Positions 1 to 64,000 of a stretch of DNA of 64,000 nucleotides are shown here, piece after piece. Under the pieces are notes generated by a model that saw nothing but the letters and a program-made list of their open reading frames with translations, made no database searches and was not told the origin of the DNA. The translations under genes were made by a program, and so were the position numbers. Every line of letters starts with the position of its first letter. Position 1 is the first letter of the stretch. Source of the DNA: Antarctobacter sediminis (GTDB lineage Bacteria > Pseudomonadota > Alphaproteobacteria > Rhodobacterales > Rhodobacteraceae); contig NZ_JAHUZG010000003.1 of assembly GCF_019218285.1 (NCBI RefSeq), forward strand, positions 434,001-498,000, given 5' to 3'.

Positions 1-489
1 AACTTTGTGCCGTTCCAGATCCTCATGGTGCCGGTGCGCGACCTGACGCTGGATCTGGGCATGTACAATACGTGGTACGGGCTGGCGTTGTTCCACATCG
101 CCTTTCAGGCCGGTTTCTGCACGCTGTTCATGCGCAACTTTATCAAGGCGCTGCCATATGAGTTGATCGAGGCCGCGCGGGTCGAAGGCGTGTCCGAAAT
201 CCGCATCTTCTGGTACGTGGTGCTGCCCCTGATGAAACCTGCGCTGGCGGCGCTGTCCGTGCTGATCTTCACCTTTATCTGGAACGATTATTTCTGGGCG
301 ACGGTGTTGACGCAGGGCGCAGACAACCAGCCGATCACTGCCGGTCTGTATTCGCTGAACGGTCAGTGGGTCGCCGCCTGGCACCTTGTCTCGGCGGGGT
401 CGATCGTGGCCGCACTGCCGCCAGTGCTGATGTTCTTTCTCATGCAACGGCATTTCATTGCCGGTCTGACCCTTGGAGCCGTGAAATGA
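1..489 (+). CDS. Sugar ABC transporter permease, MalG type (3' part)
   Basis: The reading frame is open from the first base, so the gene begins upstream of the window and only about 162 C-terminal residues are seen. The segment carries the EAA loop that docks on the ATPase (ELIEAARVEGVSEIRIFW, about residues 58-75) followed by hydrophobic stretches typical of the last membrane spans of MalG/UgpE-type inner-membrane permeases. Its stop overlaps the start of the alpha-galactosidase gene (ATGA), so it is transcribed and translated with the galactose genes. By inference it imports alpha- or beta-galactosides. The other permease, the binding protein and the ATPase should lie upstream. Confidence 0.85.
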   Translation, partial: NFVPFQILMVPVRDLTLDLGMYNTWYGLALFHIAFQAGFCTLFMRNFIKALPYELIEAARVEGVSEIRIFWYVVLPLMKPALAALSVLIFTFIWNDYFWATVLTQGADNQPITAGLYSLNGQWVAAWHLVSAGSIVAALPPVLMFFLMQRHFIAGLTLGAVK

Positions 490-2570
490 TCCAAAGCTGG
501 CGGCTGGATGACAGTCGGCAGACGCTGGTCCTCGCCTCCCGAAACGGCCACCTTGCCGAGGTGGTCTATTGGGGCGCGCGTCTGCCGGATGATGAAATCC
601 TTGAGACCCTGACGGCGGCCCATGCCATCGACGTAACCGGTGGGATGCTGGACGCAAACCCCGAGCTGTCGATCTGCCCCGAGGCCACGCGCAGCTTTCC
701 CGGTCAACCGGGGCTGCTGATCCGCCATGCTGACGGGCGTGCCTGCCTGCCAAAGTTCCGCCTTGCCGGGGCCGAGACAGGGAGCCAGACGCTGACCCTG
801 CGCTATGCGGATGAGGCGAGCGGGCTGCGCTATGCCGCGCATTTCGCGATTGATCCCGAAACCCATGTGATCGAGGCTAGCGCCGAGGTCGCAAGCCCGC
901 AGGAGATGCGCCTGCACTGGCTGGCTGCCCCGGTCTTTCCGGCGCCGCAGCTTTGCGACGAGATGATCGACTTTGCCGGACGCTGGTGCGGCGAGTTTCA
1001 GGAAAACCGCACGCCATGGTCCGCCGGGATCCGACTGCGCGAAAGCCGCACGGGCCGCACGGGGCATGAACATTTCCCCGCATTGATCCTGCCGGGACGG
1101 GGTGCGACCAACACCGCCGGAGAGGTCCATGCCTTCCATTACGGTTGGTCCGGCGGGCACCGGATGGTGGCCGAGGAACTGCCCGACGGCCGGCGGCAGG
1201 TCCAGTTCGGCCACGCAAAGGAGACAGAGACCGCCCCCGCCACGCGCTTTGCCTCGGCGACGCTGTTCGCGGTTTTCTCTGAAAGCGGGCTGAATGGCTG
1301 TGCCACCGGCTTTCAGCGTCACCTGCGCGACCGGATCGTGCAATTCCCCGATCCCGCCCGCCCACGCCCGGTGCATTACAACTGTTGGGAGGCGGTCTAT
1401 TTCGATCACACCCTGCCCGAGTTGAAAGAGATCGCCAGCCGCGCTGCCGCCTTGGGTGCCGAACGCTTTGTGCTGGATGATGGCTGGTTCGGAAAACGCG
1501 ATGACGACACCAGTTCGCTGGGTGACTGGCAGATCGACCGGCGCAAGTACCCAGACGGGCTGACGCCGCTGATCGACCATGTGCACGCCGAGGGTATGAC
1601 CTTTGGTATCTGGTTCGAACCCGAGATGATCAACGAAGAGTCTGACATCTATCGTGCGCACCCCGATTGGGTGCTGGGCGATGCAGACCAGATCCCCGGC
1701 CGACAGCAGATGGTGCTGAACATGGCCCTGCCCGCAGTGCAGGATTACCTCTTTGATTGTATCGGCGCGGTGCTTTCCGAAAACGCCGTGGACTATGTCA
1801 AATGGGATCACAACCGCGTTCTGCCACAGCCTGACGCGGCACAGGCCCGGGGCACCTATGCGCTGCTGGACCGACTGCGCGCGGCGCATCCCGGGGTCGA
1901 GATCGAAAGCTGTGCCTCGGGCGGCGGGCGGATCGATTTCGGCATCCTGAGCCGCACCCATCGTGTCTGGCTGTCTGACAGCAATGACGCGGTGGAACGG
2001 CTGACGATGCAGCACAATGCGGCGCTGTTCCTGCCTTCTGTGGTCACAGGCAGTCACGTGGGGCCGCGCACCTGCCATACATCCGGGCGGATGATCGACA
2101 TCCGTTTCCGGGCCTGGGTCGCGGCCCAGCGGCACATGGGCTTCGAGATGGACCCCCGCGAGCTGACCGAGGAGGAGACTCAGGTCCTGCGTGACGTCAC
2201 CACATGGTGGAAGGCAAACCGACAATGGATGGCGGGCGGTGACATCCTGCGGCTGGACAGCGCCGACCCTTCCATTGTGGCCGAACAGCAGATCGCCCGG
2301 GACGGCAGCCAGTTCGTCGTCTTCGCGGGCAAACCCGCCACCTCGGCCCAGATCGCGCCACGCCCGCTGCGGCTGACCGGGTTGAAGGCGGACCGTTCCT
2401 ATCGGATCGAACTGGTGAACCGGGCCGATGCCTCGCACCTGTCGCGCAGCGATCAGGTGATCAAATCGGGCCCACTGGTGCTGTCCGGCGGCTATCTGAT
2501 GAACCACGGACTGACCCTGCCATGGAGCTTTCCCGAGACCATGTGGGTTGTGAAAGGAGAGCAGCTTTGA
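486..2570 (+). CDS. Alpha-galactosidase, glycoside hydrolase family 36
   Basis: A 694-residue protein of normal GH36 length. It should release terminal alpha-linked galactose from raffinose- or galactosylglycerol-type substrates. The TIM-barrel core shows the family motifs WFEPEMI, VKWDHNR (the Asp at about residue 441 is the expected nucleophile) and LSDSNDAVER (expected acid/base region), and the N-terminal part looks like the beta-sandwich domain. No signal peptide is seen, so it acts in the cytoplasm on imported sugar. The ATG overlaps the permease stop by four bases, and its own stop overlaps the TTG start of the dehydratase. Free galactose is then available to the downstream oxidative pathway. 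Substrate preference cannot be read from the sequence. Confidence 0.9.
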   Translation: MIQSWRLDDSRQTLVLASRNGHLAEVVYWGARLPDDEILETLTAAHAIDVTGGMLDANPELSICPEATRSFPGQPGLLIRHADGRACLPKFRLAGAETGSQTLTLRYADEASGLRYAAHFAIDPETHVIEASAEVASPQEMRLHWLAAPVFPAPQLCDEMIDFAGRWCGEFQENRTPWSAGIRLRESRTGRTGHEHFPALILPGRGATNTAGEVHAFHYGWSGGHRMVAEELPDGRRQVQFGHAKETETAPATRFASATLFAVFSESGLNGCATGFQRHLRDRIVQFPDPARPRPVHYNCWEAVYFDHTLPELKEIASRAAALGAERFVLDDGWFGKRDDDTSSLGDWQIDRRKYPDGLTPLIDHVHAEGMTFGIWFEPEMINEESDIYRAHPDWVLGDADQIPGRQQMVLNMALPAVQDYLFDCIGAVLSENAVDYVKWDHNRVLPQPDAAQARGTYALLDRLRAAHPGVEIESCASGGGRIDFGILSRTHRVWLSDSNDAVERLTMQHNAALFLPSVVTGSHVGPRTCHTSGRMIDIRFRAWVAAQRHMGFEMDPRELTEEETQVLRDVTTWWKANRQWMAGGDILRLDSADPSIVAEQQIARDGSQFVVFAGKPATSAQIAPRPLRLTGLKADRSYRIELVNRADASHLSRSDQVIKSGPLVLSGGYLMNHGLTLPWSFPETMWVVKGEQL

Positions 2571-4276
2571 CCAAGGAACGCCGCAACCGCGGCTGGTATG
2601 GTATGATCGACAAGGACGGGTTTGTCCGCCGGTCGTGGATGAAGAACCAAGGCTTTCCGGACCATGTCTTTGACGGGCGCCCGATCATCGGGATCTGCAA
2701 TACCTGGTCCGAGCTGACACCCTGCAATTCCGGCCTGCGCGAACTGGCCGAGGGCGTCAAACGCGGCGTTTGGGAGGCAGGCGGCTTTCCCGTGGAATTC
2801 CCGGTGATGTCGCTGGGCGAAACCCAGATGAAGCCGACCGCGATGCTGTTCCGCAACCTTCTGGCCATGGATGTCGAGGAGTCGATCCGCGCCTATGGCA
2901 TGGACGGGGTCGTGCTGCTTGGCGGCTGTGACAAGACCACGCCGGGACAGTTGATGGGCGCGGCCTCGGTCGACTTGCCGACCATCGTCGTGTCCTCGGG
3001 GCCGATGTTGAACGGCAAATGGAAGGGCCGCGACCTTGGCTCGGGCACGGATGTGCGCAAGTTCGCCACCGCCGTAAAGGCCGGAGAGATGACGCTGGCC
3101 GATTTCATGGCCACCGAAAGCGGTATGAGCCGGTCCAAGGGTGTCTGCATGACCATGGGCACCGCATCAACCATGGCCTCGCTGACCGAGGCGCTTGGGA
3201 TGGCGCTGCCGACCAATGCCGCGCTTCCGGCGGTGGATGCCCGCCGCATGGCGCTTGCCCATATGACCGGCCGCCGGATCGTCGAGATGGTCGAAGAAGA
3301 CCTCAAACCGTCCGACGTGCTGACCCGCGAAAGTTTCGAGAACGCCATTATCGCCAATGCGGCGGTCGGCGGGTCGACCAACGCGGTGGTGCATCTGCTG
3401 GCGCTGGCGGGCCGAGTTGGCGTTGACCTGACCCTCAAGGATTTCGAACTGGGCAGCGAGATCCCCCTGCTGGTCAACTGTATGCCCTCGGGCAAATATC
3501 TGATGGAAGACTTCTGCTACGCGGGCGGGATGCCCGCCGTTCTGGCCGAATTGAAACATCTGTTGCGGCCCGCCCGGACGGTGCTGGGCGGAGACCTGTC
3601 GGTCTACCACGACGGGGCCGAATGCCATAACCGCGACGTGATCCGCAGCTTTGATACCCCCATGAAACCCGCCGCCGGTCTGCGCGTGCTGCACGGCAAC
3701 CTTGCGCCGCGGGGGGCCATCGTCAAACCCTCTGCCGCCACCGATGCGCTGCTTGAACATGAGGGCGAAGCCTATGTCTTTGAAACCATCGAAGAGCTGA
3801 AAGCGAATATCGACCGCGAGGATCTGCCCGTCACCGCCGACAGCATTCTTGTGCTCAAGGGCTGTGGTCCCAAGGGGTATCCCGGCATGCCCGAAGTGGG
3901 CGACATGCCCTTGCCGGCCAAGCTGGTCAAAGAAGGCCTGCGCGACATGGTGCGGATTTCCGATGCGCGCATGTCCGGCACCGCCTTTGGCACCGTGATC
4001 CTGCATGTCTCGCCCGAGGCCAGCGATGGCGGGCCTCTGGCGCTGGTGCGCACGGGCGACCGCATTCGCGTTTCGGCCAGCAAGGGCGTTCTGGATCTGC
4101 TGGTCCCGGAACAGGAACTGGCCCGCCGGCGCGCTGAATGGACCGCGCCCGAACCTTACTACACCCGCGGTTACGCCAAGATGTATGTCGACCACGTGCT
4201 TCAGGCCGATCAGGGGGCCGATCTGGATTTCCTTGTCGGCAAGGACACCCGCCCCGTCACACGAGAGAGCCACTGA
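2567..4276 (+). CDS. IlvD/Edd-family sugar-acid dehydratase, likely D-galactonate dehydratase
   Basis: A 569-residue member of the dihydroxy-acid/6-phosphogluconate dehydratase family. Three cysteines that hold a [2Fe-2S] cluster in this family are present: C53 (TPCN), C121 (GGCDK) and C194 (GVCMTMGT). K123 in the CDK motif is a candidate for the modified metal-binding lysine. The start is taken as TTG at 2567, overlapping the previous stop and preceded by GAAAGGAGAG; the protein then begins MTKERRNRGWYG, as its relatives do. The family resembles L-arabinonate dehydratases, but the DgoK and DgoA neighbours make D-galactonate to 2-keto-3-deoxygalactonate the likely reaction. IlvD of isoleucine/valine synthesis is less likely from both sequence type and context. 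Confidence 0.82.
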   Translation: MTKERRNRGWYGMIDKDGFVRRSWMKNQGFPDHVFDGRPIIGICNTWSELTPCNSGLRELAEGVKRGVWEAGGFPVEFPVMSLGETQMKPTAMLFRNLLAMDVEESIRAYGMDGVVLLGGCDKTTPGQLMGAASVDLPTIVVSSGPMLNGKWKGRDLGSGTDVRKFATAVKAGEMTLADFMATESGMSRSKGVCMTMGTASTMASLTEALGMALPTNAALPAVDARRMALAHMTGRRIVEMVEEDLKPSDVLTRESFENAIIANAAVGGSTNAVVHLLALAGRVGVDLTLKDFELGSEIPLLVNCMPSGKYLMEDFCYAGGMPAVLAELKHLLRPARTVLGGDLSVYHDGAECHNRDVIRSFDTPMKPAAGLRVLHGNLAPRGAIVKPSAATDALLEHEGEAYVFETIEELKANIDREDLPVTADSILVLKGCGPKGYPGMPEVGDMPLPAKLVKEGLRDMVRISDARMSGTAFGTVILHVSPEASDGGPLALVRTGDRIRVSASKGVLDLLVPEQELARRRAEWTAPEPYYTRGYAKMYVDHVLQADQGADLDFLVGKDTRPVTRESH

Positions 4277-5046
4277 TGACCGGAACCGCCACTTTCCACG
4301 ACCTTGACGGCAAAAGCGTCTTTATCACCGGCGGCGGCGCCGGGATCGGTGCGGCGCTGACCGACGGTTTCATGGCGCAAGGCGCGCGCGTCGGATTTGT
4401 CCAGCGGTCCGACGCCACGGGCTTTTGCGACGAGATGGAGGCCAAACATGGCGCCCGCCCGCTGTACATGCCCTGCGACATTACCGATCTGGATGCGCTG
4501 AAAGCCTGTATTTCCCGCGCGGGCGAGGCGCACGGGCCGGTCACGGCGCTGGTCAACAATGCGGCCAATGACAAACGGCACGCCGCGCTGGATGTGGACC
4601 CGTCCTTTTGGGACTGGTCGCAGGCCATCAACCTCAAGGCCTATTTCTTTGCCTGTCAGGCCGTCGTGCCGATGATGCGCGCCGCCGGGGGCGGTTCGGT
4701 CGTCAACTTTTCCTCCATCAGCTACATGATGGGCAATGCGGGATATGTCAGCTACACGACCGCCAATTCCGGGATCAACGGCATGACCCGCTCGCTGGCG
4801 CGCGAGTTCGGCCCGGATCGCATCCGTTTCAATGCGCTGGCGCCCGGCTGGGTGCTGACCGACAAGCAAAAGGACATGTGGGCCACGCCCGAAGCGCTGG
4901 CCGCGCATCTGGACCGCCAGTGTCTCAAGGATCACCTTGAACCGCGCGACATCGTCGATGCCACGCTGTTCCTTGCGTCTGATGCCAGTCGCATGATGAC
5001 CGGCCAGTCCATGGTCGTGGATGGCGGCGTGGTGGTGACGGGATGA
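4276..5046 (+). CDS. SDR-family oxidoreductase, probable galactose dehydrogenase, catalytic Lys replaced
   Basis: A 256-residue classical short-chain dehydrogenase. The dinucleotide motif GGGAGIG lies near residues 17-23, NNAAN matches the structural NNAG motif, and SSISY supplies the catalytic serine. The active-site tyrosine is present, but the usual YxxxK reads YTTAN, so the catalytic lysine is asparagine (codon AAT near 4768). By context it should oxidise D-galactose to galactonolactone as the first step of the oxidative route. Start and stop overlap the dehydratase and dgoK (ATGA). The lysine change could mean a residue swap tolerated in this subfamily, a different activity, or a damaged enzyme. 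Confidence 0.75.
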   Translation: MTGTATFHDLDGKSVFITGGGAGIGAALTDGFMAQGARVGFVQRSDATGFCDEMEAKHGARPLYMPCDITDLDALKACISRAGEAHGPVTALVNNAANDKRHAALDVDPSFWDWSQAINLKAYFFACQAVVPMMRAAGGGSVVNFSSISYMMGNAGYVSYTTANSGINGMTRSLAREFGPDRIRFNALAPGWVLTDKQKDMWATPEALAAHLDRQCLKDHLEPRDIVDATLFLASDASRMMTGQSMVVDGGVVVTG

Positions 5047-5951
5047 GCCAGCCCTCTCCTGAATGGATCGCCGTCGATTGGGGCACTTCCAACCTGCGGG
5101 CCTGGGTGATCGGGTCCGACGGGCAGGTGATCGCCGCACTGTCATCGGACAAGGGCATGGGCACGCTGACCCGCGACGGTTTTGAGCCTGCGCTGCTGGG
5201 GCTTTTGTCGCCCTACCTGCCTGCAACCGGCAAACTGCCGGTCATCGCCTGCGGCATGGTCGGCGCGCGTCAGGGCTGGATCGAGGCCCCCTACCTGTCG
5301 ACCCCGTGTGCCGCACCGGGACTGGAACAGGCCACGCGCCCAAAGGTGCGGGATGCCCGGCTGGATGTTCAGATCCTGCCGGGTGTTCAGCAGGCCAGCC
5401 CGCCTGACGTCATGCGGGGCGAGGAAACGCAGATCGCCGGATACCTGCGCGCCACACCCGATTTCGACGGCGTGCTCTGCCTGCCCGGCACCCATACGAA
5501 ATGGGTGCATATCAGCGCGCGGGAAATCGTCAGCTTCCGCACCTTCATGACCGGAGAGATGTTTGCCTTGTTGTCGACCCAGTCGGTTCTGCGGCATTCG
5601 GTCGACAGCCCGGACTGGGACAGGGGTGCCTTTCTGGACGCTGTCAGCGATGCGATGGGCGCGCCGCAACGCTTTGCGTCGCGGCTGTTTTCGCTTCGCG
5701 CCGGGTCGCTGCTGGACGGCGTTTCGCCCGCCACAAGCCGCGCACGGCTGTCGGGCCTTCTGTTGGGCTTGGAAATTGCAGGCGCGCGGGACTATTGGCT
5801 GGGACGAGAGATCGTGCTGATCGGCGCACCGCGCCTGACGGACCTTTACCGGCAGGCATTGGCCGCACAGGGGGCCGCGGTCCGCGAAACCGATGGCGCC
5901 GAAATTGCACTGGCGGGCCTGCGCGCCGCCTTTGAGGAGACGAAATCATGA
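5043..5951 (+). CDS. dgoK: 2-dehydro-3-deoxygalactonokinase
   Basis: A 302-residue protein of the DgoK family (ASKHA-fold sugar kinase). It phosphorylates 2-keto-3-deoxygalactonate at O6 with ATP in the cytoplasm. The N-terminal phosphate-binding signature AVDWGTSNLRAWV (about residues 8-20) and the conserved GTHTKWVH motif near residue 150 are clear. Length and order (kinase directly before the aldolase) match dgoK of other Proteobacteria. It overlaps both neighbours by four bases, which suggests translational coupling. Confidence 0.92.
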   Translation: MSQPSPEWIAVDWGTSNLRAWVIGSDGQVIAALSSDKGMGTLTRDGFEPALLGLLSPYLPATGKLPVIACGMVGARQGWIEAPYLSTPCAAPGLEQATRPKVRDARLDVQILPGVQQASPPDVMRGEETQIAGYLRATPDFDGVLCLPGTHTKWVHISAREIVSFRTFMTGEMFALLSTQSVLRHSVDSPDWDRGAFLDAVSDAMGAPQRFASRLFSLRAGSLLDGVSPATSRARLSGLLLGLEIAGARDYWLGREIVLIGAPRLTDLYRQALAAQGAAVRETDGAEIALAGLRAAFEETKS

Positions 5952-6556
5952 GCCGAGAAATCATTGCCATCCTGCGCGGAGTGACCCCGGACCAAGTGCT
6001 GGGCATCGGTCAGGCGCTGGTCGAGGCCGGGATCGACCGGATTGAGGTTCCGCTGAATTCGCCCGAACCGCTGCGCAGCATCGAAACGCTGGCGAACGGG
6101 CTTGCCGGACAGGCGCAGGTGGGGGCCGGCACGGTTCTCAGCCCCGAAGACGTCGATGCCGTTCAGGCGGCGGGCGGCACGCTGATCGTTTCGCCCGATT
6201 GCAATCCGGTGGTGATCGAACACAGCAAGGCCAAGGGGCTGATCTCTCTGCCCGGTGTCATGACCCCGACCGAATGTTTCACCGCGCTGCGCTGTGGCGC
6301 GGACGGGCTCAAGTTCTTTCCCGGCACGTTGATCGGCCCCGACGGGCTGAAGGCCATCAAGGCTGTCCTGCCCAAGGAGGCCAAGACCTATGCCGTGGGC
6401 GGTGCCGAGGCGGGCAATTTCACCGATTGGTTTGCCGTGGGCGTGACCGGGTTCGGCATCGGGTCGGCGCTGTACAAACCCGGGCTGACGGCGGCCGATG
6501 TCGCCACGCGCGCCGCCGCTATCGTGGCGGCCTATGACAAGGGCAAGGCCGCATGA
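5948..6556 (+). CDS. dgoA: 2-dehydro-3-deoxy-6-phosphogalactonate aldolase
   Basis: A 202-residue class I aldolase of the KDPG/KDPGal family. It splits 2-keto-3-deoxy-6-phosphogalactonate into pyruvate and glyceraldehyde-3-phosphate. The glutamate in IEVPL near residue 37 and the Schiff-base lysine in GLKFFPG (after GVMTPTE) are both present. It follows dgoK with an ATGA overlap and overlaps the beta-galactosidase start, so it is part of one transcription unit. A glucose-type KDPG aldolase (Eda) is possible by sequence alone; the dgoK neighbour favours the galactose form. Confidence 0.9.
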   Translation: MSREIIAILRGVTPDQVLGIGQALVEAGIDRIEVPLNSPEPLRSIETLANGLAGQAQVGAGTVLSPEDVDAVQAAGGTLIVSPDCNPVVIEHSKAKGLISLPGVMTPTECFTALRCGADGLKFFPGTLIGPDGLKAIKAVLPKEAKTYAVGGAEAGNFTDWFAVGVTGFGIGSALYKPGLTAADVATRAAAIVAAYDKGKAA

Positions 6557-8469
6557 AACGGACTCTGGGCACTTGTTACTACCCCGAACACTGGCCGCGT
6601 GAGATCTGGGAACAAGACGCCCGCCGCATGGCCGACGCAGGGCTGACCTGGGTCCGGATCGGGGAATTCGCCTGGTCGCGGTTGGAACCACAGCCGGGGC
6701 AGTTTCATTTTGACTGGCTGGACGAGGCTATCGAGATCCTCGGGCAAGCCGGGCTGAAGGTGGTGCTGGGCACGCCCACCGCGACGCCGCCACGCTGGAT
6801 GCTGGACCGGCATCCCGACATGCTGGCCGTCGACGCCGAAGGCCGACCGCGCAAGTTCGGCTCGCGTCGGCATTATTGTTTCAGCCACGAAGGTTACAAG
6901 GCAGAATGCGCCGAGATCGTGACCCGGTTGGCCAAGCGCTATGGCCGCAATCCGCACGTGGCCGCATGGCAGACCGACAATGAATACGGCTGTCACGATA
7001 CCATCCTCTCCTACAGCGATGCTGCCCGCAGCGCCTTTCGCGGCTGGTTGCGCACCCGCTATCCGGGCAGGGGCAACGATGGCGATATCGAGGCGCTGAA
7101 CACGGCATGGGGCAATGTCTTTTGGTCGATGGACTACGACGGTTTCGACCAGATCGACCTGCCAAATCTCACGGTGACAGAGCCGAACCCGTCACATGTG
7201 CTGGATTTCCGCCGTTTCAGTTCGGATCAGGTGGTGGCCTTCAACCGCCTTCAGGTTGAAATCATACGCGCGCATTCCGATGCCCCGATCGCCCACAACT
7301 ATATGGGCCGGATCACCGATTTCGATCACTACAAGGTCGGTGACGATCTGGAAATCGCCAGTTGGGACAGCTATCCGCTGGGCTTTCTCGAGGACCGGGT
7401 CAAGGCCGATGACGCGCATAAACGCGCCTATGCCCGGCAAGGCGATCCCGATTTTCAGGCATTCCACCACGATCTGTATCGCGCCGTCGGCAAGGGGCGC
7501 TGGTGGGTGATGGAACAACAGCCCGGCCCGGTAAACTGGGCACCTTACAACCCCGCCCCCCTGCCCGGTATGGTCCGGCTGTGGAGCTGGGAGGCCTTTG
7601 CCCACGGGGCCGAGGCGGTTTGTTATTTTCGTTGGCGTCAGGCGCCGATGGCGCAGGAACAGATGCACGCGGGCTTGCTACGCCCGGACAGCGTGGCCGC
7701 GCCCGGTCTGACCGAGGCGATACAAGTCGCGCAAGAGATCGCAGAGGCCCCGGATGTGGCCATTGGACAGGCCGAATTGGCGCTGATCTTCGACTATGAG
7801 TCCGAATGGGCATGGTCGATCCAGCCGCACGGGCTGGGCCTGAGCTATTTCGACCTTGTCTTTGACACCTATCGCGCGCTGCGCCGCGCGGGTTTGTCCA
7901 TCGACATCCTGCACCCGGATGCGGATCTGGATGGTTATGCGATGATCGTGGCGCCCGGCATGATGTATATGCCAGATGCGTTGAAACAGGCGTTGCGCGA
8001 CAGCGGTGTTCCATGCGTTCTGGGCCCGCGCAGCGGGGCCCGGGACGCCACCATGCGCACGCCGGTGCCTTTGCCGCCCAATCTGCCCGGCTGGGACCTG
8101 ACCGTCAGCCATGTGGAAAGCCTGCGGCCCGACATGCCGCTGCCCCTGCAATCGGGCGGCGCGCTGACCTCTTACCGCGACCATGTCGAAGGCGCGTTCG
8201 ATGTTGTCGAACACCTGAAGGACGGCGGCCCCGCCGTCATCCGGCAAGGGCCGATGAACTATGTTTGCGGTTGGCTGGATGATACCGCGCTGTCCCGCGT
8301 ACTGTGCAATCTGGCCACCGAAGCAGGTCTCAACCCGCGCGACTTGCCCGAGGGCGTCCGCACGCGGTCAACCGGGGCCGAGCGTTTCTGGTTCAATCAC
8401 TCGACCGAACCGCGTGAGGTCGAGGGGCTGGTCCTGCAACCCTTGTCTGTGATGCGCGTCCCTGGTTGA
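6553..8469 (+). CDS. Beta-galactosidase, glycoside hydrolase family 42
   Basis: A 638-residue protein of normal GH42 length. It begins with the family-typical GTCYYPEHWP near residue 6. The acid/base glutamate is in AWQTDNEYG (about residue 145) and the nucleophile glutamate in WWVMEQQPG (about residue 319). The C-terminal half matches the trimerisation domain. No signal peptide is visible, so it is cytoplasmic. It hydrolyses beta-galactosides and feeds galactose to the same pathway as the upstream alpha-galactosidase. It is the last gene of this operon and faces the convergent ugp operon across a short palindrome. Confidence 0.92.
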   Translation: MKRTLGTCYYPEHWPREIWEQDARRMADAGLTWVRIGEFAWSRLEPQPGQFHFDWLDEAIEILGQAGLKVVLGTPTATPPRWMLDRHPDMLAVDAEGRPRKFGSRRHYCFSHEGYKAECAEIVTRLAKRYGRNPHVAAWQTDNEYGCHDTILSYSDAARSAFRGWLRTRYPGRGNDGDIEALNTAWGNVFWSMDYDGFDQIDLPNLTVTEPNPSHVLDFRRFSSDQVVAFNRLQVEIIRAHSDAPIAHNYMGRITDFDHYKVGDDLEIASWDSYPLGFLEDRVKADDAHKRAYARQGDPDFQAFHHDLYRAVGKGRWWVMEQQPGPVNWAPYNPAPLPGMVRLWSWEAFAHGAEAVCYFRWRQAPMAQEQMHAGLLRPDSVAAPGLTEAIQVAQEIAEAPDVAIGQAELALIFDYESEWAWSIQPHGLGLSYFDLVFDTYRALRRAGLSIDILHPDADLDGYAMIVAPGMMYMPDALKQALRDSGVPCVLGPRSGARDATMRTPVPLPPNLPGWDLTVSHVESLRPDMPLPLQSGGALTSYRDHVEGAFDVVEHLKDGGPAVIRQGPMNYVCGWLDDTALSRVLCNLATEAGLNPRDLPEGVRTRSTGAERFWFNHSTEPREVEGLVLQPLSVMRVPG

Positions 8470-8481
8470 GGGCGCGCACCT

Positions 8482-8503
8482 GTGCCGGCCTTAGCGCCGG
8501 CAC
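8482..8503. terminator. Palindrome between convergent operons
   Basis: An 8-bp inverted repeat (GTGCCGGC / GCCGGCAC, 6-nt loop) spans the 21-bp gap between the beta-galactosidase gene and the convergent EEP gene. There is no T-run on either side, so it is only a possible bidirectional stop or mRNA 3' end structure. Confidence 0.35.
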
Positions 8504-9486
8504 CTGCACCAGACCGCATCGTGATCCGATAGCGGGCGGTCATTTGCGTCCAGCGACGGGATCACCGCCTTGTCCAGCCCGGTCAGGCCTCGGGCGCAGA
8601 ACCAGTCCAGTTTCATCTGGCGCGCGGGATGCAAGGTGATCAGACTGGGCCGTGTCGTCATGCCCTCGGCGGTCATTGACCAGTCATAGCCCCGCGCCTC
8701 TGCTGCCGCGAACAGCGTTTCGCTGCGCCAGTCGTAGTCCGGCGGGACATGGTTGCCGGTGTTCAGATCGCCGCCGATCAGCACTGGCATGTCCGGGGCA
8801 AATTCGTCCACAGCATCCATCAGCCGGGTGAACTGGGTTTCGCGGTGCGCGGGGTCAGAGTTGCTTTCCAGATGGGTCGAAACCACGCAAAGCGGCCCCG
8901 CCTCGGTGGGGACAACGGCCGCCATGGCATTGCGCCCGCCAAGGCGCGGCTGTCCGGGATCGGCACCATTGTCCGGCGTGAACCAATGGCCGTGATCGTC
9001 CAGCCGGATCATCGTGACCTTGTCGAAGGGCACCTTGGACAAGATCGCATTGCCGTGCCATCCGCGCGCGTTGAAATCATCCTCGCAAAAGGGACGTTCC
9101 GTCGGCCCGCCAAGGTCCATCTCGAAAAATTCGACCCCGTAGGCATAGGTCATGCCCAACTCGGCCGCCATCTCTTCGGTCGGGTGCCGCTGTTTGGTGC
9201 GGGCCATGCCGTGATCCATTTCGGACAACAGCACGATCTGCGGCGTGCGCGGAGCGATATGTGCCGCGCTGTCCTTGGGAAACAGGCAGCGTTCGAGGTT
9301 CCAGGCGACAACAGAGATTTCGGCGGGCAAGACCTGCGCCGATGCCGTGCCCCCGGTCTGCACGGCATTCATCGCGGGCGTGGCGGCCAACAGGTCGCGG
9401 TGGGCCTCGGCGGTACGCGGGGCGGCAAGGAGCGCGGCACGTTCGGTCTCGGTGACCAGCGGCAGTTCGGACAGCACCTGCATCAC
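8491..9486 (-). CDS. Endonuclease/exonuclease/phosphatase (EEP) family protein of the ugp operon
   Basis: A 331-residue protein with the full set of EEP metallo-hydrolase motifs: [38 protein letters not shown] and the C-terminal LSDHDAVW. The first 50 residues look like an extra helical segment. No signal peptide is seen. It is the last gene of a unit with ugpBAEC and overlaps ugpC by four bases. In other bacteria this position often holds UgpQ/GlpQ, a glycerophosphodiester phosphodiesterase of a different fold. By inference this protein may act on phosphodiesters or phosphomonoesters imported by the Ugp system. Substrate is unknown. Confidence 0.78.
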
Positions 9487-10520
9487 AGGCGCATCCCGGT
9501 TTCGGCGTGGAACAGCGACACGGCACCGGGTTTGATCGCCAGATCCAGCATACCGGGCGCGGCTTCCATATCCTTGCCGACATGAACGGTGATCTGTTCG
9601 GACCCGATGGTCCCGTGCAGCAGACGGTTCGCGCCCAGTTCCTCGATGATATTGACCTCCATCGACAATGGGCCGGCGGGATCGGGCAGGAAATCCTCGG
9701 GGCGGATACCGGCGGTGACGGGGCCGCTGTGGGCGGCCTCGGCCAGCCGCTGACCTTCCATAAAGACCGCTCCGTCGCGCGCTTCGGCACTCAGCAGGTT
9801 CATCGGCGGAGCGCCCATGAAAGAGGCTACGAAGGTTGTCGCCGGGTGGTGATAAACCTCATGCGGGGTGCCGATCTGTTCGACGCGGCCCGCGTTCATC
9901 ACGATGATCCGGTCGGCCATGGTCATGGCTTCGACCTGATCGTGGGTCACATAAACCGAGGTCACGCCCAGACGGCGTTGCAGGGCCTTGATCTCGATCC
10001 GCATCTGGTTGCGCAGCTTGGCATCGAGGTTCGACAGAGGTTCGTCGAACAGGAACAACGAAGGGTCGCGCACGATGGCGCGGCCCATGGCCACCCGCTG
10101 ACGCTGACCGCCAGACAACTGGCTGGGCTTGCGATCAAGATAGTCGCCAAGGTTCAGCAGCTTGGCTGCCTCGGCAACCTTGGTGTCTATCACGTCATTG
10201 GGCGTTTTGCGGTTCTTCAGACCGTAGGCGATATTTTTGCGCACGGTCATATGCGGGTACAGCGCGTAGTTCTGGAACACCATCGCGATGTCGCGATGGG
10301 CCGGATCCACGTCGTTGACCATGCGGTTGCCGATATGCAACTCGCCTTCGGTGATCTCTTCCAGCCCCGCGATCATGCGCAAAAGCGTGGACTTGCCGCA
10401 ACCGGACGGACCGACGAGGACGACGAACTCGCCCTCGTCGATGGCAAAGCTGGTGGGAACCAGAGCCTCGAACCCGTTGGGGTAAACCTTGCGGATGTTG
10501 TTCAGGGTGACATGCGCCAT
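9483..10520 (-). CDS. ugpC: Glycerol-3-phosphate ABC transporter ATP-binding protein
   Basis: A 345-residue MalK/UgpC-type ATPase. Walker A is GPSGCGKST (about residues 37-45), the ABC signature LSGGQRQR, Walker [10 protein letters not shown], and the H-loop histidine is in VTHDQ. A C-terminal regulatory OB-like domain follows (about residues 240-345). The ATG at 10520 gives [16 protein letters not shown] as in homologues. It powers import through UgpAE at the inner membrane. Order ugpB-A-E-C supports the G3P/glycerophosphodiester assignment over a maltose type. Confidence 0.88.
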
Positions 10521-10531
10521 GGCTGTTGTCC

Positions 10532-11440
10532 TTACTTGTCGGATTCCGTCAGGCCCTTGACGAACCAACTCTGGAAGAAAATGACGACGAAGACCGGCGG
10601 GATGATGGCGATGATCGCCAACACGTTGGCCCGGCCATATTCGGGGATGCGGTTGCCTTCCATCACCTGCGTGATCTGCTTGATCCCGCGGACGAGGGTG
10701 AACATGTCTTCCTCGGTGGTGATCATGGTCGGCCAGAGATACTGGTTCCAACCATAGACGAACATGATGATGAACATCGCGGCGATCATCGTGCGCGACA
10801 GCGGCACCAGAATGTCGATGAAGAACTTGATCGGCCCTGCCCCGTCGATGCGGGCGGCTTCGACCAGTTCCTCGGGCACCGAACGGAAATACTGGCGAAA
10901 GAAGAAGGTCGCCGTGGCCGAGGCGATCAGCGGGATGATGAGGCCCTGAAAGCTGTTCAGCATTCCCAGTTTCTGCACCACCTCGTAGGACGGCAGGATG
11001 CGCACCTCCAGCGGCAAAAGCAGCGTGGTGAAAATGATCCAGAAGGCCAGCGTGGCGAAACGCAGGCGGAAATAGACAATCGCGTAGGCGGCCATCATCC
11101 CGATCACGATCTTGCCGACGGCAAAGCCGATGCCAAGGATGAACGAGTTCAACAGCATGCGACTGCCGGTGTTCTGGCCGGAAAAGCCCGAGGCTTCGAA
11201 CATCGCCTTGTTGAAATTGTCGTCGAACTGATCACCGATGTTGAACGTCGGGCCTGTCTTGATGACTTCGACATCCGGCATTGTGGTGATCTGAAGCACC
11301 ATCAGCAGCGGCACCATCATGAAAGCGGCGCCGAGGATCAGGATAGCGTGATCCGCGATCGTGGCGCCACTGATGCGGCGGCGGCGGCGCTTGGGGGTGC
11401 TGGCGGCAATGGCCATGGCGGCGGCGTTGGCTTCGCTCAT
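10532..11440 (-). CDS. ugpE: Glycerol-3-phosphate ABC transporter permease UgpE
   Basis: A 302-residue inner-membrane permease of the MalG/UgpE group with about six hydrophobic spans. The EAA loop ([17 protein letters not shown], near residue 200) contacts UgpC. An N-terminal basic stretch (KRRRRR) precedes the first span and fits the positive-inside rule. It lies 12 bp from ugpA and 11 bp from ugpC, in the same unit as the binding protein. It pairs with UgpA to form the channel. Confidence 0.87.
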
Positions 11441-11452
11441 TGTCCCACCTCC

Positions 11453-12334
11453 TCAGGTATAGTGGATGCGGCGTTCGACCAGCCGGAACTGGAAGATCGT
11501 CAGCGCAAGAACAAGGATCATCAGGACGACAGACTGCGCCGAGGATCCGCCCAGATCATTGCCGCGGAACCCGTCGACATAGACCTTGTAGACCAGCGTC
11601 ATCGGGTTGTTGCCCGGCTCGCCCTTTACCAGCGTGTCGATCACGCCGAAGGTATCGAACAGCGCGTAGGTGATGTTGATGATCAAAAGGAAAAACCCGG
11701 TGGGCGCGAGCAGCGGAAAGGTCACTTGCCAGAACCGCCCCGCAGCCGAGGCATTGTCGATCAACGCCGCCTCACGCACGGATTTCGGGATGGATTGCAG
11801 GCCCGACAGGAAAAAGATGAAGTTCACCGGCACCTGTTTCCAGACCGACACCAGCACCATGGCAAAGGCCGTGTCGTTGTAGTTCACACCCAGCAGGAAA
11901 TCATGCCCAAGGCTTTGCGACAGCCGTGTCAGCGGGCCCCAGCTTTGGTTGAACATCATCACCCCGATAAAACCCGCGACGGGGGGCGCAACGGCATAGA
12001 CCCACATGATGAGCGTGCGATAACTGCGCGCGCCCCGGATCACCTTGTCAGCCTTGACCGCCAGCAAAAGCGCAAGCGCCAGGGAAAAGAAGGTGACCAG
12101 CACCGTAAAGACCAGCGTGAACCACGCGATCCGCCGGTATTCTGCGTTCCCCGCGAGGTCGGTGTAGTTCTCGACCCCTACAAAGGTCGACCCGAAGCCA
12201 AAGGGATCCTGAAGGTAGAACGAGGAATGCAGCGCATGCGCCGCAGGCCAGTAAAAGAAGACAGCGATGATGGTGAGCTGCGGCAATAGCAGCAGGATCG
12301 GCAGCCATCTGGTGGCAAAACCCGCGCGTTTCAT
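11453..12334 (-). CDS. ugpA: Glycerol-3-phosphate ABC transporter permease UgpA
   Basis: A 293-residue permease of the MalF/UgpA type with about six membrane spans. The EAA loop reads VREAALIDNASAAGRFWQ near residue 192. The N-terminus has basic residues before the first span. It follows ugpB after 72 bp and forms the inner-membrane channel with UgpE. Periplasmic substrate is delivered by UgpB. Confidence 0.87.
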   Translation of the reverse strand: MKRAGFATRWLPILLLLPQLTIIAVFFYWPAAHALHSSFYLQDPFGFGSTFVGVENYTDLAGNAEYRRIAWFTLVFTVLVTFFSLALALLLAVKADKVIRGARSYRTLIMWVYAVAPPVAGFIGVMMFNQSWGPLTRLSQSLGHDFLLGVNYNDTAFAMVLVSVWKQVPVNFIFFLSGLQSIPKSVREAALIDNASAAGRFWQVTFPLLAPTGFFLLIINITYALFDTFGVIDTLVKGEPGNNPMTLVYKVYVDGFRGNDLGGSSAQSVVLMILVLALTIFQFRLVERRIHYT

Positions 12335-12406
12335 GAAGGTCCGTCCCGGTCAAAGGCGGAACGGCCACGTTTTCACGCGGCCGCCCCGGTCATGGATGAA
12401 AGGGTC

Positions 12407-13711
12407 TTAGCCCTGGGTCTTGGCGAAGCGTTCCAGCAGCTTGTTGGCTTCGTCTTCGATGCGCTCGAACGCTTCTTCGACGGTGGCTTCGCCGGTCAGG
12501 ATGCGGCCGTATTCACGGTTCATCACGTCGCGGATCTGAACGTAGAAGCCCATGCGGTAGCCGCGGGTATTGTCACCGGCCGGCAGCGACAGCTGCTGGA
12601 TGCCGACTTCGGCGGCGGGCATCGCGTCATAGTGACCTTCTGCCTTTGCCAGTTCATAGGCGGCGGTGGTGATCGGAACGTAGCCGGTTTCCTTGTGCCA
12701 GAAGAACTGGGTTTCCGGCTTGGTCAGGAATTCAAAGAACTTGGCGGTGGCTGCATTGGCTTCAGCCGACTTGCCTGCCATGGCGAACAGCGATGCGCCG
12801 CCGATAAAGGTCTGCTTGGGCTCGGTGGTCACCGCTTCCCAGTACGGCAGGTAGGTGGCCGAGAATTCAAACGGCAGGCCCTTTTTCGAAAGACCACCGA
12901 AGGAACCCGAGGACCCCAGCCAGATTGCGACCTTGCCTTCTTCGAACGGCGTCTGGTTGTCGCCCCAGCCGGTGCCGAACCACTCAAAGTAGCCCTGCTC
13001 CTGCCATTCGGTCACGGCGGTGAAATGGGCTTTGATGGCGTCGTTGTTCACCAGGATCTTGGTGCCGTCTGCGCCGTCATAGCCGTTGTTGTTGGTCGCG
13101 AACGGCAGGTTGTGACGCGACATGAAGTTCTCGGTGAAGATCCACGGCAGGTGCGACTGGGCCAGCGCGGTGTAACCGGCGGCCTTCAGCGCGGGCGCGG
13201 TCACGTCCTGGAACTCTTCCCAGGTCTTCGGGGGGGTCACGCCAGCCGCTTCCAGAGCGTCGACATTGTAGTACATGATCGGCGAGGACGAGTTGAACGG
13301 CATGCCGATCATCTTGCCTTCGCTGTCAGCGTAGAAGTAACGCACACCCGAGATGTAGTCGTTGATGTCGAAATCAACGCCGTTGTTCGACAGCAGGTCC
13401 TGAACCGGGACGGTTGCGCCCTTGGCACCGATCACGGTGGCGGCACCAGCGTCGAACACTTGCAGGATGTCGGGCTGTTCGCCAGCGCGGAAGGCGGCGA
13501 TGCCTGCGGTCAGGGTTTCTTCGTAGGTGCCTTTGAAGACCGGGGTCAGAACGACCTCGTCCTGGCTCGCGTTGAAGTCTTTGGCGATCTGGTTGACGGT
13601 TTCACCAAGCGCACCGCCCATGGCGTGCCAAAGGGTGATTTCGGTTTCGGCGTAGGCGGCGCCGGCGAGCGCAACGCTTGCGGCGATCGAGGTCAGGGTA
13701 AGGCGAGACAT
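12407..13711 (-). CDS. ugpB: Glycerol-3-phosphate-binding protein UgpB
   Basis: A 434-residue periplasmic binding protein. The chosen ATG at 13711 has GGAG eight bases upstream and gives a clear signal peptide (MSRLTLTSIAASVALAGAAYA, cleavage after AYA). The mature protein opens with ETEITLWHAMGG, as in UgpB. The family-typical SSPIMYYN and TWEEF motifs follow. It heads the ugp operon, so its promoter lies in the long gap above 13711. No convincing Pho box was found there, so phosphate control is not shown by the sequence. Confidence 0.9.
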   Translation of the reverse strand: MSRLTLTSIAASVALAGAAYAETEITLWHAMGGALGETVNQIAKDFNASQDEVVLTPVFKGTYEETLTAGIAAFRAGEQPDILQVFDAGAATVIGAKGATVPVQDLLSNNGVDFDINDYISGVRYFYADSEGKMIGMPFNSSSPIMYYNVDALEAAGVTPPKTWEEFQDVTAPALKAAGYTALAQSHLPWIFTENFMSRHNLPFATNNNGYDGADGTKILVNNDAIKAHFTAVTEWQEQGYFEWFGTGWGDNQTPFEEGKVAIWLGSSGSFGGLSKKGLPFEFSATYLPYWEAVTTEPKQTFIGGASLFAMAGKSAEANAATAKFFEFLTKPETQFFWHKETGYVPITTAAYELAKAEGHYDAMPAAEVGIQQLSLPAGDNTRGYRMGFYVQIRDVMNREYGRILTGEATVEEAFERIEDEANKLLERFAKTQG

Positions 13712-14493
13712 AAGATGCTCCGGTAGGTCCTTGTTTCCGTGGGTCACGAAACAGCTAAAAGGCCCGTCAGGATGAGCCTTCGCTGGACACCCCGACGGGG
13801 CATCCGTGACCGACCCGGCTTCCCTAGAAACTTGTTGAGACGGAAAAGTGTAACTTTTGTAAGAGTTTGATGAACGGACGCAACGGAAGCGATCCTGCCC
13901 GCCTTGTTGCTGGACGCCAGCCCAAGACCGATTTCAGCCCGTCCGGGCCAAGGGCATGCCAAATGGTCTGCCGCGAAAAAAACGATTCTGAATTGGTACT
14001 GACTTGGGAAATTGGTGCCCGGCAACGCGCGCCATTCTTCGCGCGGAAAGCCAAGGGCGTTGAATATACTCTTGTTTCCAAATGATTTTACAAGGACCGC
14101 TGTCAGGCTGCTTTTGCCGATGCTTTGGTCCTTCGCGGCGCGGCCCCCTGTATTCTGACCGGATTGCCCGAGCTTCCGTGGTGCCGTGACACGTCAAGAT
14201 TCGACAATATTGGTCAGCGATCCAGACCATATGCGCGCCTCATTGGCCAGATTGTGTCACCTGACGCCTGACTCAAGGCAAATTTTTTCCGTGAACGGGT
14301 CCATCTGCCTCTGTTGTGGTCATGTTTTCTTAGTCCATTGGAATTCAACCTCTTTCCGCTGAGGTTAGACACGGAGACCGCCAGTGAACGCGCAAATTTC
14401 GCCCAAACGGGGCAAAAATGTTTCCCTTCGGTGAAGGTAATGTTTGATAAGTGACATTTTTTTTGCATCATGACGAGAGTGCCACTCAGCCCA
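13712..14493. other. Long non-coding gap between ugpB and amt1
   Basis: About 780 bp with no credible gene on either strand; the open frames here are short, lack ribosome-binding sites and have no recognisable product. It must hold the ugpB promoter on the minus strand and part of the amt1 control region. AAGGACC at 14092-14098 and GGTCCTT at 14127-14133 form a 7-bp inverted repeat with a 28-nt interior. A run of eight T lies near 14457-14464. No Pho box, sigma-54 promoter or tRNA could be made out. Confidence 0.6.
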
Positions 14494-14530
14494 ATGGGTC
14501 TGAATTGGTCTGAAACACGCTGCCATTGGT
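14494..14530 (+). promoter_or_regulatory. Three in-phase ATTGGT-type boxes upstream of amt1
   Basis: ATGGGT at 14494, ATTGGT at 14504 and ATTGGT at 14525 lie 10 and 21 bp apart, on one face of the helix, and each is followed by TCT. They end about 80 bp before the amt1 ATG. The same box, also spaced by about 10 bp, occurs before tmm and between the glxA-type and XRE regulators. A 10-bp spacing fits the two helix-turn-helix units of an AraC-type regulator; the nearby GlxA-type protein is the first candidate. Confidence 0.5.
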
Positions 14531-14609
14531 CTTCTGACAAGGCGGATGGTGCCAGCAAGAACAGCCGGGACAAAAACCCGGCGCATGATAGAGAACCAAG
14601 AGGGAAGTT

Positions 14610-15977
14610 ATGGACCTAAGTACCATCCACGCCGAACAGGTGACGCTGAATTCACTTGTTCAGAACCTGCTATATGGATCGGGCACCGTTGGCGCGATCC
14701 TCGTTGTCGTCGGCTTGCTGATGATCGACGCGGGCACCGCGCGCCGCAAGAGCCTGTTCAACTCGACAATCGAGAAGACGCTGGGCTTTTTCCTCGGCTT
14801 CGCGACCTACTATTTCATCGGCTTCGGCTTTTGGGCGGCGCAGTATTACATCATGGAAGGCGCAACCATGATGGACAGCGTCAAGGACTGGTGGCTGGGT
14901 GGCGGCCTGACCAATGTTCACGCCCACGCGTTGGATCCCGCGGTTTTCCCCGGTCTGAACACCTTCCAGATCTTTATCTTCTTCCTCGCGGTCTTTGCGG
15001 GCATCATCAACATCCTGTTCCACTTCTCGGTCTCGGAGCGGATGAAACCAGCGGCCTATTATATCGTCTGCGTGGTCGCGGCGGTCGTGTCCTCGATCCT
15101 CAGCTGGGCCACATGGGGCTCGGTCGGGCCGCTGACCAACGCGGGTTTCCATGACTTCTTTGGCGTGGGCTTTGTCTATATGTTCCCGGCGGGCATGGCG
15201 CTGGTCTTTACCCCGATGCTGGGCAAGCGCCCCGGCATGATGGAACCGCACGCCCGCGTGTCGGCCTACCTTGCGCCCAGCATCGGCCTTTGTGCGCCGG
15301 GCCTGTTGATGATCTTTGCCGGCCTGCCGATGGTCATCCTGTCCTGCCTGTTCTTCTTTGATCCCGAGGCACTGGCCGTCAGCGTCACCATGGCGGAAAC
15401 CAGCGTCGGCGTCGCGTTGAACAACTACGCGCTTGTCTGGGCGGGTGGTGCGATCACCGGCCTGATCCTTGCCTACAAGTCGGGCAACTATGCCTACACG
15501 CTGTTGGGTCCGCTTGCCGGTTACGTCGCGGGCGCTTCGGGCTTTGACGTCTACATGCCCTGGCAGGCCTTTATCCTTGGCCTAGTTGCACCTTTTGCGT
15601 CCTACATTGTCTATGAATTCACGCTTAAGCGCGGCATCGACGAGCATAAGCTCTTTCCGCTGTTCATCGGCGCAGGCATCACCGGCATGGTTGCGCTTGG
15701 CATCTTCAAGGCGGGTACGCCGCGCGGTGGCTATCTTGGCATCGAAGAAGGTGCCTATGCGTTCCAGCACGGTGAGATCTCGCTGATCATGCAGCTGGCC
15801 GGGGTTGTGACCTGCCTTGGCACCGGTGTCGTGACCGCGCTGATCCTGTCGGTGATCCTCAAGGCCACTGTTGGCCTGCGGGTGGATGATGACGACCAGA
15901 TCGACGGTCTGGACAAGTACTATTGGGATCTCGAACCCGATGTCGTCACCCACGCGGACAACGTGCCGCGCAGCTAA
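14610..15977 (+). CDS. Divergent Amt-family membrane protein without twin histidines
   Basis: A 455-residue protein with about eleven hydrophobic spans and weak but recognisable Amt/Mep likeness. The conserved pore-side Asp of AmtB (D160) aligns with the Asp in HDFFG near residue 189. The first twin histidine (H168) aligns with Tyr in FVYMFPAG, and the second (H318) falls in FIGAGITG, which has no His. It may conduct or sense something other than ammonium, such as methylated amines. RBS GAGGGAAG precedes the ATG. It stands alone between phased boxes and a strong terminator, and no glnK gene is beside it. Confidence 0.72.
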   Translation: MDLSTIHAEQVTLNSLVQNLLYGSGTVGAILVVVGLLMIDAGTARRKSLFNSTIEKTLGFFLGFATYYFIGFGFWAAQYYIMEGATMMDSVKDWWLGGGLTNVHAHALDPAVFPGLNTFQIFIFFLAVFAGIINILFHFSVSERMKPAAYYIVCVVAAVVSSILSWATWGSVGPLTNAGFHDFFGVGFVYMFPAGMALVFTPMLGKRPGMMEPHARVSAYLAPSIGLCAPGLLMIFAGLPMVILSCLFFFDPEALAVSVTMAETSVGVALNNYALVWAGGAITGLILAYKSGNYAYTLLGPLAGYVAGASGFDVYMPWQAFILGLVAPFASYIVYEFTLKRGIDEHKLFPLFIGAGITGMVALGIFKAGTPRGGYLGIEEGAYAFQHGEISLIMQLAGVVTCLGTGVVTALILSVILKATVGLRVDDDDQIDGLDKYYWDLEPDVVTHADNVPRS

Positions 15978-15996
15978 ACCTGTGACCCAAAGGAAA

Positions 15997-16031
15997 GGCC
16001 CCGGCAGTCACGCCGGGGCCTTTTCATTTTC
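15997..16031 (+). terminator. Rho-independent terminator of amt1
   Basis: A perfect 9-bp GC stem (GGCCCCGGC / GCCGGGGCC) with a 6-nt loop is followed by TTTTCATTTT. It lies 19 bp after the amt1 stop, so amt1 is a single-gene unit. Confidence 0.88.
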
Positions 16032-16102
16032 TTGTCGCTTGAGGTCCAGCAAGCCAATGGAATATCATGGGAAACGCCCTGCCCTTGCCCGGAAAGCCGA
16101 AA

Positions 16103-16822
16103 ATGACCCAGACCAGACGCGCCGACCTGTCGCCCGACCAGAGCATCGGAGAGACCGTGCGCATCGTCGTGGACAAGCTTTTCGTGCGTATCCAGTCGGG
16201 GGAATATCCGCCAGACTCGCGCCTGCCCAGCGAACGCGCGCTTGCCGCCGAACTGGGCGTGTCGCGGAATACCGTGCGCGAGGCGCTCGACGTGCTGGAA
16301 GGCCGTGACATGGTGCGTCGCAGGCAAGGCAGCGGCAGTTTCGTGACCTACCAATCCTACCGATATGAGGCCCCCGTGCCGGGATCGGTCGGAGAACGGA
16401 CCAGCCCGCTGGACCACCTGATCGTCCGATCGATCATCGAACCGGAAATGACCCGGCTGGCGGTGATGAACATGACGCCGAAAGACCTGGAAGGTCTGGC
16501 ACAGGTCGTCGCCCAGATCGAGGCCGTGCGTACCGATCTCAACGAGTTCATCCGCTGTGAGGAAGAATTCTATCGTGCCATCGCGAGGGCAACGCGGAAC
16601 CCGCTGCTCGAAGCCTGTTACGAACTGACGATCGAAGTTTGCCGCCAAAGCTTTCGCACCGCCCTGATGCGCAAACACCTGACGCCCGGCCGCATCCAAA
16701 GCTACCAGACGCGGTTCAATTCGCTGTTCAATGCCATTGCCACCCGCGATGTCGAGGCCGCGGTCGAGATCACCAAACTGCACCTTGTCGAGGAACAAAA
16801 GCTGTTCCTGCACGACGGCTGA
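16103..16822 (+). CDS. GntR-family transcriptional regulator, FCD type
   Basis: A 239-residue regulator with an N-terminal winged helix (RLPSERALAAELGVSRNTVREAL, split by the wing GSGSFV) and an all-helical C-terminal domain of the FCD/FadR group. The metal-binding histidines usual in FCD domains are mostly changed: FY replaces FH and the eH position is R, while the late LH is kept. Its ligand may therefore bind without metal. The ATG at 16103 is chosen for the GGAAAG upstream. It sits tail to tail with the solute-binding-like gene, next to amt1 and tmm, so it probably controls amine genes. The TTGGT-TCA-ACCAA palindrome before tmm suits a GntR operator. Confidence 0.82.
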   Translation: MTQTRRADLSPDQSIGETVRIVVDKLFVRIQSGEYPPDSRLPSERALAAELGVSRNTVREALDVLEGRDMVRRRQGSGSFVTYQSYRYEAPVPGSVGERTSPLDHLIVRSIIEPEMTRLAVMNMTPKDLEGLAQVVAQIEAVRTDLNEFIRCEEEFYRAIARATRNPLLEACYELTIEVCRQSFRTALMRKHLTPGRIQSYQTRFNSLFNAIATRDVEAAVEITKLHLVEEQKLFLHDG

Positions 16823-16826
16823 GGCG

Positions 16827-18062
16827 TCAGTCCACCGCGTCGCGGGTCAAGAGACCCGTGGTTAGCGCGCCGGTTTCAACCCTCTGCTGCCATAGCTGCC
16901 CAAGCGCGCGCATGTGATCGCGCAGCAATTCTTCGTGTTTTTCCAACCAGTCAGGAACCGAGCGGAATTCGGCAATCCGGGCCTTGCCCGACTGGATTCG
17001 CACCACGGGCCAATCTCCGATCAGCGCGTTGTCGATGCCAAAGACATGTTCCCCCCACCAGCGCGCCGGACCAAAGGCGTGAGTCACCGGTTCCATCTGT
17101 TTCATCGTCGTCAGCACCGACACCGGGTGGACCGAGGCGACCTTTTCCACTGCTGCGTGCCAGATTTCCAGAATGGCGACATATTCCCAGCTCACCGCGC
17201 TCCATGATCCGGGGTAGCGCGCATTATATTCCTTGAAGAACTCACTGGGACGATTGAAGAAAAACGCCTTGCGCGCCAGTTTCGGATCGTCGAAATCCGG
17301 GAACTGGAACAGCGTGCCTTCCATGAACTCGGGCGAGGTGCGTTCGACCACGCGCTGATAGTTGTCAAAGGTGCAGGACATGATCCGGCCCTTGAACCCC
17401 TTTTGGTGCGCATATTCCGTCATCGCGTGAACCATCGGCGTATAGCTGGTGCACCAGCAAAGAACATCCGGCTCCGCATCCAGCATCGGCTGCACGATCG
17501 AGGCCACGTCCGTTTGCTCGGGATCGTACTGGATGTCCTTGACCACGGGCAGATCCGCAACTTCGCAAGCTGCGCGATAGGTGGCGGTGGATGGCAGGCC
17601 AAGCGCATCTTTCTGGCTGCACATGGCGATCCGTCGGCGTTCCGGTTCGTTTTCGGCCAGCCAGTCTACGCCGGTCACGTTGAAGACCGGATGCACTTCG
17701 GATGGGGCGATCAGATAGCGGGTATCGGGCGACAGGTCGCTGGGCAGCAGGGTCGAGGTCAGCACCCGGTGCTGGTTCAGAAAGCTGCGCAACGGGGTAA
17801 AGGTATCGCCGCCCAGCATCATCAGCAGTTTGACCTGCTCTGTCAGCACGAGGTGCCGGGCCCCTTCCATCGCGCGTTCTGGATCATAGCCGCAATCGAA
17901 GGGGATGATTCTCAGCGGATAGCGCCGCCCGCCGATCAGAATGCCACCGGCCCGGTTCAGCCAGTCGGCCCATAGCTGGACCCCGTTCAGCCCCGGCAGG
18001 CCCCAGGAACTGACCGGACCACTGAGCGGTGCAAGGAATCCGATGTTGACCGGATCGCTCAT
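16827..18062 (-). CDS. Periplasmic-binding-protein-fold protein, possibly a cytoplasmic ligand sensor
   Basis: A 411-residue protein like the receptors for amides and branched-chain amino acids (type I periplasmic binding fold, opening with NIGFLAPLSGPVSSWG). With the ATG at 18062 there is no signal peptide. A longer start at 18143 has a better ribosome-binding site (AAAGGG) but adds a 27-residue leader without a clear cleavage site. No ABC permease or ATPase genes adjoin. It is transcribed away from tmm. It may be a cytoplasmic sensor of the AmiC kind, or an exported receptor for a transporter encoded elsewhere. Confidence 0.68.
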   Translation of the reverse strand: MSDPVNIGFLAPLSGPVSSWGLPGLNGVQLWADWLNRAGGILIGGRRYPLRIIPFDCGYDPERAMEGARHLVLTEQVKLLMMLGGDTFTPLRSFLNQHRVLTSTLLPSDLSPDTRYLIAPSEVHPVFNVTGVDWLAENEPERRRIAMCSQKDALGLPSTATYRAACEVADLPVVKDIQYDPEQTDVASIVQPMLDAEPDVLCWCTSYTPMVHAMTEYAHQKGFKGRIMSCTFDNYQRVVERTSPEFMEGTLFQFPDFDDPKLARKAFFFNRPSEFFKEYNARYPGSWSAVSWEYVAILEIWHAAVEKVASVHPVSVLTTMKQMEPVTHAFGPARWWGEHVFGIDNALIGDWPVVRIQSGKARIAEFRSVPDWLEKHEELLRDHMRALGQLWQQRVETGALTTGLLTRDAVD

Positions 18063-18213
18063 CCCGACGCGATCGTTGGGAAACAGCGAAGAAACAGCGA
18101 TGCGATGTGCGAAACTGGAGCTGAGCATACCAATTGCTACCATTCGCGCGCCCTTTTTCAAGTCACCATCGTCTTTATCTGCGGGGAAATTTGTTCCCTG
18201 TGATGAAAAATCG

Positions 18214-18242
18214 TTGACAAGGCGGGGACTCAAAGGTGAGAT
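18214..18242 (+). promoter_or_regulatory. Predicted sigma-70 promoter of tmm
   Basis: TTGACA at 18214-18219 and TGAGAT at 18237-18242 are separated by 17 bp, giving a perfect -35 and a fair -10. The start of transcription would fall near 18249, about 46 bp before the tmm ATG. Confidence 0.6.
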
Positions 18243-18269
18243 TTGGTTCAACCAATAAGAACCAATTGG
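18243..18269. promoter_or_regulatory. Operator-like repeats over the tmm transcription start
   Basis: The segment directly downstream of the predicted -10 holds the palindrome TTGGT-TCA-ACCAA (18243-18255). It also holds two AACCAAT boxes exactly 10 bp apart (18250 and 18260), the second continuing into a CCAATTGG palindrome. The first pattern fits a FadR-like GntR dimer, the second an AraC-type protein. The position over the start site suggests repression or roadblock control. Confidence 0.55.
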
Positions 18270-18294
18270 AATCCACCTGACAAGGGAGACAGAC

Positions 18295-19644
18295 ATGAGC
18301 AAGAAACGCGTCGCGATCATCGGGGCTGGACCGTCCGGGCTGGCCCAGCTGCGCGCCTTCCAATCCGCCGCCGCCAAGGGCGAGGAAATCCCCGAGATCG
18401 TCTGCTTTGAAAAGCAGGACAACTGGGGCGGGCTGTGGAACTACACATGGCGCACCGGTCTGGATGAAAATGGCGAACCCGTGCATTGCTCGATGTACCG
18501 TTACCTCTGGTCCAACGGCCCCAAGGAAGGTCTGGAATTCGCCGACTATTCCTTTGAAGAGCATTTCGGCAAACAGATCGCTTCGTATCCGCCCCGCGCT
18601 GTGCTGTTCGATTACATCGAAGGCCGCGTGAAAAAGGCCAATGTCCGCGACTGGATCCGCTTTAACACTGCCGTGCGCTGGATCAACTTTGACGATGCCA
18701 GCGGCAAGTTCACGGTGACCGTGCATGACCACGACAAGGATCACGTCTATTCCGAAGACTTTGATCACGTGATCTGTGCTTCGGGCCACTTCTCGACCCC
18801 GAACGTGCCCTATTACGAAGGCTTCGAGGCCTTCAACGGGCGCCTCGTGCATGCGCATGACTTCCGCGATGCGCGCGAATTCTCGGGCAAGGACATCCTT
18901 GTCGTCGGTTCGTCCTACTCTGCCGAAGACATCGGATCGCAGTGCTGGAAATACGGGGCCAAGACGATCACGTCCTGCTATCGCAGCGCGCCCATGGGCT
19001 TCAAATGGCCGGACAACTGGGAAGAAAAGCCCGCGATGCAAAAGGTCGACGGCAACACCGTCTACTTCTCGGACGGCACCACCAAGGACGTGGATGCCAT
19101 CATCCTGTGCACCGGCTACAAGCACTTCTTCAACTTCCTGCCGGACGACCTGCGCCTGAAGACTGCCAACCGACTGGCCAGCGCGGACCTCTACAAGGGG
19201 GTGGTCTATGCCCACAACCCGCAGATGTTCTACCTTGGCATGCAGGACCAGTGGTTCACCTTCAACATGTTCGACGCGCAGGCCTGGTGGGTCCGCGATG
19301 CGATCATGGGCAAGATCGACATTTCCGGCGTCACCAAGGACCAGATGCTGGCGGATGTGAAAGAACGCGAAGAGCGCGAAGAAGCCAGCGATGACGTGAA
19401 ATACGCGATCCGTTATCAGGCCGACTATATCGAAGAGCTGGTTGCCGAAACGGACTATCCCAGCTTTGACATCGATGGCGCCTGCCAAGCCTTCTACGAA
19501 TGGAAAAAGCACAAGGCCGAAGACATCATGGCCTTCCGCAACAACAGCTACAAGTCCGTGATGACCGGCACCATGGCACCCGTTCACCACACCCCGTGGA
19601 AAGATGCGCTGGACGACAGCATGGAGGCCTATCTGCGGAACTGA
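18295..19644 (+). CDS. tmm: Trimethylamine monooxygenase
   Basis: A 449-residue class B flavin monooxygenase closely resembling Roseobacter Tmm as remembered. It oxidises trimethylamine to trimethylamine N-oxide with NADPH and O2, and related enzymes also turn dimethylsulfide into DMSO. FAD motif [10 protein letters not shown] (residues 10-19), NADPH motif [11 protein letters not shown] near residue 202, the FMO fingerprint [11 protein letters not shown] near residue 178, and CTGYKHFF late in the protein are all present. It has its own promoter and GGGAG ribosome site. The next pathway enzyme, Tdm, is not adjacent as it is in many relatives. Confidence 0.95.
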
Positions 19645-19746
19645 TCCAGATGGTTGCCCGGGGCCGAGCGAACAGGCGTCCCGGGCCTCCTATCCTGTGG
19701 CATGCGCATTTTCTCACTCCCCGCGTTATGTGCTGCCACAGGACCC

Positions 19747-19783
19747 AACCCCGGCTCTGCCTGTCTTTCAGGCAGAAAGGGGT
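19747..19783 (+). other. Two-part stem-loop downstream of tmm
   Basis: The inner stem TCTGCCTG (19756-19763) pairs with CAGGCAGA (19769-19776) around a 5-nt loop, and an outer AACCCC/GGGGT stem extends it. There is no T-run. It could protect the tmm mRNA 3' end or belong to a small RNA ending at the next terminator. Confidence 0.5.
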
Positions 19784-19837
19784 CTGAAACATCCCCCTCC
19801 CCGGCCCGAAGAACTGTCCCCTTCACGGTCCGGTTTG

Positions 19838-19866
19838 GCCCCTGTCTGAATGGCAGGGGCTTTTTT
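19838..19866 (+). terminator. Rho-independent terminator after tmm
   Basis: The 7-bp stem GCCCCTG / CAGGGGC with a 9-nt loop is followed by six T. It lies 194 bp past the tmm stop, unusually far, so either tmm has a long 3' UTR or a short RNA ends here. Confidence 0.82.
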
Positions 19867-19927
19867 CATGCGTGGGTCCAAGTGTCGGCGCCGCCAAATA
19901 CTTATATTAAAAGCAGTATCTTAGAGC

Positions 19928-19953
19928 GACCCCAAGGGCGCGCCTTGGAGGTC
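19928..19953 (+). other. Strong palindrome in the mgdA leader region
   Basis: GACC and CAAGG pair with CCTTG and GGTC around a GCGCG core, giving a near-perfect 26-nt hairpin about 200 bp before mgdA. It may be an RNA element or a dimeric operator. Confidence 0.5.
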
Positions 19954-19963
19954 TTGCGGCCAA

Positions 19964-19992
19964 AAAATTCACTTTGGGAATTTTAGTTTCCC
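19964..19992 (+). promoter_or_regulatory. Two mutually exclusive hairpins in the mgdA leader
   Basis: AAAATTC (19964-19970) can pair with GAATTTT (19978-19984). GGGAA (19976-19980) can instead pair with TTCCC (19988-19992). The shared bases mean only one can form at a time, the layout of attenuators and riboswitch expression platforms. A coding start is far downstream, so any effect would be on transcription. This is inference from base pairing only. Confidence 0.35.
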
Positions 19993-20149
19993 TAGAGGGC
20001 GTCCCTGTGTCGGGTTTCGAACCATGCCAACGGCACTTCACGAATATCCGGATTTTCGCAAAATGTCCGATCTGTGCCCGTTTCGGTCTGAATAGGACGG
20101 CGACTCGGACCAGCCTTTGGCCGAAGATGAAACAAAGGAGTCCGAATCT

Positions 20150-21400
20150 ATGCACTACTCAGGGTTCAAGGTCATCAAGGAAGCGCTCACCGGCCATCGC
20201 GGCTGGGGTCCGGCATGGCGCGATGCCACACCGAAAGCGCAATATGACTATGTCATCATCGGCGGCGGCGGTCATGGACTGGCCACAGCCTACTATCTCG
20301 CCAAGGAATTCAAGCAGGCGCGTATCGCGGTGCTGGAAAAGGGCTGGATCGGTGGCGGCAACGTCGGCCGCAACACCACGATCATCCGCTCGAACTACCT
20401 GTTGGACGGCAACGAACCCTTCTACGAGTTCTCGTTGCAACTGTGGGAAGGACTGGAGCAGGAACTGAACTACAACGCGATGGTCAGCCAGCGCGGTATC
20501 CTCAACCTGATCCACACTGACGCACAGCGCGATGCCTTTATCCGTCGCGGCAACGCGATGATCCTGAACGGCGCCGATGCCGAACTGTTGACCACCCAGC
20601 AGATCGTGGCGCGCTATCCGTTCCTGAACGTCGACAACGCCCGCTTCCCGATCAAGGGCGGACTGGCCCAGCATCGCGGCGGCACCGTGCGCCACGATGC
20701 CGTGGCTTGGGGCTATGCGCGCGCCGCCGACAAGCACGGCGTCGACATCATCCAGAATTGCGAGGTCACAGGTTTCCGGATCGAAAATGGCACCTGTACC
20801 GGTGTCGAAACCTCGCGCGGATTCATCGGGGCAGGCAAGGTCGCGGCCTGTGTTGCGGGGTCGTCCTCGCGCCTGATGGAGAAGGCAGGCATGCGGCTTC
20901 CGATTGAAAGCCATGTCCTGCAAGCGTTCGTGTCCGAAGGTCTGAAGCCGCTACTCCCCGGCGTCATCACCTTCGGCGCGGGCCATTTCTATTGCAGCCA
21001 GTCCGACAAGGGCGGCCTTGTCTTTGGCGGCGACATCGACGGCTACAACTCTTACGCACAGCGCGGCAACCTGCCCGTGGTCGAGGACGTCTGCGAAGGC
21101 GGCATGGCGATCTTCCCCAACCTTGGCCGCGCGCGACTGCTGCGTATGTGGGGCGGAATCATGGACATGTCGATGGACGGCTCTCCGATCATCGACCGCA
21201 CCCATATCGACGGGCTCTATTTCAATGGCGGCTGGTGTTACGGCGGCTTCAAGGCCACGCCTGCCTCGGGCTTTGCCTATGCGCATCTGCTGGCCACCGA
21301 CACACCGCACAAGACCGCAACCGCCTATCGCCTTGATCGTTTCGCCACCGGGCACATGATCGACGAAAAGGGCATGGGCAACCAGCCCAACCTGCATTGA
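20150..21400 (+). CDS. mgdA: N-methylglutamate dehydrogenase, beta-like subunit (SoxB type)
   Basis: A 416-residue flavoprotein homologous to the beta subunit of heterotetrameric sarcosine oxidase. It carries the FAD motif IIGGGGHGLATAYY near residues 33-46. TVRHDAVAWG near residue 183 matches the region where SoxB binds FMN through histidine. It forms a complex with the next three gene products and oxidises N-methylglutamate to glutamate, with the methyl carbon passing to THF. The ATG at 20150 follows AAAGGAG with a 9-nt gap. Gene order beta-delta-alpha-gamma is that of both sox and mgd operons; the linked mgs and gmaS genes favour N-methylglutamate over sarcosine. Confidence 0.87.
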   Translation: MHYSGFKVIKEALTGHRGWGPAWRDATPKAQYDYVIIGGGGHGLATAYYLAKEFKQARIAVLEKGWIGGGNVGRNTTIIRSNYLLDGNEPFYEFSLQLWEGLEQELNYNAMVSQRGILNLIHTDAQRDAFIRRGNAMILNGADAELLTTQQIVARYPFLNVDNARFPIKGGLAQHRGGTVRHDAVAWGYARAADKHGVDIIQNCEVTGFRIENGTCTGVETSRGFIGAGKVAACVAGSSSRLMEKAGMRLPIESHVLQAFVSEGLKPLLPGVITFGAGHFYCSQSDKGGLVFGGDIDGYNSYAQRGNLPVVEDVCEGGMAIFPNLGRARLLRMWGGIMDMSMDGSPIIDRTHIDGLYFNGGWCYGGFKATPASGFAYAHLLATDTPHKTATAYRLDRFATGHMIDEKGMGNQPNLH

Positions 21401-21413
21401 GCGAGGACCGGAC

Positions 21414-21701
21414 ATGCTGATCAATCACCCCATCCTCGGCCCCCGCGACGCCGCCGAATTCGTCTACAAGGGCGACGCATCCCTGATCCACCGGCCGGAC
21501 TGGCAAGCCCCTGACGCAGTGGCACAATTCACCGAATACGGATACCTGCGCGACAACCCCGCCGGGCTGCACCGCGAGTTGTGGTTCCACGAACAGGGCG
21601 ACCGGTCCTGGCTGGTCGTGACCCGCGACACCACCACCCATGAAATCACCAAGGTAGAGCTGGCGCGCGATGTGGCGCGGGCCGAGGGGCGTTCCAAATG
21701 A
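21414..21701 (+). CDS. mgdB: N-methylglutamate dehydrogenase, delta-like subunit, zinc ligands lost
   Basis: A 95-residue SoxD-like subunit. In sarcosine oxidase the delta subunit binds zinc through an N-terminal CPxCG motif plus a later His and Cys. Here the first motif reads NHPILGPRD, the later one FHEQGDRSW, and the protein has no cysteine at all, so it cannot bind zinc in the known way. It lies 13 bp after mgdA and overlaps mgdC by four bases. It is most likely a structural clamp between the alpha and beta subunits. Confidence 0.85.
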   Translation: MLINHPILGPRDAAEFVYKGDASLIHRPDWQAPDAVAQFTEYGYLRDNPAGLHRELWFHEQGDRSWLVVTRDTTTHEITKVELARDVARAEGRSK

Positions 21702-24649
21702 CCGGCAAAAACCGACTGAACGGCGGCCTGATCGACCGCAACAAGCCCATGTCCTTCACCTTTGACGGCAAGCGCTATAGCGGGTTTCAGGGGGATACGC
21801 TGGCCTCTGCGCTGTTGGCGAACGGCGTGCGCCTCATGGGCCGCAGCTTTAAGTATCACCGTCCGCGCGGCCCTCTGACCGCCGGGTCCGAAGAGCCGAA
21901 CGCCATCGTCGAACTGCGCAGCGGTGCCCGGAAGGAACCGAACACCCGCGCCACCACGGCCGAGTTGTTCGACGGGCTGACCGCCAATTCGCAGAACCGC
22001 TGGCCGTCGCTGAAATTCGACGCGATGGCGGTCAACGACCGGCTGTCCACCTTCTTTGCCGCCGGGTTCTACTACAAAACCTTCATGTGGCCCGCCGCCT
22101 TCTGGGAGAAGGTCTATGAGCCGATCATTCGCAAGGCCGCCGGATTGGGCACGCTTGCGCATGAGCCGGACCCGGACAGCTATGACAAGGGTTTTCTGCA
22201 CTGTGATCTGCTGATCATCGGCGCTGGTCCGGCGGGTCTTGCCGCGGCGTTGACCGCCGGGGAATCCGGGGCACGCGTGATCCTCGCGGACGAGGATTAT
22301 ATGCTGGGCGGGCGCCTGAATTCCGACAGCGGCCTGCTGGCGGATGAGGATGGCACCGCCTGGGCCGCGCAGGCCGTCGCCCGTCTGAGCGCGATGCCCA
22401 ATGTTCGCGTCATGTCGCGCAGTACGGTGATCGGAGCCTTTGACCACGGCATCTATGGCATGGTCGAACGGGTCAGCGACCACCTGCCCGAACCCGCTCC
22501 CGGCAAGCCGCGCCAGATCCTGTGGCGGATCTATTCCAAGCGCGCGATCCTCGCAGCCGGGGCCACCGAACGCCCCATCGTCTTTGAAAACAACGACCGT
22601 CCGGGCATCATGCTGGCCTCGGCCATGCGCAGCTATGCCAACCGCTGGGCGGTCACACCGGGCAAGGCGATTGCCGTCTTTACCAACAACGACGACGGGC
22701 ACCGCACCGCTGCCGACCTGCACGCCAAAGGTGTCAAGGTGACGGTGATCGACACCCGCCCCGATGCTGGCATCACTCCGGATTACGAAATCCTGTCGGG
22801 TGCCCGTGTCACCGACACCAGCGGACGGCTTGGCCTGCGTCATGTCGAGGTCACGCAGGCCAATGGCCAGACGCGGACCCTGCTGGTTGACGGTCTGGGC
22901 GTCTCTGGCGGCTGGAACCCCAACGTTCACATGACGTGCCACCAGCGCGGTCGCCCGCAATGGGACGAAACGCTGGCCGCTTTCGTTCCCGGCGGCACCA
23001 TGCCGACCGGCCTTATCCCGGCGGGTGCGGCCAAGGGGGTGTTCTCTACCCATGGTGCGCTGACTTCGGGACAAGAAGCAGCGGCACAGGCCCTGTCCGA
23101 TCTGGGCATGGCGGCCCCTGCCCCGGTTCTCCCGCGGGCCGAGGATGCGCCGGTGCGCCTGACACCCTTCTGGCATGTCAAAGGTGCAAAACGTGCCTGG
23201 GTCGATCAACAGAACGACGTGACCGCCAAGGACGTGAAACTGGCGCATCAGGAAAACTTTGTCTCGGTCGAACACCTAAAGCGCTATACCACGCTGGGCA
23301 TGGCCACCGACCAAGGCAAGACCTCGAACATTGCGGGCCTTGCCATCATGGCCGAGGTCGCCGGCAAACAGATCCCCGAGGTCGGCACCACCATGTTCCG
23401 CCCGCCCTATACTCCGACGGCTATGGGCGTGCTGGCGGGTCGGTCTCGCGACAAGGATTTCCGCCCCGTCCGCAAGACCCCCAGCCACTACTGGGCCGAG
23501 GAACAGGGCGCTGTCTTTGTCGAGGTCGGCATGTGGCTGCGCGCGCAATGGTTCCCGAAACCCGGCGAAACCCATTGGCGGGAAAGCGTGGATCGCGAGG
23601 TTCTGCAAACCCGGAAATCCGTGGGCGTCTGTGACTGTACCACGCTGGGCAAAATCGACGTGCAAGGCACCGATGCAGCCGAGTTCCTGAACAAGGTCTA
23701 TGCCAATGGCTTTGCCAAACTGGCGGTGGGCAAGACCCGCTATGGCCTGATGCTGCGCGAAGACGGGATCGCCATGGACGACGGCACCGCCGCGCGCCTT
23801 GCAGAGGATCATTTCGTCGTCACCACCACCACCGCCAACGCGGTGCCGGTCTATCGTCACATGGAATTCGTGCGGCAGGTCCTGTTCCCGGACATGGACG
23901 TACAACTGATTTCCACCACCGAAGCATGGGCGCAATATGCCGTGGCCGGTCCGAACTCGCGCAAGCTGCTGCAAAAGATCGTCGACCCGGAATTCGACAT
24001 CTCGAACGAAGGCTTTCCCTTCATGGCCTGCGGCGAGATCACCGTTTGCGGCGGCTTGCGGGCGCGGTTGTTCCGGATCTCCTTCTCGGGCGAACTGGCG
24101 TTTGAAATCGCGGTGCCGACCCGCTATGGCGACGCGCTGATGCGCCGCCTGATGCAAGAGGGCCAAGAGTTCGACGTCACCCCCTATGGCACCGAAGCGC
24201 TGTCCGTCATGCGGATCGAAAAGGGCCACGCCGCAGGCAACGAGCTGAACGGAACCACCACCGCCAACAACCTTGGCATGGGTCGCATGGTCTCTAAGAA
24301 GAAGGACTCGATCGGGTCTACCCTCTCGGAACGCCCCGGCCTGAATGAAGATGGCGCGCTGAAACTGGTGGGCTTCAAGCCGGTCAACGCGCAGGACAAG
24401 GTGCCTGCCGGTGCGCATCTGATGACCAAGGGGTCGCCGGTCGATGCGGCACATGACCAAGGCTATATCACCTCGGCCTGTTTCTCGCCCAATCTTGGAT
24501 GCCATATTGGCATCGGCTACCTGAAATCCGGCGATACCCGCCTGGGCGAGGTTGTTCGCCTCGTCAGCCCGCTGACCGGCGTCGATCACGATGTCGAAGT
24601 TGTCAGCGCCCATTTTGTCGACCCAGAGGGGGAACGTCTCCGTGCATGA
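21698..24649 (+). CDS. mgdC: N-methylglutamate dehydrogenase, alpha-like subunit (SoxA type)
   Basis: A 983-residue protein with three parts: an N-terminal 2Fe-2S-like fold without cluster cysteines (residues about 1-110, YHRPRGPLTAGSEEPN), an NAD-binding oxidoreductase domain with GAGPAGLAAALTAGE near residue 172, and a C-terminal GcvT-type folate-binding domain (about residues 600-970). The folate domain takes up the C1 unit as 5,10-methylene-THF. Length and layout equal sarcosine oxidase alpha. It overlaps mgdB and mgdD. Confidence 0.88.
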   Translation: MTGKNRLNGGLIDRNKPMSFTFDGKRYSGFQGDTLASALLANGVRLMGRSFKYHRPRGPLTAGSEEPNAIVELRSGARKEPNTRATTAELFDGLTANSQNRWPSLKFDAMAVNDRLSTFFAAGFYYKTFMWPAAFWEKVYEPIIRKAAGLGTLAHEPDPDSYDKGFLHCDLLIIGAGPAGLAAALTAGESGARVILADEDYMLGGRLNSDSGLLADEDGTAWAAQAVARLSAMPNVRVMSRSTVIGAFDHGIYGMVERVSDHLPEPAPGKPRQILWRIYSKRAILAAGATERPIVFENNDRPGIMLASAMRSYANRWAVTPGKAIAVFTNNDDGHRTAADLHAKGVKVTVIDTRPDAGITPDYEILSGARVTDTSGRLGLRHVEVTQANGQTRTLLVDGLGVSGGWNPNVHMTCHQRGRPQWDETLAAFVPGGTMPTGLIPAGAAKGVFSTHGALTSGQEAAAQALSDLGMAAPAPVLPRAEDAPVRLTPFWHVKGAKRAWVDQQNDVTAKDVKLAHQENFVSVEHLKRYTTLGMATDQGKTSNIAGLAIMAEVAGKQIPEVGTTMFRPPYTPTAMGVLAGRSRDKDFRPVRKTPSHYWAEEQGAVFVEVGMWLRAQWFPKPGETHWRESVDREVLQTRKSVGVCDCTTLGKIDVQGTDAAEFLNKVYANGFAKLAVGKTRYGLMLREDGIAMDDGTAARLAEDHFVVTTTTANAVPVYRHMEFVRQVLFPDMDVQLISTTEAWAQYAVAGPNSRKLLQKIVDPEFDISNEGFPFMACGEITVCGGLRARLFRISFSGELAFEIAVPTRYGDALMRRLMQEGQEFDVTPYGTEALSVMRIEKGHAAGNELNGTTTANNLGMGRMVSKKKDSIGSTLSERPGLNEDGALKLVGFKPVNAQDKVPAGAHLMTKGSPVDAAHDQGYITSACFSPNLGCHIGIGYLKSGDTRLGEVVRLVSPLTGVDHDVEVVSAHFVDPEGERLRA

Positions 24650-25202
24650 TCTGAAACCCCTGACCCCGCTTGGTGCCACCGATCCGCGCGTCGACAGCAT
24701 CGGATCGGTGACCCTGACCGAAGTCACCTCTGTTGCGCTGGCCTCTGTCGCCGCGCGGCTGGGCCACGAAGAGGCGGCGCGCAGTGCCTTGGCGGCCTTC
24801 ATCGGTGGCGAGGTTCCTGCCCCGTCGCGCCATGGTGGCGGTGCGCTCAATGCCTTCTGGACCGGCCCCGATCAATGGATGGTCGAGGCCCCGATGGATA
24901 CCCATGAGGACCTGGCGCATCACCTGGCAGAGGTGCTGGGTGCCGATGCCAGCGTCACGGAACAGACCGACGCATGGTGCCGGTTCGATCTTTCGGGCTA
25001 TGAACTGCCGTCGATCATGGAACTGCTCTGCCCGGTCGACCTGCGGTCATGGCAGGGGGGCGAGGTTCAGCGAACCTCGATCGACCACCTTGGCTGTTTC
25101 GTGCTGAACCGCGGCCCGCGCGCCCTGTCGGTGATCGGCCCGCGCAGTTCGGCAGGATCGCTGCACCACGCGCTGATGACGGCCTGCAAGTCGGCCGCCT
25201 GA
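24642..25202 (+). CDS. mgdD: N-methylglutamate dehydrogenase, gamma-like subunit (SoxG type)
   Basis: A 186-residue SoxG-family protein. A GTG start at 24642 inside the mgdC end, preceded by AGAGGGGG, gives MHDLKPLTPLGATDPR, the usual N-terminus; longer frames would duplicate mgdC sequence. The fold is related to the GcvT family and it completes the four-subunit enzyme. It ends six bases before the convergent GlxA-type regulator, with no room for a terminator between them. Confidence 0.86.
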   Translation: MHDLKPLTPLGATDPRVDSIGSVTLTEVTSVALASVAARLGHEEAARSALAAFIGGEVPAPSRHGGGALNAFWTGPDQWMVEAPMDTHEDLAHHLAEVLGADASVTEQTDAWCRFDLSGYELPSIMELLCPVDLRSWQGGEVQRTSIDHLGCFVLNRGPRALSVIGPRSSAGSLHHALMTACKSAA

Positions 25203-25208
25203 CAACAC

Positions 25209-26198
25209 CTATACCGAGGGCACCGGACGGTTGCCCTCGGTCCTGTACAGGTTGATCCGTTTGCGATCCTCCTGCGGGCTCAGCCCGTATTCGGCGCGGT
25301 AATGGCGGGTGAAATGCTTGGCGCTGGCATAGCCCACCGCCGCCGCCACATCCGCCACCGCGTCATTTGTGTACATCACGATCTGACGTGCCGCCTGCAT
25401 TCGCAACCACCGGAAATAGGTGGTCGGGTTCTGCCCGGTGGCCTGCTTGAAACTGCGCTCAAGGTGGCGGGGCGTGATTTCTAGTTGCGCCGCAACTTCG
25501 GCGACAGAGGGCGGGTCGGTCAGGTCGGCGGCAAAAACCTCGATTGCTTTTGATACGATAGGCGACAGGTCGTCCTTGATGCTGCCGGTCAGGTGGACGG
25601 GCACCGATTGCTTGACCCCGATCTTGCGCATCATCGGGTGCTGGAACCAGCAGGCAACCTCGGTCGCGACGTGACCGCCAAGGGCATCGTCGATGAATCC
25701 CAGCGCCAGATCAAAGGCCGCAGCCGCCCCAGAGGCCGTGACGCAACGTCCTGAAACCTCGATGACCTCATCGCTGTAAGAAATTTCCGGGAATTCGGTG
25801 GCGAATGCGGCCTCGTAACACCAGTGAACGGACAGCTTTTCACCCGGGACAGCACCACTTCGGACCAATGGGAACACCCCGCCGCTGATCGCCCCAAGGG
25901 TGCAGCCATGCCGCCCCAAACGGCGCAGATGCGCAGCGCTGCGGGGGTCCGAAAACCGCACTGACGGTGCGGACAGTAACAGCAGGTAATCCACCTCTTC
26001 CACCGTTTCCAACAGGGATTGCGGCTCGAACGGGATGCCCGCACTGGATTGAACCGGCATGGGGGCCTCGGCGATCAAGGTCCATTCAAAGGCTGTGCTG
26101 CGCGAGATTTCATTTGCCGCGCGCAGGGGTTCGATCACCGATGTCAGACACGCCATCGGGAAACCCGGGAACAGAAGGAAGCCGATTGTCTTAGTCAT
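25209..26198 (-). CDS. GlxA-family transcriptional regulator (DJ-1/PfpI-like plus AraC domain)
   Basis: A 329-residue regulator. The N-terminal half (about residues 1-180) is a DJ-1/PfpI amidotransferase-like domain that probably binds a small nitrogenous ligand. The C-terminal 100 residues are an AraC-type pair of helix-turn-helices (PSVAEVAAQLEITPRHLERSF, then VADVAAAVGYASAKHF). The ATG at 26198 is preferred over a TTG nine bases upstream because GGAG sits ten bases before it. This group includes regulators of carnitine, glycine betaine and choline use. It is divergent from the XRE-cupin gene, and phased ATTGGT boxes lie directly upstream. Confidence 0.87.
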   Translation of the reverse strand: MTKTIGFLLFPGFPMACLTSVIEPLRAANEISRSTAFEWTLIAEAPMPVQSSAGIPFEPQSLLETVEEVDYLLLLSAPSVRFSDPRSAAHLRRLGRHGCTLGAISGGVFPLVRSGAVPGEKLSVHWCYEAAFATEFPEISYSDEVIEVSGRCVTASGAAAAFDLALGFIDDALGGHVATEVACWFQHPMMRKIGVKQSVPVHLTGSIKDDLSPIVSKAIEVFAADLTDPPSVAEVAAQLEITPRHLERSFKQATGQNPTTYFRWLRMQAARQIVMYTNDAVADVAAAVGYASAKHFTRHYRAEYGLSPQEDRKRINLYRTEGNRPVPSV

Positions 26199-26201
26199 CT
26201 G

Positions 26202-26238
26202 AACCAATCTCCGCCCAATCCGACCAATTTTTAACCAC
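26202..26238 (-). promoter_or_regulatory. Four phased ATTGGT-type boxes between two regulators
   Basis: On the plus strand AACCAAT (26202), GCCCAAT (26213), GACCAAT (26222) and TAACCAC (26232) follow at 11, 9 and 10 bp. Read on the minus strand these are ATTGGT-type boxes. They lie just upstream of the predicted XRE promoter and within the leader of the glxA-type gene, a place suited to activating one and autoregulating the other. Confidence 0.55.
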
Positions 26239-26250
26239 GGGAAAACTTTT

Positions 26251-26278
26251 TTGCAATGGAGTGAATTTTCGCTAGACT
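26251..26278 (+). promoter_or_regulatory. Predicted promoter of the XRE-cupin gene
   Basis: TTGCAA at 26251-26256 and TAGACT at 26273-26278 are 16 bp apart. Transcription would begin about 45 bp before the ATG at 26329. The phased boxes lie immediately upstream of the -35. Confidence 0.45.
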
Positions 26279-26328
26279 GTTGACCGGTAGCAGTTGCCGT
26301 TTTTTGCCGCTAAATCTTGAGGGTCAGC

Positions 26329-26976
26329 ATGAAGATTGAGACGACGAAGCCCATGACCAAACTGATCCAGGATCCGCACAGTCTTCGCGATGAGCGCGAG
26401 AAGGTGCTGGAGGTGGCGATCGGACGCGAGGTGCGCGCCTATCGCAAACAAAAGGGCATCACCGTCGCGGAACTTTCCAAGCTGACCGACCTGTCCATTG
26501 GTATGCTGTCCAAGATCGAGAACGGCAACACCTCGCCTTCGCTCACCACCTTGCAGACGCTGGCCAATGCGCTTTCGGTGCCCCTGACCGCCTTTTTCAA
26601 AGGCTACGAGGAACGACGCGAGGCCGTACACACCAAGGCCGGCGAAGGTTTGGAAATCGAACGCGCCGGCACGCGTGCCGGGCATCAGTACAGCTTGCTG
26701 GGACATATCGGATCGAACTCCAGCGGCGTGATCGTGGAACCCTATCTCATCACTCTGAATTCCGAGGCCGACACCTTCAAGACCTTCCAACACGACGGGA
26801 TCGAGATGATCTACATGCTGGAAGGCAGGATTGGCTACCTGCATGGCAAGGAACACTACCCACTGGAACCCGGTGACACGTTGTTCTTTGACGCCGATGC
26901 GCCGCACGGGCCCGAAGTGCTGACCGAACTGCCCGCGCGTTATCTTTCGATCATCTGTTACCCGCAGAAAAGCTGA
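26329..26976 (+). CDS. XRE-family regulator with C-terminal cupin domain
   Basis: A 215-residue protein. An XRE helix-turn-helix spans about residues 27-85 (ITVAELSKLTDLSIGMLSKIE), followed by a cupin domain (about 130-210) with FQHDGIEMIYMLEG and LEPGDTLFFDADAPHG, which supplies candidate metal-binding His and Glu. Proteins of this plan often govern polyamine, amino-acid or betaine catabolism and sense the substrate through the cupin. The ATG follows GAGGG. It lies between the mgd and dmm operons and shares a control region with the GlxA-type regulator, so a role in amine use is likely. Confidence 0.83.
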   Translation: MKIETTKPMTKLIQDPHSLRDEREKVLEVAIGREVRAYRKQKGITVAELSKLTDLSIGMLSKIENGNTSPSLTTLQTLANALSVPLTAFFKGYEERREAVHTKAGEGLEIERAGTRAGHQYSLLGHIGSNSSGVIVEPYLITLNSEADTFKTFQHDGIEMIYMLEGRIGYLHGKEHYPLEPGDTLFFDADAPHGPEVLTELPARYLSIICYPQKS

Positions 26977-26988
26977 TCCGGGACAGAA

Positions 26989-27019
26989 GGCCAAGCCCCC
27001 GGACATCGGGAGCTTGGCC
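26989..27019. terminator. Bidirectional hairpin between XRE-cupin and dmmC
   Basis: GGCCAAGC and CCCG pair with CGGG and GCTTGGCC around a 5-nt loop, a nearly perfect 12-bp stem in the 51-bp gap between convergent genes. No long T-run flanks it, so termination may be partial or protein assisted. Confidence 0.65.
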
Positions 27020-27027
27020 GGGCCACA

Positions 27028-28095
27028 TCATTTCTGAAGCGGCGGTTCGGTTTCAAGATCCGGCCAGACCCCCGGCGACGTCGGCAGGCCATCGTCGAAC
27101 TGGCTGAGATAGTCCAGCATCATCGGACGGTTGGCGATGAACCCTTTATAGGTCGCCAGCTCTTCGGGCAGGTCACGGACAACACGATGCAAACGGCGGC
27201 CCCATTTCGGCACCGATACGATGTCCTGAAAGGCAATCAGGTAACAGCGGATCGGGAACAGCAGCGCGTTTGACCGGGGCAGACGGTAGAAGGTCTGCAA
27301 CTCGACCCGCAGGTGCTGTTTCGAACCGATGTTCTCGGGCGTCAGCGTGGTCTTCTGCACTCCCCATTTGTGATAGTTCTCGGGGCTGGTGTCCAACAGC
27401 GGGTTCACCGTCATTGTCCAGTTCAGCCGCCGCGCCGGGGCACCCTGCTGGACGTTCAGCAGGAATTTCAGCGCGCGCTTGAAAATCCCCATCTCATGGG
27501 CCAGCGGCACAGGCGCGTGCCACTCGAAGAAGTCCATGCCGATATCGAAATCAAGGCTCCAGTCCGCCTGGGTCGTGACCATGCCCGCATCCATGTAGAG
27601 CATGTCGTTGCGCTGATCGAGCACCGCGAAATCGCCCTGCGCCTGCCGCGTGATGTATTCCAGCGGCCCGCAAGGCAGCGTGGTTTCATCGAGGAAGGTA
27701 AAGCTGTGGTCGATCCCCATCGGCTTGTTGATCCAGCGCCAGCGGTCGCCATCACGGTGCAGTTCGAACAGGTCCGGATAATCCTCGGACTTGCTGACCA
27801 TGATCAGTTCCAGCGTGTCCCATCCGGCCAGCGTCATATGCGGCAGCGACTGGCAGCGCAAAGGGTCATCAGCCAGCACAATCGCGCGGTCCCGCATTTC
27901 CGAAACATAATGTTCGTCAACGTCGAACCGTTTTTCATAGACCGACCCGGCCGGTCCGCCCCGATGCTGTTCCATGTTCACCGAGTACATGTAGCTGTCT
28001 TCGTGGAACGGGAACGGGAAGCGTTTGATTGCCCAGTCCGAATTGCGGAACGAGTAATCGTCGCGGAAAGTCTCTTCGTTGAATTGAATCGTCAT
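27028..28095 (-). CDS. dmmC: Dimethylamine monooxygenase, heme-binding DUF3445 subunit
   Basis: A 355-residue protein of the heme-dependent oxidative N-demethylase family (DUF3445). It is the catalytic candidate of dimethylamine monooxygenase, which turns dimethylamine into monomethylamine and formaldehyde with NADPH and O2. It opens with FPFHEDSYMYSVNMEQHRGG, a conserved stretch of the family. It ends the dmmDABC unit, 12 bp after dmmB. Letter names follow the D-A-B-C order described for Ruegeria pomeroyi; the family identification is firmer than the letter. Confidence 0.85.
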   Translation of the reverse strand: MTIQFNEETFRDDYSFRNSDWAIKRFPFPFHEDSYMYSVNMEQHRGGPAGSVYEKRFDVDEHYVSEMRDRAIVLADDPLRCQSLPHMTLAGWDTLELIMVSKSEDYPDLFELHRDGDRWRWINKPMGIDHSFTFLDETTLPCGPLEYITRQAQGDFAVLDQRNDMLYMDAGMVTTQADWSLDFDIGMDFFEWHAPVPLAHEMGIFKRALKFLLNVQQGAPARRLNWTMTVNPLLDTSPENYHKWGVQKTTLTPENIGSKQHLRVELQTFYRLPRSNALLFPIRCYLIAFQDIVSVPKWGRRLHRVVRDLPEELATYKGFIANRPMMLDYLSQFDDGLPTSPGVWPDLETEPPLQK

Positions 28096-28107
28096 GGTCG
28101 CGCTCCC

Positions 28108-29094
28108 CTATCGGTCCAGAACCAGCGTCTTGCCGACAAAACGGCTGACGCAGGGCATGATCTTCTTTCCGCTGGCGTGGTCTTCGTCGTCCAGCCAGTG
28201 ATCGCGGTGGACGAACTCGCCATCCGCCTCGACCACATCGGTCTCACATTGGCCGCAGGCGCCGCCCCGACACAGGAAGGGCGCCTCGACGCCACAACGT
28301 TCCATCGCCTCCAGCAGGCTTTCGTGTTCGCCCACCTGAATGGTGATGTCGGATTTGCACAGGCGCACCTCGAAAGGTTTGCCGGGTTGCGGGGCAAGGA
28401 ATTCCTCAGAGTGCACGTTTTCGTCCGGCCAGCCATGGGCCTCGGCGGTCTTGTGCACCCATTGGATCATGCCTTGCGGGCCGCAGACATAGACATGCGT
28501 GCCAAGGGGCTGTCCGTCCAGAAGATCCTCCAGCGCGATGGCCTGTTTCTGGTCATCGTAATAGACATGCACCTTGTTCGGATGGCGCGAGGTCAGCTCG
28601 TCGACATAGGATCCCAACGCCTTGCTGCGGCAGGCATAGTGCAGTTCCCACGCGCCGCCCATGCGTTCCAGATGCGCAATCATCGCCATGAAGGGCGTGA
28701 TGCCGATACCGCCGGCAAGGAAGACATGTTTGCGCCCGCGCAGATCCAGCGGGAACAGGTTCACCGGATAGGTGATTGTCATCGCGTCGCCGACCTTGAC
28801 GTTGCGATGCATGAACACCGATCCGCCCCGGCCTTCGTCATCGCGACGCACCGAGATGGCATAGATCGACTGGTCGGCGGGGTCGGACATCAGCGAATAG
28901 GGGTTCAGGCGGGTGCGGCCGTTGTCGTTCATCTCGACCACGGTATGCGCCCCGGCCGAAAACGGCGGGAAGGGCTTGCCGTCGCGGCGTTTGAACTCGA
29001 ACCGGGTCACAAGCTCGTTCAGCGGCACGATGGCGCTGACTTCGACTTCGATCTTCTCGGCGCCGGCCTTGGCTTTCTGGGGGGCAGCACTCAT
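28108..29094 (-). CDS. dmmB: Dimethylamine monooxygenase reductase subunit
   Basis: A 328-residue phthalate-dioxygenase-reductase type protein. A flavin-binding domain (NPYSLMSDP motif near residue 64) comes first, then an NAD(P) domain (FLAGGIGITPFMAMI near residue 124) and a C-terminal plant-type [2Fe-2S] ferredoxin with CRGGACGQC and a later PCVSR cysteine. It passes electrons from NAD(P)H to the heme subunit. The ATG at 29094 overlaps the dmmA stop by four bases. Confidence 0.88.
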   Translation of the reverse strand: MSAAPQKAKAGAEKIEVEVSAIVPLNELVTRFEFKRRDGKPFPPFSAGAHTVVEMNDNGRTRLNPYSLMSDPADQSIYAISVRRDDEGRGGSVFMHRNVKVGDAMTITYPVNLFPLDLRGRKHVFLAGGIGITPFMAMIAHLERMGGAWELHYACRSKALGSYVDELTSRHPNKVHVYYDDQKQAIALEDLLDGQPLGTHVYVCGPQGMIQWVHKTAEAHGWPDENVHSEEFLAPQPGKPFEVRLCKSDITIQVGEHESLLEAMERCGVEAPFLCRGGACGQCETDVVEADGEFVHRDHWLDDEDHASGKKIMPCVSRFVGKTLVLDR

Positions 29095-29699
29095 TTGTAA
29101 AGCTCCACGGGTTCGGGCACGTTTCCGGGATCCTCGGCGTCGATGCAGACACCCTGGAACGCGGCCAGCCGACGCGAGTAGTGGTCGCGCACAAACAGGT
29201 TCAGCCCGCAATGCGAACAGACGAAGGGATCGGTCATCACGTCCTCGGTGATGCCCTTGCAATGCACGCATTGCATACGGCGCGCCACCGATCCGCGATG
29301 TTCGGTCTGGATCGCGGTATGGGGGATGCCAGCGGTCATCGCCTCGTTCTGCGCCTGCCCCATCAGTCCCTCGGTCCCCGTCAGGTAGACCTGAAGCCCC
29401 ATGTGGGCGTCGGACAACACGCGGCGGATCCGCTGGACCGAAGCCTCGTAACTGGGGCCAACATAGAATTGCGCGGGCTCCAGCGCCTTCAGGCGGTCGA
29501 CATAGGTCTCGCCCGTGGCCTTGGGGATATAGATGATATGCGCGGTGCGGAAAATCTCGGCATCCTGCGCCGCGAGGTCCAAAAGCGCCTCGGCGCCCTC
29601 GGCATCGGCGATCATCAGGTGCGCCTTTCCCGGTCGCGGTTCGAGCGTGCCGTAGACAGGCCGGCTGCGGATGCTTTCGGGGAATTTGAATTTCGACAT
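29091..29699 (-). CDS. dmmA: Dimethylamine monooxygenase small subunit with zinc-ribbon
   Basis: A 202-residue protein that I match to the DmmA-like family. The first 130 residues look like an alpha/beta domain. The C-terminal part has a four-cysteine ribbon (CVHC near residue 143, CSHC near residue 161) that probably binds zinc or iron. Its precise role is unclear, but dmmABC together were enough for dimethylamine oxidation in E. coli in published work on R. pomeroyi. A terminator-like hairpin separates it from dmmD upstream. Confidence 0.8.
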   Translation of the reverse strand: MSKFKFPESIRSRPVYGTLEPRPGKAHLMIADAEGAEALLDLAAQDAEIFRTAHIIYIPKATGETYVDRLKALEPAQFYVGPSYEASVQRIRRVLSDAHMGLQVYLTGTEGLMGQAQNEAMTAGIPHTAIQTEHRGSVARRMQCVHCKGITEDVMTDPFVCSHCGLNLFVRDHYSRRLAAFQGVCIDAEDPGNVPEPVELYK

Positions 29700-29731
29700 G
29701 CTGCCGTTTCTCCCTGCGGATTATTGGTGGC

Positions 29732-29761
29732 AAAAAGGCGCGCCCTTCGGGGTCGCGCCTT
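29732..29761 (-). terminator. Terminator-like hairpin inside the dmmD-dmmA interval
   Basis: On the minus strand AAGGCGCG pairs with CGCGCCTT around an 11-nt centre and runs into five T (29732-29736). It sits 16 bp after the dmmD stop and 33 bp before the dmmA start, so it should cut expression of dmmABC relative to dmmD unless read through. Confidence 0.72.
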
Positions 29762-29776
29762 CTGCAGTGTCAAATA

Positions 29777-30922
29777 TCAGCCCTTGGCGGTCCGGATCGA
29801 CTTGTCCTTGTCGTAGAAGGGCATCTCTTCGGCAACGCAGGGGATCTCGGTCCCGTCGGCGTTGCGAACGGTCAACTGGGTGCCCGGAACCGCGCAGTCC
29901 ACCGGCATCCGCGCGATGCCGACCGTGTGGTCGAACAGGTCCGAACGCATCCCGTAGGTCACGACGCCAACCGGCTTGCCGTCCTTGAGCAGTTCCGCAC
30001 CCTCGTCGGCGGCGGTGGTGCCTTCAAGGCGGACACCGTAGATCTTGAACCGCTCTTTGCCTTCCAGAGCATAGTGGTTTTCCGCACCGCGGAAACCTTT
30101 CTTGCCCGGCGACACGGTGAACTCCAGCCCCAGTTCCCACAGCGAATCGCCACAGGGGCCATCGTCGAACGGATAGGTTTCCGAGTTGTCGCCCGGATAG
30201 AACAGCAGGTAGCTTTCGGTCCGCAGCAGGTCGAGGGTCGAGAACTGCACCGGGCGGATGCCCATGTCCTTGCCGTCTTCGAGGATCGCGTCCCACAGCT
30301 CGATGGCGTGGCGACCTTCGCAGAAGATCTCGTAGCCGCGTTCGCCGGTATAGCCGGTGCGCGAGATCATGACCGGTTTGCCGAACAGCTTGGTCTGGAT
30401 GATGCCGAAATAGGCAAGATCACGGATGCCGGGCACGTGCTTGGCAAGGAAGTCCACGGCAACGGGGCCTTGCAGTGACATGTCGTGCAGGTCGTCGTCG
30501 AAGATCATCGAGACGTTCTTGCCGTAGGCTGCCATGGCAAGGCTTTCGTGGCCGGTTCCGGTGCCGTGCACAAGCAGCCAGTTGTTGACCGACAGGCGAT
30601 AGATCACGCAGTCGTCGATGAACAATCCGCGGTCGTCCAGCATCGCGGCATAAACCGCGCGGCCCGGCATCAGCTTGTCGACGTTCCGGGTGGTGGCGCG
30701 ATCAATCACCGCGGCGGCATGCGGCCCGCTGAGGTGGATCTTTTTCAGGCCCGAGACGTCCATGAGGCCCGCCTTGGTGCGCACCGCCTCGTAGTCGGCC
30801 TTGGCGCGTTCGTCGGAGTGGTCATAGAACCACGCCGTCCCCATGCCGTTCCAATCTTCCAGCTCACCGCCGATCTCGGCGTGGCGCTGAGCCAGTGCCG
30901 ACGTTCTGTAGATGATCGCCAT
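29777..30922 (-). CDS. dmmD: GcvT-like aminomethyltransferase DmmD
   Basis: A 381-residue protein of the glycine-cleavage T / folate-binding family, seen in TGYTGERGYEI near residue 205 and LDLLRTESYLLFY. By family it would bind tetrahydrofolate and take up a C1 unit. In R. pomeroyi dmmD was needed for growth on methylated amines but not for the enzyme activity in E. coli, which fits formaldehyde capture; that step is inference. The ATG at 30922 follows GGGAGAG. It lacks the N-terminal DUF1989 domain of TMAO demethylase, so it is not Tdm. Confidence 0.83.
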   Translation of the reverse strand: MAIIYRTSALAQRHAEIGGELEDWNGMGTAWFYDHSDERAKADYEAVRTKAGLMDVSGLKKIHLSGPHAAAVIDRATTRNVDKLMPGRAVYAAMLDDRGLFIDDCVIYRLSVNNWLLVHGTGTGHESLAMAAYGKNVSMIFDDDLHDMSLQGPVAVDFLAKHVPGIRDLAYFGIIQTKLFGKPVMISRTGYTGERGYEIFCEGRHAIELWDAILEDGKDMGIRPVQFSTLDLLRTESYLLFYPGDNSETYPFDDGPCGDSLWELGLEFTVSPGKKGFRGAENHYALEGKERFKIYGVRLEGTTAADEGAELLKDGKPVGVVTYGMRSDLFDHTVGIARMPVDCAVPGTQLTVRNADGTEIPCVAEEMPFYDKDKSIRTAKG

Positions 30923-31071
30923 CGCGTCTCTCCCTGTCATTCGAGGTTGGCGGATATTGAGACCCAAGCGATTTCAAAAATCAATACTTGTGTTCAGATT
31001 TTTTTCCTGCCGGGAAACTTCGCAAATGCGGCCCCGGCGCGTTCGGAAAGCGGGCAAAACCGCAACCGATA

Positions 31072-31103
31072 CACCCTGACAGTGAAAAAAATTTGACAGG
31101 GTG
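31072..31103. promoter_or_regulatory. Operator-like palindrome with TTGACA upstream of amt2
   Basis: CACCCTGACA (31072) and TGACAGGGTG (31094) form a 9-of-10 inverted repeat around an A/T-rich 12-bp spacer in the 253-bp gap between divergent dmmD and amt2. The right arm contains a perfect TTGACA; no good -10 follows at 17 bp. A dimeric regulator site is likely, the promoter assignment is not firm. Confidence 0.4.
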
Positions 31104-31175
31104 AATGAAAATGGCTTCCCATAGGTAAAATAACTTGAACCAAAATTAAAGTCCGAAACGCAGGGAGAAAGCAAA

Positions 31176-32549
31176 ATGGACGGCAACCTGAACGCCCTGA
31201 CCACGGTGTTCACCGAGTTTTACTACTGGGTGACTGTGGTCTTCATGTTCCTGATTCACGTCGGGTTCTGCATGTATGAAGTCGGTGCAAGCCGCCGACG
31301 CAACCACATGCATACATTGATGAAAAACGTCATGGTGATCCCGCTCGTCACGGTGACGTTCTTCTTCTTCGGTTGGTGGATCTACTGGGCCTTCCCCATG
31401 TTCCCCTTCTTTGGTGGACTCGACCACGACATGGGTTCGGGCAACCTGCCCTGGGCCGAAACCATGGGCCCGAACGCCGCCGACCGAATCACCGGCGTCT
31501 TCTGGGCGGCCTTCCTTTTGTTCTCCTGGACGGCGGCCTCGATCGTGTCCGGCGCTGTGATCGAACGCATCCGCTCTTCGGCGCTTTGGGTACACGCGGT
31601 GCTGATCGGGTCGGTCTGGTGGATCATCGATGCCGCATGGGGCTGGCACTATGACGGTTGGATGGTGAAATACCTTGGCTACCACGATGCCTATGCATCG
31701 GGGGTGATCCACGCGATTGCCGGTGGCTATGCCCTTGGGGTCATCGCGGTGCTTGGCCCGCGTATCGGCAAGTTCGCGGCCGATGGCACCCCGCGGGACA
31801 TCCCCCCGCATAACCCGTGGATGCTGACCATCGGCATCTTCCTCATCTACACCGGCTTCTGGGGTTTCTACGCCGCCTGCAACGTGCCCGCCATTTCGCC
31901 CGAGGCCATTGGCGGCCAGATCACCGGCACCACATGGACGGCCACCAACATCTATCTGGCACCGACGTCGCTGTCGGGGATCACCTTCAACTTCCTGATG
32001 TCGCTCTCGGGCGGGTTGATGGCGGCCTATGTCGTGTCCAAGGGCGATGCCTTCTGGACCTTCTCCGGCGGTCTGGCCGGTGTCATCACCGCCTCTGCGG
32101 GCAATGACCTGTATCACCCGGTGCAAGCGATGCTGATCGCCGCCGTCGGCGTGGTCATCGTCTACCGCCTGCACTTCTGGGTAGAACGCCGGTTCAAGCT
32201 TGACGATGCGGTGGGCGCGGTCGCCGTGCACGGTTACGCCGGTTTCGTCGGCCTCGTCATCGCGGGCTTTGTCCTCTGGGGGGCGCCTTCGTCACCGTAT
32301 GAAGGATATGCCACGATCAACCCGGTGGGTCAGATCACCGGCGCGCTGATCATGTTCTTTGGTCTTGGCTTTGTGCCGGCCTTCGTGGTGTCCAAAATTC
32401 AGGCAGCCATGGGCGTTCTGCGGATCCCCGAGGAGGTCGAGCTTGAAGGTCTCGATTACGCTGAACACCATGCCTACGAAGAAGCCAAGGAGGCCATCAT
32501 CGAGGCCGACAAGGCGCATCTGGCCACCAAACTCACCCCCGCGGAATAA
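31176..32549 (+). CDS. Amt-family transporter with twin histidines, methylamine-cluster type
   Basis: A 457-residue membrane protein with about eleven spans. Both pore histidines are kept: VIHAIAG (AmtB H168) and AVHGYAG (AmtB H318). The Asp equivalent to D160 is in HDAYASG. The N-terminus is unlike ordinary AmtB (GASRRRNHMH instead of the usual loop). A charged C-terminal tail (EEVELEGLDYAEHH) follows. Amt proteins conduct methylammonium as well as ammonium, and the position before mgsABC-gmaS makes methylamine uptake likely. A 72-residue membrane protein follows after 12 bp; no glnK is present. Confidence 0.82.
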   Translation: MDGNLNALTTVFTEFYYWVTVVFMFLIHVGFCMYEVGASRRRNHMHTLMKNVMVIPLVTVTFFFFGWWIYWAFPMFPFFGGLDHDMGSGNLPWAETMGPNAADRITGVFWAAFLLFSWTAASIVSGAVIERIRSSALWVHAVLIGSVWWIIDAAWGWHYDGWMVKYLGYHDAYASGVIHAIAGGYALGVIAVLGPRIGKFAADGTPRDIPPHNPWMLTIGIFLIYTGFWGFYAACNVPAISPEAIGGQITGTTWTATNIYLAPTSLSGITFNFLMSLSGGLMAAYVVSKGDAFWTFSGGLAGVITASAGNDLYHPVQAMLIAAVGVVIVYRLHFWVERRFKLDDAVGAVAVHGYAGFVGLVIAGFVLWGAPSSPYEGYATINPVGQITGALIMFFGLGFVPAFVVSKIQAAMGVLRIPEEVELEGLDYAEHHAYEEAKEAIIEADKAHLATKLTPAE

Positions 32550-32561
32550 GGAGACATCACC

Positions 32562-32780
32562 ATGTCTACGATTGGTTACGAAAGCTGGGCCGTCGATCTG
32601 GCGGATGTCGGTCCGATCTATCCCTTCCAGGGGCACGAGATGCTGATGGTCGCCTTGGGCGTGATCTTCTGGCTGGGTTGGCATCGCGTCCAGTTCATCC
32701 GCGAGAATGAACACCTTGAGAAAGCCAAGCAAAGGGCGCTGGACCACGAGAAGGTGCAGCAAAGCGTCGAACGCTACTGA
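32562..32780 (+). CDS. Small single-span membrane protein partnered with Amt
   Basis: A 72-residue protein with one hydrophobic segment (MLMVALGVIFWLGWHRVQFI, about residues 28-47) and a charged helical tail rich in E, K and Q that may form a coiled coil. I do not recognise a family. Its start is 12 bp after the amt2 stop, with AAGGAG upstream, and a hairpin follows, so it is made with the transporter. A role as subunit or regulator of the Amt trimer is inference from position. Confidence 0.72.
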   Translation: MSTIGYESWAVDLADVGPIYPFQGHEMLMVALGVIFWLGWHRVQFIRENEHLEKAKQRALDHEKVQQSVERY

Positions 32781-32790
32781 CCCGTCATTC

Positions 32791-32818
32791 GGCAAGAGCG
32801 GCTGTGCCCGCTCTTGCC
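32791..32818 (+). terminator. Hairpin ending the amt2-small protein unit
   Basis: A perfect 11-bp stem GGCAAGAGCGG / CCGCTCTTGCC with a 6-nt loop starts 10 bp after the stop codon. It is followed by TCTAAGG rather than a T-run, so it may end or stabilise the transcript. Confidence 0.6.
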
Positions 32819-32923
32819 TCTAAGGAAAAAAATATTCATCCTAGTTGCGGCAATGGAAATCCGGTGCTAGCCTGATCCCATCACCCGACATGGGTAGAAT
32901 CAAGAAAGTGGAGCGACACCAGA

Positions 32924-33853
32924 ATGTGCGGAATTGTCGGACTGTTTTTGAAAGACAAGGCGCTTGAGCCTCAGCTGGGTGCCTTGCTCACCGATATGCT
33001 GATCACCATGACCGACCGCGGCCCCGATAGCGCCGGGATCGCGATTTACGGGGCCGAAGACACTTCGGCATCGAAACTCACCGTTCAGGCCGAAGATCCG
33101 GAAACGGCATTTGACGGACTGGCCGACAAACTGGGTGCGGCCCTTGGTGGCGCCGTCACCCTGACCCGCAACAGCACCCACGCGGTGCTCAGCGTCCCCG
33201 CCGGCAAGGCCGACGAGGCCCGGACCGCCCTGCGCGAGATTGCCCCCGACGTGCGGACCATGTCCTTTGGCGACACGCTGGAAATCTACAAGGAAGTCGG
33301 CCTGCCCAAAGACGTGGCGGCGCGTTTCGACATTTCCAAGATGTCCGGCACCCATGGCATCGGCCACACCCGGATGGCGACTGAATCCGCCGTGACCACA
33401 CTGGGCGCGCACCCGTTCAATACCGGATCCGACCAGTGCCTTGTGCACAATGGCTCGCTGTCGAACCACAACTCGCTGCGCCGCAAGCTGCAACGCGAAG
33501 GCATCCACATCGAAACCCAGAACGACACCGAGGTCGGCGCAGCCTACCTGACGTGGAAGATGCAGAACGGCGCGACGCTGGGCGAAGCGCTGGAAGCCTC
33601 GCTTGAGGATCTCGACGGTTTCTTCAACTTCGTCGTCGGCACCAAGGACGGTTTCGGCGTTGTGCGCGACCCGATCGCCTGCAAACCCGCCGTCATGGCC
33701 GAGACCGATCAATACGTGGCCTTCGGTTCGGAATATCGGGCGCTGGTGAACCTGCCGGGTATCGAAACCGCCCGCGTCTGGGAACCCGAACCCGCGACCG
33801 TCTATTTCTGGACCCACGAAGCGGCCCCCAACCCGAAAAAGAAGGCGGCATGA
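32924..33853 (+). CDS. mgsA: N-methylglutamate synthase subunit A, class II glutamine amidotransferase
   Basis: A 309-residue protein whose catalytic cysteine is residue 2 (MCGIVGLF), exposed after Met removal as in all class II glutamine amidotransferases. Other family motifs are TDRGPDS, GIGHTRMATES and HNGSLSN. It corresponds to the amidotransferase domain of glutamate synthase. Here it would act on gamma-glutamylmethylamide and hand methylamine to MgsC. It overlaps mgsB by four bases. Confidence 0.88.
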   Translation: MCGIVGLFLKDKALEPQLGALLTDMLITMTDRGPDSAGIAIYGAEDTSASKLTVQAEDPETAFDGLADKLGAALGGAVTLTRNSTHAVLSVPAGKADEARTALREIAPDVRTMSFGDTLEIYKEVGLPKDVAARFDISKMSGTHGIGHTRMATESAVTTLGAHPFNTGSDQCLVHNGSLSNHNSLRRKLQREGIHIETQNDTEVGAAYLTWKMQNGATLGEALEASLEDLDGFFNFVVGTKDGFGVVRDPIACKPAVMAETDQYVAFGSEYRALVNLPGIETARVWEPEPATVYFWTHEAAPNPKKKAA

Positions 33854-34530
33854 TGCAGACCTACGATCTTCAAGCCAACAGCCTGCGCGAGCTGAACGCC
33901 GCGCTCCATGCCCAGGCCAATGACACCAATCAGACCAGCTGGGAAATCGTGAACCCGCGCGGCAGCCATGCGGTGGCCGTGGGTCTGGATGCCCCCATTG
34001 AGGTCAGCGTCAAAGGGTCGACCGGCTATTACACCGCCGGCATGAACAAGCAGGCCACCGTGCATGTGCATGGCTCGGCCGGCCCCGGCGTGGCCGAAAA
34101 CATGATGTCCGGCACCGTGGTCATCGAAGGCGACGCCAGCCAATACGCCGGCGCCACCGGCCACGGCGGTCTGCTGGTCATCAAGGGCAATGCCTCGTCG
34201 CGGTGCGGCATCTCCATGAAGGGGATCAACATCGTTGTGCATGGCAATGTCGGCCACATGTCGGCCTTCATGGCGCAATCAGGGAACCTTGTGGTCTGTG
34301 GCGACGCGGGCGACGCTTTGGGTGACTCGATCTACGAGGCACGCCTCTTCGTGCGCGGTTCGGTGAAATCGCTGGGCGCGGACTGCATCGAAAAAGAGAT
34401 GCGCCCCGAGCACATCGAAATCCTGCGCGACCTGCTGGAACGCGCCGGAAGCGATGCCAAACCCGAAGAGTTCAAGCGCTACGGCTCTGCCCGTCAGCTG
34501 TACAACTTCAAAGTCGACAACGCGTACTGA
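33850..34530 (+). CDS. mgsB: N-methylglutamate synthase subunit B, GXGXG domain protein
   Basis: A 226-residue protein of the glutamate synthase alpha-subunit C-terminal (beta-helix, GXGXG) family, seen in repeated G-rich turns such as GSAGPGVAENM, GATGHGG and GNVGHMSAF. It is a structural subunit between the amidotransferase and synthase parts. The start could be either of two adjacent ATGs (33850 or 33853). It is coupled to mgsA by overlap and lies 7 bp before mgsC. Confidence 0.87.
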   Translation: MMQTYDLQANSLRELNAALHAQANDTNQTSWEIVNPRGSHAVAVGLDAPIEVSVKGSTGYYTAGMNKQATVHVHGSAGPGVAENMMSGTVVIEGDASQYAGATGHGGLLVIKGNASSRCGISMKGINIVVHGNVGHMSAFMAQSGNLVVCGDAGDALGDSIYEARLFVRGSVKSLGADCIEKEMRPEHIEILRDLLERAGSDAKPEEFKRYGSARQLYNFKVDNAY

Positions 34531-34537
34531 GGGAGAC

Positions 34538-35884
34538 ATGAGCGTGAAAGACATCAAGGACAAGACGCCCCCTCGGACGATGCCGATCCAGTCGGCAACG
34601 TTTTCGAACCCGATCAACGCCGAAATCCGTCGCGCCGCGGCGACCGGCATCTACGACATCCGCGGTGGCGGGGCCAAGCGCCGCGTACCGCATTTCGATG
34701 ACCTTCTGTTCCTCGGCGCTTCGGTGTCGCGCTATCCTCTCGAAGGCTACCGTGAGAAATGCGACACCAAGGTGACCCTTGGCACGCGCTTTGCGAAAAA
34801 GCCCATCGAGCTGGATATTCCGATCACCATCGCGGGCATGTCCTTCGGTGCCCTGTCGGGCCGCGCAAAAGAGGCGCTGGGACGCGGCGCTTCGGCAGCG
34901 GGCACATCGACCACCACGGGCGACGGCGGCATGACCCCCGAAGAACGCGGCCATTCGTCCAAACTGGTCTATCAGTACCTGCCCTCGCGCTACGGGATGA
35001 ACCCCGACGACCTGCGCAAGGCGGACGCCATCGAAGTTGTGGTTGGCCAGGGCGCCAAGCCCGGCGGCGGCGGTATGCTGCTGGGTCAAAAGATCTCGGA
35101 CCGCGTGGCCGAGATGCGCAACCTGCCCAAGGGCATCGACCAGCGTTCGGCCTGCCGTCACCCCGACTGGACCGGCCCGGACGATCTGGAAATCAAGATC
35201 CTCGAACTGCGCGAAATTACCGCGTGGGAAAAGCCGATCTACGTCAAGGTTGGCGGCACCCGCCCCTATTACGACACAGCCCTGGCGGTGAAGGCTGGTG
35301 CGGATGTCGTGGTTCTGGATGGCATGCAGGGCGGCACTGCCGCGACGCAGGACGTGTTCATCGAACACGTGGGCCTGCCGACGCTGGCTTGCATCCGCCC
35401 GGCGGTTCAGGCGCTTCAGGATCTGGGCGTGCACCGTGAGGTTCAGCTGATCGTTTCCGGCGGCATCCGCACCGGCGCCGACGTGGCCAAGGCCATGGCG
35501 CTTGGCGCAGACGCGGTCGCCATCGGCACTGCCGCCCTGATCGCACTTGGTGACAACGACCCCCGTTGGGAATCCGAATACCAGAAGCTGGGCACCACTT
35601 CGGGTGCCTATGACGACTGGCACGAAGGTCTGGATCCGGCGGGCATCACCACCCAGGACGCCGAACTGCAAATGCGTCTGGACCCGGTCGAAGCCGGGCG
35701 TCACCTGCGCAACTATCTCAGCGTCATGACGCTGGAAGCGCAGACCATCGCCCGCGCCTGTGGCCACAACAACCTGCACAACCTCGAACCCGAGGATCTG
35801 TGCGCGCTGACGATGGAAGCCGCGGCCATGGCCCGCGTCCCTCTCGCCGGCACCGAATGGTACCCCGGCAAACCCGGTTTCTGA
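34538..35884 (+). CDS. mgsC: N-methylglutamate synthase subunit C, FMN-binding synthase domain
   Basis: A 448-residue protein of the FMN-binding domain of glutamate synthase. TIM-barrel motifs include MSFGALSGRAKEAL, GQGAKPGGGGML and the phosphate-binding VSGGIRTGADVAKA. It forms N-methylglutamate from methylamine and a 2-oxoglutarate-derived intermediate, the step after GmaS. The ATG at 34538 follows GGGAG. The separate A-B-C genes distinguish this from the large fused GltB. Confidence 0.88.
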   Translation: MSVKDIKDKTPPRTMPIQSATFSNPINAEIRRAAATGIYDIRGGGAKRRVPHFDDLLFLGASVSRYPLEGYREKCDTKVTLGTRFAKKPIELDIPITIAGMSFGALSGRAKEALGRGASAAGTSTTTGDGGMTPEERGHSSKLVYQYLPSRYGMNPDDLRKADAIEVVVGQGAKPGGGGMLLGQKISDRVAEMRNLPKGIDQRSACRHPDWTGPDDLEIKILELREITAWEKPIYVKVGGTRPYYDTALAVKAGADVVVLDGMQGGTAATQDVFIEHVGLPTLACIRPAVQALQDLGVHREVQLIVSGGIRTGADVAKAMALGADAVAIGTAALIALGDNDPRWESEYQKLGTTSGAYDDWHEGLDPAGITTQDAELQMRLDPVEAGRHLRNYLSVMTLEAQTIARACGHNNLHNLEPEDLCALTMEAAAMARVPLAGTEWYPGKPGF

Positions 35885-35891
35885 AACACAG

Positions 35892-35919
35892 GGCGCGGCC
35901 TCTTGCAGGGGGCCGCGCC
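35892..35919 (+). other. GC-rich stem-loop between mgsC and gmaS
   Basis: A perfect 9-bp stem GGCGCGGCC / GGCCGCGCC with a 10-nt loop sits 7 bp after the mgsC stop, 59 bp before gmaS. No T-run follows. It could be a processing or partial stop site that lets gmaS differ from mgsABC in amount. Confidence 0.5.
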
Positions 35920-35978
35920 GCTTCACAAGATGGCGCCCAGACAGATGACGACCATCGCGACACAATAGGACAGAGAGG

Positions 35979-37343
35979 ATGACACAAATGGCAAAAGATC
36001 AGGTCGCGCCGGACGCAAAGATCGACCTCGCCACCTACGCCGCTGAACGCGGCGTCAAGTATTTCATGATCTCCTTCACCGATCTCTTCGGTGGCCAGCG
36101 CGCCAAGCTGGTGCCCGCAGCGGCCATTGCCGACATGCAGGAAGACGGCGCCGGGTTCGCTGGATTTGCAACCTGGCTGGATCTGACTCCCGCGCACCCC
36201 GACATGCTGGCCGTGCCGGATCCGTCCTCCGTCATCCAACTGCCCTGGCAGCCGGACGTGGCCTGGGTGGCCGCCGATTGCGTCATGGAAGGCAAACCCG
36301 TCGAACAGGCCCCGCGCAACGTGCTCAAGCGCCTGATCGCCGAAGCCGCCGAAGTGGGTCTGCACGTCAAGACCGGCATCGAGGCCGAATTCTTTCTGCT
36401 GACACCGGAAGGCGATCAGATCTCGGACCCCTTCGATACGGCGGCCAAACCCTGCTACGATCAGCAGGCGGTGATGCGCCGCTACGACGTGGTGCGCGAG
36501 ATCGCGGATTACATGCTGGATCTCGGCTGGAAACCCTACCAGACCGACCACGAGGACGCGAATGGCCAGTTCGAAATGAACTGGGAATTCAACGATGTCC
36601 TGACCACCGCCGACCAGCACTCGTTCTTCAAATTCATGACCAAGTCGGTCGCCGAAAAGCACGGTTTCCGCGCCACGTTCATGCCCAAGCCCATCGAGGG
36701 CCTTACCGGCAATGGCTGCCACGCGCATATCTCTGTCTGGGATGCCCCGGGTGACGCGTCCAAGACCAACGTCTTTGCCGGCGAAGGCGAAGGCCCGACC
36801 GGCGAAGTTGGCCTCTCCGAGCGCGGCAAACACTTCCTCGGCGGCATCATGAAGCACGCCTCGGCGCTGGCGGCGATCACCAACCCGACCGTCAACAGCT
36901 ATAAGCGGATCAACGCACCGCGCACCATTTCGGGCGCCACCTGGGCCCCGAACAGCGTGACATGGACCGGCAACAACCGCACGCACATGGTGCGCGTCCC
37001 CGGCCCGGGCCGCTTTGAATTGCGCCTGCCCGACGGCGCGGCGAACCCCTACCTGTTGCAGGCGGTCATCATCGCTGCGGGCCTGTCCGGCATTCATTCC
37101 AAAGCCGATCCGGGCAAGCGCTGGGACATCGACATGTACGCCGAAGGTCACAAGGTCCGCGGTGCGCCCAAGCTGCCGCTGAATATGCTCGACGCGATCC
37201 GCGAGTATGACAAGGACAAGGAACTGAAGAAGATGATGGGCGACGATTTCTCGTCCTCCTACATCAAGATGAAGATGCAGGAGTGGAACTCCTTCGTGAC
37301 TCATTTCAGCAAGTGGGAACGTGACCACACGCTGGACATCTGA
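35979..37343 (+). CDS. gmaS: Gamma-glutamylmethylamide synthetase
   Basis: A 454-residue glutamine-synthetase-fold ligase. It joins methylamine to glutamate with ATP to make gamma-glutamylmethylamide, the first committed step of the indirect methylamine pathway. GS-type motifs are visible: GIEAEFFL (metal-binding Glu), GNGCHAHIS, NSYKRINAP and RVPGPGRFELRLPDGAANPYL. It resembles GmaS of Roseobacters rather than GlnA and is linked to mgs genes. The start may be this ATG or a second one at 35988. A strong terminator follows 23 bp after the stop. Confidence 0.9.
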   Translation: MTQMAKDQVAPDAKIDLATYAAERGVKYFMISFTDLFGGQRAKLVPAAAIADMQEDGAGFAGFATWLDLTPAHPDMLAVPDPSSVIQLPWQPDVAWVAADCVMEGKPVEQAPRNVLKRLIAEAAEVGLHVKTGIEAEFFLLTPEGDQISDPFDTAAKPCYDQQAVMRRYDVVREIADYMLDLGWKPYQTDHEDANGQFEMNWEFNDVLTTADQHSFFKFMTKSVAEKHGFRATFMPKPIEGLTGNGCHAHISVWDAPGDASKTNVFAGEGEGPTGEVGLSERGKHFLGGIMKHASALAAITNPTVNSYKRINAPRTISGATWAPNSVTWTGNNRTHMVRVPGPGRFELRLPDGAANPYLLQAVIIAAGLSGIHSKADPGKRWDIDMYAEGHKVRGAPKLPLNMLDAIREYDKDKELKKMMGDDFSSSYIKMKMQEWNSFVTHFSKWERDHTLDI

Positions 37344-37366
37344 GGTCCTGAAACTCGAAAACGAAG

Positions 37367-37395
37367 GGCCGCTGCATATTGCAGCGGCCTTTTTT
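37367..37395 (+). terminator. Rho-independent terminator after gmaS
   Basis: A perfect 9-bp stem GGCCGCTGC / GCAGCGGCC with a 5-nt loop is followed by six T. It closes the mgsABC-gmaS unit. Confidence 0.92.
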
Positions 37396-37424
37396 GTGGC
37401 TGTGTGCGGGAATGCCGGGATATG

Positions 37425-37458
37425 AAAAACCGCCGTGGCTATGTCCACGGCGGTTTTC
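37425..37458 (-). terminator. Terminator of glyA
   Basis: AAAACCGCCGTGG pairs with CCACGGCGGTTTT over 13 bp with a 6-nt loop. It has A/T tails on both sides and so works in both directions. It lies 49 bp past the glyA stop on the minus strand. Confidence 0.88.
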
Positions 37459-37506
37459 CTGACTGTCTTGTACTGTGCCGTTCTGGGCTGTACTGGCCGG
37501 TTTGGT

Positions 37507-38802
37507 TCAGAGGCCGGGGTAGATGGGGAAGCGCTGGCAGAGGGCTTCGACCTCGGCGCGGACCTTGGCCTCGACCTCGGCGTTGCCCTCTTCGCCATTG
37601 GCGGCCAGCCCGTCGACCACCTCGATGATCCAGTCGGCGATCTGGCGGAACTCGGCCTCGCCAAAGCCGCGCGTCGTGCCCGCGGGCGAGCCAAGACGGA
37701 TGCCCGAGGTCACCGTCGGCTTTTCGGGATCGAAGGGCACGCCGTTCTTGTTGCAGGTGATATGCGCCCGCCCAAGCGCCTTTTCGGTGGCATTGCCCTT
37801 GACGCCCTTGGGCCGCAGGTCAACCAGCACCACATGCGTGTCGGTGCCATGGGTGACCGTGTCCAGACCGCCCTTGATCAGCTGGTCCGACAGCGCCTGC
37901 GCGTTGTTCACCACGTTCTTGATATAGGTCTTGAACTCGGGGCGCAGCGCCTCGCCGCAGGCCACCGCCTTGCCGGCGATCACATGCATCAGAGGGCCGC
38001 CCTGAATGCCGGGGAAGATCGCCGAATTCACTTTCTTGGCGATATCTTCATCATTGGTGAGGATCATGCCGCCACGCGGACCGCGCAGGGTCTTGTGCGT
38101 GGTGGTGGTGGCCACATGGGCATGCGGGAAGGGGCTGGGATGTTCGCCCGCGGCCACCAGACCGGCGAAATGCGCCATGTCCACGTGCAGATATGCGCCG
38201 ACCATGTCGGCGATCTGCCGCATGCGGGCGAAATCGATCTGGCGGGGGATGGCCGATCCGCCGGCGATGATCAGCTTGGGCTGGTGTTCCTTGGCCAGCG
38301 CCTCGACCTGGTCGTAATCCAGCATGTTGTCCTGCTGGCGCACGCCGTATTGCACGGCGTTGAACCACTTGCCGGACTGGTTCGGCCGCGCGCCGTGGGT
38401 CAGGTGGCCGCCGGCATCCAGGCTCATGCCCAGGATGGTGTCGCCGGGTTTCAGCAGCGCCTGATAGACGCCCTGGTTGGCTTGGCTGCCCGAGTTCGGC
38501 TGCACATTGGCATAGTCGCAGTTGAACAGCTGTCTGGCGCGCTCGATGGCAAGGTTTTCGGCCACGTCGACGAACTGGCAGCCGCCATAATAGCGCCGGC
38601 CGGGATAGCCCTCGGCGTATTTGTTCGTCATGACCGAGCCCTGCGCCTCCATCACCGCGCGGGAGACGATGTTCTCGGAGGCGATCAGCTCGATCTCGTC
38701 ACGCTGACGGCCAAGCTCGCCCGTGATCGAGGCGAAAACTTCGGGATCGCGGGAGGAGAGCGACTCGGTAAAGAAACCGTCGTCGCGATGGGGGGCGTTC
38801 AT
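37507..38802 (-). CDS. glyA: Serine hydroxymethyltransferase
   Basis: A 431-residue PLP enzyme that interconverts serine and glycine with THF and 5,10-methylene-THF. The PLP lysine is in [16 protein letters not shown] near residue 242, and [13 protein letters not shown] and GSQANQ are present. The ATG at 38802 follows AAAGGAG. It is convergent with the methylamine operon, which generates methylene-THF, so the enzyme can draw that carbon into serine. It may be the housekeeping copy or a second one; this cannot be told here. Confidence 0.93.
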
Positions 38803-38974
38803 GGCGCTGCTCCTTTGGATTCGGTTGGCATGTTTCGTATCGGAAACTTGCCGGGTCTCAAAGAACCTAAAGCGACGCAGGGGAGGTTTCCAGCGGCATT
38901 GGCGGGCAGGCACTGGCCCTGCCGGTAAACATGTGCTTCCATCCGCCCCGGATGAAGACGACAGGAAACCCCCG

Positions 38975-39736
38975 ATGAGCTTACGGATCGCTTTTTGCGC
39001 CTCGCGCGCGCCTGTTGCGCAGGCCGCCCTTGCCGGGCTGAGCCGCCGTTACGGCGATCATGCGGAACAGGGAGCGGATGTGATCGTTGCGCTGGGCGGT
39101 GACGGGTTCATGTTGCACACGATGCATCGGACGCAGGCGCTGGAGGTGCCGGTCTACGGTATGAATCGGGGCACGGTCGGCTTTCTGATGAATGAATATT
39201 CGGAACACGGGCTGGTAGAGCGGCTGACCGCAGCGGAAGAGGCAGTGATCAACCCGCTGGCGATGCGCGCACAATGCGCGGACGGGACCGAACATCACGC
39301 GCTGGCGATCAACGAGGTGTCACTGCACCGGTCCGGGTCACAGGCCGCGCGCCTGCGGATCAGCGTCGACGGGCAGGTGCGCATGGCGGAACTGGTCTGC
39401 GACGGGGCGCTGGTTGCCACGCCCGCAGGATCGACCGCCTATAATTACTCGGCGCACGGGCCGATCCTGCCCATTGGGGCGGATGTGCTGGCGTTGACCC
39501 CGGTGGCGGCTTTTCGTCCGCGTCGCTGGCGGGGCGCATTGCTGCCGAAATCGGCAGAGGTCAGCTTTGACGTGCTGGAAGCCGACAAGCGGCCCGTCAT
39601 GGCGGAGGCGGACGGATCCGAGGTGCGCGACGTGCTGGCGGTGCATATCCGGTCGGAACCGAATGTGGCGCACCGGGTGCTGTTCGATCCGGGCCATGGG
39701 CTGGAAGAGCGGCTGATCCGCGAACAATTCGTCTGA
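38975..39736 (+). CDS. nadK: NAD kinase
   Basis: A 253-residue ATP-NAD kinase. The GGDGFMLHT motif (about residues 39-47), [10 protein letters not shown] and [17 protein letters not shown] are characteristic. It makes NADP from NAD in the cytoplasm. The ATG at 38975 is the one that starts the family-typical N-terminus; the 172-bp gap to the divergent glyA holds both promoters. Confidence 0.92.
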
Positions 39737-39835
39737 CCTTTACCCGGCAGGTTTGGTCGTTGCCCGACTCGTCGCCATGCGTCAGGCTGGCAGGGGGAGG
39801 CCATGGCCAAAACGCGCCAACCGAGGGAGGATTTG

Positions 39836-40693
39836 ATGTTGAATTCGAAATGGGGGCCCATTGTCGCCACTGGTGCAATGCTGGCCGCGGGCGTCGTGCG
39901 GGCAGAGTGCGCGGATGATGCGGCCATTGCGGGCTATGTCGCTGACTACCTGTCCAAGACGCCGACCGCCGCGTTGATCCCGGACGGCAGCATGGAGGAT
40001 GCGCGCTGTACCCAAGATAAGCTGGTGGCGGCCATGGTGCCGCATCTTGGGCCGGTCATCGGCTACAAGGCGGGGCTGACCAGCAAGCCCGCGCAGGAAC
40101 GTTTTGGAGCAAGCGAACCGGTGGCCGGTGTCCTGTACCGTGACATGATGCTGGACAACGGTGCCGAGGTGCCGGTGAACTTTGGCGCGCGGTCTCTGTT
40201 CGAGGCGGACCTGATCCTTGTGGTCGGCGATGCCGCGATCAACGACGCCAAAACACCCGAAGAGGCCATTGCGCATATCTCGGCCGTGCATCCGTTCATT
40301 GAACTGCCGGATATTGTCTATGCCGCCGGTGAACCGATCAACGCGGTGACGCTGACGGCCAATGGTGTGGCCGCCCGCATGGGGGTGCTGGGCGCTGCCC
40401 TGCCGGTCGACGATGAGGCGGCGATGCTGGCGGCGCTTGCGGCGATGACGGTCACTGTGCGCGATGCCGAAGGCGCTGTGCTGGCAGAGGCGCCGGGGGC
40501 CGCGGTGTTGGGCAATCCGGTGAACGCGGTACTGTGGCTGATGTCCAAGGGATATGAGCTGAAGGCGGGCGACCTGATTTCGGTCGGGTCGATCGGGCCG
40601 CTGCTGGCTCCGCCGCAGGCAAAAGGCGCCGCCAGCGTGACCTATGCCGGTTTGCCCGGCGACCCGGTGGTCACCGTAACGTTTACCGAATGA
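39836..40693 (+). CDS. 2-keto-4-pentenoate hydratase-like protein with a signal peptide
   Basis: A 285-residue protein with fumarylacetoacetase/MhpD-like features (GYKAGLTSKPAQERFG, FEADLILVVGD, PFIELPD). Relatives are cytoplasmic enzymes of aromatic-ring breakdown. Here the N-terminus MLNSKWGPIVATGAMLAAG ends in VRA-EC, a convincing Sec signal, so the mature protein should be periplasmic. An ATG 33 bases earlier (39803) also has a ribosome site and would keep the signal with a longer basic start. No degradation operon is nearby. Its substrate is unknown. Confidence 0.7.
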   Translation: MLNSKWGPIVATGAMLAAGVVRAECADDAAIAGYVADYLSKTPTAALIPDGSMEDARCTQDKLVAAMVPHLGPVIGYKAGLTSKPAQERFGASEPVAGVLYRDMMLDNGAEVPVNFGARSLFEADLILVVGDAAINDAKTPEEAIAHISAVHPFIELPDIVYAAGEPINAVTLTANGVAARMGVLGAALPVDDEAAMLAALAAMTVTVRDAEGAVLAEAPGAAVLGNPVNAVLWLMSKGYELKAGDLISVGSIGPLLAPPQAKGAASVTYAGLPGDPVVTVTFTE

Positions 40694-40739
40694 GGCAAAG
40701 CGCGGGGGCGGCCGGTGGCTCGTCCCTGCGCGCCGGTTC

Positions 40740-41651
40740 CTACTGCTGGGGTTTCAGGTCGAAGCCGTCAAGTTCATAGCGCTTGCCACAGGGGCCGGCG
40801 TCCTCGGACTCGCCACAGGCGGATCCCTTGAAGCTGAGCGTCAGGACGCCCGGCTGGCCGGTGACGGCGGCATCCTGAATCGCGTTCAGGAACACGCGGC
40901 GATAGCGGCCATCCTCCAGCCCGATCCAGAACGAGGTCAGGCATCCCGCCGGGCCGCAGACCATGTCAGGTGTGCTGTCACAGACCATGGCGCCATGGTT
41001 GACGCGCAGGTCCAACGGCGGTTTGCCATCAATATCCAGCGTCTGCTGGAATCCGGTGCCGACGGTCAGTTGACCATCCAGAACCGAGCAAGCCTCCCGC
41101 ATGTCGCCCAAGATCTGCGCGGCGGGGTCCTTGAGCGTGCGGCGTTCCAGTTCACGTTCCGCGAAATCGGGCAGCGGGCAGTATTTCTGCACCTCGGTGA
41201 TCGCAGCGTTAGAGCCGATCAGGGTAAAGCGATGGATCTCGGGCGCGCTGTCCGCGCTGTACCAGACATGCAACTGCGCCCGGATCCCGGCCTTCAGGCG
41301 GTTGATGCCCCGCAGATGCGTTTCTTCCAGCGGGGCATGAAAGCTTTCCAGCCCGCTGTGGCTGAAATCCAGCGACCCGGCCAGTTGCGATCCGACGAAT
41401 AGCAGCGTGTCCAGACGCGGTGCGGCCACCATGTCTGGCATGTTCTGCGAGGTCAGCCGATAGGACAAGGGATCGCCCTGCGCGCAAGCCAGTTCAAAGC
41501 AAAGCCTTTGGTCCGATCCGTTGCAGACGCGGGCCGCGTGGTCGGTTGCACCTTCGCCGCCGATGAACTCCCAATTCGCCATGGCGGTGCCGGTCCAGGA
41601 CCAGAAAGCGGCAATGGCGAGGATCAGCGCCCTGAAGGCCTTGCTTTGCAT
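40740..41651 (-). CDS. Secreted protein of unknown function
   Basis: A 303-residue protein that I do not recognise. Residues 1-25 form a signal peptide (ALILAIAAFWSW, cleavage near AMA-NW). The mature part has about ten cysteines, several in pairs (CNGSDQRLCFELAC; CDSTPDMVCGPAGC), which suggests disulfides in the periplasm. The start at 41651 follows AGGAGAAT. It is divergent from prpE across a 312-bp gap. Confidence 0.6.
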   Translation of the reverse strand: MQSKAFRALILAIAAFWSWTGTAMANWEFIGGEGATDHAARVCNGSDQRLCFELACAQGDPLSYRLTSQNMPDMVAAPRLDTLLFVGSQLAGSLDFSHSGLESFHAPLEETHLRGINRLKAGIRAQLHVWYSADSAPEIHRFTLIGSNAAITEVQKYCPLPDFAERELERRTLKDPAAQILGDMREACSVLDGQLTVGTGFQQTLDIDGKPPLDLRVNHGAMVCDSTPDMVCGPAGCLTSFWIGLEDGRYRRVFLNAIQDAAVTGQPGVLTLSFKGSACGESEDAGPCGKRYELDGFDLKPQQ

Positions 41652-41751
41652 CGAGATTCTCCTTTCGCGAGTTCCGGGGATGAGTCCATGGCATCGCGGG
41701 CAGGTCAAGCCGTGAGCCTCATCACTTCTGCGCAATGCGTCTTTCCGCAGT

Positions 41752-41867
41752 AACTTTGCAACCTTGGCACCAAGGCCGAATCGAAACTTTGCAAACTGGG
41801 TGAATCATCAAATCAGGCAGCAATTATTCGGCGGGTTTGCAAATCTTTGCAGGCGGATTCCGCAAAT
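41752..41867. promoter_or_regulatory. Cluster of TTTGCAAA-type operator boxes upstream of prpE
   Basis: Five boxes fit the ScfR/RamB-type recognition pattern: AACTTTGCAA (41752), AAACTTTGCAAAC (41784), TTTGCAAA (41836), TTTGCAG (41846) and, inverted, CCGCAAAT (41860). Two pairs are spaced 10 and 32 bp. Regulators of this family (RamB, PccR, MccR) control short-chain acyl-CoA genes, which matches prpE. They lie 97-212 bp before the prpE ATG. Confidence 0.65.
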
Positions 41868-41963
41868 CTTCTGCGATAATGTGTCCTGACCGTCGGTAAC
41901 AGGCTTGCCCGGTCGCGGACGCAGCGCCTAAGCGATTTGTCAGGGAATAGAGGAGGCAACCCC

Positions 41964-43856
41964 ATGGGCTATCAAGACGTGTATGACAGCGCTCAGGCCG
42001 ATCCGGAAGGCTTCTGGATGGCCGCGGCCGAGGCGATCGACTGGGAAAAGAAGCCTTCGAAGGCGCTCTTTGACCGGGGCGATCACATGTACGAATGGTT
42101 CGCCGACGGCATGGTCAATACCTGCTGGAACGCGGTGGACCGCCATGTCGAAGCGGGCCGGGGCGAACAGACCGCCATCATCTACGATAGCCCGATCACC
42201 CATACCAAGCGCGAGATTTCCTACGTCGAACTGCGCAACCGGGTTGCCAACCTTGCCGGAGCCCTGCGCGCCAAGGGCGTCGAAAAAGGCGACCGCGTCA
42301 TCATCTACATGCCGATGATCCCCGAGGCGCTGGAGGCCATGCTGGCCTGTGCCCGCCTTGGCGCCGTGCATTCGGTCGTGTTCGGCGGTTTTGCCTCGAA
42401 CGAGCTGGCGGTGCGGATCGACGACGCCAAGCCCAAATGCATCATCGCCGCCTCCTGCGGGATGGAACCGGGCCGCGTGGTCCACTACAAACCGCTGCTG
42501 GATGGCGCCATCGAACTGTCCGAGCACAAGCCCGATTTCTGCGTGATCTTCCAGCGCGAGCAGGAAGTGGCGCAGCTGATCGAGGGGCGCGACTATAACT
42601 GGCACGGGTTCCAGTACGGCGTCGAGCCGGCGGAATGTGTCCCGGTCGAGGGCAACCATCCTGCCTATATCCTCTATACCTCCGGCACCACCGGTCAGCC
42701 CAAGGGCGTCGTGCGCCCCACCGGCGGCCACCTCGTGGCGCTGAACTGGACCATGAAGAACCTCTACAACGTCGATCCCGGCGATGTCTTCTGGGCGGCC
42801 TCGGACGTGGGCTGGGTCGTAGGCCACAGCTATATCACCTACGGCCCGCTGGTTCACGGCAACACCACCATCGTCTTCGAGGGCAAGCCCGTGGGCACGC
42901 CCGATGCCGGCACCTTCTGGCGCGTGATCCAAGAGCACAAGGTCAAGAGCTTCTTCACCGCGCCCACGGCTTTCCGGGCCGTGAAACGCGAAGACCCCAA
43001 GGGTGAATTTGTCAAGAAATACGACCTCTCGGGCCTGCGGGCGGTTTTCCTTGCCGGCGAACGCGCGGACCCGGACACCATCGAATGGGCGCAAAACCAG
43101 CTGAACGTGCCGGTGATCGACCACTGGTGGCAGACGGAGACCGGCTATTGCATCGCCGGCAACCCCTTGGGGATCGAAGAGCTGCCGATCAAGCTGGGTT
43201 CTCCGGCAAAGCCGATGCCGGGCTATGACATCCAGATCCTCGACGAAGGCGGACACCAGATGCCGCGCGGCGAATTGGGCGCAATCGCGATCAAGCTGCC
43301 GCTGCCGCCGGGAACACTGCCGACGCTGTGGAACGCCGAGGCGCGGTTCAAGAAAAGCTACCTTGAACATTTCCCCGGTTACTATGAAACCGGCGACGCG
43401 GGCATGATTGATGAGGACGGATATGTCTACATCATGGCGCGCACCGATGACGTCATCAACGTCGCGGGCCACCGCCTGTCCACCGGCGGCATGGAAGAGG
43501 TGCTGGCCGCCCATCCCGACGTGGCCGAATGCGCGGTGATCGGTGTGACCGACCAGCTGAAAGGTCAGTTGCCGCTGGGCTTCCTCTGCCTGAACGCGGG
43601 CACCAACCGCCCGCATGACGAGATCGTCAAGGAAAGCGTCAAACTGGTGCGCGAAAAGATCGGCCCTGTTGCGGCGTTCAAGCTCGCCTGCGTGGTGGAC
43701 CGCCTGCCCAAGACCCGCTCGGGCAAGATCCTGCGCGGCACCATGGTCTCCATCGCGGACGGGAAAGACTACAAGATGCCCGCCACGATCGACGATCCGG
43801 CAATTCTGGATGAGATCAAAGAAGCCCTGCAAGCACTGGGTTACGCCAAGGGCTGA
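41964..43856 (+). CDS. prpE: Propionyl-CoA synthetase
   Basis: A 630-residue acyl-CoA synthetase of the acetyl/propionyl type. The AMP-binding motif YTSGTTGQPKGV (about residues 236-247), the GWVVGHSY region, WWQTETG and the C-terminal catalytic lysine in KTRSGKILRG are all present. It activates propionate for the methylmalonyl or methylcitrate route. The ATG at 41964 has GAGGAGG upstream. The 5' region carries ScfR-type boxes. Acetyl-CoA synthetase is the alternative; the N-terminus and overall sequence are those of PrpE. Confidence 0.88.
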   Translation: MGYQDVYDSAQADPEGFWMAAAEAIDWEKKPSKALFDRGDHMYEWFADGMVNTCWNAVDRHVEAGRGEQTAIIYDSPITHTKREISYVELRNRVANLAGALRAKGVEKGDRVIIYMPMIPEALEAMLACARLGAVHSVVFGGFASNELAVRIDDAKPKCIIAASCGMEPGRVVHYKPLLDGAIELSEHKPDFCVIFQREQEVAQLIEGRDYNWHGFQYGVEPAECVPVEGNHPAYILYTSGTTGQPKGVVRPTGGHLVALNWTMKNLYNVDPGDVFWAASDVGWVVGHSYITYGPLVHGNTTIVFEGKPVGTPDAGTFWRVIQEHKVKSFFTAPTAFRAVKREDPKGEFVKKYDLSGLRAVFLAGERADPDTIEWAQNQLNVPVIDHWWQTETGYCIAGNPLGIEELPIKLGSPAKPMPGYDIQILDEGGHQMPRGELGAIAIKLPLPPGTLPTLWNAEARFKKSYLEHFPGYYETGDAGMIDEDGYVYIMARTDDVINVAGHRLSTGGMEEVLAAHPDVAECAVIGVTDQLKGQLPLGFLCLNAGTNRPHDEIVKESVKLVREKIGPVAAFKLACVVDRLPKTRSGKILRGTMVSIADGKDYKMPATIDDPAILDEIKEALQALGYAKG

Positions 43857-43898
43857 CACCCGGCGGGCGTTGCGGGACTCTTTTCCCAACCGGTATGA

Positions 43899-43929
43899 GG
43901 GGCGCTGCGGCGCCCTTCTTTGGTTTTGT
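43899..43929 (+). terminator. Terminator after prpE
   Basis: A 6-bp stem GGGCGC / GCGCCC with a TGCG loop is followed by TTCTTTGGTTTTG. It lies 42 bp past the prpE stop. Confidence 0.7.
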
Positions 43930-44003
43930 AAATACCTCGGGGGAGGCGCCGGAGGCGACGGGGGCAGAGCCCCCATCGCGCAGGTTCGGGCCGACGCGCG
44001 GTC

Positions 44004-46283
<2,280 letters not shown>

Positions 46284-46508
46284 GAAGAGCCCCTCCCGAG
46301 GAATTTGTTTAGCGTTAAACGATCCCTGGCTCCCGCGATCAGGAGTCGCGGCTGCGATACCAGTTTAGATCATCCTTGAAAATTGCAAACCGCCGCGTTT
46401 CGCGGGGCAAATGTGGCTGTTCCCGCTAACAGTGCCGCTGCGCGCCCCCTTGCAATCCGCAGGGCGGCTTCGCAACATGGGGCGCAACTGTCGAGGGAGA
46501 TCCTGCGC

Positions 46509-46925
46509 ATGGCCCAACCCACCAGCGAAACCGCCGATCTGGCCGAAGCGGCCCGCGCCGTGCGCGAAAACGCCTATGCGCCCTATTCGCATTTCAAGGT
46601 AGGGGCCGCCCTGCGCACGCCGTCCGGCGCGGTTTTTGTGGGCTGCAACGTGGAAAACGTGGCCTATCCCGAAGGCACCTGCGCCGAAGCGGGGGCCATT
46701 GCGGCCATGATCGCCGCGGGTGAAACCGAAATCGCCGAGGCCTATGTCATCGCCGACAGCGCCCACCCGGTGCCGCCCTGCGGCGGATGTCGGCAGAAAC
46801 TTTTCGAATTTGCCAAGGCCGGAACGCCGGTTACCCTGGCGACCGTCGATGGCGCGGAACAAAAGGTCAGCGTGGCCGACTTGCTGCCGGGGGCCTTTGC
46901 GAACAGCCACATGGATCGCGCCTGA
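46509..46925 (+). CDS. cdd: Cytidine deaminase
   Basis: A 138-residue zinc enzyme that deaminates cytidine and deoxycytidine. The zinc site is seen in CAEAGAI (His of the usual CHAE shifted to CAE) and PCGGCRQKLFEF; the substrate-binding NVEN is present. The ATG at 46509 follows GGGAG and starts the normal N-terminus with PYSHFKVGAAL. It is the first gene of a five-gene nucleoside salvage unit and ends in a TGATG overlap with deoA. Confidence 0.9.
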   Translation: MAQPTSETADLAEAARAVRENAYAPYSHFKVGAALRTPSGAVFVGCNVENVAYPEGTCAEAGAIAAMIAAGETEIAEAYVIADSAHPVPPCGGCRQKLFEFAKAGTPVTLATVDGAEQKVSVADLLPGAFANSHMDRA

Positions 46926-48217
46926 TGGATGCCCGCGGCGTCATTTCCGAACTGCGCAAGGGAGAAGAACCGTCCACCCGTGAACTGGCGTGGTTTGCGC
47001 AGGGACTGGCCGATGGCACCGTCAGTGCCGCGCAGGCCGGGGCTTTTGCCATGGGGGTCTGCCTGCGCGGCTTGTCAGAAGCGGGACGCGTGGCGTTGAC
47101 TCTGGCCATGCGGGATTCCGGTCATGTGCTGGACTGGGATCTGGACGCGCCAGTGGTGGACAAACATTCGACCGGCGGCGTGGGCGACTGCGCCTCTTTG
47201 GTTCTGGCCCCGGCGCTGGCCGCCTGCGGGGTCTACGTGCCGATGATCTCGGGGCGCGGCCTTGGGCATACGGGCGGTACGCTGGACAAGCTGGAGGCGA
47301 TCCCGGGCTATTCCGTTTCGGTCGATGAGACCATGTTGCGCCACGTTGTAAACGAAGCAGGATGTGCCATCGTCAGCGCCTCGGCTGACATTGCCCCGGC
47401 GGACAAGCGACTTTATGCTATCCGGGACGTGACCGGGACGGTCGAAAGCCTTGACCTGATTACCGCCTCGATCTTGTCGAAGAAACTGGCCGCCGGGCTG
47501 CAATCGCTGGTTCTGGACGTCAAGACCGGTTCGGGTGCCTTCATGAAGACGCGGGACGAGGCGCGTGCCCTTGCCGAGGCGCTGGTCAGCACGGCCAATG
47601 CCGCCGGGTGCCCGACAACCGCCCTGCTGACCGATATGTCCCAGCCGCTGGCGCCCGCGCTGGGCAATGCGCTGGAGGTCGACGTGTCGATGGCGGTGCT
47701 GACGGGGCAGGACAAGGGACCGCTGTATGAACTCAGCGTCGCGCTGGGGACGGAGCTGTTGCAGACGGCCGGGATCACCGGGGGCGAGGCAAAGCTGCGC
47801 AAGGCCATAGCCAGCGGCGCGGCGGCAGAACGGTTCGGGCGGATGATCTATGCGCTGGGCGGGCCGCTGTCCTTTGTCGAGGATTGGCGCCGGTTCCTGC
47901 CTGAAGCGACCGTAATTCTGGAAGTGCCGGCCCAGACGGACGGCGTTGTCACCGCGATCGACGGCGAGGCGCTGGGCCTTGCGGTGGTGGATCTTGGCGG
48001 CGGACGCCGGGTGGAAACGGATCAGGTAAACCCGGCGGTGGGGCTGTCGGACGTCGTGCGGCTGGGCACGCGCCTGTCGCGGGGGCAACCTTTGTGCCGG
48101 GTCCATGCGGCGCGTGAAGAACAGGCCGCGGCAGCCGCGCTGGCAGTGATGAAGGCCGTCACGCTGGGTGACGCGGCCTCTGCCGATGTGCCTCTGGTGT
48201 TGGAACGGGTAAGCTGA
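46925..48217 (+). CDS. deoA: Thymidine phosphorylase
   Basis: A 430-residue pyrimidine-nucleoside phosphorylase. KHSTGGVGD near residue 80 binds phosphate, and SGRGLGHTGGTLDKLEAI near residue 110 is the family signature. It splits thymidine or deoxyuridine to base and deoxyribose-1-phosphate, which DeoB takes on. Start overlaps the cdd stop and stop overlaps the deoB start. Confidence 0.92.
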   Translation: MDARGVISELRKGEEPSTRELAWFAQGLADGTVSAAQAGAFAMGVCLRGLSEAGRVALTLAMRDSGHVLDWDLDAPVVDKHSTGGVGDCASLVLAPALAACGVYVPMISGRGLGHTGGTLDKLEAIPGYSVSVDETMLRHVVNEAGCAIVSASADIAPADKRLYAIRDVTGTVESLDLITASILSKKLAAGLQSLVLDVKTGSGAFMKTRDEARALAEALVSTANAAGCPTTALLTDMSQPLAPALGNALEVDVSMAVLTGQDKGPLYELSVALGTELLQTAGITGGEAKLRKAIASGAAAERFGRMIYALGGPLSFVEDWRRFLPEATVILEVPAQTDGVVTAIDGEALGLAVVDLGGGRRVETDQVNPAVGLSDVVRLGTRLSRGQPLCRVHAAREEQAAAAALAVMKAVTLGDAASADVPLVLERVS

Positions 48218-49419
48218 TGCGCGCATTCCTCGTTGTCATGGACTCGGTCGGGATCGGCGGCGCGCCGGACGCGGACCGTTATTTCAACGATGGCCAGCCG
48301 GATACCGGTGCCGATACCTTGGGCCATATCCTTGACGCCTGTGCGCGCGGCGCGGCCGAGGATGGCCGCAGCGGGCCGTTATATCTGCCCAATCTTGCGG
48401 CGCTGGGCTTGTACCGGGCGGCGGATCTTGCCACAGGCGGTGCCCGCGCGGATGCAACGACGATCACCGGACTGTGGGGCGCGGCGACGGAGGTCTCCAA
48501 GGGCAAGGACACGCCCTCGGGCCATTGGGAACTGGCGGGGCTTCCCGTGCCTTGGGACTGGCACTATTTCCCCGACACCGTACCCGCCTTTCCCCAAGAT
48601 CTGATCGCCGAGGTTTGCCGCATTGCAGGCACCGAAGCGGTGCTGGCCAATTGCCACGGATCGGGCACGGTGATGCTGGAGGATTACGGGGCCGAACATA
48701 TCCGCACCGGTTGGCCGATCTGCTATACATCGGCCGACAGCGTGTTCCAGATCGCCGCGCATGAAGAGCATTTTGGCCTCGAACGGCTGCTGGCGCTTTG
48801 CGAAAAGCTGGCCCCGACCCTGCACGCGATGAAGGTGGGCCGGGTGATTGCGCGGCCCTTTGTCGGTGAGCCGGGCAGTTTCAAACGCACGATCAACCGG
48901 CATGACTATGCCATAAAGCCACCCAGTCCGATCCTGACGAACTGGGTGCAGGAGGCCGGGCGCCGTGTCTATGCCGTGGGCAAAATCGGTGACATCCTGT
49001 CCATGAGCGGCATCGACGAGGTGCGCAAAGGTGATGACGCCACGCTGATGGGGCACCTGTCGGATCTGGTGGATGAGGCCGAGGAAGGATCGTTGACCTT
49101 TGCCAATTTCGTCGAGTTCGACAGCCTTTACGGCCACCGGCGCAATATCGCGGGCTATGCGCGACACCTGGAATGGTTCGACGCAGAACTGGGACGGCTG
49201 CTGCCGAAACTGCGCGAAGGTGACATGCTGCTGGTCACCGCCGATCATGGCAATGATCCCAGCTGGATCGGCACCGACCACACGCGCGAACGCGTGCCGG
49301 TCTTGATCGCAGGTAAAGGTGCGGGCAGCATCGGGCAGGTTGCATTTGCCGACGTTGCGGCCTCTATCGCGGAGCATCTGAAAGTTCCGGCGCAAGGGCC
49401 GGGAAGGAGTTTCCTGTGA
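48217..49419 (+). CDS. deoB: Phosphopentomutase
   Basis: A 400-residue member of the alkaline-phosphatase superfamily. MDSVGIGGAPDA near residue 9 carries the metal-binding Asp, GKDTPSGHWE the catalytic threonine region, and VTADHGNDP plus the following TDHTRE the late metal ligands. It converts (deoxy)ribose-1-phosphate to the 5-phosphate. It is coupled to deoA and add by overlaps. Confidence 0.93.
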   Translation: MRAFLVVMDSVGIGGAPDADRYFNDGQPDTGADTLGHILDACARGAAEDGRSGPLYLPNLAALGLYRAADLATGGARADATTITGLWGAATEVSKGKDTPSGHWELAGLPVPWDWHYFPDTVPAFPQDLIAEVCRIAGTEAVLANCHGSGTVMLEDYGAEHIRTGWPICYTSADSVFQIAAHEEHFGLERLLALCEKLAPTLHAMKVGRVIARPFVGEPGSFKRTINRHDYAIKPPSPILTNWVQEAGRRVYAVGKIGDILSMSGIDEVRKGDDATLMGHLSDLVDEAEEGSLTFANFVEFDSLYGHRRNIAGYARHLEWFDAELGRLLPKLREGDMLLVTADHGNDPSWIGTDHTRERVPVLIAGKGAGSIGQVAFADVAASIAEHLKVPAQGPGRSFL

Positions 49420-50447
49420 CAGAAGAAGACCGCCGCCCGATCACGGACGAAGAGCAACTGGACCGCATTGCGCGCCTGCCCAAGGTTGAATTGCATCTGC
49501 ATTTCGAAGGCGGTGCGCCGCCTGCCTTTATTCGCGGGTTGGCCAAAGAAAAGAACGCCGACATCAGCGGGATCTTCAACGAGGACGGATCTTACGCCTA
49601 TCGCGACTTCTGGCATTTTCTCGAAGTCTATGAGGCGGCGACCTCTGTCCTGAAAACGCCCGAGGATTTCGGGCGGCTGTGTACGGCGGTTCTGGAGGAA
49701 AGCGCCGCCAATGGCGTGGTGTATTCCGAAACCTTCCTCAGCCCCGATTTCTGCGGCGGTGGCGATGTTGCGGCGTGGAAGGAATATCTGCACGCGATCC
49801 GCGAAGCCGCCGATGCGGCCGAGCGCGACATGGGCATCACCCTGCGCGGCATCGTTACCTGTATCCGCCATTTCGGCCCGGAACAGGCCAAGCGCGCCGC
49901 GCTGTGCGCGGCAGAGACCGCCGGCGACTGGCTTGTGGGCTTTGGCATGGGCGGGGATGAGAAGAAAGGCAAGCAGCGCGACTTTGCCTATAGTTTTGAC
50001 ATGGCGCGCGAGGCGGGCCTGCGGCTGACCACCCACGCCGGAGAATGGAACGGCCCGCAAGAGGTTCGTGACGCGGTTGAGGATCTGCGTGTTGAACGGA
50101 TCGGCCACGGCGTCCGCGCGGCCGCAGATCTTGCCGTGGTCGACATGCTGGCCGAGCGTGAAATCACGTTGGAGGTTTGCCCGGGGTCCAATGTCTTTTT
50201 GGGGGTCTACCCGTCGTTGCGGGCCCATCCCATCGATTTGCTGCGCAAACGCGGGGTCAAGGTTACGGTTTCGACCGACGACCCGCCGTTCTTTCACACC
50301 ACCATGCGGGATGAGTACCTTGGGCTTGCCAAGAGCTTTGGTTGGGACGAAGAGGTGCTGTCAGAAATCAACCGAACCGCCCTCGATGCCGCTTTCTGCG
50401 ATGCGGCCACGCGCGAGGCCGTGCAAAAGAGACTGGAGCAGCCATGA
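49416..50447 (+). CDS. add: Adenosine deaminase
   Basis: A 343-residue amidohydrolase. [11 protein letters not shown] near residue 24 supplies two zinc histidines, [10 protein letters not shown] the third, RIGHGVRA the catalytic His and STDDPPFF the zinc Asp. It turns adenosine into inosine and ammonia. The motif HLHFEGG is slightly unlike the common HVHLDGA, and some relatives deaminate adenine, but the position in a nucleoside operon favours adenosine. It overlaps deoB and upp. Confidence 0.87.
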
Positions 50448-51076
50448 GCGAGCATCTCACCGTCGTCGATCACCCGCTGGTGCAGCACAAGCTGACATTG
50501 ATGCGCGAACAGACCACGTCGACCGCAAGCTTTCGGCGGTTGCTGCGTGAAATCAGCCTGTTGCTGGCCTATGAAATCACCCGCGATCTGCCGATGTCGA
50601 CCATGCGCATCGAAACGCCCCTGTGTGAGATGGACGCGCCCGTGATCGAAGGCAAAAAGCTGGCACTGGTGTCGATCCTGCGGGCAGGCAACGGGTTGCT
50701 GGACGGCATCCTTGAACTGATCCCGGCGGCGCGGGTCGGTTTTATCGGGCTGTACCGCGACGAGGAAACGCTGAAGCCGGTTCAATATTACAACAAGCTG
50801 CCCGAGCAGATGGGGGAACGCCGGACTATCGTCGTTGACCCGATGCTGGCGACGGGCAATTCTTCGGCGGCGGCGATCGACCTCATCAAAGAGGCCGGGG
50901 CCAAGGACATTCGGTTCCTTTGCCTGCTGGCCGCCCCCGAAGGCGTCAAGCGCATGGCCGAGGCGCACCCGGATGTGCCGGTGGTGACGGCCTCGCTGGA
51001 CGAACGGCTGAACGAAAAGGGCTATATCGTTCCCGGCCTGGGCGATGCGGGCGACCGGATGTTCGGCACCAAATAA
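50444..51076 (+). CDS. upp: Uracil phosphoribosyltransferase
   Basis: A 210-residue type I PRTase that makes UMP from uracil and PRPP. The PRPP loop [15 protein letters not shown] near residue 128 and the C-terminal uracil-binding [17 protein letters not shown] are typical. The ATG at 50444 overlaps the add stop. It closes the salvage operon and recovers the base released by the upstream enzymes. Confidence 0.94.
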
Positions 51077-51087
51077 GGCCAGAGCTT

Positions 51088-51130
51088 TCGCAGCGGGCGC
51101 AGGCCGTGGAAATGGCATTCCGCCCGCTGC
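51088..51130 (+). other. Inverted repeat after the nucleoside operon
   Basis: CGCAGCGGGC (51088-51097) and GCCCGCTGCG (51121-51130) are perfect 10-bp arms around 23 nt. There is no T-run. It probably forms the 3' end structure of the upp mRNA. Confidence 0.5.
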
Positions 51131-51261
51131 GACATTCCCGGCCATTGCGGCGATTGCGGGGTGCCACACCTGTGGACAACTCCGCCTGCCCAAGGTTTTC
51201 AAGGCTTTACAGGTTGTCTTTCAAGGGGGTACTCTAACGGTTATCATCTGTGGGGACAGAC

Positions 51262-52485
51262 ATGACCTTGAAAAAGCTCTCTTTTTTTGCGCTTGCCGTT
51301 TCCGGATTCGGAATTTTTTCTCTGCCAGCGGCCGCGCAAAACTCCGTCCGGGACGTTCCGGCCAACTTTCCACCAGCCTCTTTCACGGGCAAGCAGTTCG
51401 TTGACAGCCGCGGCTGCGTTTATGTGCGGGCGGGCTTTGACGGGGCCGTGACATGGGTGCCGCGCGTGTCGCGGCAACGCCAACACATTTGCGGGCAAAC
51501 GCCAACCTTCGGGACCACCGCTGCCGCGGCACCGGCTGCCCCGGTGGCACCGAAACCCGCCGCCCCCAAAACCGTCGAGATCAAGATCGCTCCGGCGGCG
51601 AAACCCGCCGCACCGGTGCGTCAGGTCAAGACACCAGTGCGCGCCGCCAAGCCGGTCGCAGCCCAGCCGCCGCGCGTGGTGCGCCGTGTGCCCGCCGCAC
51701 CCGCCCCGGCCCCGGTGGCCAAGAAACCGGTTGTCAAAAAGGTTGCGCCCGCCGCCGTGCAGGGACAGTTCGCCTGCGTCAACGGGGAAACCTATCGCGT
51801 CGTCAACGGTATGAAACTGCGTGCCAGCTGTGGTCCGCAAAAGACTCCGCACGCGACGATCATCCGCCGGGGCGAGGCACCCGCGCCGGGCAAAAATGTT
51901 TATTACAACAAGAACAGCTGGGAAGGCAGCAGCCTGACCCTGCCGCCCAATACCCGGATCGTGCCGGATCACGTCTTTGAACAGCGTGACACGCAGGTGG
52001 CACATGTGCCCGCGGGCTATCGCCCTGCATGGGTCGACGACCGGTTGAACCCCTACCGTGCATGGCAAACCGTGCAGGGGCATCAGGATACGCAGAAGGT
52101 CTGGACCAACACCGTCCCGCGCAAGCTTGTGACCGAGGTCCGTCGGCACGAGGTCAAGGCGCCGGTGATCGTGGGGCAGGCCAAGTCGCCGCTGCCCCTG
52201 ACAGCCATCGTCACGACCTCTGGCCATGCGCCCAAAGCGGCCAGCGAGCCGCAGGTCAAGGTGGGGCGCTGGATCGAGGTCGGCGCGTTTACCACGCAGG
52301 ACAAGGCGAAATCCGCCGCTCATCGGTTGCAGTCGGCGGGCCTGACGGTTCGCATGGCCAGCGCCACCCGGCATGGTCAGGCTTTTTCGCTGCTGCGCGT
52401 GGGGCCCTATGACTCGTTCGAACAGCTTCAGATGGCGCTGCGCCGGGTGCACGGCACCGGGTATACACAGGCCTACATCCGCTGA
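51262..52485 (+). CDS. Exported SPOR-domain protein
   Basis: A 407-residue protein with a signal peptide (SFFALAVSGFGIFSLPAAA, cleavage before QNSV). A small cysteine-containing module follows (RGCVYVRAG...HICG), then a long Ala/Pro/Lys linker (about residues 90-165), a second module (FACVNGETYRVVNG), and a C-terminal SPOR domain (about 330-407, WIEVGAFTTQDKAKSAAHRL). SPOR domains bind denuded peptidoglycan at the division septum, so a cell-envelope or division role is likely. The ATG at 51262 gives the cleanest signal. Confidence 0.8.
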   Translation: MTLKKLSFFALAVSGFGIFSLPAAAQNSVRDVPANFPPASFTGKQFVDSRGCVYVRAGFDGAVTWVPRVSRQRQHICGQTPTFGTTAAAAPAAPVAPKPAAPKTVEIKIAPAAKPAAPVRQVKTPVRAAKPVAAQPPRVVRRVPAAPAPAPVAKKPVVKKVAPAAVQGQFACVNGETYRVVNGMKLRASCGPQKTPHATIIRRGEAPAPGKNVYYNKNSWEGSSLTLPPNTRIVPDHVFEQRDTQVAHVPAGYRPAWVDDRLNPYRAWQTVQGHQDTQKVWTNTVPRKLVTEVRRHEVKAPVIVGQAKSPLPLTAIVTTSGHAPKAASEPQVKVGRWIEVGAFTTQDKAKSAAHRLQSAGLTVRMASATRHGQAFSLLRVGPYDSFEQLQMALRRVHGTGYTQAYIR

Positions 52486-52512
52486 ACCTGTATCAAACCT
52501 GATCGCCAAGCC

Positions 52513-52540
52513 CGCCCGCGCAACTTTGCGCGGGCGTTTT
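52513..52540 (+). terminator. Terminator after the SPOR gene
   Basis: A 10-bp stem GCCCGCGCAA / TTGCGCGGGC with a 2-nt centre is followed by GTTTTC. It lies between the convergent SPOR and M48-like genes. Confidence 0.78.
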
Positions 52541-53556
52541 CATGCGCCGCAGATGCCTTGCAGGCGTACCCAGTCGGCGTCGCTCAGCACCTGACGGCTG
52601 CCTTCGGTGGCCCTTGGGTCGGCCTCGATCAGCGGCAGGGTGCGTTCACCGGTGATGTCCAGCGCATAGGCAAACGGAGAGCTGCGGATCTCGGCGGCGG
52701 CAAAGGCGGCGATCAAAGGGTCGATTGGCGGAAGGGGCGGTGTGTCGGCCATGACCTGTTCCGCATAGGCGGCCAGCGCATTGTCGGGCAGTTCGCCGGT
52801 GGTCAGCAGCCGCAGGCTGGCCACAAGACCGGCGTGATCCAACAGCGCAGCCAACGGATCGGTGCGGGATACCCGCACCGCTTCAGTAAGGACGAACCCG
52901 GCCGCCACGTCGGGATCTTCGTGATCCTCGACCACCGACCGGTTCAGCAGAATGATACCGCCCGGCAGATGGGCGCTGAGCTGGGCGCCGCCGGGCAGGA
53001 TCACGATCCGGCCCCGTTCCAACAGTCGGGCTGACAGATGTTCAAGCGGCAGGCGCGCGTCGCGCGTATTGCAAGGCTTGCCCGCGACCCGTTCGATATG
53101 GCGCAAGAGTTTGTCGCCGATCTCGGCTCGCTTGACCGGAGGCACCACCGTCACCGCGTAGCGTTCCAGCGCGCCGGGCAACCAAAAGACCGCCGCTGCG
53201 GCCAGCGCCGCGAAAACGCCGCCCGTCAACAGAAAGCGCAGCTTGCCCGGCCGCGGGCGACGGCGTTCGATGGCGCGCAGCAGCCTGTCGATGCCTGCGA
53301 TCATCTCGGTTTCCGAAGCCGGAAGCTCCAGCGTTTCGTCCGGCGCATTGTCCGGGTGGTAAATGGCGGGCAGGTCCTTGCCATTGGCGCGGTTCACTGC
53401 CCCCAGCGACCAATGCGCCAGCGCCGTGCCATTGATGTCCGAAAGCGTCAGCGTGGCCTCGCCCAGCGAAACGATAACCTCACGCCGCTGATCCTCTGGC
53501 GAGGGGCGCCAGAGGCCGGTCGCTTCGAGACGGGCAAATTGTTTAAGGGCGGTCAT
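52540..53556 (-). CDS. Membrane-anchored M48-like protein lacking the zinc motif
   Basis: A 338-residue protein. An N-terminal cytoplasmic part (about 1-105) precedes one membrane span (FLLTGGVFAALAAAAVFWLP, about 107-126). The outer part shows LPGGIILLNRSVVEDHEDPDVAAG, split here by motif, which resembles M48 peptidases just before HExxH. The expected HExxH reads LTEAVRV, so the zinc site is absent. It may be a non-catalytic relative of YggG/BepA-type proteins; the match is distant and from memory. Confidence 0.5.
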   Translation of the reverse strand: MTALKQFARLEATGLWRPSPEDQRREVIVSLGEATLTLSDINGTALAHWSLGAVNRANGKDLPAIYHPDNAPDETLELPASETEMIAGIDRLLRAIERRRPRPGKLRFLLTGGVFAALAAAAVFWLPGALERYAVTVVPPVKRAEIGDKLLRHIERVAGKPCNTRDARLPLEHLSARLLERGRIVILPGGAQLSAHLPGGIILLNRSVVEDHEDPDVAAGFVLTEAVRVSRTDPLAALLDHAGLVASLRLLTTGELPDNALAAYAEQVMADTPPLPPIDPLIAAFAAAEIRSSPFAYALDITGERTLPLIEADPRATEGSRQVLSDADWVRLQGICGA

Positions 53557-53638
53557 CGGGCGCTGCTCTGCCTCGGGTTTGGGCGACGCTAGCACGGGGG
53601 CGGGGGCTGGGCAATCGACCGGGGTGTGAGCGATTGCC

Positions 53639-53929
53639 TCAGCTGACGATTGAAACGCTGTAGGTCGAAAAGGCGCGGTCGCGCACGGGGATAAGCGCCT
53701 TGTATTCCTCGCTCTGAAACAGTGCGTGAACCGCATCCATGTCCGGGTATTCGACCACCATGATGGCCTCGGCGGGCTTGTTGCCGACCACCACGTCGCC
53801 CACCGGAAAATGCTGGGACAGTTTGCCCCCCACCTTGTCCAGCAGCGGCATGGCCACTCTGAGATAGGTTTCGTAATCGTCCTGATGCTCCGGGTTCGGG
53901 GTCAGGCAGGCGATGACATAGACGCTCAT
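53639..53929 (-). CDS. DUF1330 family protein
   Basis: A 96-residue protein of the DUF1330 (dimeric alpha/beta-barrel-like) family, with YVIACLTPNPEHQDDYETYL at the start and MVVEYPDMDAVHALFQSEEY in the middle. Members are small cytoplasmic dimers of unknown biochemical role. It is a single gene between the M48-like and acyl-CoA synthetase genes. Confidence 0.8.
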   Translation of the reverse strand: MSVYVIACLTPNPEHQDDYETYLRVAMPLLDKVGGKLSQHFPVGDVVVGNKPAEAIMVVEYPDMDAVHALFQSEEYKALIPVRDRAFSTYSVSIVS

Positions 53930-54042
53930 GAGGGCCCCGCAGTCTGTTGTAAATCAGGCGCACGTGACGGCAACATGCCAATGGTTGCAATGACAGATGT
54001 CATTGCAATCACTGTTTTCAAGGATTTTCGGGGGGGCGCCGC

Positions 54043-55671
54043 TTAGTCCAGCGTCTTGGCCGCTTCGCGCAGGGCGAATTTCTGGATCTTGCCGGTCGAG
54101 GTCTTGGGCAATTCCTGAAACACCACTTTCTTGGGCGTCTTGAACCCGGCCAGCCTTTCGCGGGCAAAGGCGATCAGGTCGGCTTCGGCGGCCTTGTGCC
54201 CGTCCTTCAGTTCGACAAAGGCGCAGGGCACTTCTCCCCATTTTTCGTCCGGCTTGGCCACCACGGCACAAAGCAGCACCGCGTCATGGGCCATAAGCAC
54301 GCCTTCGACCTCGACCGACGAGATATTCTCGCCGCCCGAGATGATGATGTCCTTGGCGCGGTCGGCGATCTGCACATAGCTGTCGGGATGCTGCACGGCG
54401 ATGTCGCCGGAATGGAAAAATCCGCCCTTGAAGGCCTCAGCCGTGGCCTTGGGGTTCTTGTAATAGCCTTTCATCACCCCGTTGCCACGGAACATGATTT
54501 CGCCCTTGGTCTCGCCATCGCGGGGGATGTCGGTGCCCTGCTCGTCATGCACCGTGACCTCTTCCATGAAGGGCATGGCCACGCCCTGACGCGCCTTGAT
54601 CGCGGCGCGCTCGTCGCCTTGCAGTGGTTCCCATTCGGCCTTCCATGTGCATTCGGTCGCCGGGCCATAAACTTCTGTCAGCCCGTAGACCTGCGTGACG
54701 TTGAAGCCCATGGGTTCGATCTTGGCCAATGTGGCAGGGGCAGGGGGCGCACCCGCGGTAAAGACCTCGACAATATGGTCGAAGTCCCGCTTTTGGTCCT
54801 CTGGGGCGTTGACCAGCATGTTCAGCACGATGGGCGCGCCGCCGAAATGGGTCACGCCTTCGTCGGCGATGGCGTCATAGATGGCGGGCGCGGTGATGTC
54901 GCGGCAGCAGACCACGGTGCCGCCAAGCGCGGGCATCATCCACGTGTGGCACCAGCCGTTGCAGTGGAACAGCGGCACGATGGTCAGATAAACCGGGTGC
55001 AGCACCATGCGCCAGCTGACGATCTGGCCCATGGCGTTCAGATAGGCACCGCGATGGTGATAGACCACGCCCTTGGGCCGCCCTGTGGTGCCCGAGGTAT
55101 AGTTCAGCGCGATGCTTTCCCATTCGTCCTCGGGCATGATCCAGTTGAAATCCGCATCGCCTGAGGCAAGGAAATCCTCGTATTCGGTGTAGTCGCCATA
55201 GGCATGAACGCCAGCGTGATCGTCGGCCACCTCGATCACGATGGGCGCGGGGCCTTCCATGTCTTCGATGGCGGCGGCCAGCACCGGCAGGAACTGCGGA
55301 TCGCAGAGCACCAGCTTGGCACCGCCGTGGTCGAGGATGTAGGACACCGTGGCCACGTCCAGCCGCGTATTGATCGCGTTCAGGATCGCACCGCAGGCGG
55401 GCACGGCGAAATGCGCCTCGGCCTGGGCGGGAATGTTCGGCAGGATGGTGGCAACCACATCGCCCGGCTGTACACCCGCCTTTGACAGGGCCGAGGCCAG
55501 CCGCGTGACCCGTGCGATGTATTGGGCATAGGTCTTGCGATGGGGACCATAGACAACGGCAAGGTGATCGGGCCAGATCCCCGCCGCGCGGCGCAGAAAG
55601 CTGAGCGGTGTCAGCGGCACGTAGTTCGCGGCGTTGCGCCCCAATCCGGTTTCGTCAGCCAGCCACCCCAT
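54043..55671 (-). CDS. AMP-forming acyl-CoA synthetase
   Basis: A 542-residue ligase of the ANL superfamily. YTSGTTGRPKGV (about residues 193-204), VYGLTEVYGP, the core DRAKDIIISGGENIS and the C-terminal lysine in KTSTGKIQK are present. The ATG at 55671 follows GGAGG. It would activate a carboxylic acid, probably short or medium chain, to its CoA thioester. The sequence type is close to the plant-like AAE and medium-chain enzymes. Methylmercaptopropionate-CoA ligase (DmdB) belongs to the same superfamily, but nothing here points to it. Confidence 0.83.
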   Translation of the reverse strand: MGWLADETGLGRNAANYVPLTPLSFLRRAAGIWPDHLAVVYGPHRKTYAQYIARVTRLASALSKAGVQPGDVVATILPNIPAQAEAHFAVPACGAILNAINTRLDVATVSYILDHGGAKLVLCDPQFLPVLAAAIEDMEGPAPIVIEVADDHAGVHAYGDYTEYEDFLASGDADFNWIMPEDEWESIALNYTSGTTGRPKGVVYHHRGAYLNAMGQIVSWRMVLHPVYLTIVPLFHCNGWCHTWMMPALGGTVVCCRDITAPAIYDAIADEGVTHFGGAPIVLNMLVNAPEDQKRDFDHIVEVFTAGAPPAPATLAKIEPMGFNVTQVYGLTEVYGPATECTWKAEWEPLQGDERAAIKARQGVAMPFMEEVTVHDEQGTDIPRDGETKGEIMFRGNGVMKGYYKNPKATAEAFKGGFFHSGDIAVQHPDSYVQIADRAKDIIISGGENISSVEVEGVLMAHDAVLLCAVVAKPDEKWGEVPCAFVELKDGHKAAEADLIAFARERLAGFKTPKKVVFQELPKTSTGKIQKFALREAAKTLD

Positions 55672-55780
55672 GAGTTCCTCCAAATGCCTCTGTTTGCGCG
55701 GAATATGCGCAAGATTCTTGCGCATGAAAAGCCCCGTAAGGGGGATTCATTTCGGTCCGGCCTGCGGCTAATCTGCGGGC

Positions 55781-56434
55781 ATGATCCTGTCCCCGGGCCG
55801 CCGTTTCATCTTTGTCCACATCCCCAAGACTGGCGGCACTTCGATGGCGCTGGCGCTGGAGGCGCGGGCGCATCGTGATGACATCCTGATCGGGGACACG
55901 CCAAAGGCGCGCCGCCGCAGGGCTCGGGCCAAGGCATTGGCGGAACGGGCGCGGGGACGGATCTGGAAACATTCGACGCTGGCGGATCTGGACGGCGCCC
56001 TGAGCCGGGACGAGATCGGCACCATGTTCTGTTTCTGCCTTGTTCGGAATCCTTGGGACCGAGTGGTCAGCTATTACCACTGGCTGCGGGCGCAAGAGTT
56101 CGATCACCCGGCGGTGCCTCTGGCCAAGGCGCATGATTTCGCGGATTTCCTGCGGCATCCACATACGCAGGCGACCCTGCGTGCCTGGCCCTATGGGCGC
56201 TACATGCGCGATGCCTCTGGTGTGGAAAGGGGGCATTTCCTGCGGCTGGAGCATTTGGCCGCGGATATGGCACCCTTGGTCGGCCACCTCGGTTTCCGAC
56301 CGGACATGCCGCATGAAAACCGCTCGGCCCGGGATAGGGACTACCGTGCATATTATGAGGCGGGGACCCGTGCTCTGGTTGCGGGCCTCTGCGCCGAAGA
56401 CATCGCCCGTTTCGGTTATGCCTTCGACGACTGA
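55781..56434 (+). CDS. Sulfotransferase family protein
   Basis: A 217-residue protein of the sulfotransferase-2 family. FVHIPKTGGTS near residue 10 is the 5'-phosphosulfate loop for PAPS, and CLVRNPWDRVVSYYHWL near residue 86 is the 3'-phosphate site. No signal or membrane segment is seen. Such proteins transfer sulfate from PAPS to sugars or other hydroxyls. It is a lone gene; its acceptor cannot be guessed. Confidence 0.8.
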   Translation: MILSPGRRFIFVHIPKTGGTSMALALEARAHRDDILIGDTPKARRRRARAKALAERARGRIWKHSTLADLDGALSRDEIGTMFCFCLVRNPWDRVVSYYHWLRAQEFDHPAVPLAKAHDFADFLRHPHTQATLRAWPYGRYMRDASGVERGHFLRLEHLAADMAPLVGHLGFRPDMPHENRSARDRDYRAYYEAGTRALVAGLCAEDIARFGYAFDD

Positions 56435-56442
56435 GACAGGGC

Positions 56443-56790
56443 TCAGGGGCAGACACCGCCAATGTTCAAGTATCCGCCATAGACCCACCCGTTGGGGTTT
56501 GCCGCCCCCCAAAGCGGGTTGGTGCATCGCCCGGACATGCATTGGACCTGATACCAGCTGCCCGAGCGATTCCAGACGGAAATCTCGTCACCCAGATACA
56601 GCTCGCCGATCTGTTGATACCCCGAACCGGGGCCGGTCCGCACGGCCAGAAAACCGTTTCCGCCCGCATGGTTGTACTGGCTGATCGGACGAACCCCCAC
56701 CACCCAGCCGGTACAATCCCCGGCCTGAACCTGCGGGGCCGAGGCGACGGCCAAAAGGGCCGCGGCGGCCAGCGTCTGAATGCGTGTCAT
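56443..56790 (-). CDS. Secreted SH3-domain protein
   Basis: A 115-residue protein with a signal peptide (ALLAVASAPQVQA, cleavage before GDC) and a single bacterial SH3 domain (AVRTGPGSGYQQIGELYLGDEISVW in two motifs, about residues 49-75). Four cysteines in the mature part may form disulfides. Bacterial SH3 domains often bind cell-wall peptides. It is convergent with the sulfotransferase gene. Confidence 0.78.
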   Translation of the reverse strand: MTRIQTLAAAALLAVASAPQVQAGDCTGWVVGVRPISQYNHAGGNGFLAVRTGPGSGYQQIGELYLGDEISVWNRSGSWYQVQCMSGRCTNPLWGAANPNGWVYGGYLNIGGVCP

Positions 56791-56915
56791 CTGTTCCTCC
56801 CGGTTGATGGCTTGCGCCGCTCCGTCAGGAGCGAGCGGGAGAAATATCGCATTCCGATTTTTGCACGTCTTTGACCTGCGTCAGGCGGGCGGTGCCGGGG
56901 CCGCCCGCCGGACCG

Positions 56916-57551
56916 TCAGCGGATCGGCGTGAATTGCGCGTCTTTCAACGTACAGTCCCGCACCACGTCGCGACCGCAGGGCACCGGATCAAGGTCGCGC
57001 GACAGGCAGACGCGAACCTCTTGTATGTGGCTGTCCTTGCAGGTGACGGTGATCATGTCCGGCTCCAGCGTCGGATTGGCCTTGATAAAGGCCTCTTCGA
57101 CCAGCGAGGCGGGCAGCGTCACGGGTTTGTCCAGCTTTCGAAAGACCTCGGGGCGGGTGATCCGTCCATACGCCTCACGTGAGAGCGCGTAGTATTGCGT
57201 GGCCGAAAGGCCAGAACAAACGCCGTGTTTCTTCCACTGGTGCCAGGCCAGACCGCCGGATCCCATGATGTCGGCCATCTCACCGGTCATCCGGCGCGAG
57301 GGTGCCCGTTCAACCGTGGGGCAAAAGGCTGGCCAGCCGCGATGGTACTGCGGCCACAGACCGTGCAGAATCCAGCCGGCATCTGTTTCGCATTGCTCTG
57401 CGTCGCGGGCATCGCCTTCCAGTGCGCACCAGTTCGGCGACCAGCTAAGCGCCATCACGTAGTAATCAAAGACCCCGGCTTTTTCACCATCCGCGCGCGA
57501 CGCGCCGCCGATCAGGGCCAGAAACAGCACCAGAACACTCATCAAACGCAT
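56916..57551 (-). CDS. Secreted ribonuclease T2 family protein
   Basis: A 211-residue protein. Residues 1-20 are a signal peptide (MRLMSVLVLFLALIGGASRA). Both catalytic segments of RNase T2 are present: ILHGLWPQY (CAS I) and WHQWKKHGVCSG (CAS II, where the usual Glu is replaced by His-Gln). Eight cysteines are available for disulfides. It should cleave RNA outside the cytoplasm for nutrient recovery, which fits with the nucleoside salvage operon nearby, although the two are not linked in one unit. Confidence 0.87.
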   Translation of the reverse strand: MRLMSVLVLFLALIGGASRADGEKAGVFDYYVMALSWSPNWCALEGDARDAEQCETDAGWILHGLWPQYHRGWPAFCPTVERAPSRRMTGEMADIMGSGGLAWHQWKKHGVCSGLSATQYYALSREAYGRITRPEVFRKLDKPVTLPASLVEEAFIKANPTLEPDMITVTCKDSHIQEVRVCLSRDLDPVPCGRDVVRDCTLKDAQFTPIR

Positions 57552-57709
57552 TTTTGCTTCCCCTTTGGCTTTGCGGTCACTATATAGACGCCGAGTTTCC
57601 CGACAACGGTAACCCGCTCCGCCCGCCGGAGCCGCCCTTGGCCCAGACCGGCCTCGGGCCGCGCAGGAGGCTTGCCAGCGGAACCGGTCATGACCAAGGA
57701 GTAGACGAA

Positions 57710-58471
57710 ATGTCCAAGCTGCTGCACCCCAAGGCGACTGCCGTCTGGCTGGTGGACAATACCACGATGACCTTCAAGCAGATCGCCGATTTCACCGGGT
57801 TCCATGAACTGGAAATCCAGGGGATCGCCGACGGGGACGTGGCCACCGGGGTCAAGGGCTTTGACCCGGTTGCGAACAACCAGCTGGAACAGTCCGAGAT
57901 CGACAAGGCGGAAAAGAACCCGCTGCACAAGCTGAAGCTCAAGCACAACCCCGCCGCCCGCGACGAGGAAAAGCGCCGTGGCCCGCGCTATACCCCGCTG
58001 TCCAAGCGGCAGGACCGTCCGAACGCGATCCTCTGGCTGGTCAAATTCCACCCGGAACTGGCAGACAGCCAGATTGCCAAGCTGGTGGGCACCACAAAGC
58101 CGACGATTCAGTCGATCCGCGAGCGCACGCACTGGAACATCCAGAACATGCAGCCCATCGACCCGGTGGCACTGGGTCTGTGCAAGCAATCCGAACTGGA
58201 TGCTGCCGTGGCCAAGGCCGCGAAAGATCTGGAGCGGGTGATGACGGACGACGAGCGCCGCAAGCTGGTTTCGACCGAGCAGAGCCTCGACATGGATCCC
58301 GAACCCCGCCTGCCTTCGGCGATCGAGGGGCTTGAGACCTTCAGCCTGTCCGATCCGCGCGGCGATGAGGACGACGAAGACTCGCGCAAGAGCGACGATG
58401 ATTACCTTGACGCGGACAGTTTCTTTAACCTGCCCGGCGGCGACAAGGACGACGACGAAGACGAACGCTGA
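57710..58471 (+). CDS. trcR: Cell-cycle transcriptional regulator TrcR (DUF1013)
   Basis: A 253-residue protein of the DUF1013 family, named TrcR in alphaproteobacteria. Two helix-turn-helix-like segments are visible, TFKQIADFTGFHELEIQGI (about residues 21-39) and DSQIAKLVGTTKPTIQSIRE (about 123-142). The C-terminal 50 residues are strongly acidic with Asp/Glu runs. It is a conserved regulator in this class. The ATG at 57710 follows AAGGAG. A terminator lies 67 bp after the stop. Confidence 0.85.
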   Translation: MSKLLHPKATAVWLVDNTTMTFKQIADFTGFHELEIQGIADGDVATGVKGFDPVANNQLEQSEIDKAEKNPLHKLKLKHNPAARDEEKRRGPRYTPLSKRQDRPNAILWLVKFHPELADSQIAKLVGTTKPTIQSIRERTHWNIQNMQPIDPVALGLCKQSELDAAVAKAAKDLERVMTDDERRKLVSTEQSLDMDPEPRLPSAIEGLETFSLSDPRGDEDDEDSRKSDDDYLDADSFFNLPGGDKDDDEDER

Positions 58472-58537
58472 GATGGACGGCGGGGCGCCGCTCCTGCCCC
58501 TTGCGGACCATATCGCCCCGCCCACCGTCCCACAAAG

Positions 58538-58564
58538 GGCGTCCCGATCCGGGGCGCCTTTTTT
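58538..58564 (+). terminator. Terminator after trcR
   Basis: The stem GGCGTCCC / GGGGCGCC (one G-T pair) with a 5-nt loop is followed by six T. It serves trcR and stands just before the convergent autotransporter stop. Confidence 0.85.
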
Positions 58565-58590
58565 CTTTTCATTGGGAAATCAGGCGGACT

Positions 58591-60531
58591 TCAGAATTCC
58601 ATGCCCAGCTTGATGCCCCAGAAGGTTTCACGATCGACGTCGCGCGACACCTCGGCACGACCCTTGAGCCCGGTTCTGCCGGTGTCAAAGCTGGTTCCCA
58701 GCGTCATGGCCCCGCCCCCACTGACATCGGCGGCATCAAAGCTGGTGCTGGCCCCGCCAAGTGAAAAGGTGATGTCGTCCGGCGTGCCGCCAAAGGTTGT
58801 CACCGCCAGATAGGGCCGCATCGACAGATCATCCATTTGCATCGGAAGGCCTATTTCCAGCCGCAATGCGGTGCTGGTTGTGGTCCGTTCACCGATCCGT
58901 CCCCCGGCAAGGCCGGTCACGTCGTACCCTTCGGTCTTGTGGCGGAGGTAGTCGCCCTGCACCACCATGTCGATGCCATATCCCGCCGTCGGATTCTGCC
59001 AGAGCAGGCCGGTGCCGCGCAGGCTGATCCCCAACAACTGACCGTCGAAATCGGCGGAACCGGTGCGGAAATCGGGGCTGCTGATCTTGTTGTGCGTCCG
59101 CCCGGCATAAAGCGCACCGTCATAGCTGAACCGGCCGCGTTCGCCAGAGATGCCAAGGCCCACGAAATAGGACCGGATCCGGGTTTCGGTCACACCATCG
59201 TCCAGATCGCTGGCACCCTGCCCATAGCCGATAAAGGGCGCAAGGCCAGCCCACCGCGTCGTATAGCCCAGCGTCACGCCGCGTCCGTCATAGTTCGCGC
59301 CCTGGCTGGCATCAGGAGCAATTGCGCCGGATGTGGCGAAGGTGCCCAGCCACGGCCCCTGTTCCGCGCGAAAATCCAACACGCTGCCGCCGATGCCCAT
59401 ACCCAGTTCGCGCGACAGGCGGTCCGCTGAGGAAACCGGGGCTTCGTCGACCACCACGAGGAACGGCGCACCCAGCGCGGCTGCCGGGATCTTGCCGCCG
59501 CCAAGGCCGGGCCCACTGCCATCGACAAGGAGAAAACCGCCCCCCTTGACCTCGATCGTTTCGGGCAGGCTGCCGAAGGTCAGAACCTGCGATTGCCGGG
59601 TCAGAACCCGCAGCGTGTCGGCTCCGGCCCCCATCTCGATCGCGCCGGTGATCCGGCTGCCGTCCAGCAGAGTCAGCATGTCGTCGCCGCCGCCAAGGTT
59701 CAGCGCGGTGCCGCCACGCCCGATCAACGTGCCCTTGTTCACGACTTCATGGACCGCCAGATCGCCCCCATCGGTGTTGATGGCGATCTCACCCTCGATG
59801 TGGCCAGTGTTGTAGACAAAGGACGGCCCGGCGGCGGGGGCGTCGAAATCGATCCCGTCCTCGGCCCCGAGGCTGATCAGCCTGCCGTGGTTGGTGATCC
59901 GTCCGCTGTCCAGATCAATGGCGTCCTGATCTCCGGTCGACTGGATCAGGCCCGAGTTCACGATCTCGGCAAAGTCTCCGGCGTTCACGCCGTCGTCGCC
60001 CGCGATGATCGTCCCGGTGTTCGTCACCTTCGCATGATCGACGTTGACGTTGATGCCTTCGTCCGGCGCGGTGATCGTGCCGTGGTTGATGACCAGCGGA
60101 TTGTCTTCCAACTGGACACCATCGTCGTCGAGGCTGGTGATCACACCGTTGTTGATGACCACGCCATCGTTGTCGATATTGATACCGTCGCCGCCCACGC
60201 CGATCACGGTGCCGTTGTTGGTGACATGCACGTCATTGTCACCCTGAATCCCGTGGTCGCCCGGGCCTCGGACGGAACCGTCATTGACGATGATGACATT
60301 GTCATCCACCCGCAGGCCCCGGTCGCCGCCATCGATCACCCCGGTCGGGGTCACGGTGACGGTCCCGCCGTCGAACCCGCTGTCTTCGATGCCCAACCCG
60401 GTGCCGGCGCAGACAACCTCGTCGCCGTCATCCGGGGTGGCGGGAACACAGGCCGACTGTTGCGCCAGCGAAGCGACCGGGACGAGGGTGGCAAAGGCAA
60501 CAGAGAGGGCAAGGACAGAAACGCGGTTCAT
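58591..60531 (-). CDS. Autotransporter with Asp-rich beta-helix passenger
   Basis: A 646-residue outer-membrane protein. The ATG at 60531 gives a signal peptide (VLALSVAFATLVPVASLAQQ). Residues about 45-300 are repeats of the form VxNxGxIxGxxDDGIN, a parallel beta-helix pattern unusually rich in Asp and Asn. Residues about 380-646 form the autotransporter beta-barrel, ending in GMEF with the terminal Phe used for outer-membrane assembly. The passenger could bind calcium or surfaces; no enzyme domain is seen. It is a single gene with a promoter in the 111-bp gap before recR. Confidence 0.85.
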   Translation of the reverse strand: MNRVSVLALSVAFATLVPVASLAQQSACVPATPDDGDEVVCAGTGLGIEDSGFDGGTVTVTPTGVIDGGDRGLRVDDNVIIVNDGSVRGPGDHGIQGDNDVHVTNNGTVIGVGGDGINIDNDGVVINNGVITSLDDDGVQLEDNPLVINHGTITAPDEGINVNVDHAKVTNTGTIIAGDDGVNAGDFAEIVNSGLIQSTGDQDAIDLDSGRITNHGRLISLGAEDGIDFDAPAAGPSFVYNTGHIEGEIAINTDGGDLAVHEVVNKGTLIGRGGTALNLGGGDDMLTLLDGSRITGAIEMGAGADTLRVLTRQSQVLTFGSLPETIEVKGGGFLLVDGSGPGLGGGKIPAAALGAPFLVVVDEAPVSSADRLSRELGMGIGGSVLDFRAEQGPWLGTFATSGAIAPDASQGANYDGRGVTLGYTTRWAGLAPFIGYGQGASDLDDGVTETRIRSYFVGLGISGERGRFSYDGALYAGRTHNKISSPDFRTGSADFDGQLLGISLRGTGLLWQNPTAGYGIDMVVQGDYLRHKTEGYDVTGLAGGRIGERTTTSTALRLEIGLPMQMDDLSMRPYLAVTTFGGTPDDITFSLGGASTSFDAADVSGGGAMTLGTSFDTGRTGLKGRAEVSRDVDRETFWGIKLGMEF

Positions 60532-60643
60532 CGAAAAGCCTTTTCGTAAAGAATGCGCCATGCCCGCTAAAGCGCCCATGTAACAGAACGGTATCGTCGC
60601 GGCGCTGTGCCGACGACTGCGGCACAGCTGCAACGCTAACGGG

Positions 60644-61243
60644 TCACAGACGTTTGCGGGCGTTCAGCGCTGCGGTGATGGTGCCATCGTCGAGGTAGTC
60701 CAGCTCGCCGCCGATGGGCACCCCTTGCGCCAGAGAGCTTAGCTGGATGCCACGGTTTTCCAACTGGTCGGCGATGTAATGTGCGGTTGTCTGGCCGTCG
60801 ATGGTGGCATTCAGGGCAAGAATCACCTCGCTCACGCCTTCGACCTCCAGTCGTTGGATCAGCTGCGGAATCCGCAGGTCTTCGGGGCCGACGCCATCCA
60901 GTGCCGACAGCGTGCCGCCCAGAACGTGATAGCGGCCTTTGTAGGTGCCACTGCGTTCCATCGCCCAAAGGTCGGCCACCTCTTCGACCACGCAGAGCAG
61001 GCCGTTGGCCCGGGTGTCATCGGCGCAGATCGAACAGATCTCGGAGGTGCCGACATTGCCGCAGTTCAGGCATTCGCGGGCGCGTTCGGCCACCTCGCTC
61101 ATGGCTTGTGCCAGCGGTCCCAGCAGGATGGCGCGTTTGCGGATCAGGTGGAGAACGGCGCGCCGCGCGGATCGTGGCCCCAACCCCGGAAGGCGCGCCA
61201 TCAGGTCTATCAGGGTCTCGATCGGGTTCGTTTCGCGCGCCAT
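60644..61243 (-). CDS. recR: Recombination protein RecR
   Basis: A 199-residue protein of RecFOR repair. The order is: helix-hairpin-helix ([16 protein letters not shown], about residues 15-30), a C4 zinc finger (CLNCGN and CSIC, about 57-72) and a Toprim domain (about 80-175, [15 protein letters not shown]). It lies 1 bp after the TraB/GumN gene. The dnaX-ybaB-recR grouping is common, here with two extra genes inserted. Confidence 0.95.
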
Positions 61244-61244
61244 G

Positions 61245-62312
61245 TCAGAGCGCCTCGCCGGGCAGGGGCACGCGGGTCACGGTAAACCCTTCGGCCCGCA
61301 GCAGTTCGATCATGCCGTTTTCGCCAGGCAGGTGGAAATTCCCGACAGCGGCAAAAACGCCCCCCTCTGTCAGCGCGTCCCTGGCCGCTTTGACAAAATC
61401 CACATTGCGTTCATCCACCAGGTAGTCCGTCATCCGCGCATATAGCGCAGGGCCTTCGTTGCCCAGCGAAGCGGTCACCTGCGCATGGTCCCATGCCATC
61501 ATCAGGCCCACCTGGCCGCTGCCATACAGCGCCAGCGCCGTGGCGCGGGCCTCGGGCGTGCCGCCGGGCATGAGGTAGATGGCATAGGTGCCGATGATCG
61601 CGCGGGCCAGATCCTCGTTTCCCGGGGTGTTCAGCTTGGCCGACAGGCGGGCGCTGTCCTCCAGCGGCAGAACGGGAATGCCGTGAATATGGGCAAGCGT
61701 CTGGATATAGCTGTCCTGCGAGGGCAGAACCCCGGCCGAGAAATCCTCGCAAGGGTCGTACAGCAGCAGTTCCGCCAAGGTGCCCAGCTTCAGTTCACCC
61801 AAGGCATCGCGCGGCCAGCCAAGCGCGCCCAGCCGGGTCACAAGATGCGGTTCGATCCGGGGGGGCAGGTCCAGATCGGCATAGGCGGTGACGCGGGCAT
61901 CGGGGCGATAAACATCGTCGCCGCGCATATAGGCATCATGGCTGGCACGGTCCGGGAAGGTCGGGTCGATTTCCAAGGCAACGTGGCTGGCGCCTTCGAT
62001 GGCCGTGGTCACGGGGGCAGGCAGGGTCAGGACGCTGCGGTGGCTGCTGTGCATGGTGCCCCAAAGATGGGACACCGCGCCAGCCGGGGATTCGATCCGC
62101 CAGAAACGGCCGGTGCCGTTGGGAATTTCGGCCGCGCGCCGTTCCAGTTCGTCCCTGCCCTCGGGGGCAAAGACCGTGTCATGGATTTCGATCCGGGGGG
62201 GAAAGCACAGCGCGCGCGTGGCCCATGCCTGCGCCTCGGCCCGTGGCGCATCGGCCAACAGGGCAAGGCAGGCCAGACCGCCGCAAAGCACACCCCGGAT
62301 CATGCCGCGCAT
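61245..62312 (-). CDS. Exported TraB/GumN family protein
   Basis: A 355-residue protein with a signal peptide ([20 protein letters not shown], cleavage near ADAPRAEA). The mature part shows [10 protein letters not shown] near residue 80, ALEIDPTF, and the C-terminal [19 protein letters not shown], which are the GxxH and late G-x-x-H motifs of the TraB/PrgY/GumN family. These are thought to be metallo-proteases of the Tiki type. Its place between recR and ybaB suggests cotranscription only. Confidence 0.82.
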
Positions 62313-62315
62313 GGA

Positions 62316-62660
62316 TCAGAACGGCAGCTTCATGTCGGCGGGCAGGCCCATCGACTCGGTCAGGGCGCGCATTTCCGACTGCGCGCGGTCGCTGGCGCGG
62401 GCCTGAGCGTCCTTGATCGCGGCAAGGATCAGATCCTCGGCCACTTCCTTTTCTTCGGGGACAAAGATGCTGGGGTCGATTTCCAGCGCGGTCAGTTCGC
62501 CTTTGGCGGTGGCGGTGGCCTTGACCAGACCGGCACCGGATTCGCCGACGACTGTCATATTGGCGAGGTCTTCTTGCATCTGGGCCATCTTGGCCTGCAT
62601 TTCCTGCGCCTGCTTCATCATCTTGGCCATATCGCCAAGACCGCCGAGTCCCTTGAGCAT
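62316..62660 (-). CDS. ybaB: Nucleoid-associated protein YbaB/EbfC
   Basis: A 114-residue YbaB-family DNA-binding protein. The N-terminus is rich in Met and Gln (MAKMMKQAQEMQAKMAQMQ), followed by GELTALEIDPSIFVPEEKEV. It forms dimers that bind DNA non-specifically or at short inverted repeats. It sits 3 bp before the TraB/GumN gene in the dnaX-to-recR run. Confidence 0.93.
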   Translation of the reverse strand: MLKGLGGLGDMAKMMKQAQEMQAKMAQMQEDLANMTVVGESGAGLVKATATAKGELTALEIDPSIFVPEEKEVAEDLILAAIKDAQARASDRAQSEMRALTESMGLPADMKLPF

Positions 62661-62760
62661 CTACCTGTCTCCGCTGGATGGTTTGCGCGGTTATCGCAGG
62701 GGCGGGGCGGTGGGGCAAGGGGCTGACCCTTGCCCTGCCGTTCTCGGCGAAAGCGGGCCG

Positions 62761-63213
62761 TTACGGCGAGACCTGAGCCGCCTCGATCCGTTCGATCAAC
62801 GCGTCAAGGTCCTGCGTGACAGATCCGGGGTCGCAGACCAGCGTCGCCAGAACCTCGTTGTCACGGGACACGTTGATGCCGCCGTCTTCGCCTTCGTACC
62901 ACACCTCGTAGCCGTATGCGCCGTCTTCGGAACGGAAGGTCACCGATGCGTTCGGGACGCGGGTCATACCATTCCACGGAACGTAATAGATGCTGGCCAT
63001 GTCCATCGACAGTTCCAGTTCCGGGGCCTTGCCGGGCGCAAAATAGCCATAGGTGGCCTGCATGCCGTCCTGCCAGATCGCATCACAGACCTCGACGGCC
63101 TTGGCACCGTTGTTGAACGTACAGGCGAACCGTTCGGTGCCATCGATTTCGCAGTATTGGCCGGCAAGCACGGGGCTGCCCAAAAGCATAAGAGCGGGAA
63201 GGATAGATTTCAT
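62761..63213 (-). CDS. Secreted protein of unknown function
   Basis: A 150-residue protein with a signal peptide (KSILPALMLLGSPVLA, cleavage before GQYC). Four cysteines occur in the mature part (YCEIDG, FACTF, EVCDA, LVCDPG). I do not recognise a family. The ATG at 63213 is preferred over a GTG 12 bases earlier because it starts the signal cleanly. It lies between dnaX and ybaB, 85 bp from the dnaX stop. Confidence 0.6.
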   Translation of the reverse strand: MKSILPALMLLGSPVLAGQYCEIDGTERFACTFNNGAKAVEVCDAIWQDGMQATYGYFAPGKAPELELSMDMASIYYVPWNGMTRVPNASVTFRSEDGAYGYEVWYEGEDGGINVSRDNEVLATLVCDPGSVTQDLDALIERIEAAQVSP

Positions 63214-63298
63214 AACGATCACCAAGTTTTAAAGTCACGACAAAATCGTCGTGCGAGACTTGGCATGGTTGGCGTCCTGCGAAAAGCCTGCCGTATGG

Positions 63299-64000
63299 TC
63301 ACTCTTCCTCGAAGGGATCCCATTCGTCCTCGACCTCGGGCAGCGCTTCTTCCAGCGCTTCGGTCGCGGCTTCTTGCGCGGTGCGGATATTGGTGATCTT
63401 GGCCTTGGGAAAGGCGGCCAGCGCGGCGCGGACAAAGGGGTGTTCCTCTGCTTCGGCCTCCAGCGCCAATCGCGCGGCATCGCGTTTCTCAACCACGGTC
63501 AAGGCCTCGCAGCCGTTGACCAGCGTGACTGCCCAGCGATTGCCGGTCCAGCGTTGCAGGGCGCTGCCAAGCCGCTGTGCCAGATCCGGGGCGGCGTTGT
63601 CGGCGGGTGTGAACTCGATCCGGCCGGGTTGATAGGCGGCAAGACGCACCCCGGCTTCGATCTCGACCAGAAGTTTTACGTCGCGGTTGGTGCGGATCAA
63701 CTCCAGCACATGTTCGAAGGTCGGGTAATGGGCCAGCGCGGCTGAGGCGGCAGGCGCAAGGGCGGTCACGGTGCCGCCCTGCGATGCCCCCGATCCGCGC
63801 GGCGCGCTGGCCTGCGGACCGGGGCCGGTGGCATAACCGCCGCCGCCGGGGCCTCCGCCCGGACCGCCAGTAGGCGGTGGGGGCGGGGGGCTGTCCTGCA
63901 ATTTCCGCATCAGTTCCTCGGGAGAAGGACCTTCGGCCACATGAGTCAGGCGGATCACCGCCATTTCGGCAGCCATCATGGCCGAGGGGGCATTCGAAAC
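63299..64000 (-). CDS. dnaX: DNA polymerase III subunit gamma/tau (3' part)
   Basis: The frame is open to the window edge, so the N-terminal ATPase part lies beyond 64000. The 233 residues seen carry a Pro-rich and Gly-rich linker (SPPPPPPTGGPGGGPGG) and the C-terminal domain that contacts the polymerase core, ending DEWDPFEEE, as in alphaproteobacterial DnaX. Its place before ybaB and recR supports the call. The tail EMAVIRLTHVAEGPSPEEL matches the end of clamp-loader domain III. Confidence 0.88.
   Translation of the reverse strand, partial: VSNAPSAMMAAEMAVIRLTHVAEGPSPEELMRKLQDSPPPPPPTGGPGGGPGGGGYATGPGPQASAPRGSGASQGGTVTALAPAASAALAHYPTFEHVLELIRTNRDVKLLVEIEAGVRLAAYQPGRIEFTPADNAAPDLAQRLGSALQRWTGNRWAVTLVNGCEALTVVEKRDAARLALEAEAEEHPFVRAALAAFPKAKITNIRTAQEAATEALEEALPEVEDEWDPFEEE

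Follow-up and report, generated by a model that had tools for sequence, protein, structure and literature searches.

An Amt-fold protein without the twin pore histidines in a methylamine island of Antarctobacter sediminis, a candidate carrier of methylated amines

In PMC10433425 the twin-histidine pair figures as the motif that characterises the Amt superfamily, and according to PMC7447429 its natural variation is confined to a glutamate replacing the first histidine in some fungal Meps. According to excerpts of the mutational literature on E. coli AmtB, the H168A/H318A double variant lost transport of both methylamine and ammonia in vivo (PMC3647058) and bound NH4+ in vitro without passing it (PMC7447429), single-histidine variants were channel-like for hydrated NH4+ (PMC7447429), loss of a single histidine stopped the transport of methylamine and not that of ammonia, because this hydrophobic amine becomes trapped at the changed site (PMC3647058), and the substitutions F215A/H/E/S/W abolished transport altogether (PMC10433425). 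Methylammonium and dimethylammonium are named as alternative substrates of assimilatory, histidine-bearing Amts in a figure legend of PMC5764959, an excerpt of which also describes the sensor Amt Ks-Amt5 with a pore blocked by bulky residues. On the side of the methylated amines, MttP and TmaT are the two proteins named in PMC11708041 as implicated in the transport of trimethylamine (TMA), while TmoR is described as a repressor of tmm in R. pomeroyi that appears to be responsive to dimethylamine (DMA) (PMC13390433, excerpt). According to PMC7574528, clusters for TMA, DMA and monomethylamine (MMA) recurrently contain genes labelled 'amt', alongside an ABC binding protein and a regulator of the fadR type, and an amtB is labelled in a cluster figure legend of PMC5520151; both the 'amt' and the amtB may be of either of the two types distinguished below as AMT2 and AMTX. 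No Amt without both histidines appears in the excerpts of PMC10433425, PMC9040831, PMC10794816 and PMC4543880, and among the matches listed in a search of literature titles, mostly non-subscription, none dealt with such an Amt or with an Amt-type TMA/DMA carrier.

The window, i.e. the whole analysed stretch of 64,000 nucleotides from A. sediminis, contains a methylamine island with the following genes:

14610..15977, + strand: AMTX (P0001), Amt-fold protein in which Tyr190 and Phe352 stand for the twin histidines and Val242 for the phenylalanine of the inner gate; 455 amino acids, ATG start, intact open reading frame
16067..16822, + strand: tmoR-like GntR/FCD regulator (PF00392, PF07729), tentatively so named for its family and its position
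16827..18182, - strand: Peripla_BP_6 (AmiC-like) protein between tmoR and tmm; start unsettled, the reading frame extending to 18422
18295..19644, + strand: tmm, trimethylamine monooxygenase (NF058570, 834 bits against a cut-off of 675 bits)
25209..26207, - strand: AraC/GlxA-like regulator, probably TmaR, named from family and place (PMC13390433, excerpt)
27028..28095, - strand: dmm component, haem-dependent oxidative N-demethylase alpha-like (PF11927), the dmm marker of the survey
28108..29090 (limits approximate), - strand: dmm component, NAD-binding/2Fe-2S reductase (PF22290, PF00111, PF00175)
29091..29699, - strand: DmmA-like protein (PF22290, PF22289)
29777..30967, - strand: GcvT-like aminomethyltransferase of the dmm cluster (PF01571, PF08669)
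31176..32549, + strand: AMT2 (P0002), second Amt of the island, with both histidines and the inner gate phenylalanine kept

Genes resembling soxB, soxA and soxG at 20117-25202, of which the gene at 20117 scored above the TIGR01373 cut-off, probably encode subunits of N-methylglutamate dehydrogenase, which belongs to the MMA branch. The AmiC-like protein (16827-18422), which could be an amine sensor, apparently corresponds to the 'gene of unknown function' in the excerpt of PMC13390433. A scan of the defence library gave no match.

Comparison with Pfam revealed a full-length match of AMTX to PF00909 (Ammonium_transp; residues 30-437 on profile positions 11-392 of 399, E 2.3e-34, 119 bits against a curated cut-off of 23.2), which was the single Pfam family found at E<=1; at this threshold the 455 residues matched neither the BCCT family of TmaT nor any fused signalling domain. 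AMTX missed the cut-off of the NCBI amt subfamily TIGR00836 (122 against 343 bits), AMT2 fell below it too (180 bits), and the genome of the window encodes four PF00909 proteins. An AlphaFold2 monomer model, built from a 32-row alignment, contains 11 helices of at least 14 residues (mean pLDDT 73.8, pTM 0.80), and the PDB entries matching it best were those of A. fulgidus Amt-1 and E. coli AmtB together with Shewanella Amt1 (E values from 4e-13 to 1e-12, rmsd 3.6-5.9), with TM-scores by query length of 0.69-0.72 against 2b2f, 2ns1 and 8qpf. The 'Sensor Amt Protein' entry 6eu6 and Sd-Amt1 were also among the best fold matches. Sd-Amt1 carries a fused signalling domain. Both Sd-Amt1 and Ks-Amt5 share with AMTX an Amt fold with an altered pore; Ks-Amt5 combines a fused signalling domain with kept twin histidines (PMC5764959, excerpt), whereas AMTX has neither. 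With E. coli AmtB and A. fulgidus Amt-1, to which it is 20-22% identical in structural and profile alignments, AMTX has in common PF00909, the 11-helix fold, the W/F/F/D outer site and a C-terminal VGLRV...GLD tail, but it differs from them in the twin histidines (Tyr and Phe), in the inner gate phenylalanine (Val) and in the replacement of W212 and S263. TmaT, a BCCT protein and Na+ symporter with aromatic boxes, and MttP would share with AMTX its proposed substrate TMA, while their families are unrelated to it. Taken together, the fold matches and sequence scores place AMTX, as modelled, among the Amts by fold and mark it as a remote member by sequence.

The preliminary description, relying on a hand alignment to AmtB, had stated that both pore histidines are lost from AMTX, with a tyrosine at the H168 position, no histidine in the H318 region and the aspartate of D160 retained, and that the second Amt of the island keeps both. 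All of this was borne out. In three alignments, namely a phmmer alignment to A. fulgidus Amt-1 (read off the printed alignment), a MAFFT alignment of 99 sequences including E. coli K-12 AmtB, and an hhalign profile-profile alignment of AMTX against a profile of 12 other Amts, H168 of AmtB corresponds to Tyr190 and H318 to Phe352; AMT2 retains both histidines in the MAFFT alignment. Of 114 Amt open reading frames detected, identical or contained ones were dropped, which gave the MAFFT alignment its 99 rows, among them three references. Tyrosine and phenylalanine occupy positions 168 and 318 in 55/55 distinct AMTX sequences, that of the window included, and both histidines are present in 44/44 other Amts of the same alignment, a set consisting of AmtB, P0002 and the Amts from fetched loci rather than a census of the superfamily. 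Both substitutions were found in 48 of the 49 named loci described below, the 49th (L095) ending at a contig edge. Because of this strict division between Tyr/Phe and His/His, the loss of the twin histidines is, on the aligned sequences, neither chance nor decay.

Further pore positions are altered that the preliminary description had not listed, namely those of F215, W212, S263 and S219. The inner gate phenylalanine F215 corresponds to Val242 (V in 53/55, I in 2/55), W212 to Leu239 (L in 55/55) and S263 to Leu299 (L in 51 and F in 4 of 55), and S219 is replaced by cysteine in 55/55 AMTX sequences, as it is in 25/25 AMT2-type sequences. The outer cation site is kept throughout, with W148 as W169, F107 as F129 and D160 as D182 (55/55), and F103 is kept as F125; the Phe gate F107/F215 thus retains F129, has lost its inner phenylalanine and is incomplete. 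Read at AmtB positions 103, 107, 148, 160, 168, 212, 215, 219, 263 and 318, the pore signature of AMTX is FFWDYLVCLF (55/55 if V/I and L/F swaps are allowed for). Among the 44 non-AMTX sequences, canonical Amts read FFWDHWFS(S/N/T)H and the histidine-bearing island Amts (P0002 and kin) AFWDHFFCSH. Eleven columns separate AMTX near-absolutely from the others (28, 32, 47, 114, 116, 117, 168, 215, 310, 313 and 318), of which 168, 215 and 318 are pore-lining, as are 28 and 114, which we take to line the pore in AmtB. The replacing residues are nearly invariant across sequences down to 69% identity, as judged from the alignments, one of which covers 30 of the 49 named loci and the two Amts of the window.

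A histidine at a shifted position would have offered another explanation of the altered motif, and none was found at the pore midpoint in the three alignments: the invariant histidines of AMTX (H138, H181, H214 and H346) align elsewhere, in columns holding serine in 41/44 other Amts (H138), histidine in 28/44 (H181) or histidine in 0/44 (H214 and H346). His138 (window 15021-15023), present in 55/55 AMTX sequences, lies two residues past the place of AmtB L114 in TM3 and is followed by Phe139 in 54/55, where 44/44 other Amts have glycine. AMTX is thus a member of the Amt superfamily that fails the functional hallmarks of this superfamily, and the label 'ammonium transporter', if taken from the Pfam match alone, would mislead for the whole clade.

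Among 390 genomes of the order of the window, AMTX was detected in 14 (E<=1e-30), tmm above its own cut-off in 72, the dmm marker (27028-28095, E<=1e-60) in 74, and tmm and dmm together in 63. All 14 AMTX genomes belong to these 63, and AMTX occurs in none of the remaining 327; its association with tmm is significant both by genomes (p 1.8e-11) and by genera (p 2.3e-6), since tmm occurs in 36 of 139 genera and all nine AMTX genera are among these. The proposed link to TMA/DMA metabolism is therefore strongly supported, and AMTX is not equally common in genomes without methylamine genes, a distribution that would have spoken against it. Since AMTX is missing from 49 of the 63 genomes that combine tmm with dmm, the protein is not required. 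The two enzymes are inseparable as partners of AMTX because they co-occur in 63 of 72 and of 74 genomes, and although AMTX is absent from the nine genomes with tmm alone and the 11 with dmm alone, neither result reaches significance (p 0.13 and 0.08, respectively), so that TMA and DMA are not separated as cargo. A nearer sample of 61 genomes contained six with AMTX at >=72% identity, all among the 11 with tmm, and within the genus of the window G000 and G003-G005 carry AMTX and tmm while G001 and G002 carry neither. In a class-level scan of 289 genomes with an AMTX profile (E<=1e-12), no AMTX was found outside the order; apart from the genome of the window, it matched two AMT2-type proteins, which have both histidines.

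A pattern scan of 84,980 species genomes yielded at least 49 named AMTX loci of 69-96% identity, a lower bound because two peptide patterns were used, in Mameliella, Leisingera, Ruegeria, Roseovarius, Shimia, Pararhodobacter, Paracoccus, Szabonella and other taxa. In 32/49 the fetched flank contains one or more methylamine genes, be it tmm, tmoR, tdm, dmm or another. The preliminary description had placed AMTX beside the tmm regulators, which holds for part of the loci: 19/49 have the window's own order AMTX - tmoR - AmiC-like (opposite strand) - tmm, which is the commonest, whereas AMTX adjoins gcvT/dmm genes or lies one gene away from them in L067, L075, L082, L083, L085 and L089, and 17/49 loci have no methylamine gene in view (11 Leisingera, four Roseovarius and two from other taxa, one on a short and one on a truncated contig). 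All 17 genomes with such an unlinked AMTX hold tmm elsewhere, 16 above the cut-off and one split across two contigs. In Paracoccus, AMTX follows tmm and tdm, often with one further gene between, tdm being cluster c0 as assigned from DUF1989 and GCV_T in the L052 copy. In L106, L113, L083 and L085 an amino-acid permease (AA_permease_2; Pfam on the L113 copy) separates the gcvT-dmm genes from AMTX or AMT2b. Locus L096, titled Enemella evansiae TN21-6 (Actinomycetota), carries an AMTX-tmoR-AmiC-tmm arrangement 85-92% identical to that of the window, and this assembly is probably mislabelled or contaminated.

The histidine-bearing island Amts (31176-32549 and relatives in L097-L114) fall into two types, AMT2 and AMT2b, which are about 43% identical to each other, both have A103, F212 and C219 for the canonical F, W and S, and are 24-30% identical to AMTX. 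They share with AMTX the same islands, the cysteine at S219 and a histidine at L159, but unlike AMTX they keep H168, H318 and F215 (25/25 rows). With classes assigned by identity to one AMT2b query and at most four candidates scored per genome, AMT2 was found in 33/390 and AMT2b in 43/390 genomes, nearly mutually exclusively (both in three); AMTX is present in seven of the former and four of the latter, and in three genomes with neither found (G151, G241 and G313). A mutual replacement of AMTX and AMT2b in the slot beside tmm/dmm was considered and rejected, as 11 of the 14 AMTX genomes also hold AMT2 or AMT2b, which indicates that AMTX adds a role and replaces none. In a quick tree of 76 of the 99 rows (32 of 55 AMTX and all 44 others; SH-aLRT only), AMTX forms one clade (SH-aLRT 100) on a long stem of 6.64 changes per column and joins AMT2/AMT2b apart from the canonical Amts (SH-aLRT 98), a placement that is not firm in view of the long branch. 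AMTX is maintained by purifying selection, as dN/dS was 0.04-0.14 in five comparisons, although those with L006 and L094 agree in their values and appear to stem from a single genome.

Ordinary ammonium transport by AMTX appears improbable by analogy, because the AmtB F215 and H168A/H318A variants fail and AMTX is changed at all three positions, its Val, Tyr and Phe being residues other than those of the AmtB variants compared in the excerpted sources. AMTX would instead probably handle methylated amines. We lean slightly towards a membrane protein of the Amt fold with a pore remodelled to let a larger and more hydrophobic amine, TMA and/or DMA, into the cell for the Tmm/Tdm/Dmm pathway; it is the best reading because the outer cation site is kept, the bulk of the inner gate is lost, the lining has become hydrophobic and aromatic, and the company of TMA/DMA enzymes is strict. 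The outer aromatic cage and aspartate would still recruit the protonated alkylammonium, valine at the F215 place and leucine at the W212 place would leave the inner gate wide enough for methyl groups, and a lumen lined by Tyr190, Phe352 and leucine may pass the neutral amine or an aromatic-caged cation with no histidine proton relay. The wider proposal is an even bet: the AMTX clade would comprise Amt-fold carriers of secondary and tertiary amines without twin histidines, inner Phe gate and proton relay, i.e. a first Amt-type DMA/TMA importer and the missing TMA/DMA entry route in part of Rhodobacterales. As a conserved, selected clade with both histidines replaced, AMTX represents a natural experiment on substrate choice in the Amt pore as well as a concrete candidate for methylated-amine entry into bacteria, and both questions are directly testable with one gene.

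Several points weigh against a carrier of TMA/DMA. Neutral TMA and DMA can diffuse. With phenylalanine for histidine, the lower pore could become narrower instead of wider. Removal of the histidines alone does not favour methylated amines, because single-histidine AmtB loses methylamine before ammonia (PMC3647058, excerpt), and it is unnecessary for DMA, as dimethylammonium is a named substrate of histidine-bearing Amts (PMC5764959, figure legend). By analogy, the pore chemistry would equally suit a non-conducting receptor, since AmtB H168A/H318A binds NH4+ without passing it (PMC7447429, excerpt). Such an amine receptor, binding alkylammonium at the outer site and relaying a signal to nitrogen or methylamine regulation, either by its C-terminal tail or through a partner, is the foremost alternative and in our estimate unlikely. 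Sensor Amts do exist, as exemplified by Ks-Amt5 with its pore blocked by bulky residues (PMC5764959, excerpt), Sd-Amt1 is among the top fold matches, and AMTX stands beside tmoR and the AmiC-like binding protein in 19/49 loci; yet AMTX has no fused signalling domain (one Pfam family at E<=1 in 455 residues), Ks-Amt5 itself keeps the twin histidines, and TmoR appears to respond to DMA/TMAO on its own (PMC13390433, excerpt). The six loci near gcvT/dmm and the 17/49 with neither methylamine gene nor regulator in view argue somewhat against a dedicated tmoR-coupled sensor, and on the sequence evidence AMTX is more likely a carrier than a sensor.

Less probable still, and in our view doubtful, would be an unselective ammonium/MMA channel without a proton relay, for example one venting the ammonium or MMA that demethylation produces. 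The pathway does release both, the outer cation site is retained, and single-histidine AmtB variants are channel-like for hydrated NH4+, but the double-histidine variant does not transport (both PMC7447429, excerpt) and changes of F215, a valine in AMTX, abolish AmtB transport (PMC10433425, excerpt). Moreover, 11 of the 14 AMTX genomes already hold an Amt of the AMT2 or AMT2b class, and AMTX tracks tmm together with dmm, being absent from the 11 dmm-only and nine tmm-only genomes, which are too few for significance. A degenerate or structural Amt that has lost its own pore function, for instance as a subunit in mixed trimers with AMT2, could account for the long stem, the loss of several catalytic residues and the AMT2/AMT2b-class partner in 11/14 genomes, but is highly improbable given the near invariance of the replacing residues down to 69% identity, the low dN/dS and the three of 14 AMTX genomes in which neither AMT2 nor AMT2b was found.

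AMTX had further been credited with its own control region and terminator. Candidate control elements in the window are as follows:

14444..14471, + strand: sigma-70-like match TTGATA-16-CATCAT
14497..14509, + strand: GGTCTGAATTGGT box (AATTGGT-type), candidate TmoR half-site upstream of AMTX
15992..16025, + strand: intrinsic terminator between AMTX and tmoR, strong hairpin with T-run
18243..18255, + strand: candidate operator of TmoR, the palindrome TTGGTTCAACCAA within the tmm promoter

The terminator is supported by RNA folding of 15978-16066 (-38.9 kcal/mol, z -4.4, 0/200 shuffles as low), while the control region stands less firmly, as sigma-70-like matches in the region are not above chance (three found, 1.6 expected); by eye, many AMTX orthologues have a similar sequence at a comparable upstream position. 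The promoter-like match and the strong terminator indicate that AMTX is probably its own transcription unit.

The search for TmoR sites covered 20 tmoR-linked AMTX promoters (those of 19 loci plus that of the window) as well as 14 unlinked ones, the rest of the 49 loci being left out. A palindromic operator upstream of AMTX was rejected: the palindrome of the tmm promoter, found as TTGGT-N1to5-ACCAA in 9/20 tmm promoters of tmoR-linked loci, is absent there in most loci, and the AATTGGT-type box recurs instead. A direct-repeat arrangement of half-sites showed no single spacing when 23 promoters not linked to tmoR were compared. These motifs make it plausible that TmoR controls both AMTX and tmm, and in tmoR-linked genomes TmoR would then repress AMTX together with tmm; co-regulation is a hint, because shared descent of the promoters may explain the boxes and the unlinked promoters also exceed the shuffles slightly in half-sites. 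TTGGT/ACCAA half-sites number 49 in the 20 tmoR-linked promoters (shuffle mean 9.8, maximum 20 in 500) and, with a smaller excess, 16 in the 14 unlinked ones (shuffle mean 6.4, maximum 15), and the GGTCTGAATTGGT box occurs with up to two mismatches in 16/20 of the former and 0/14 of the latter.
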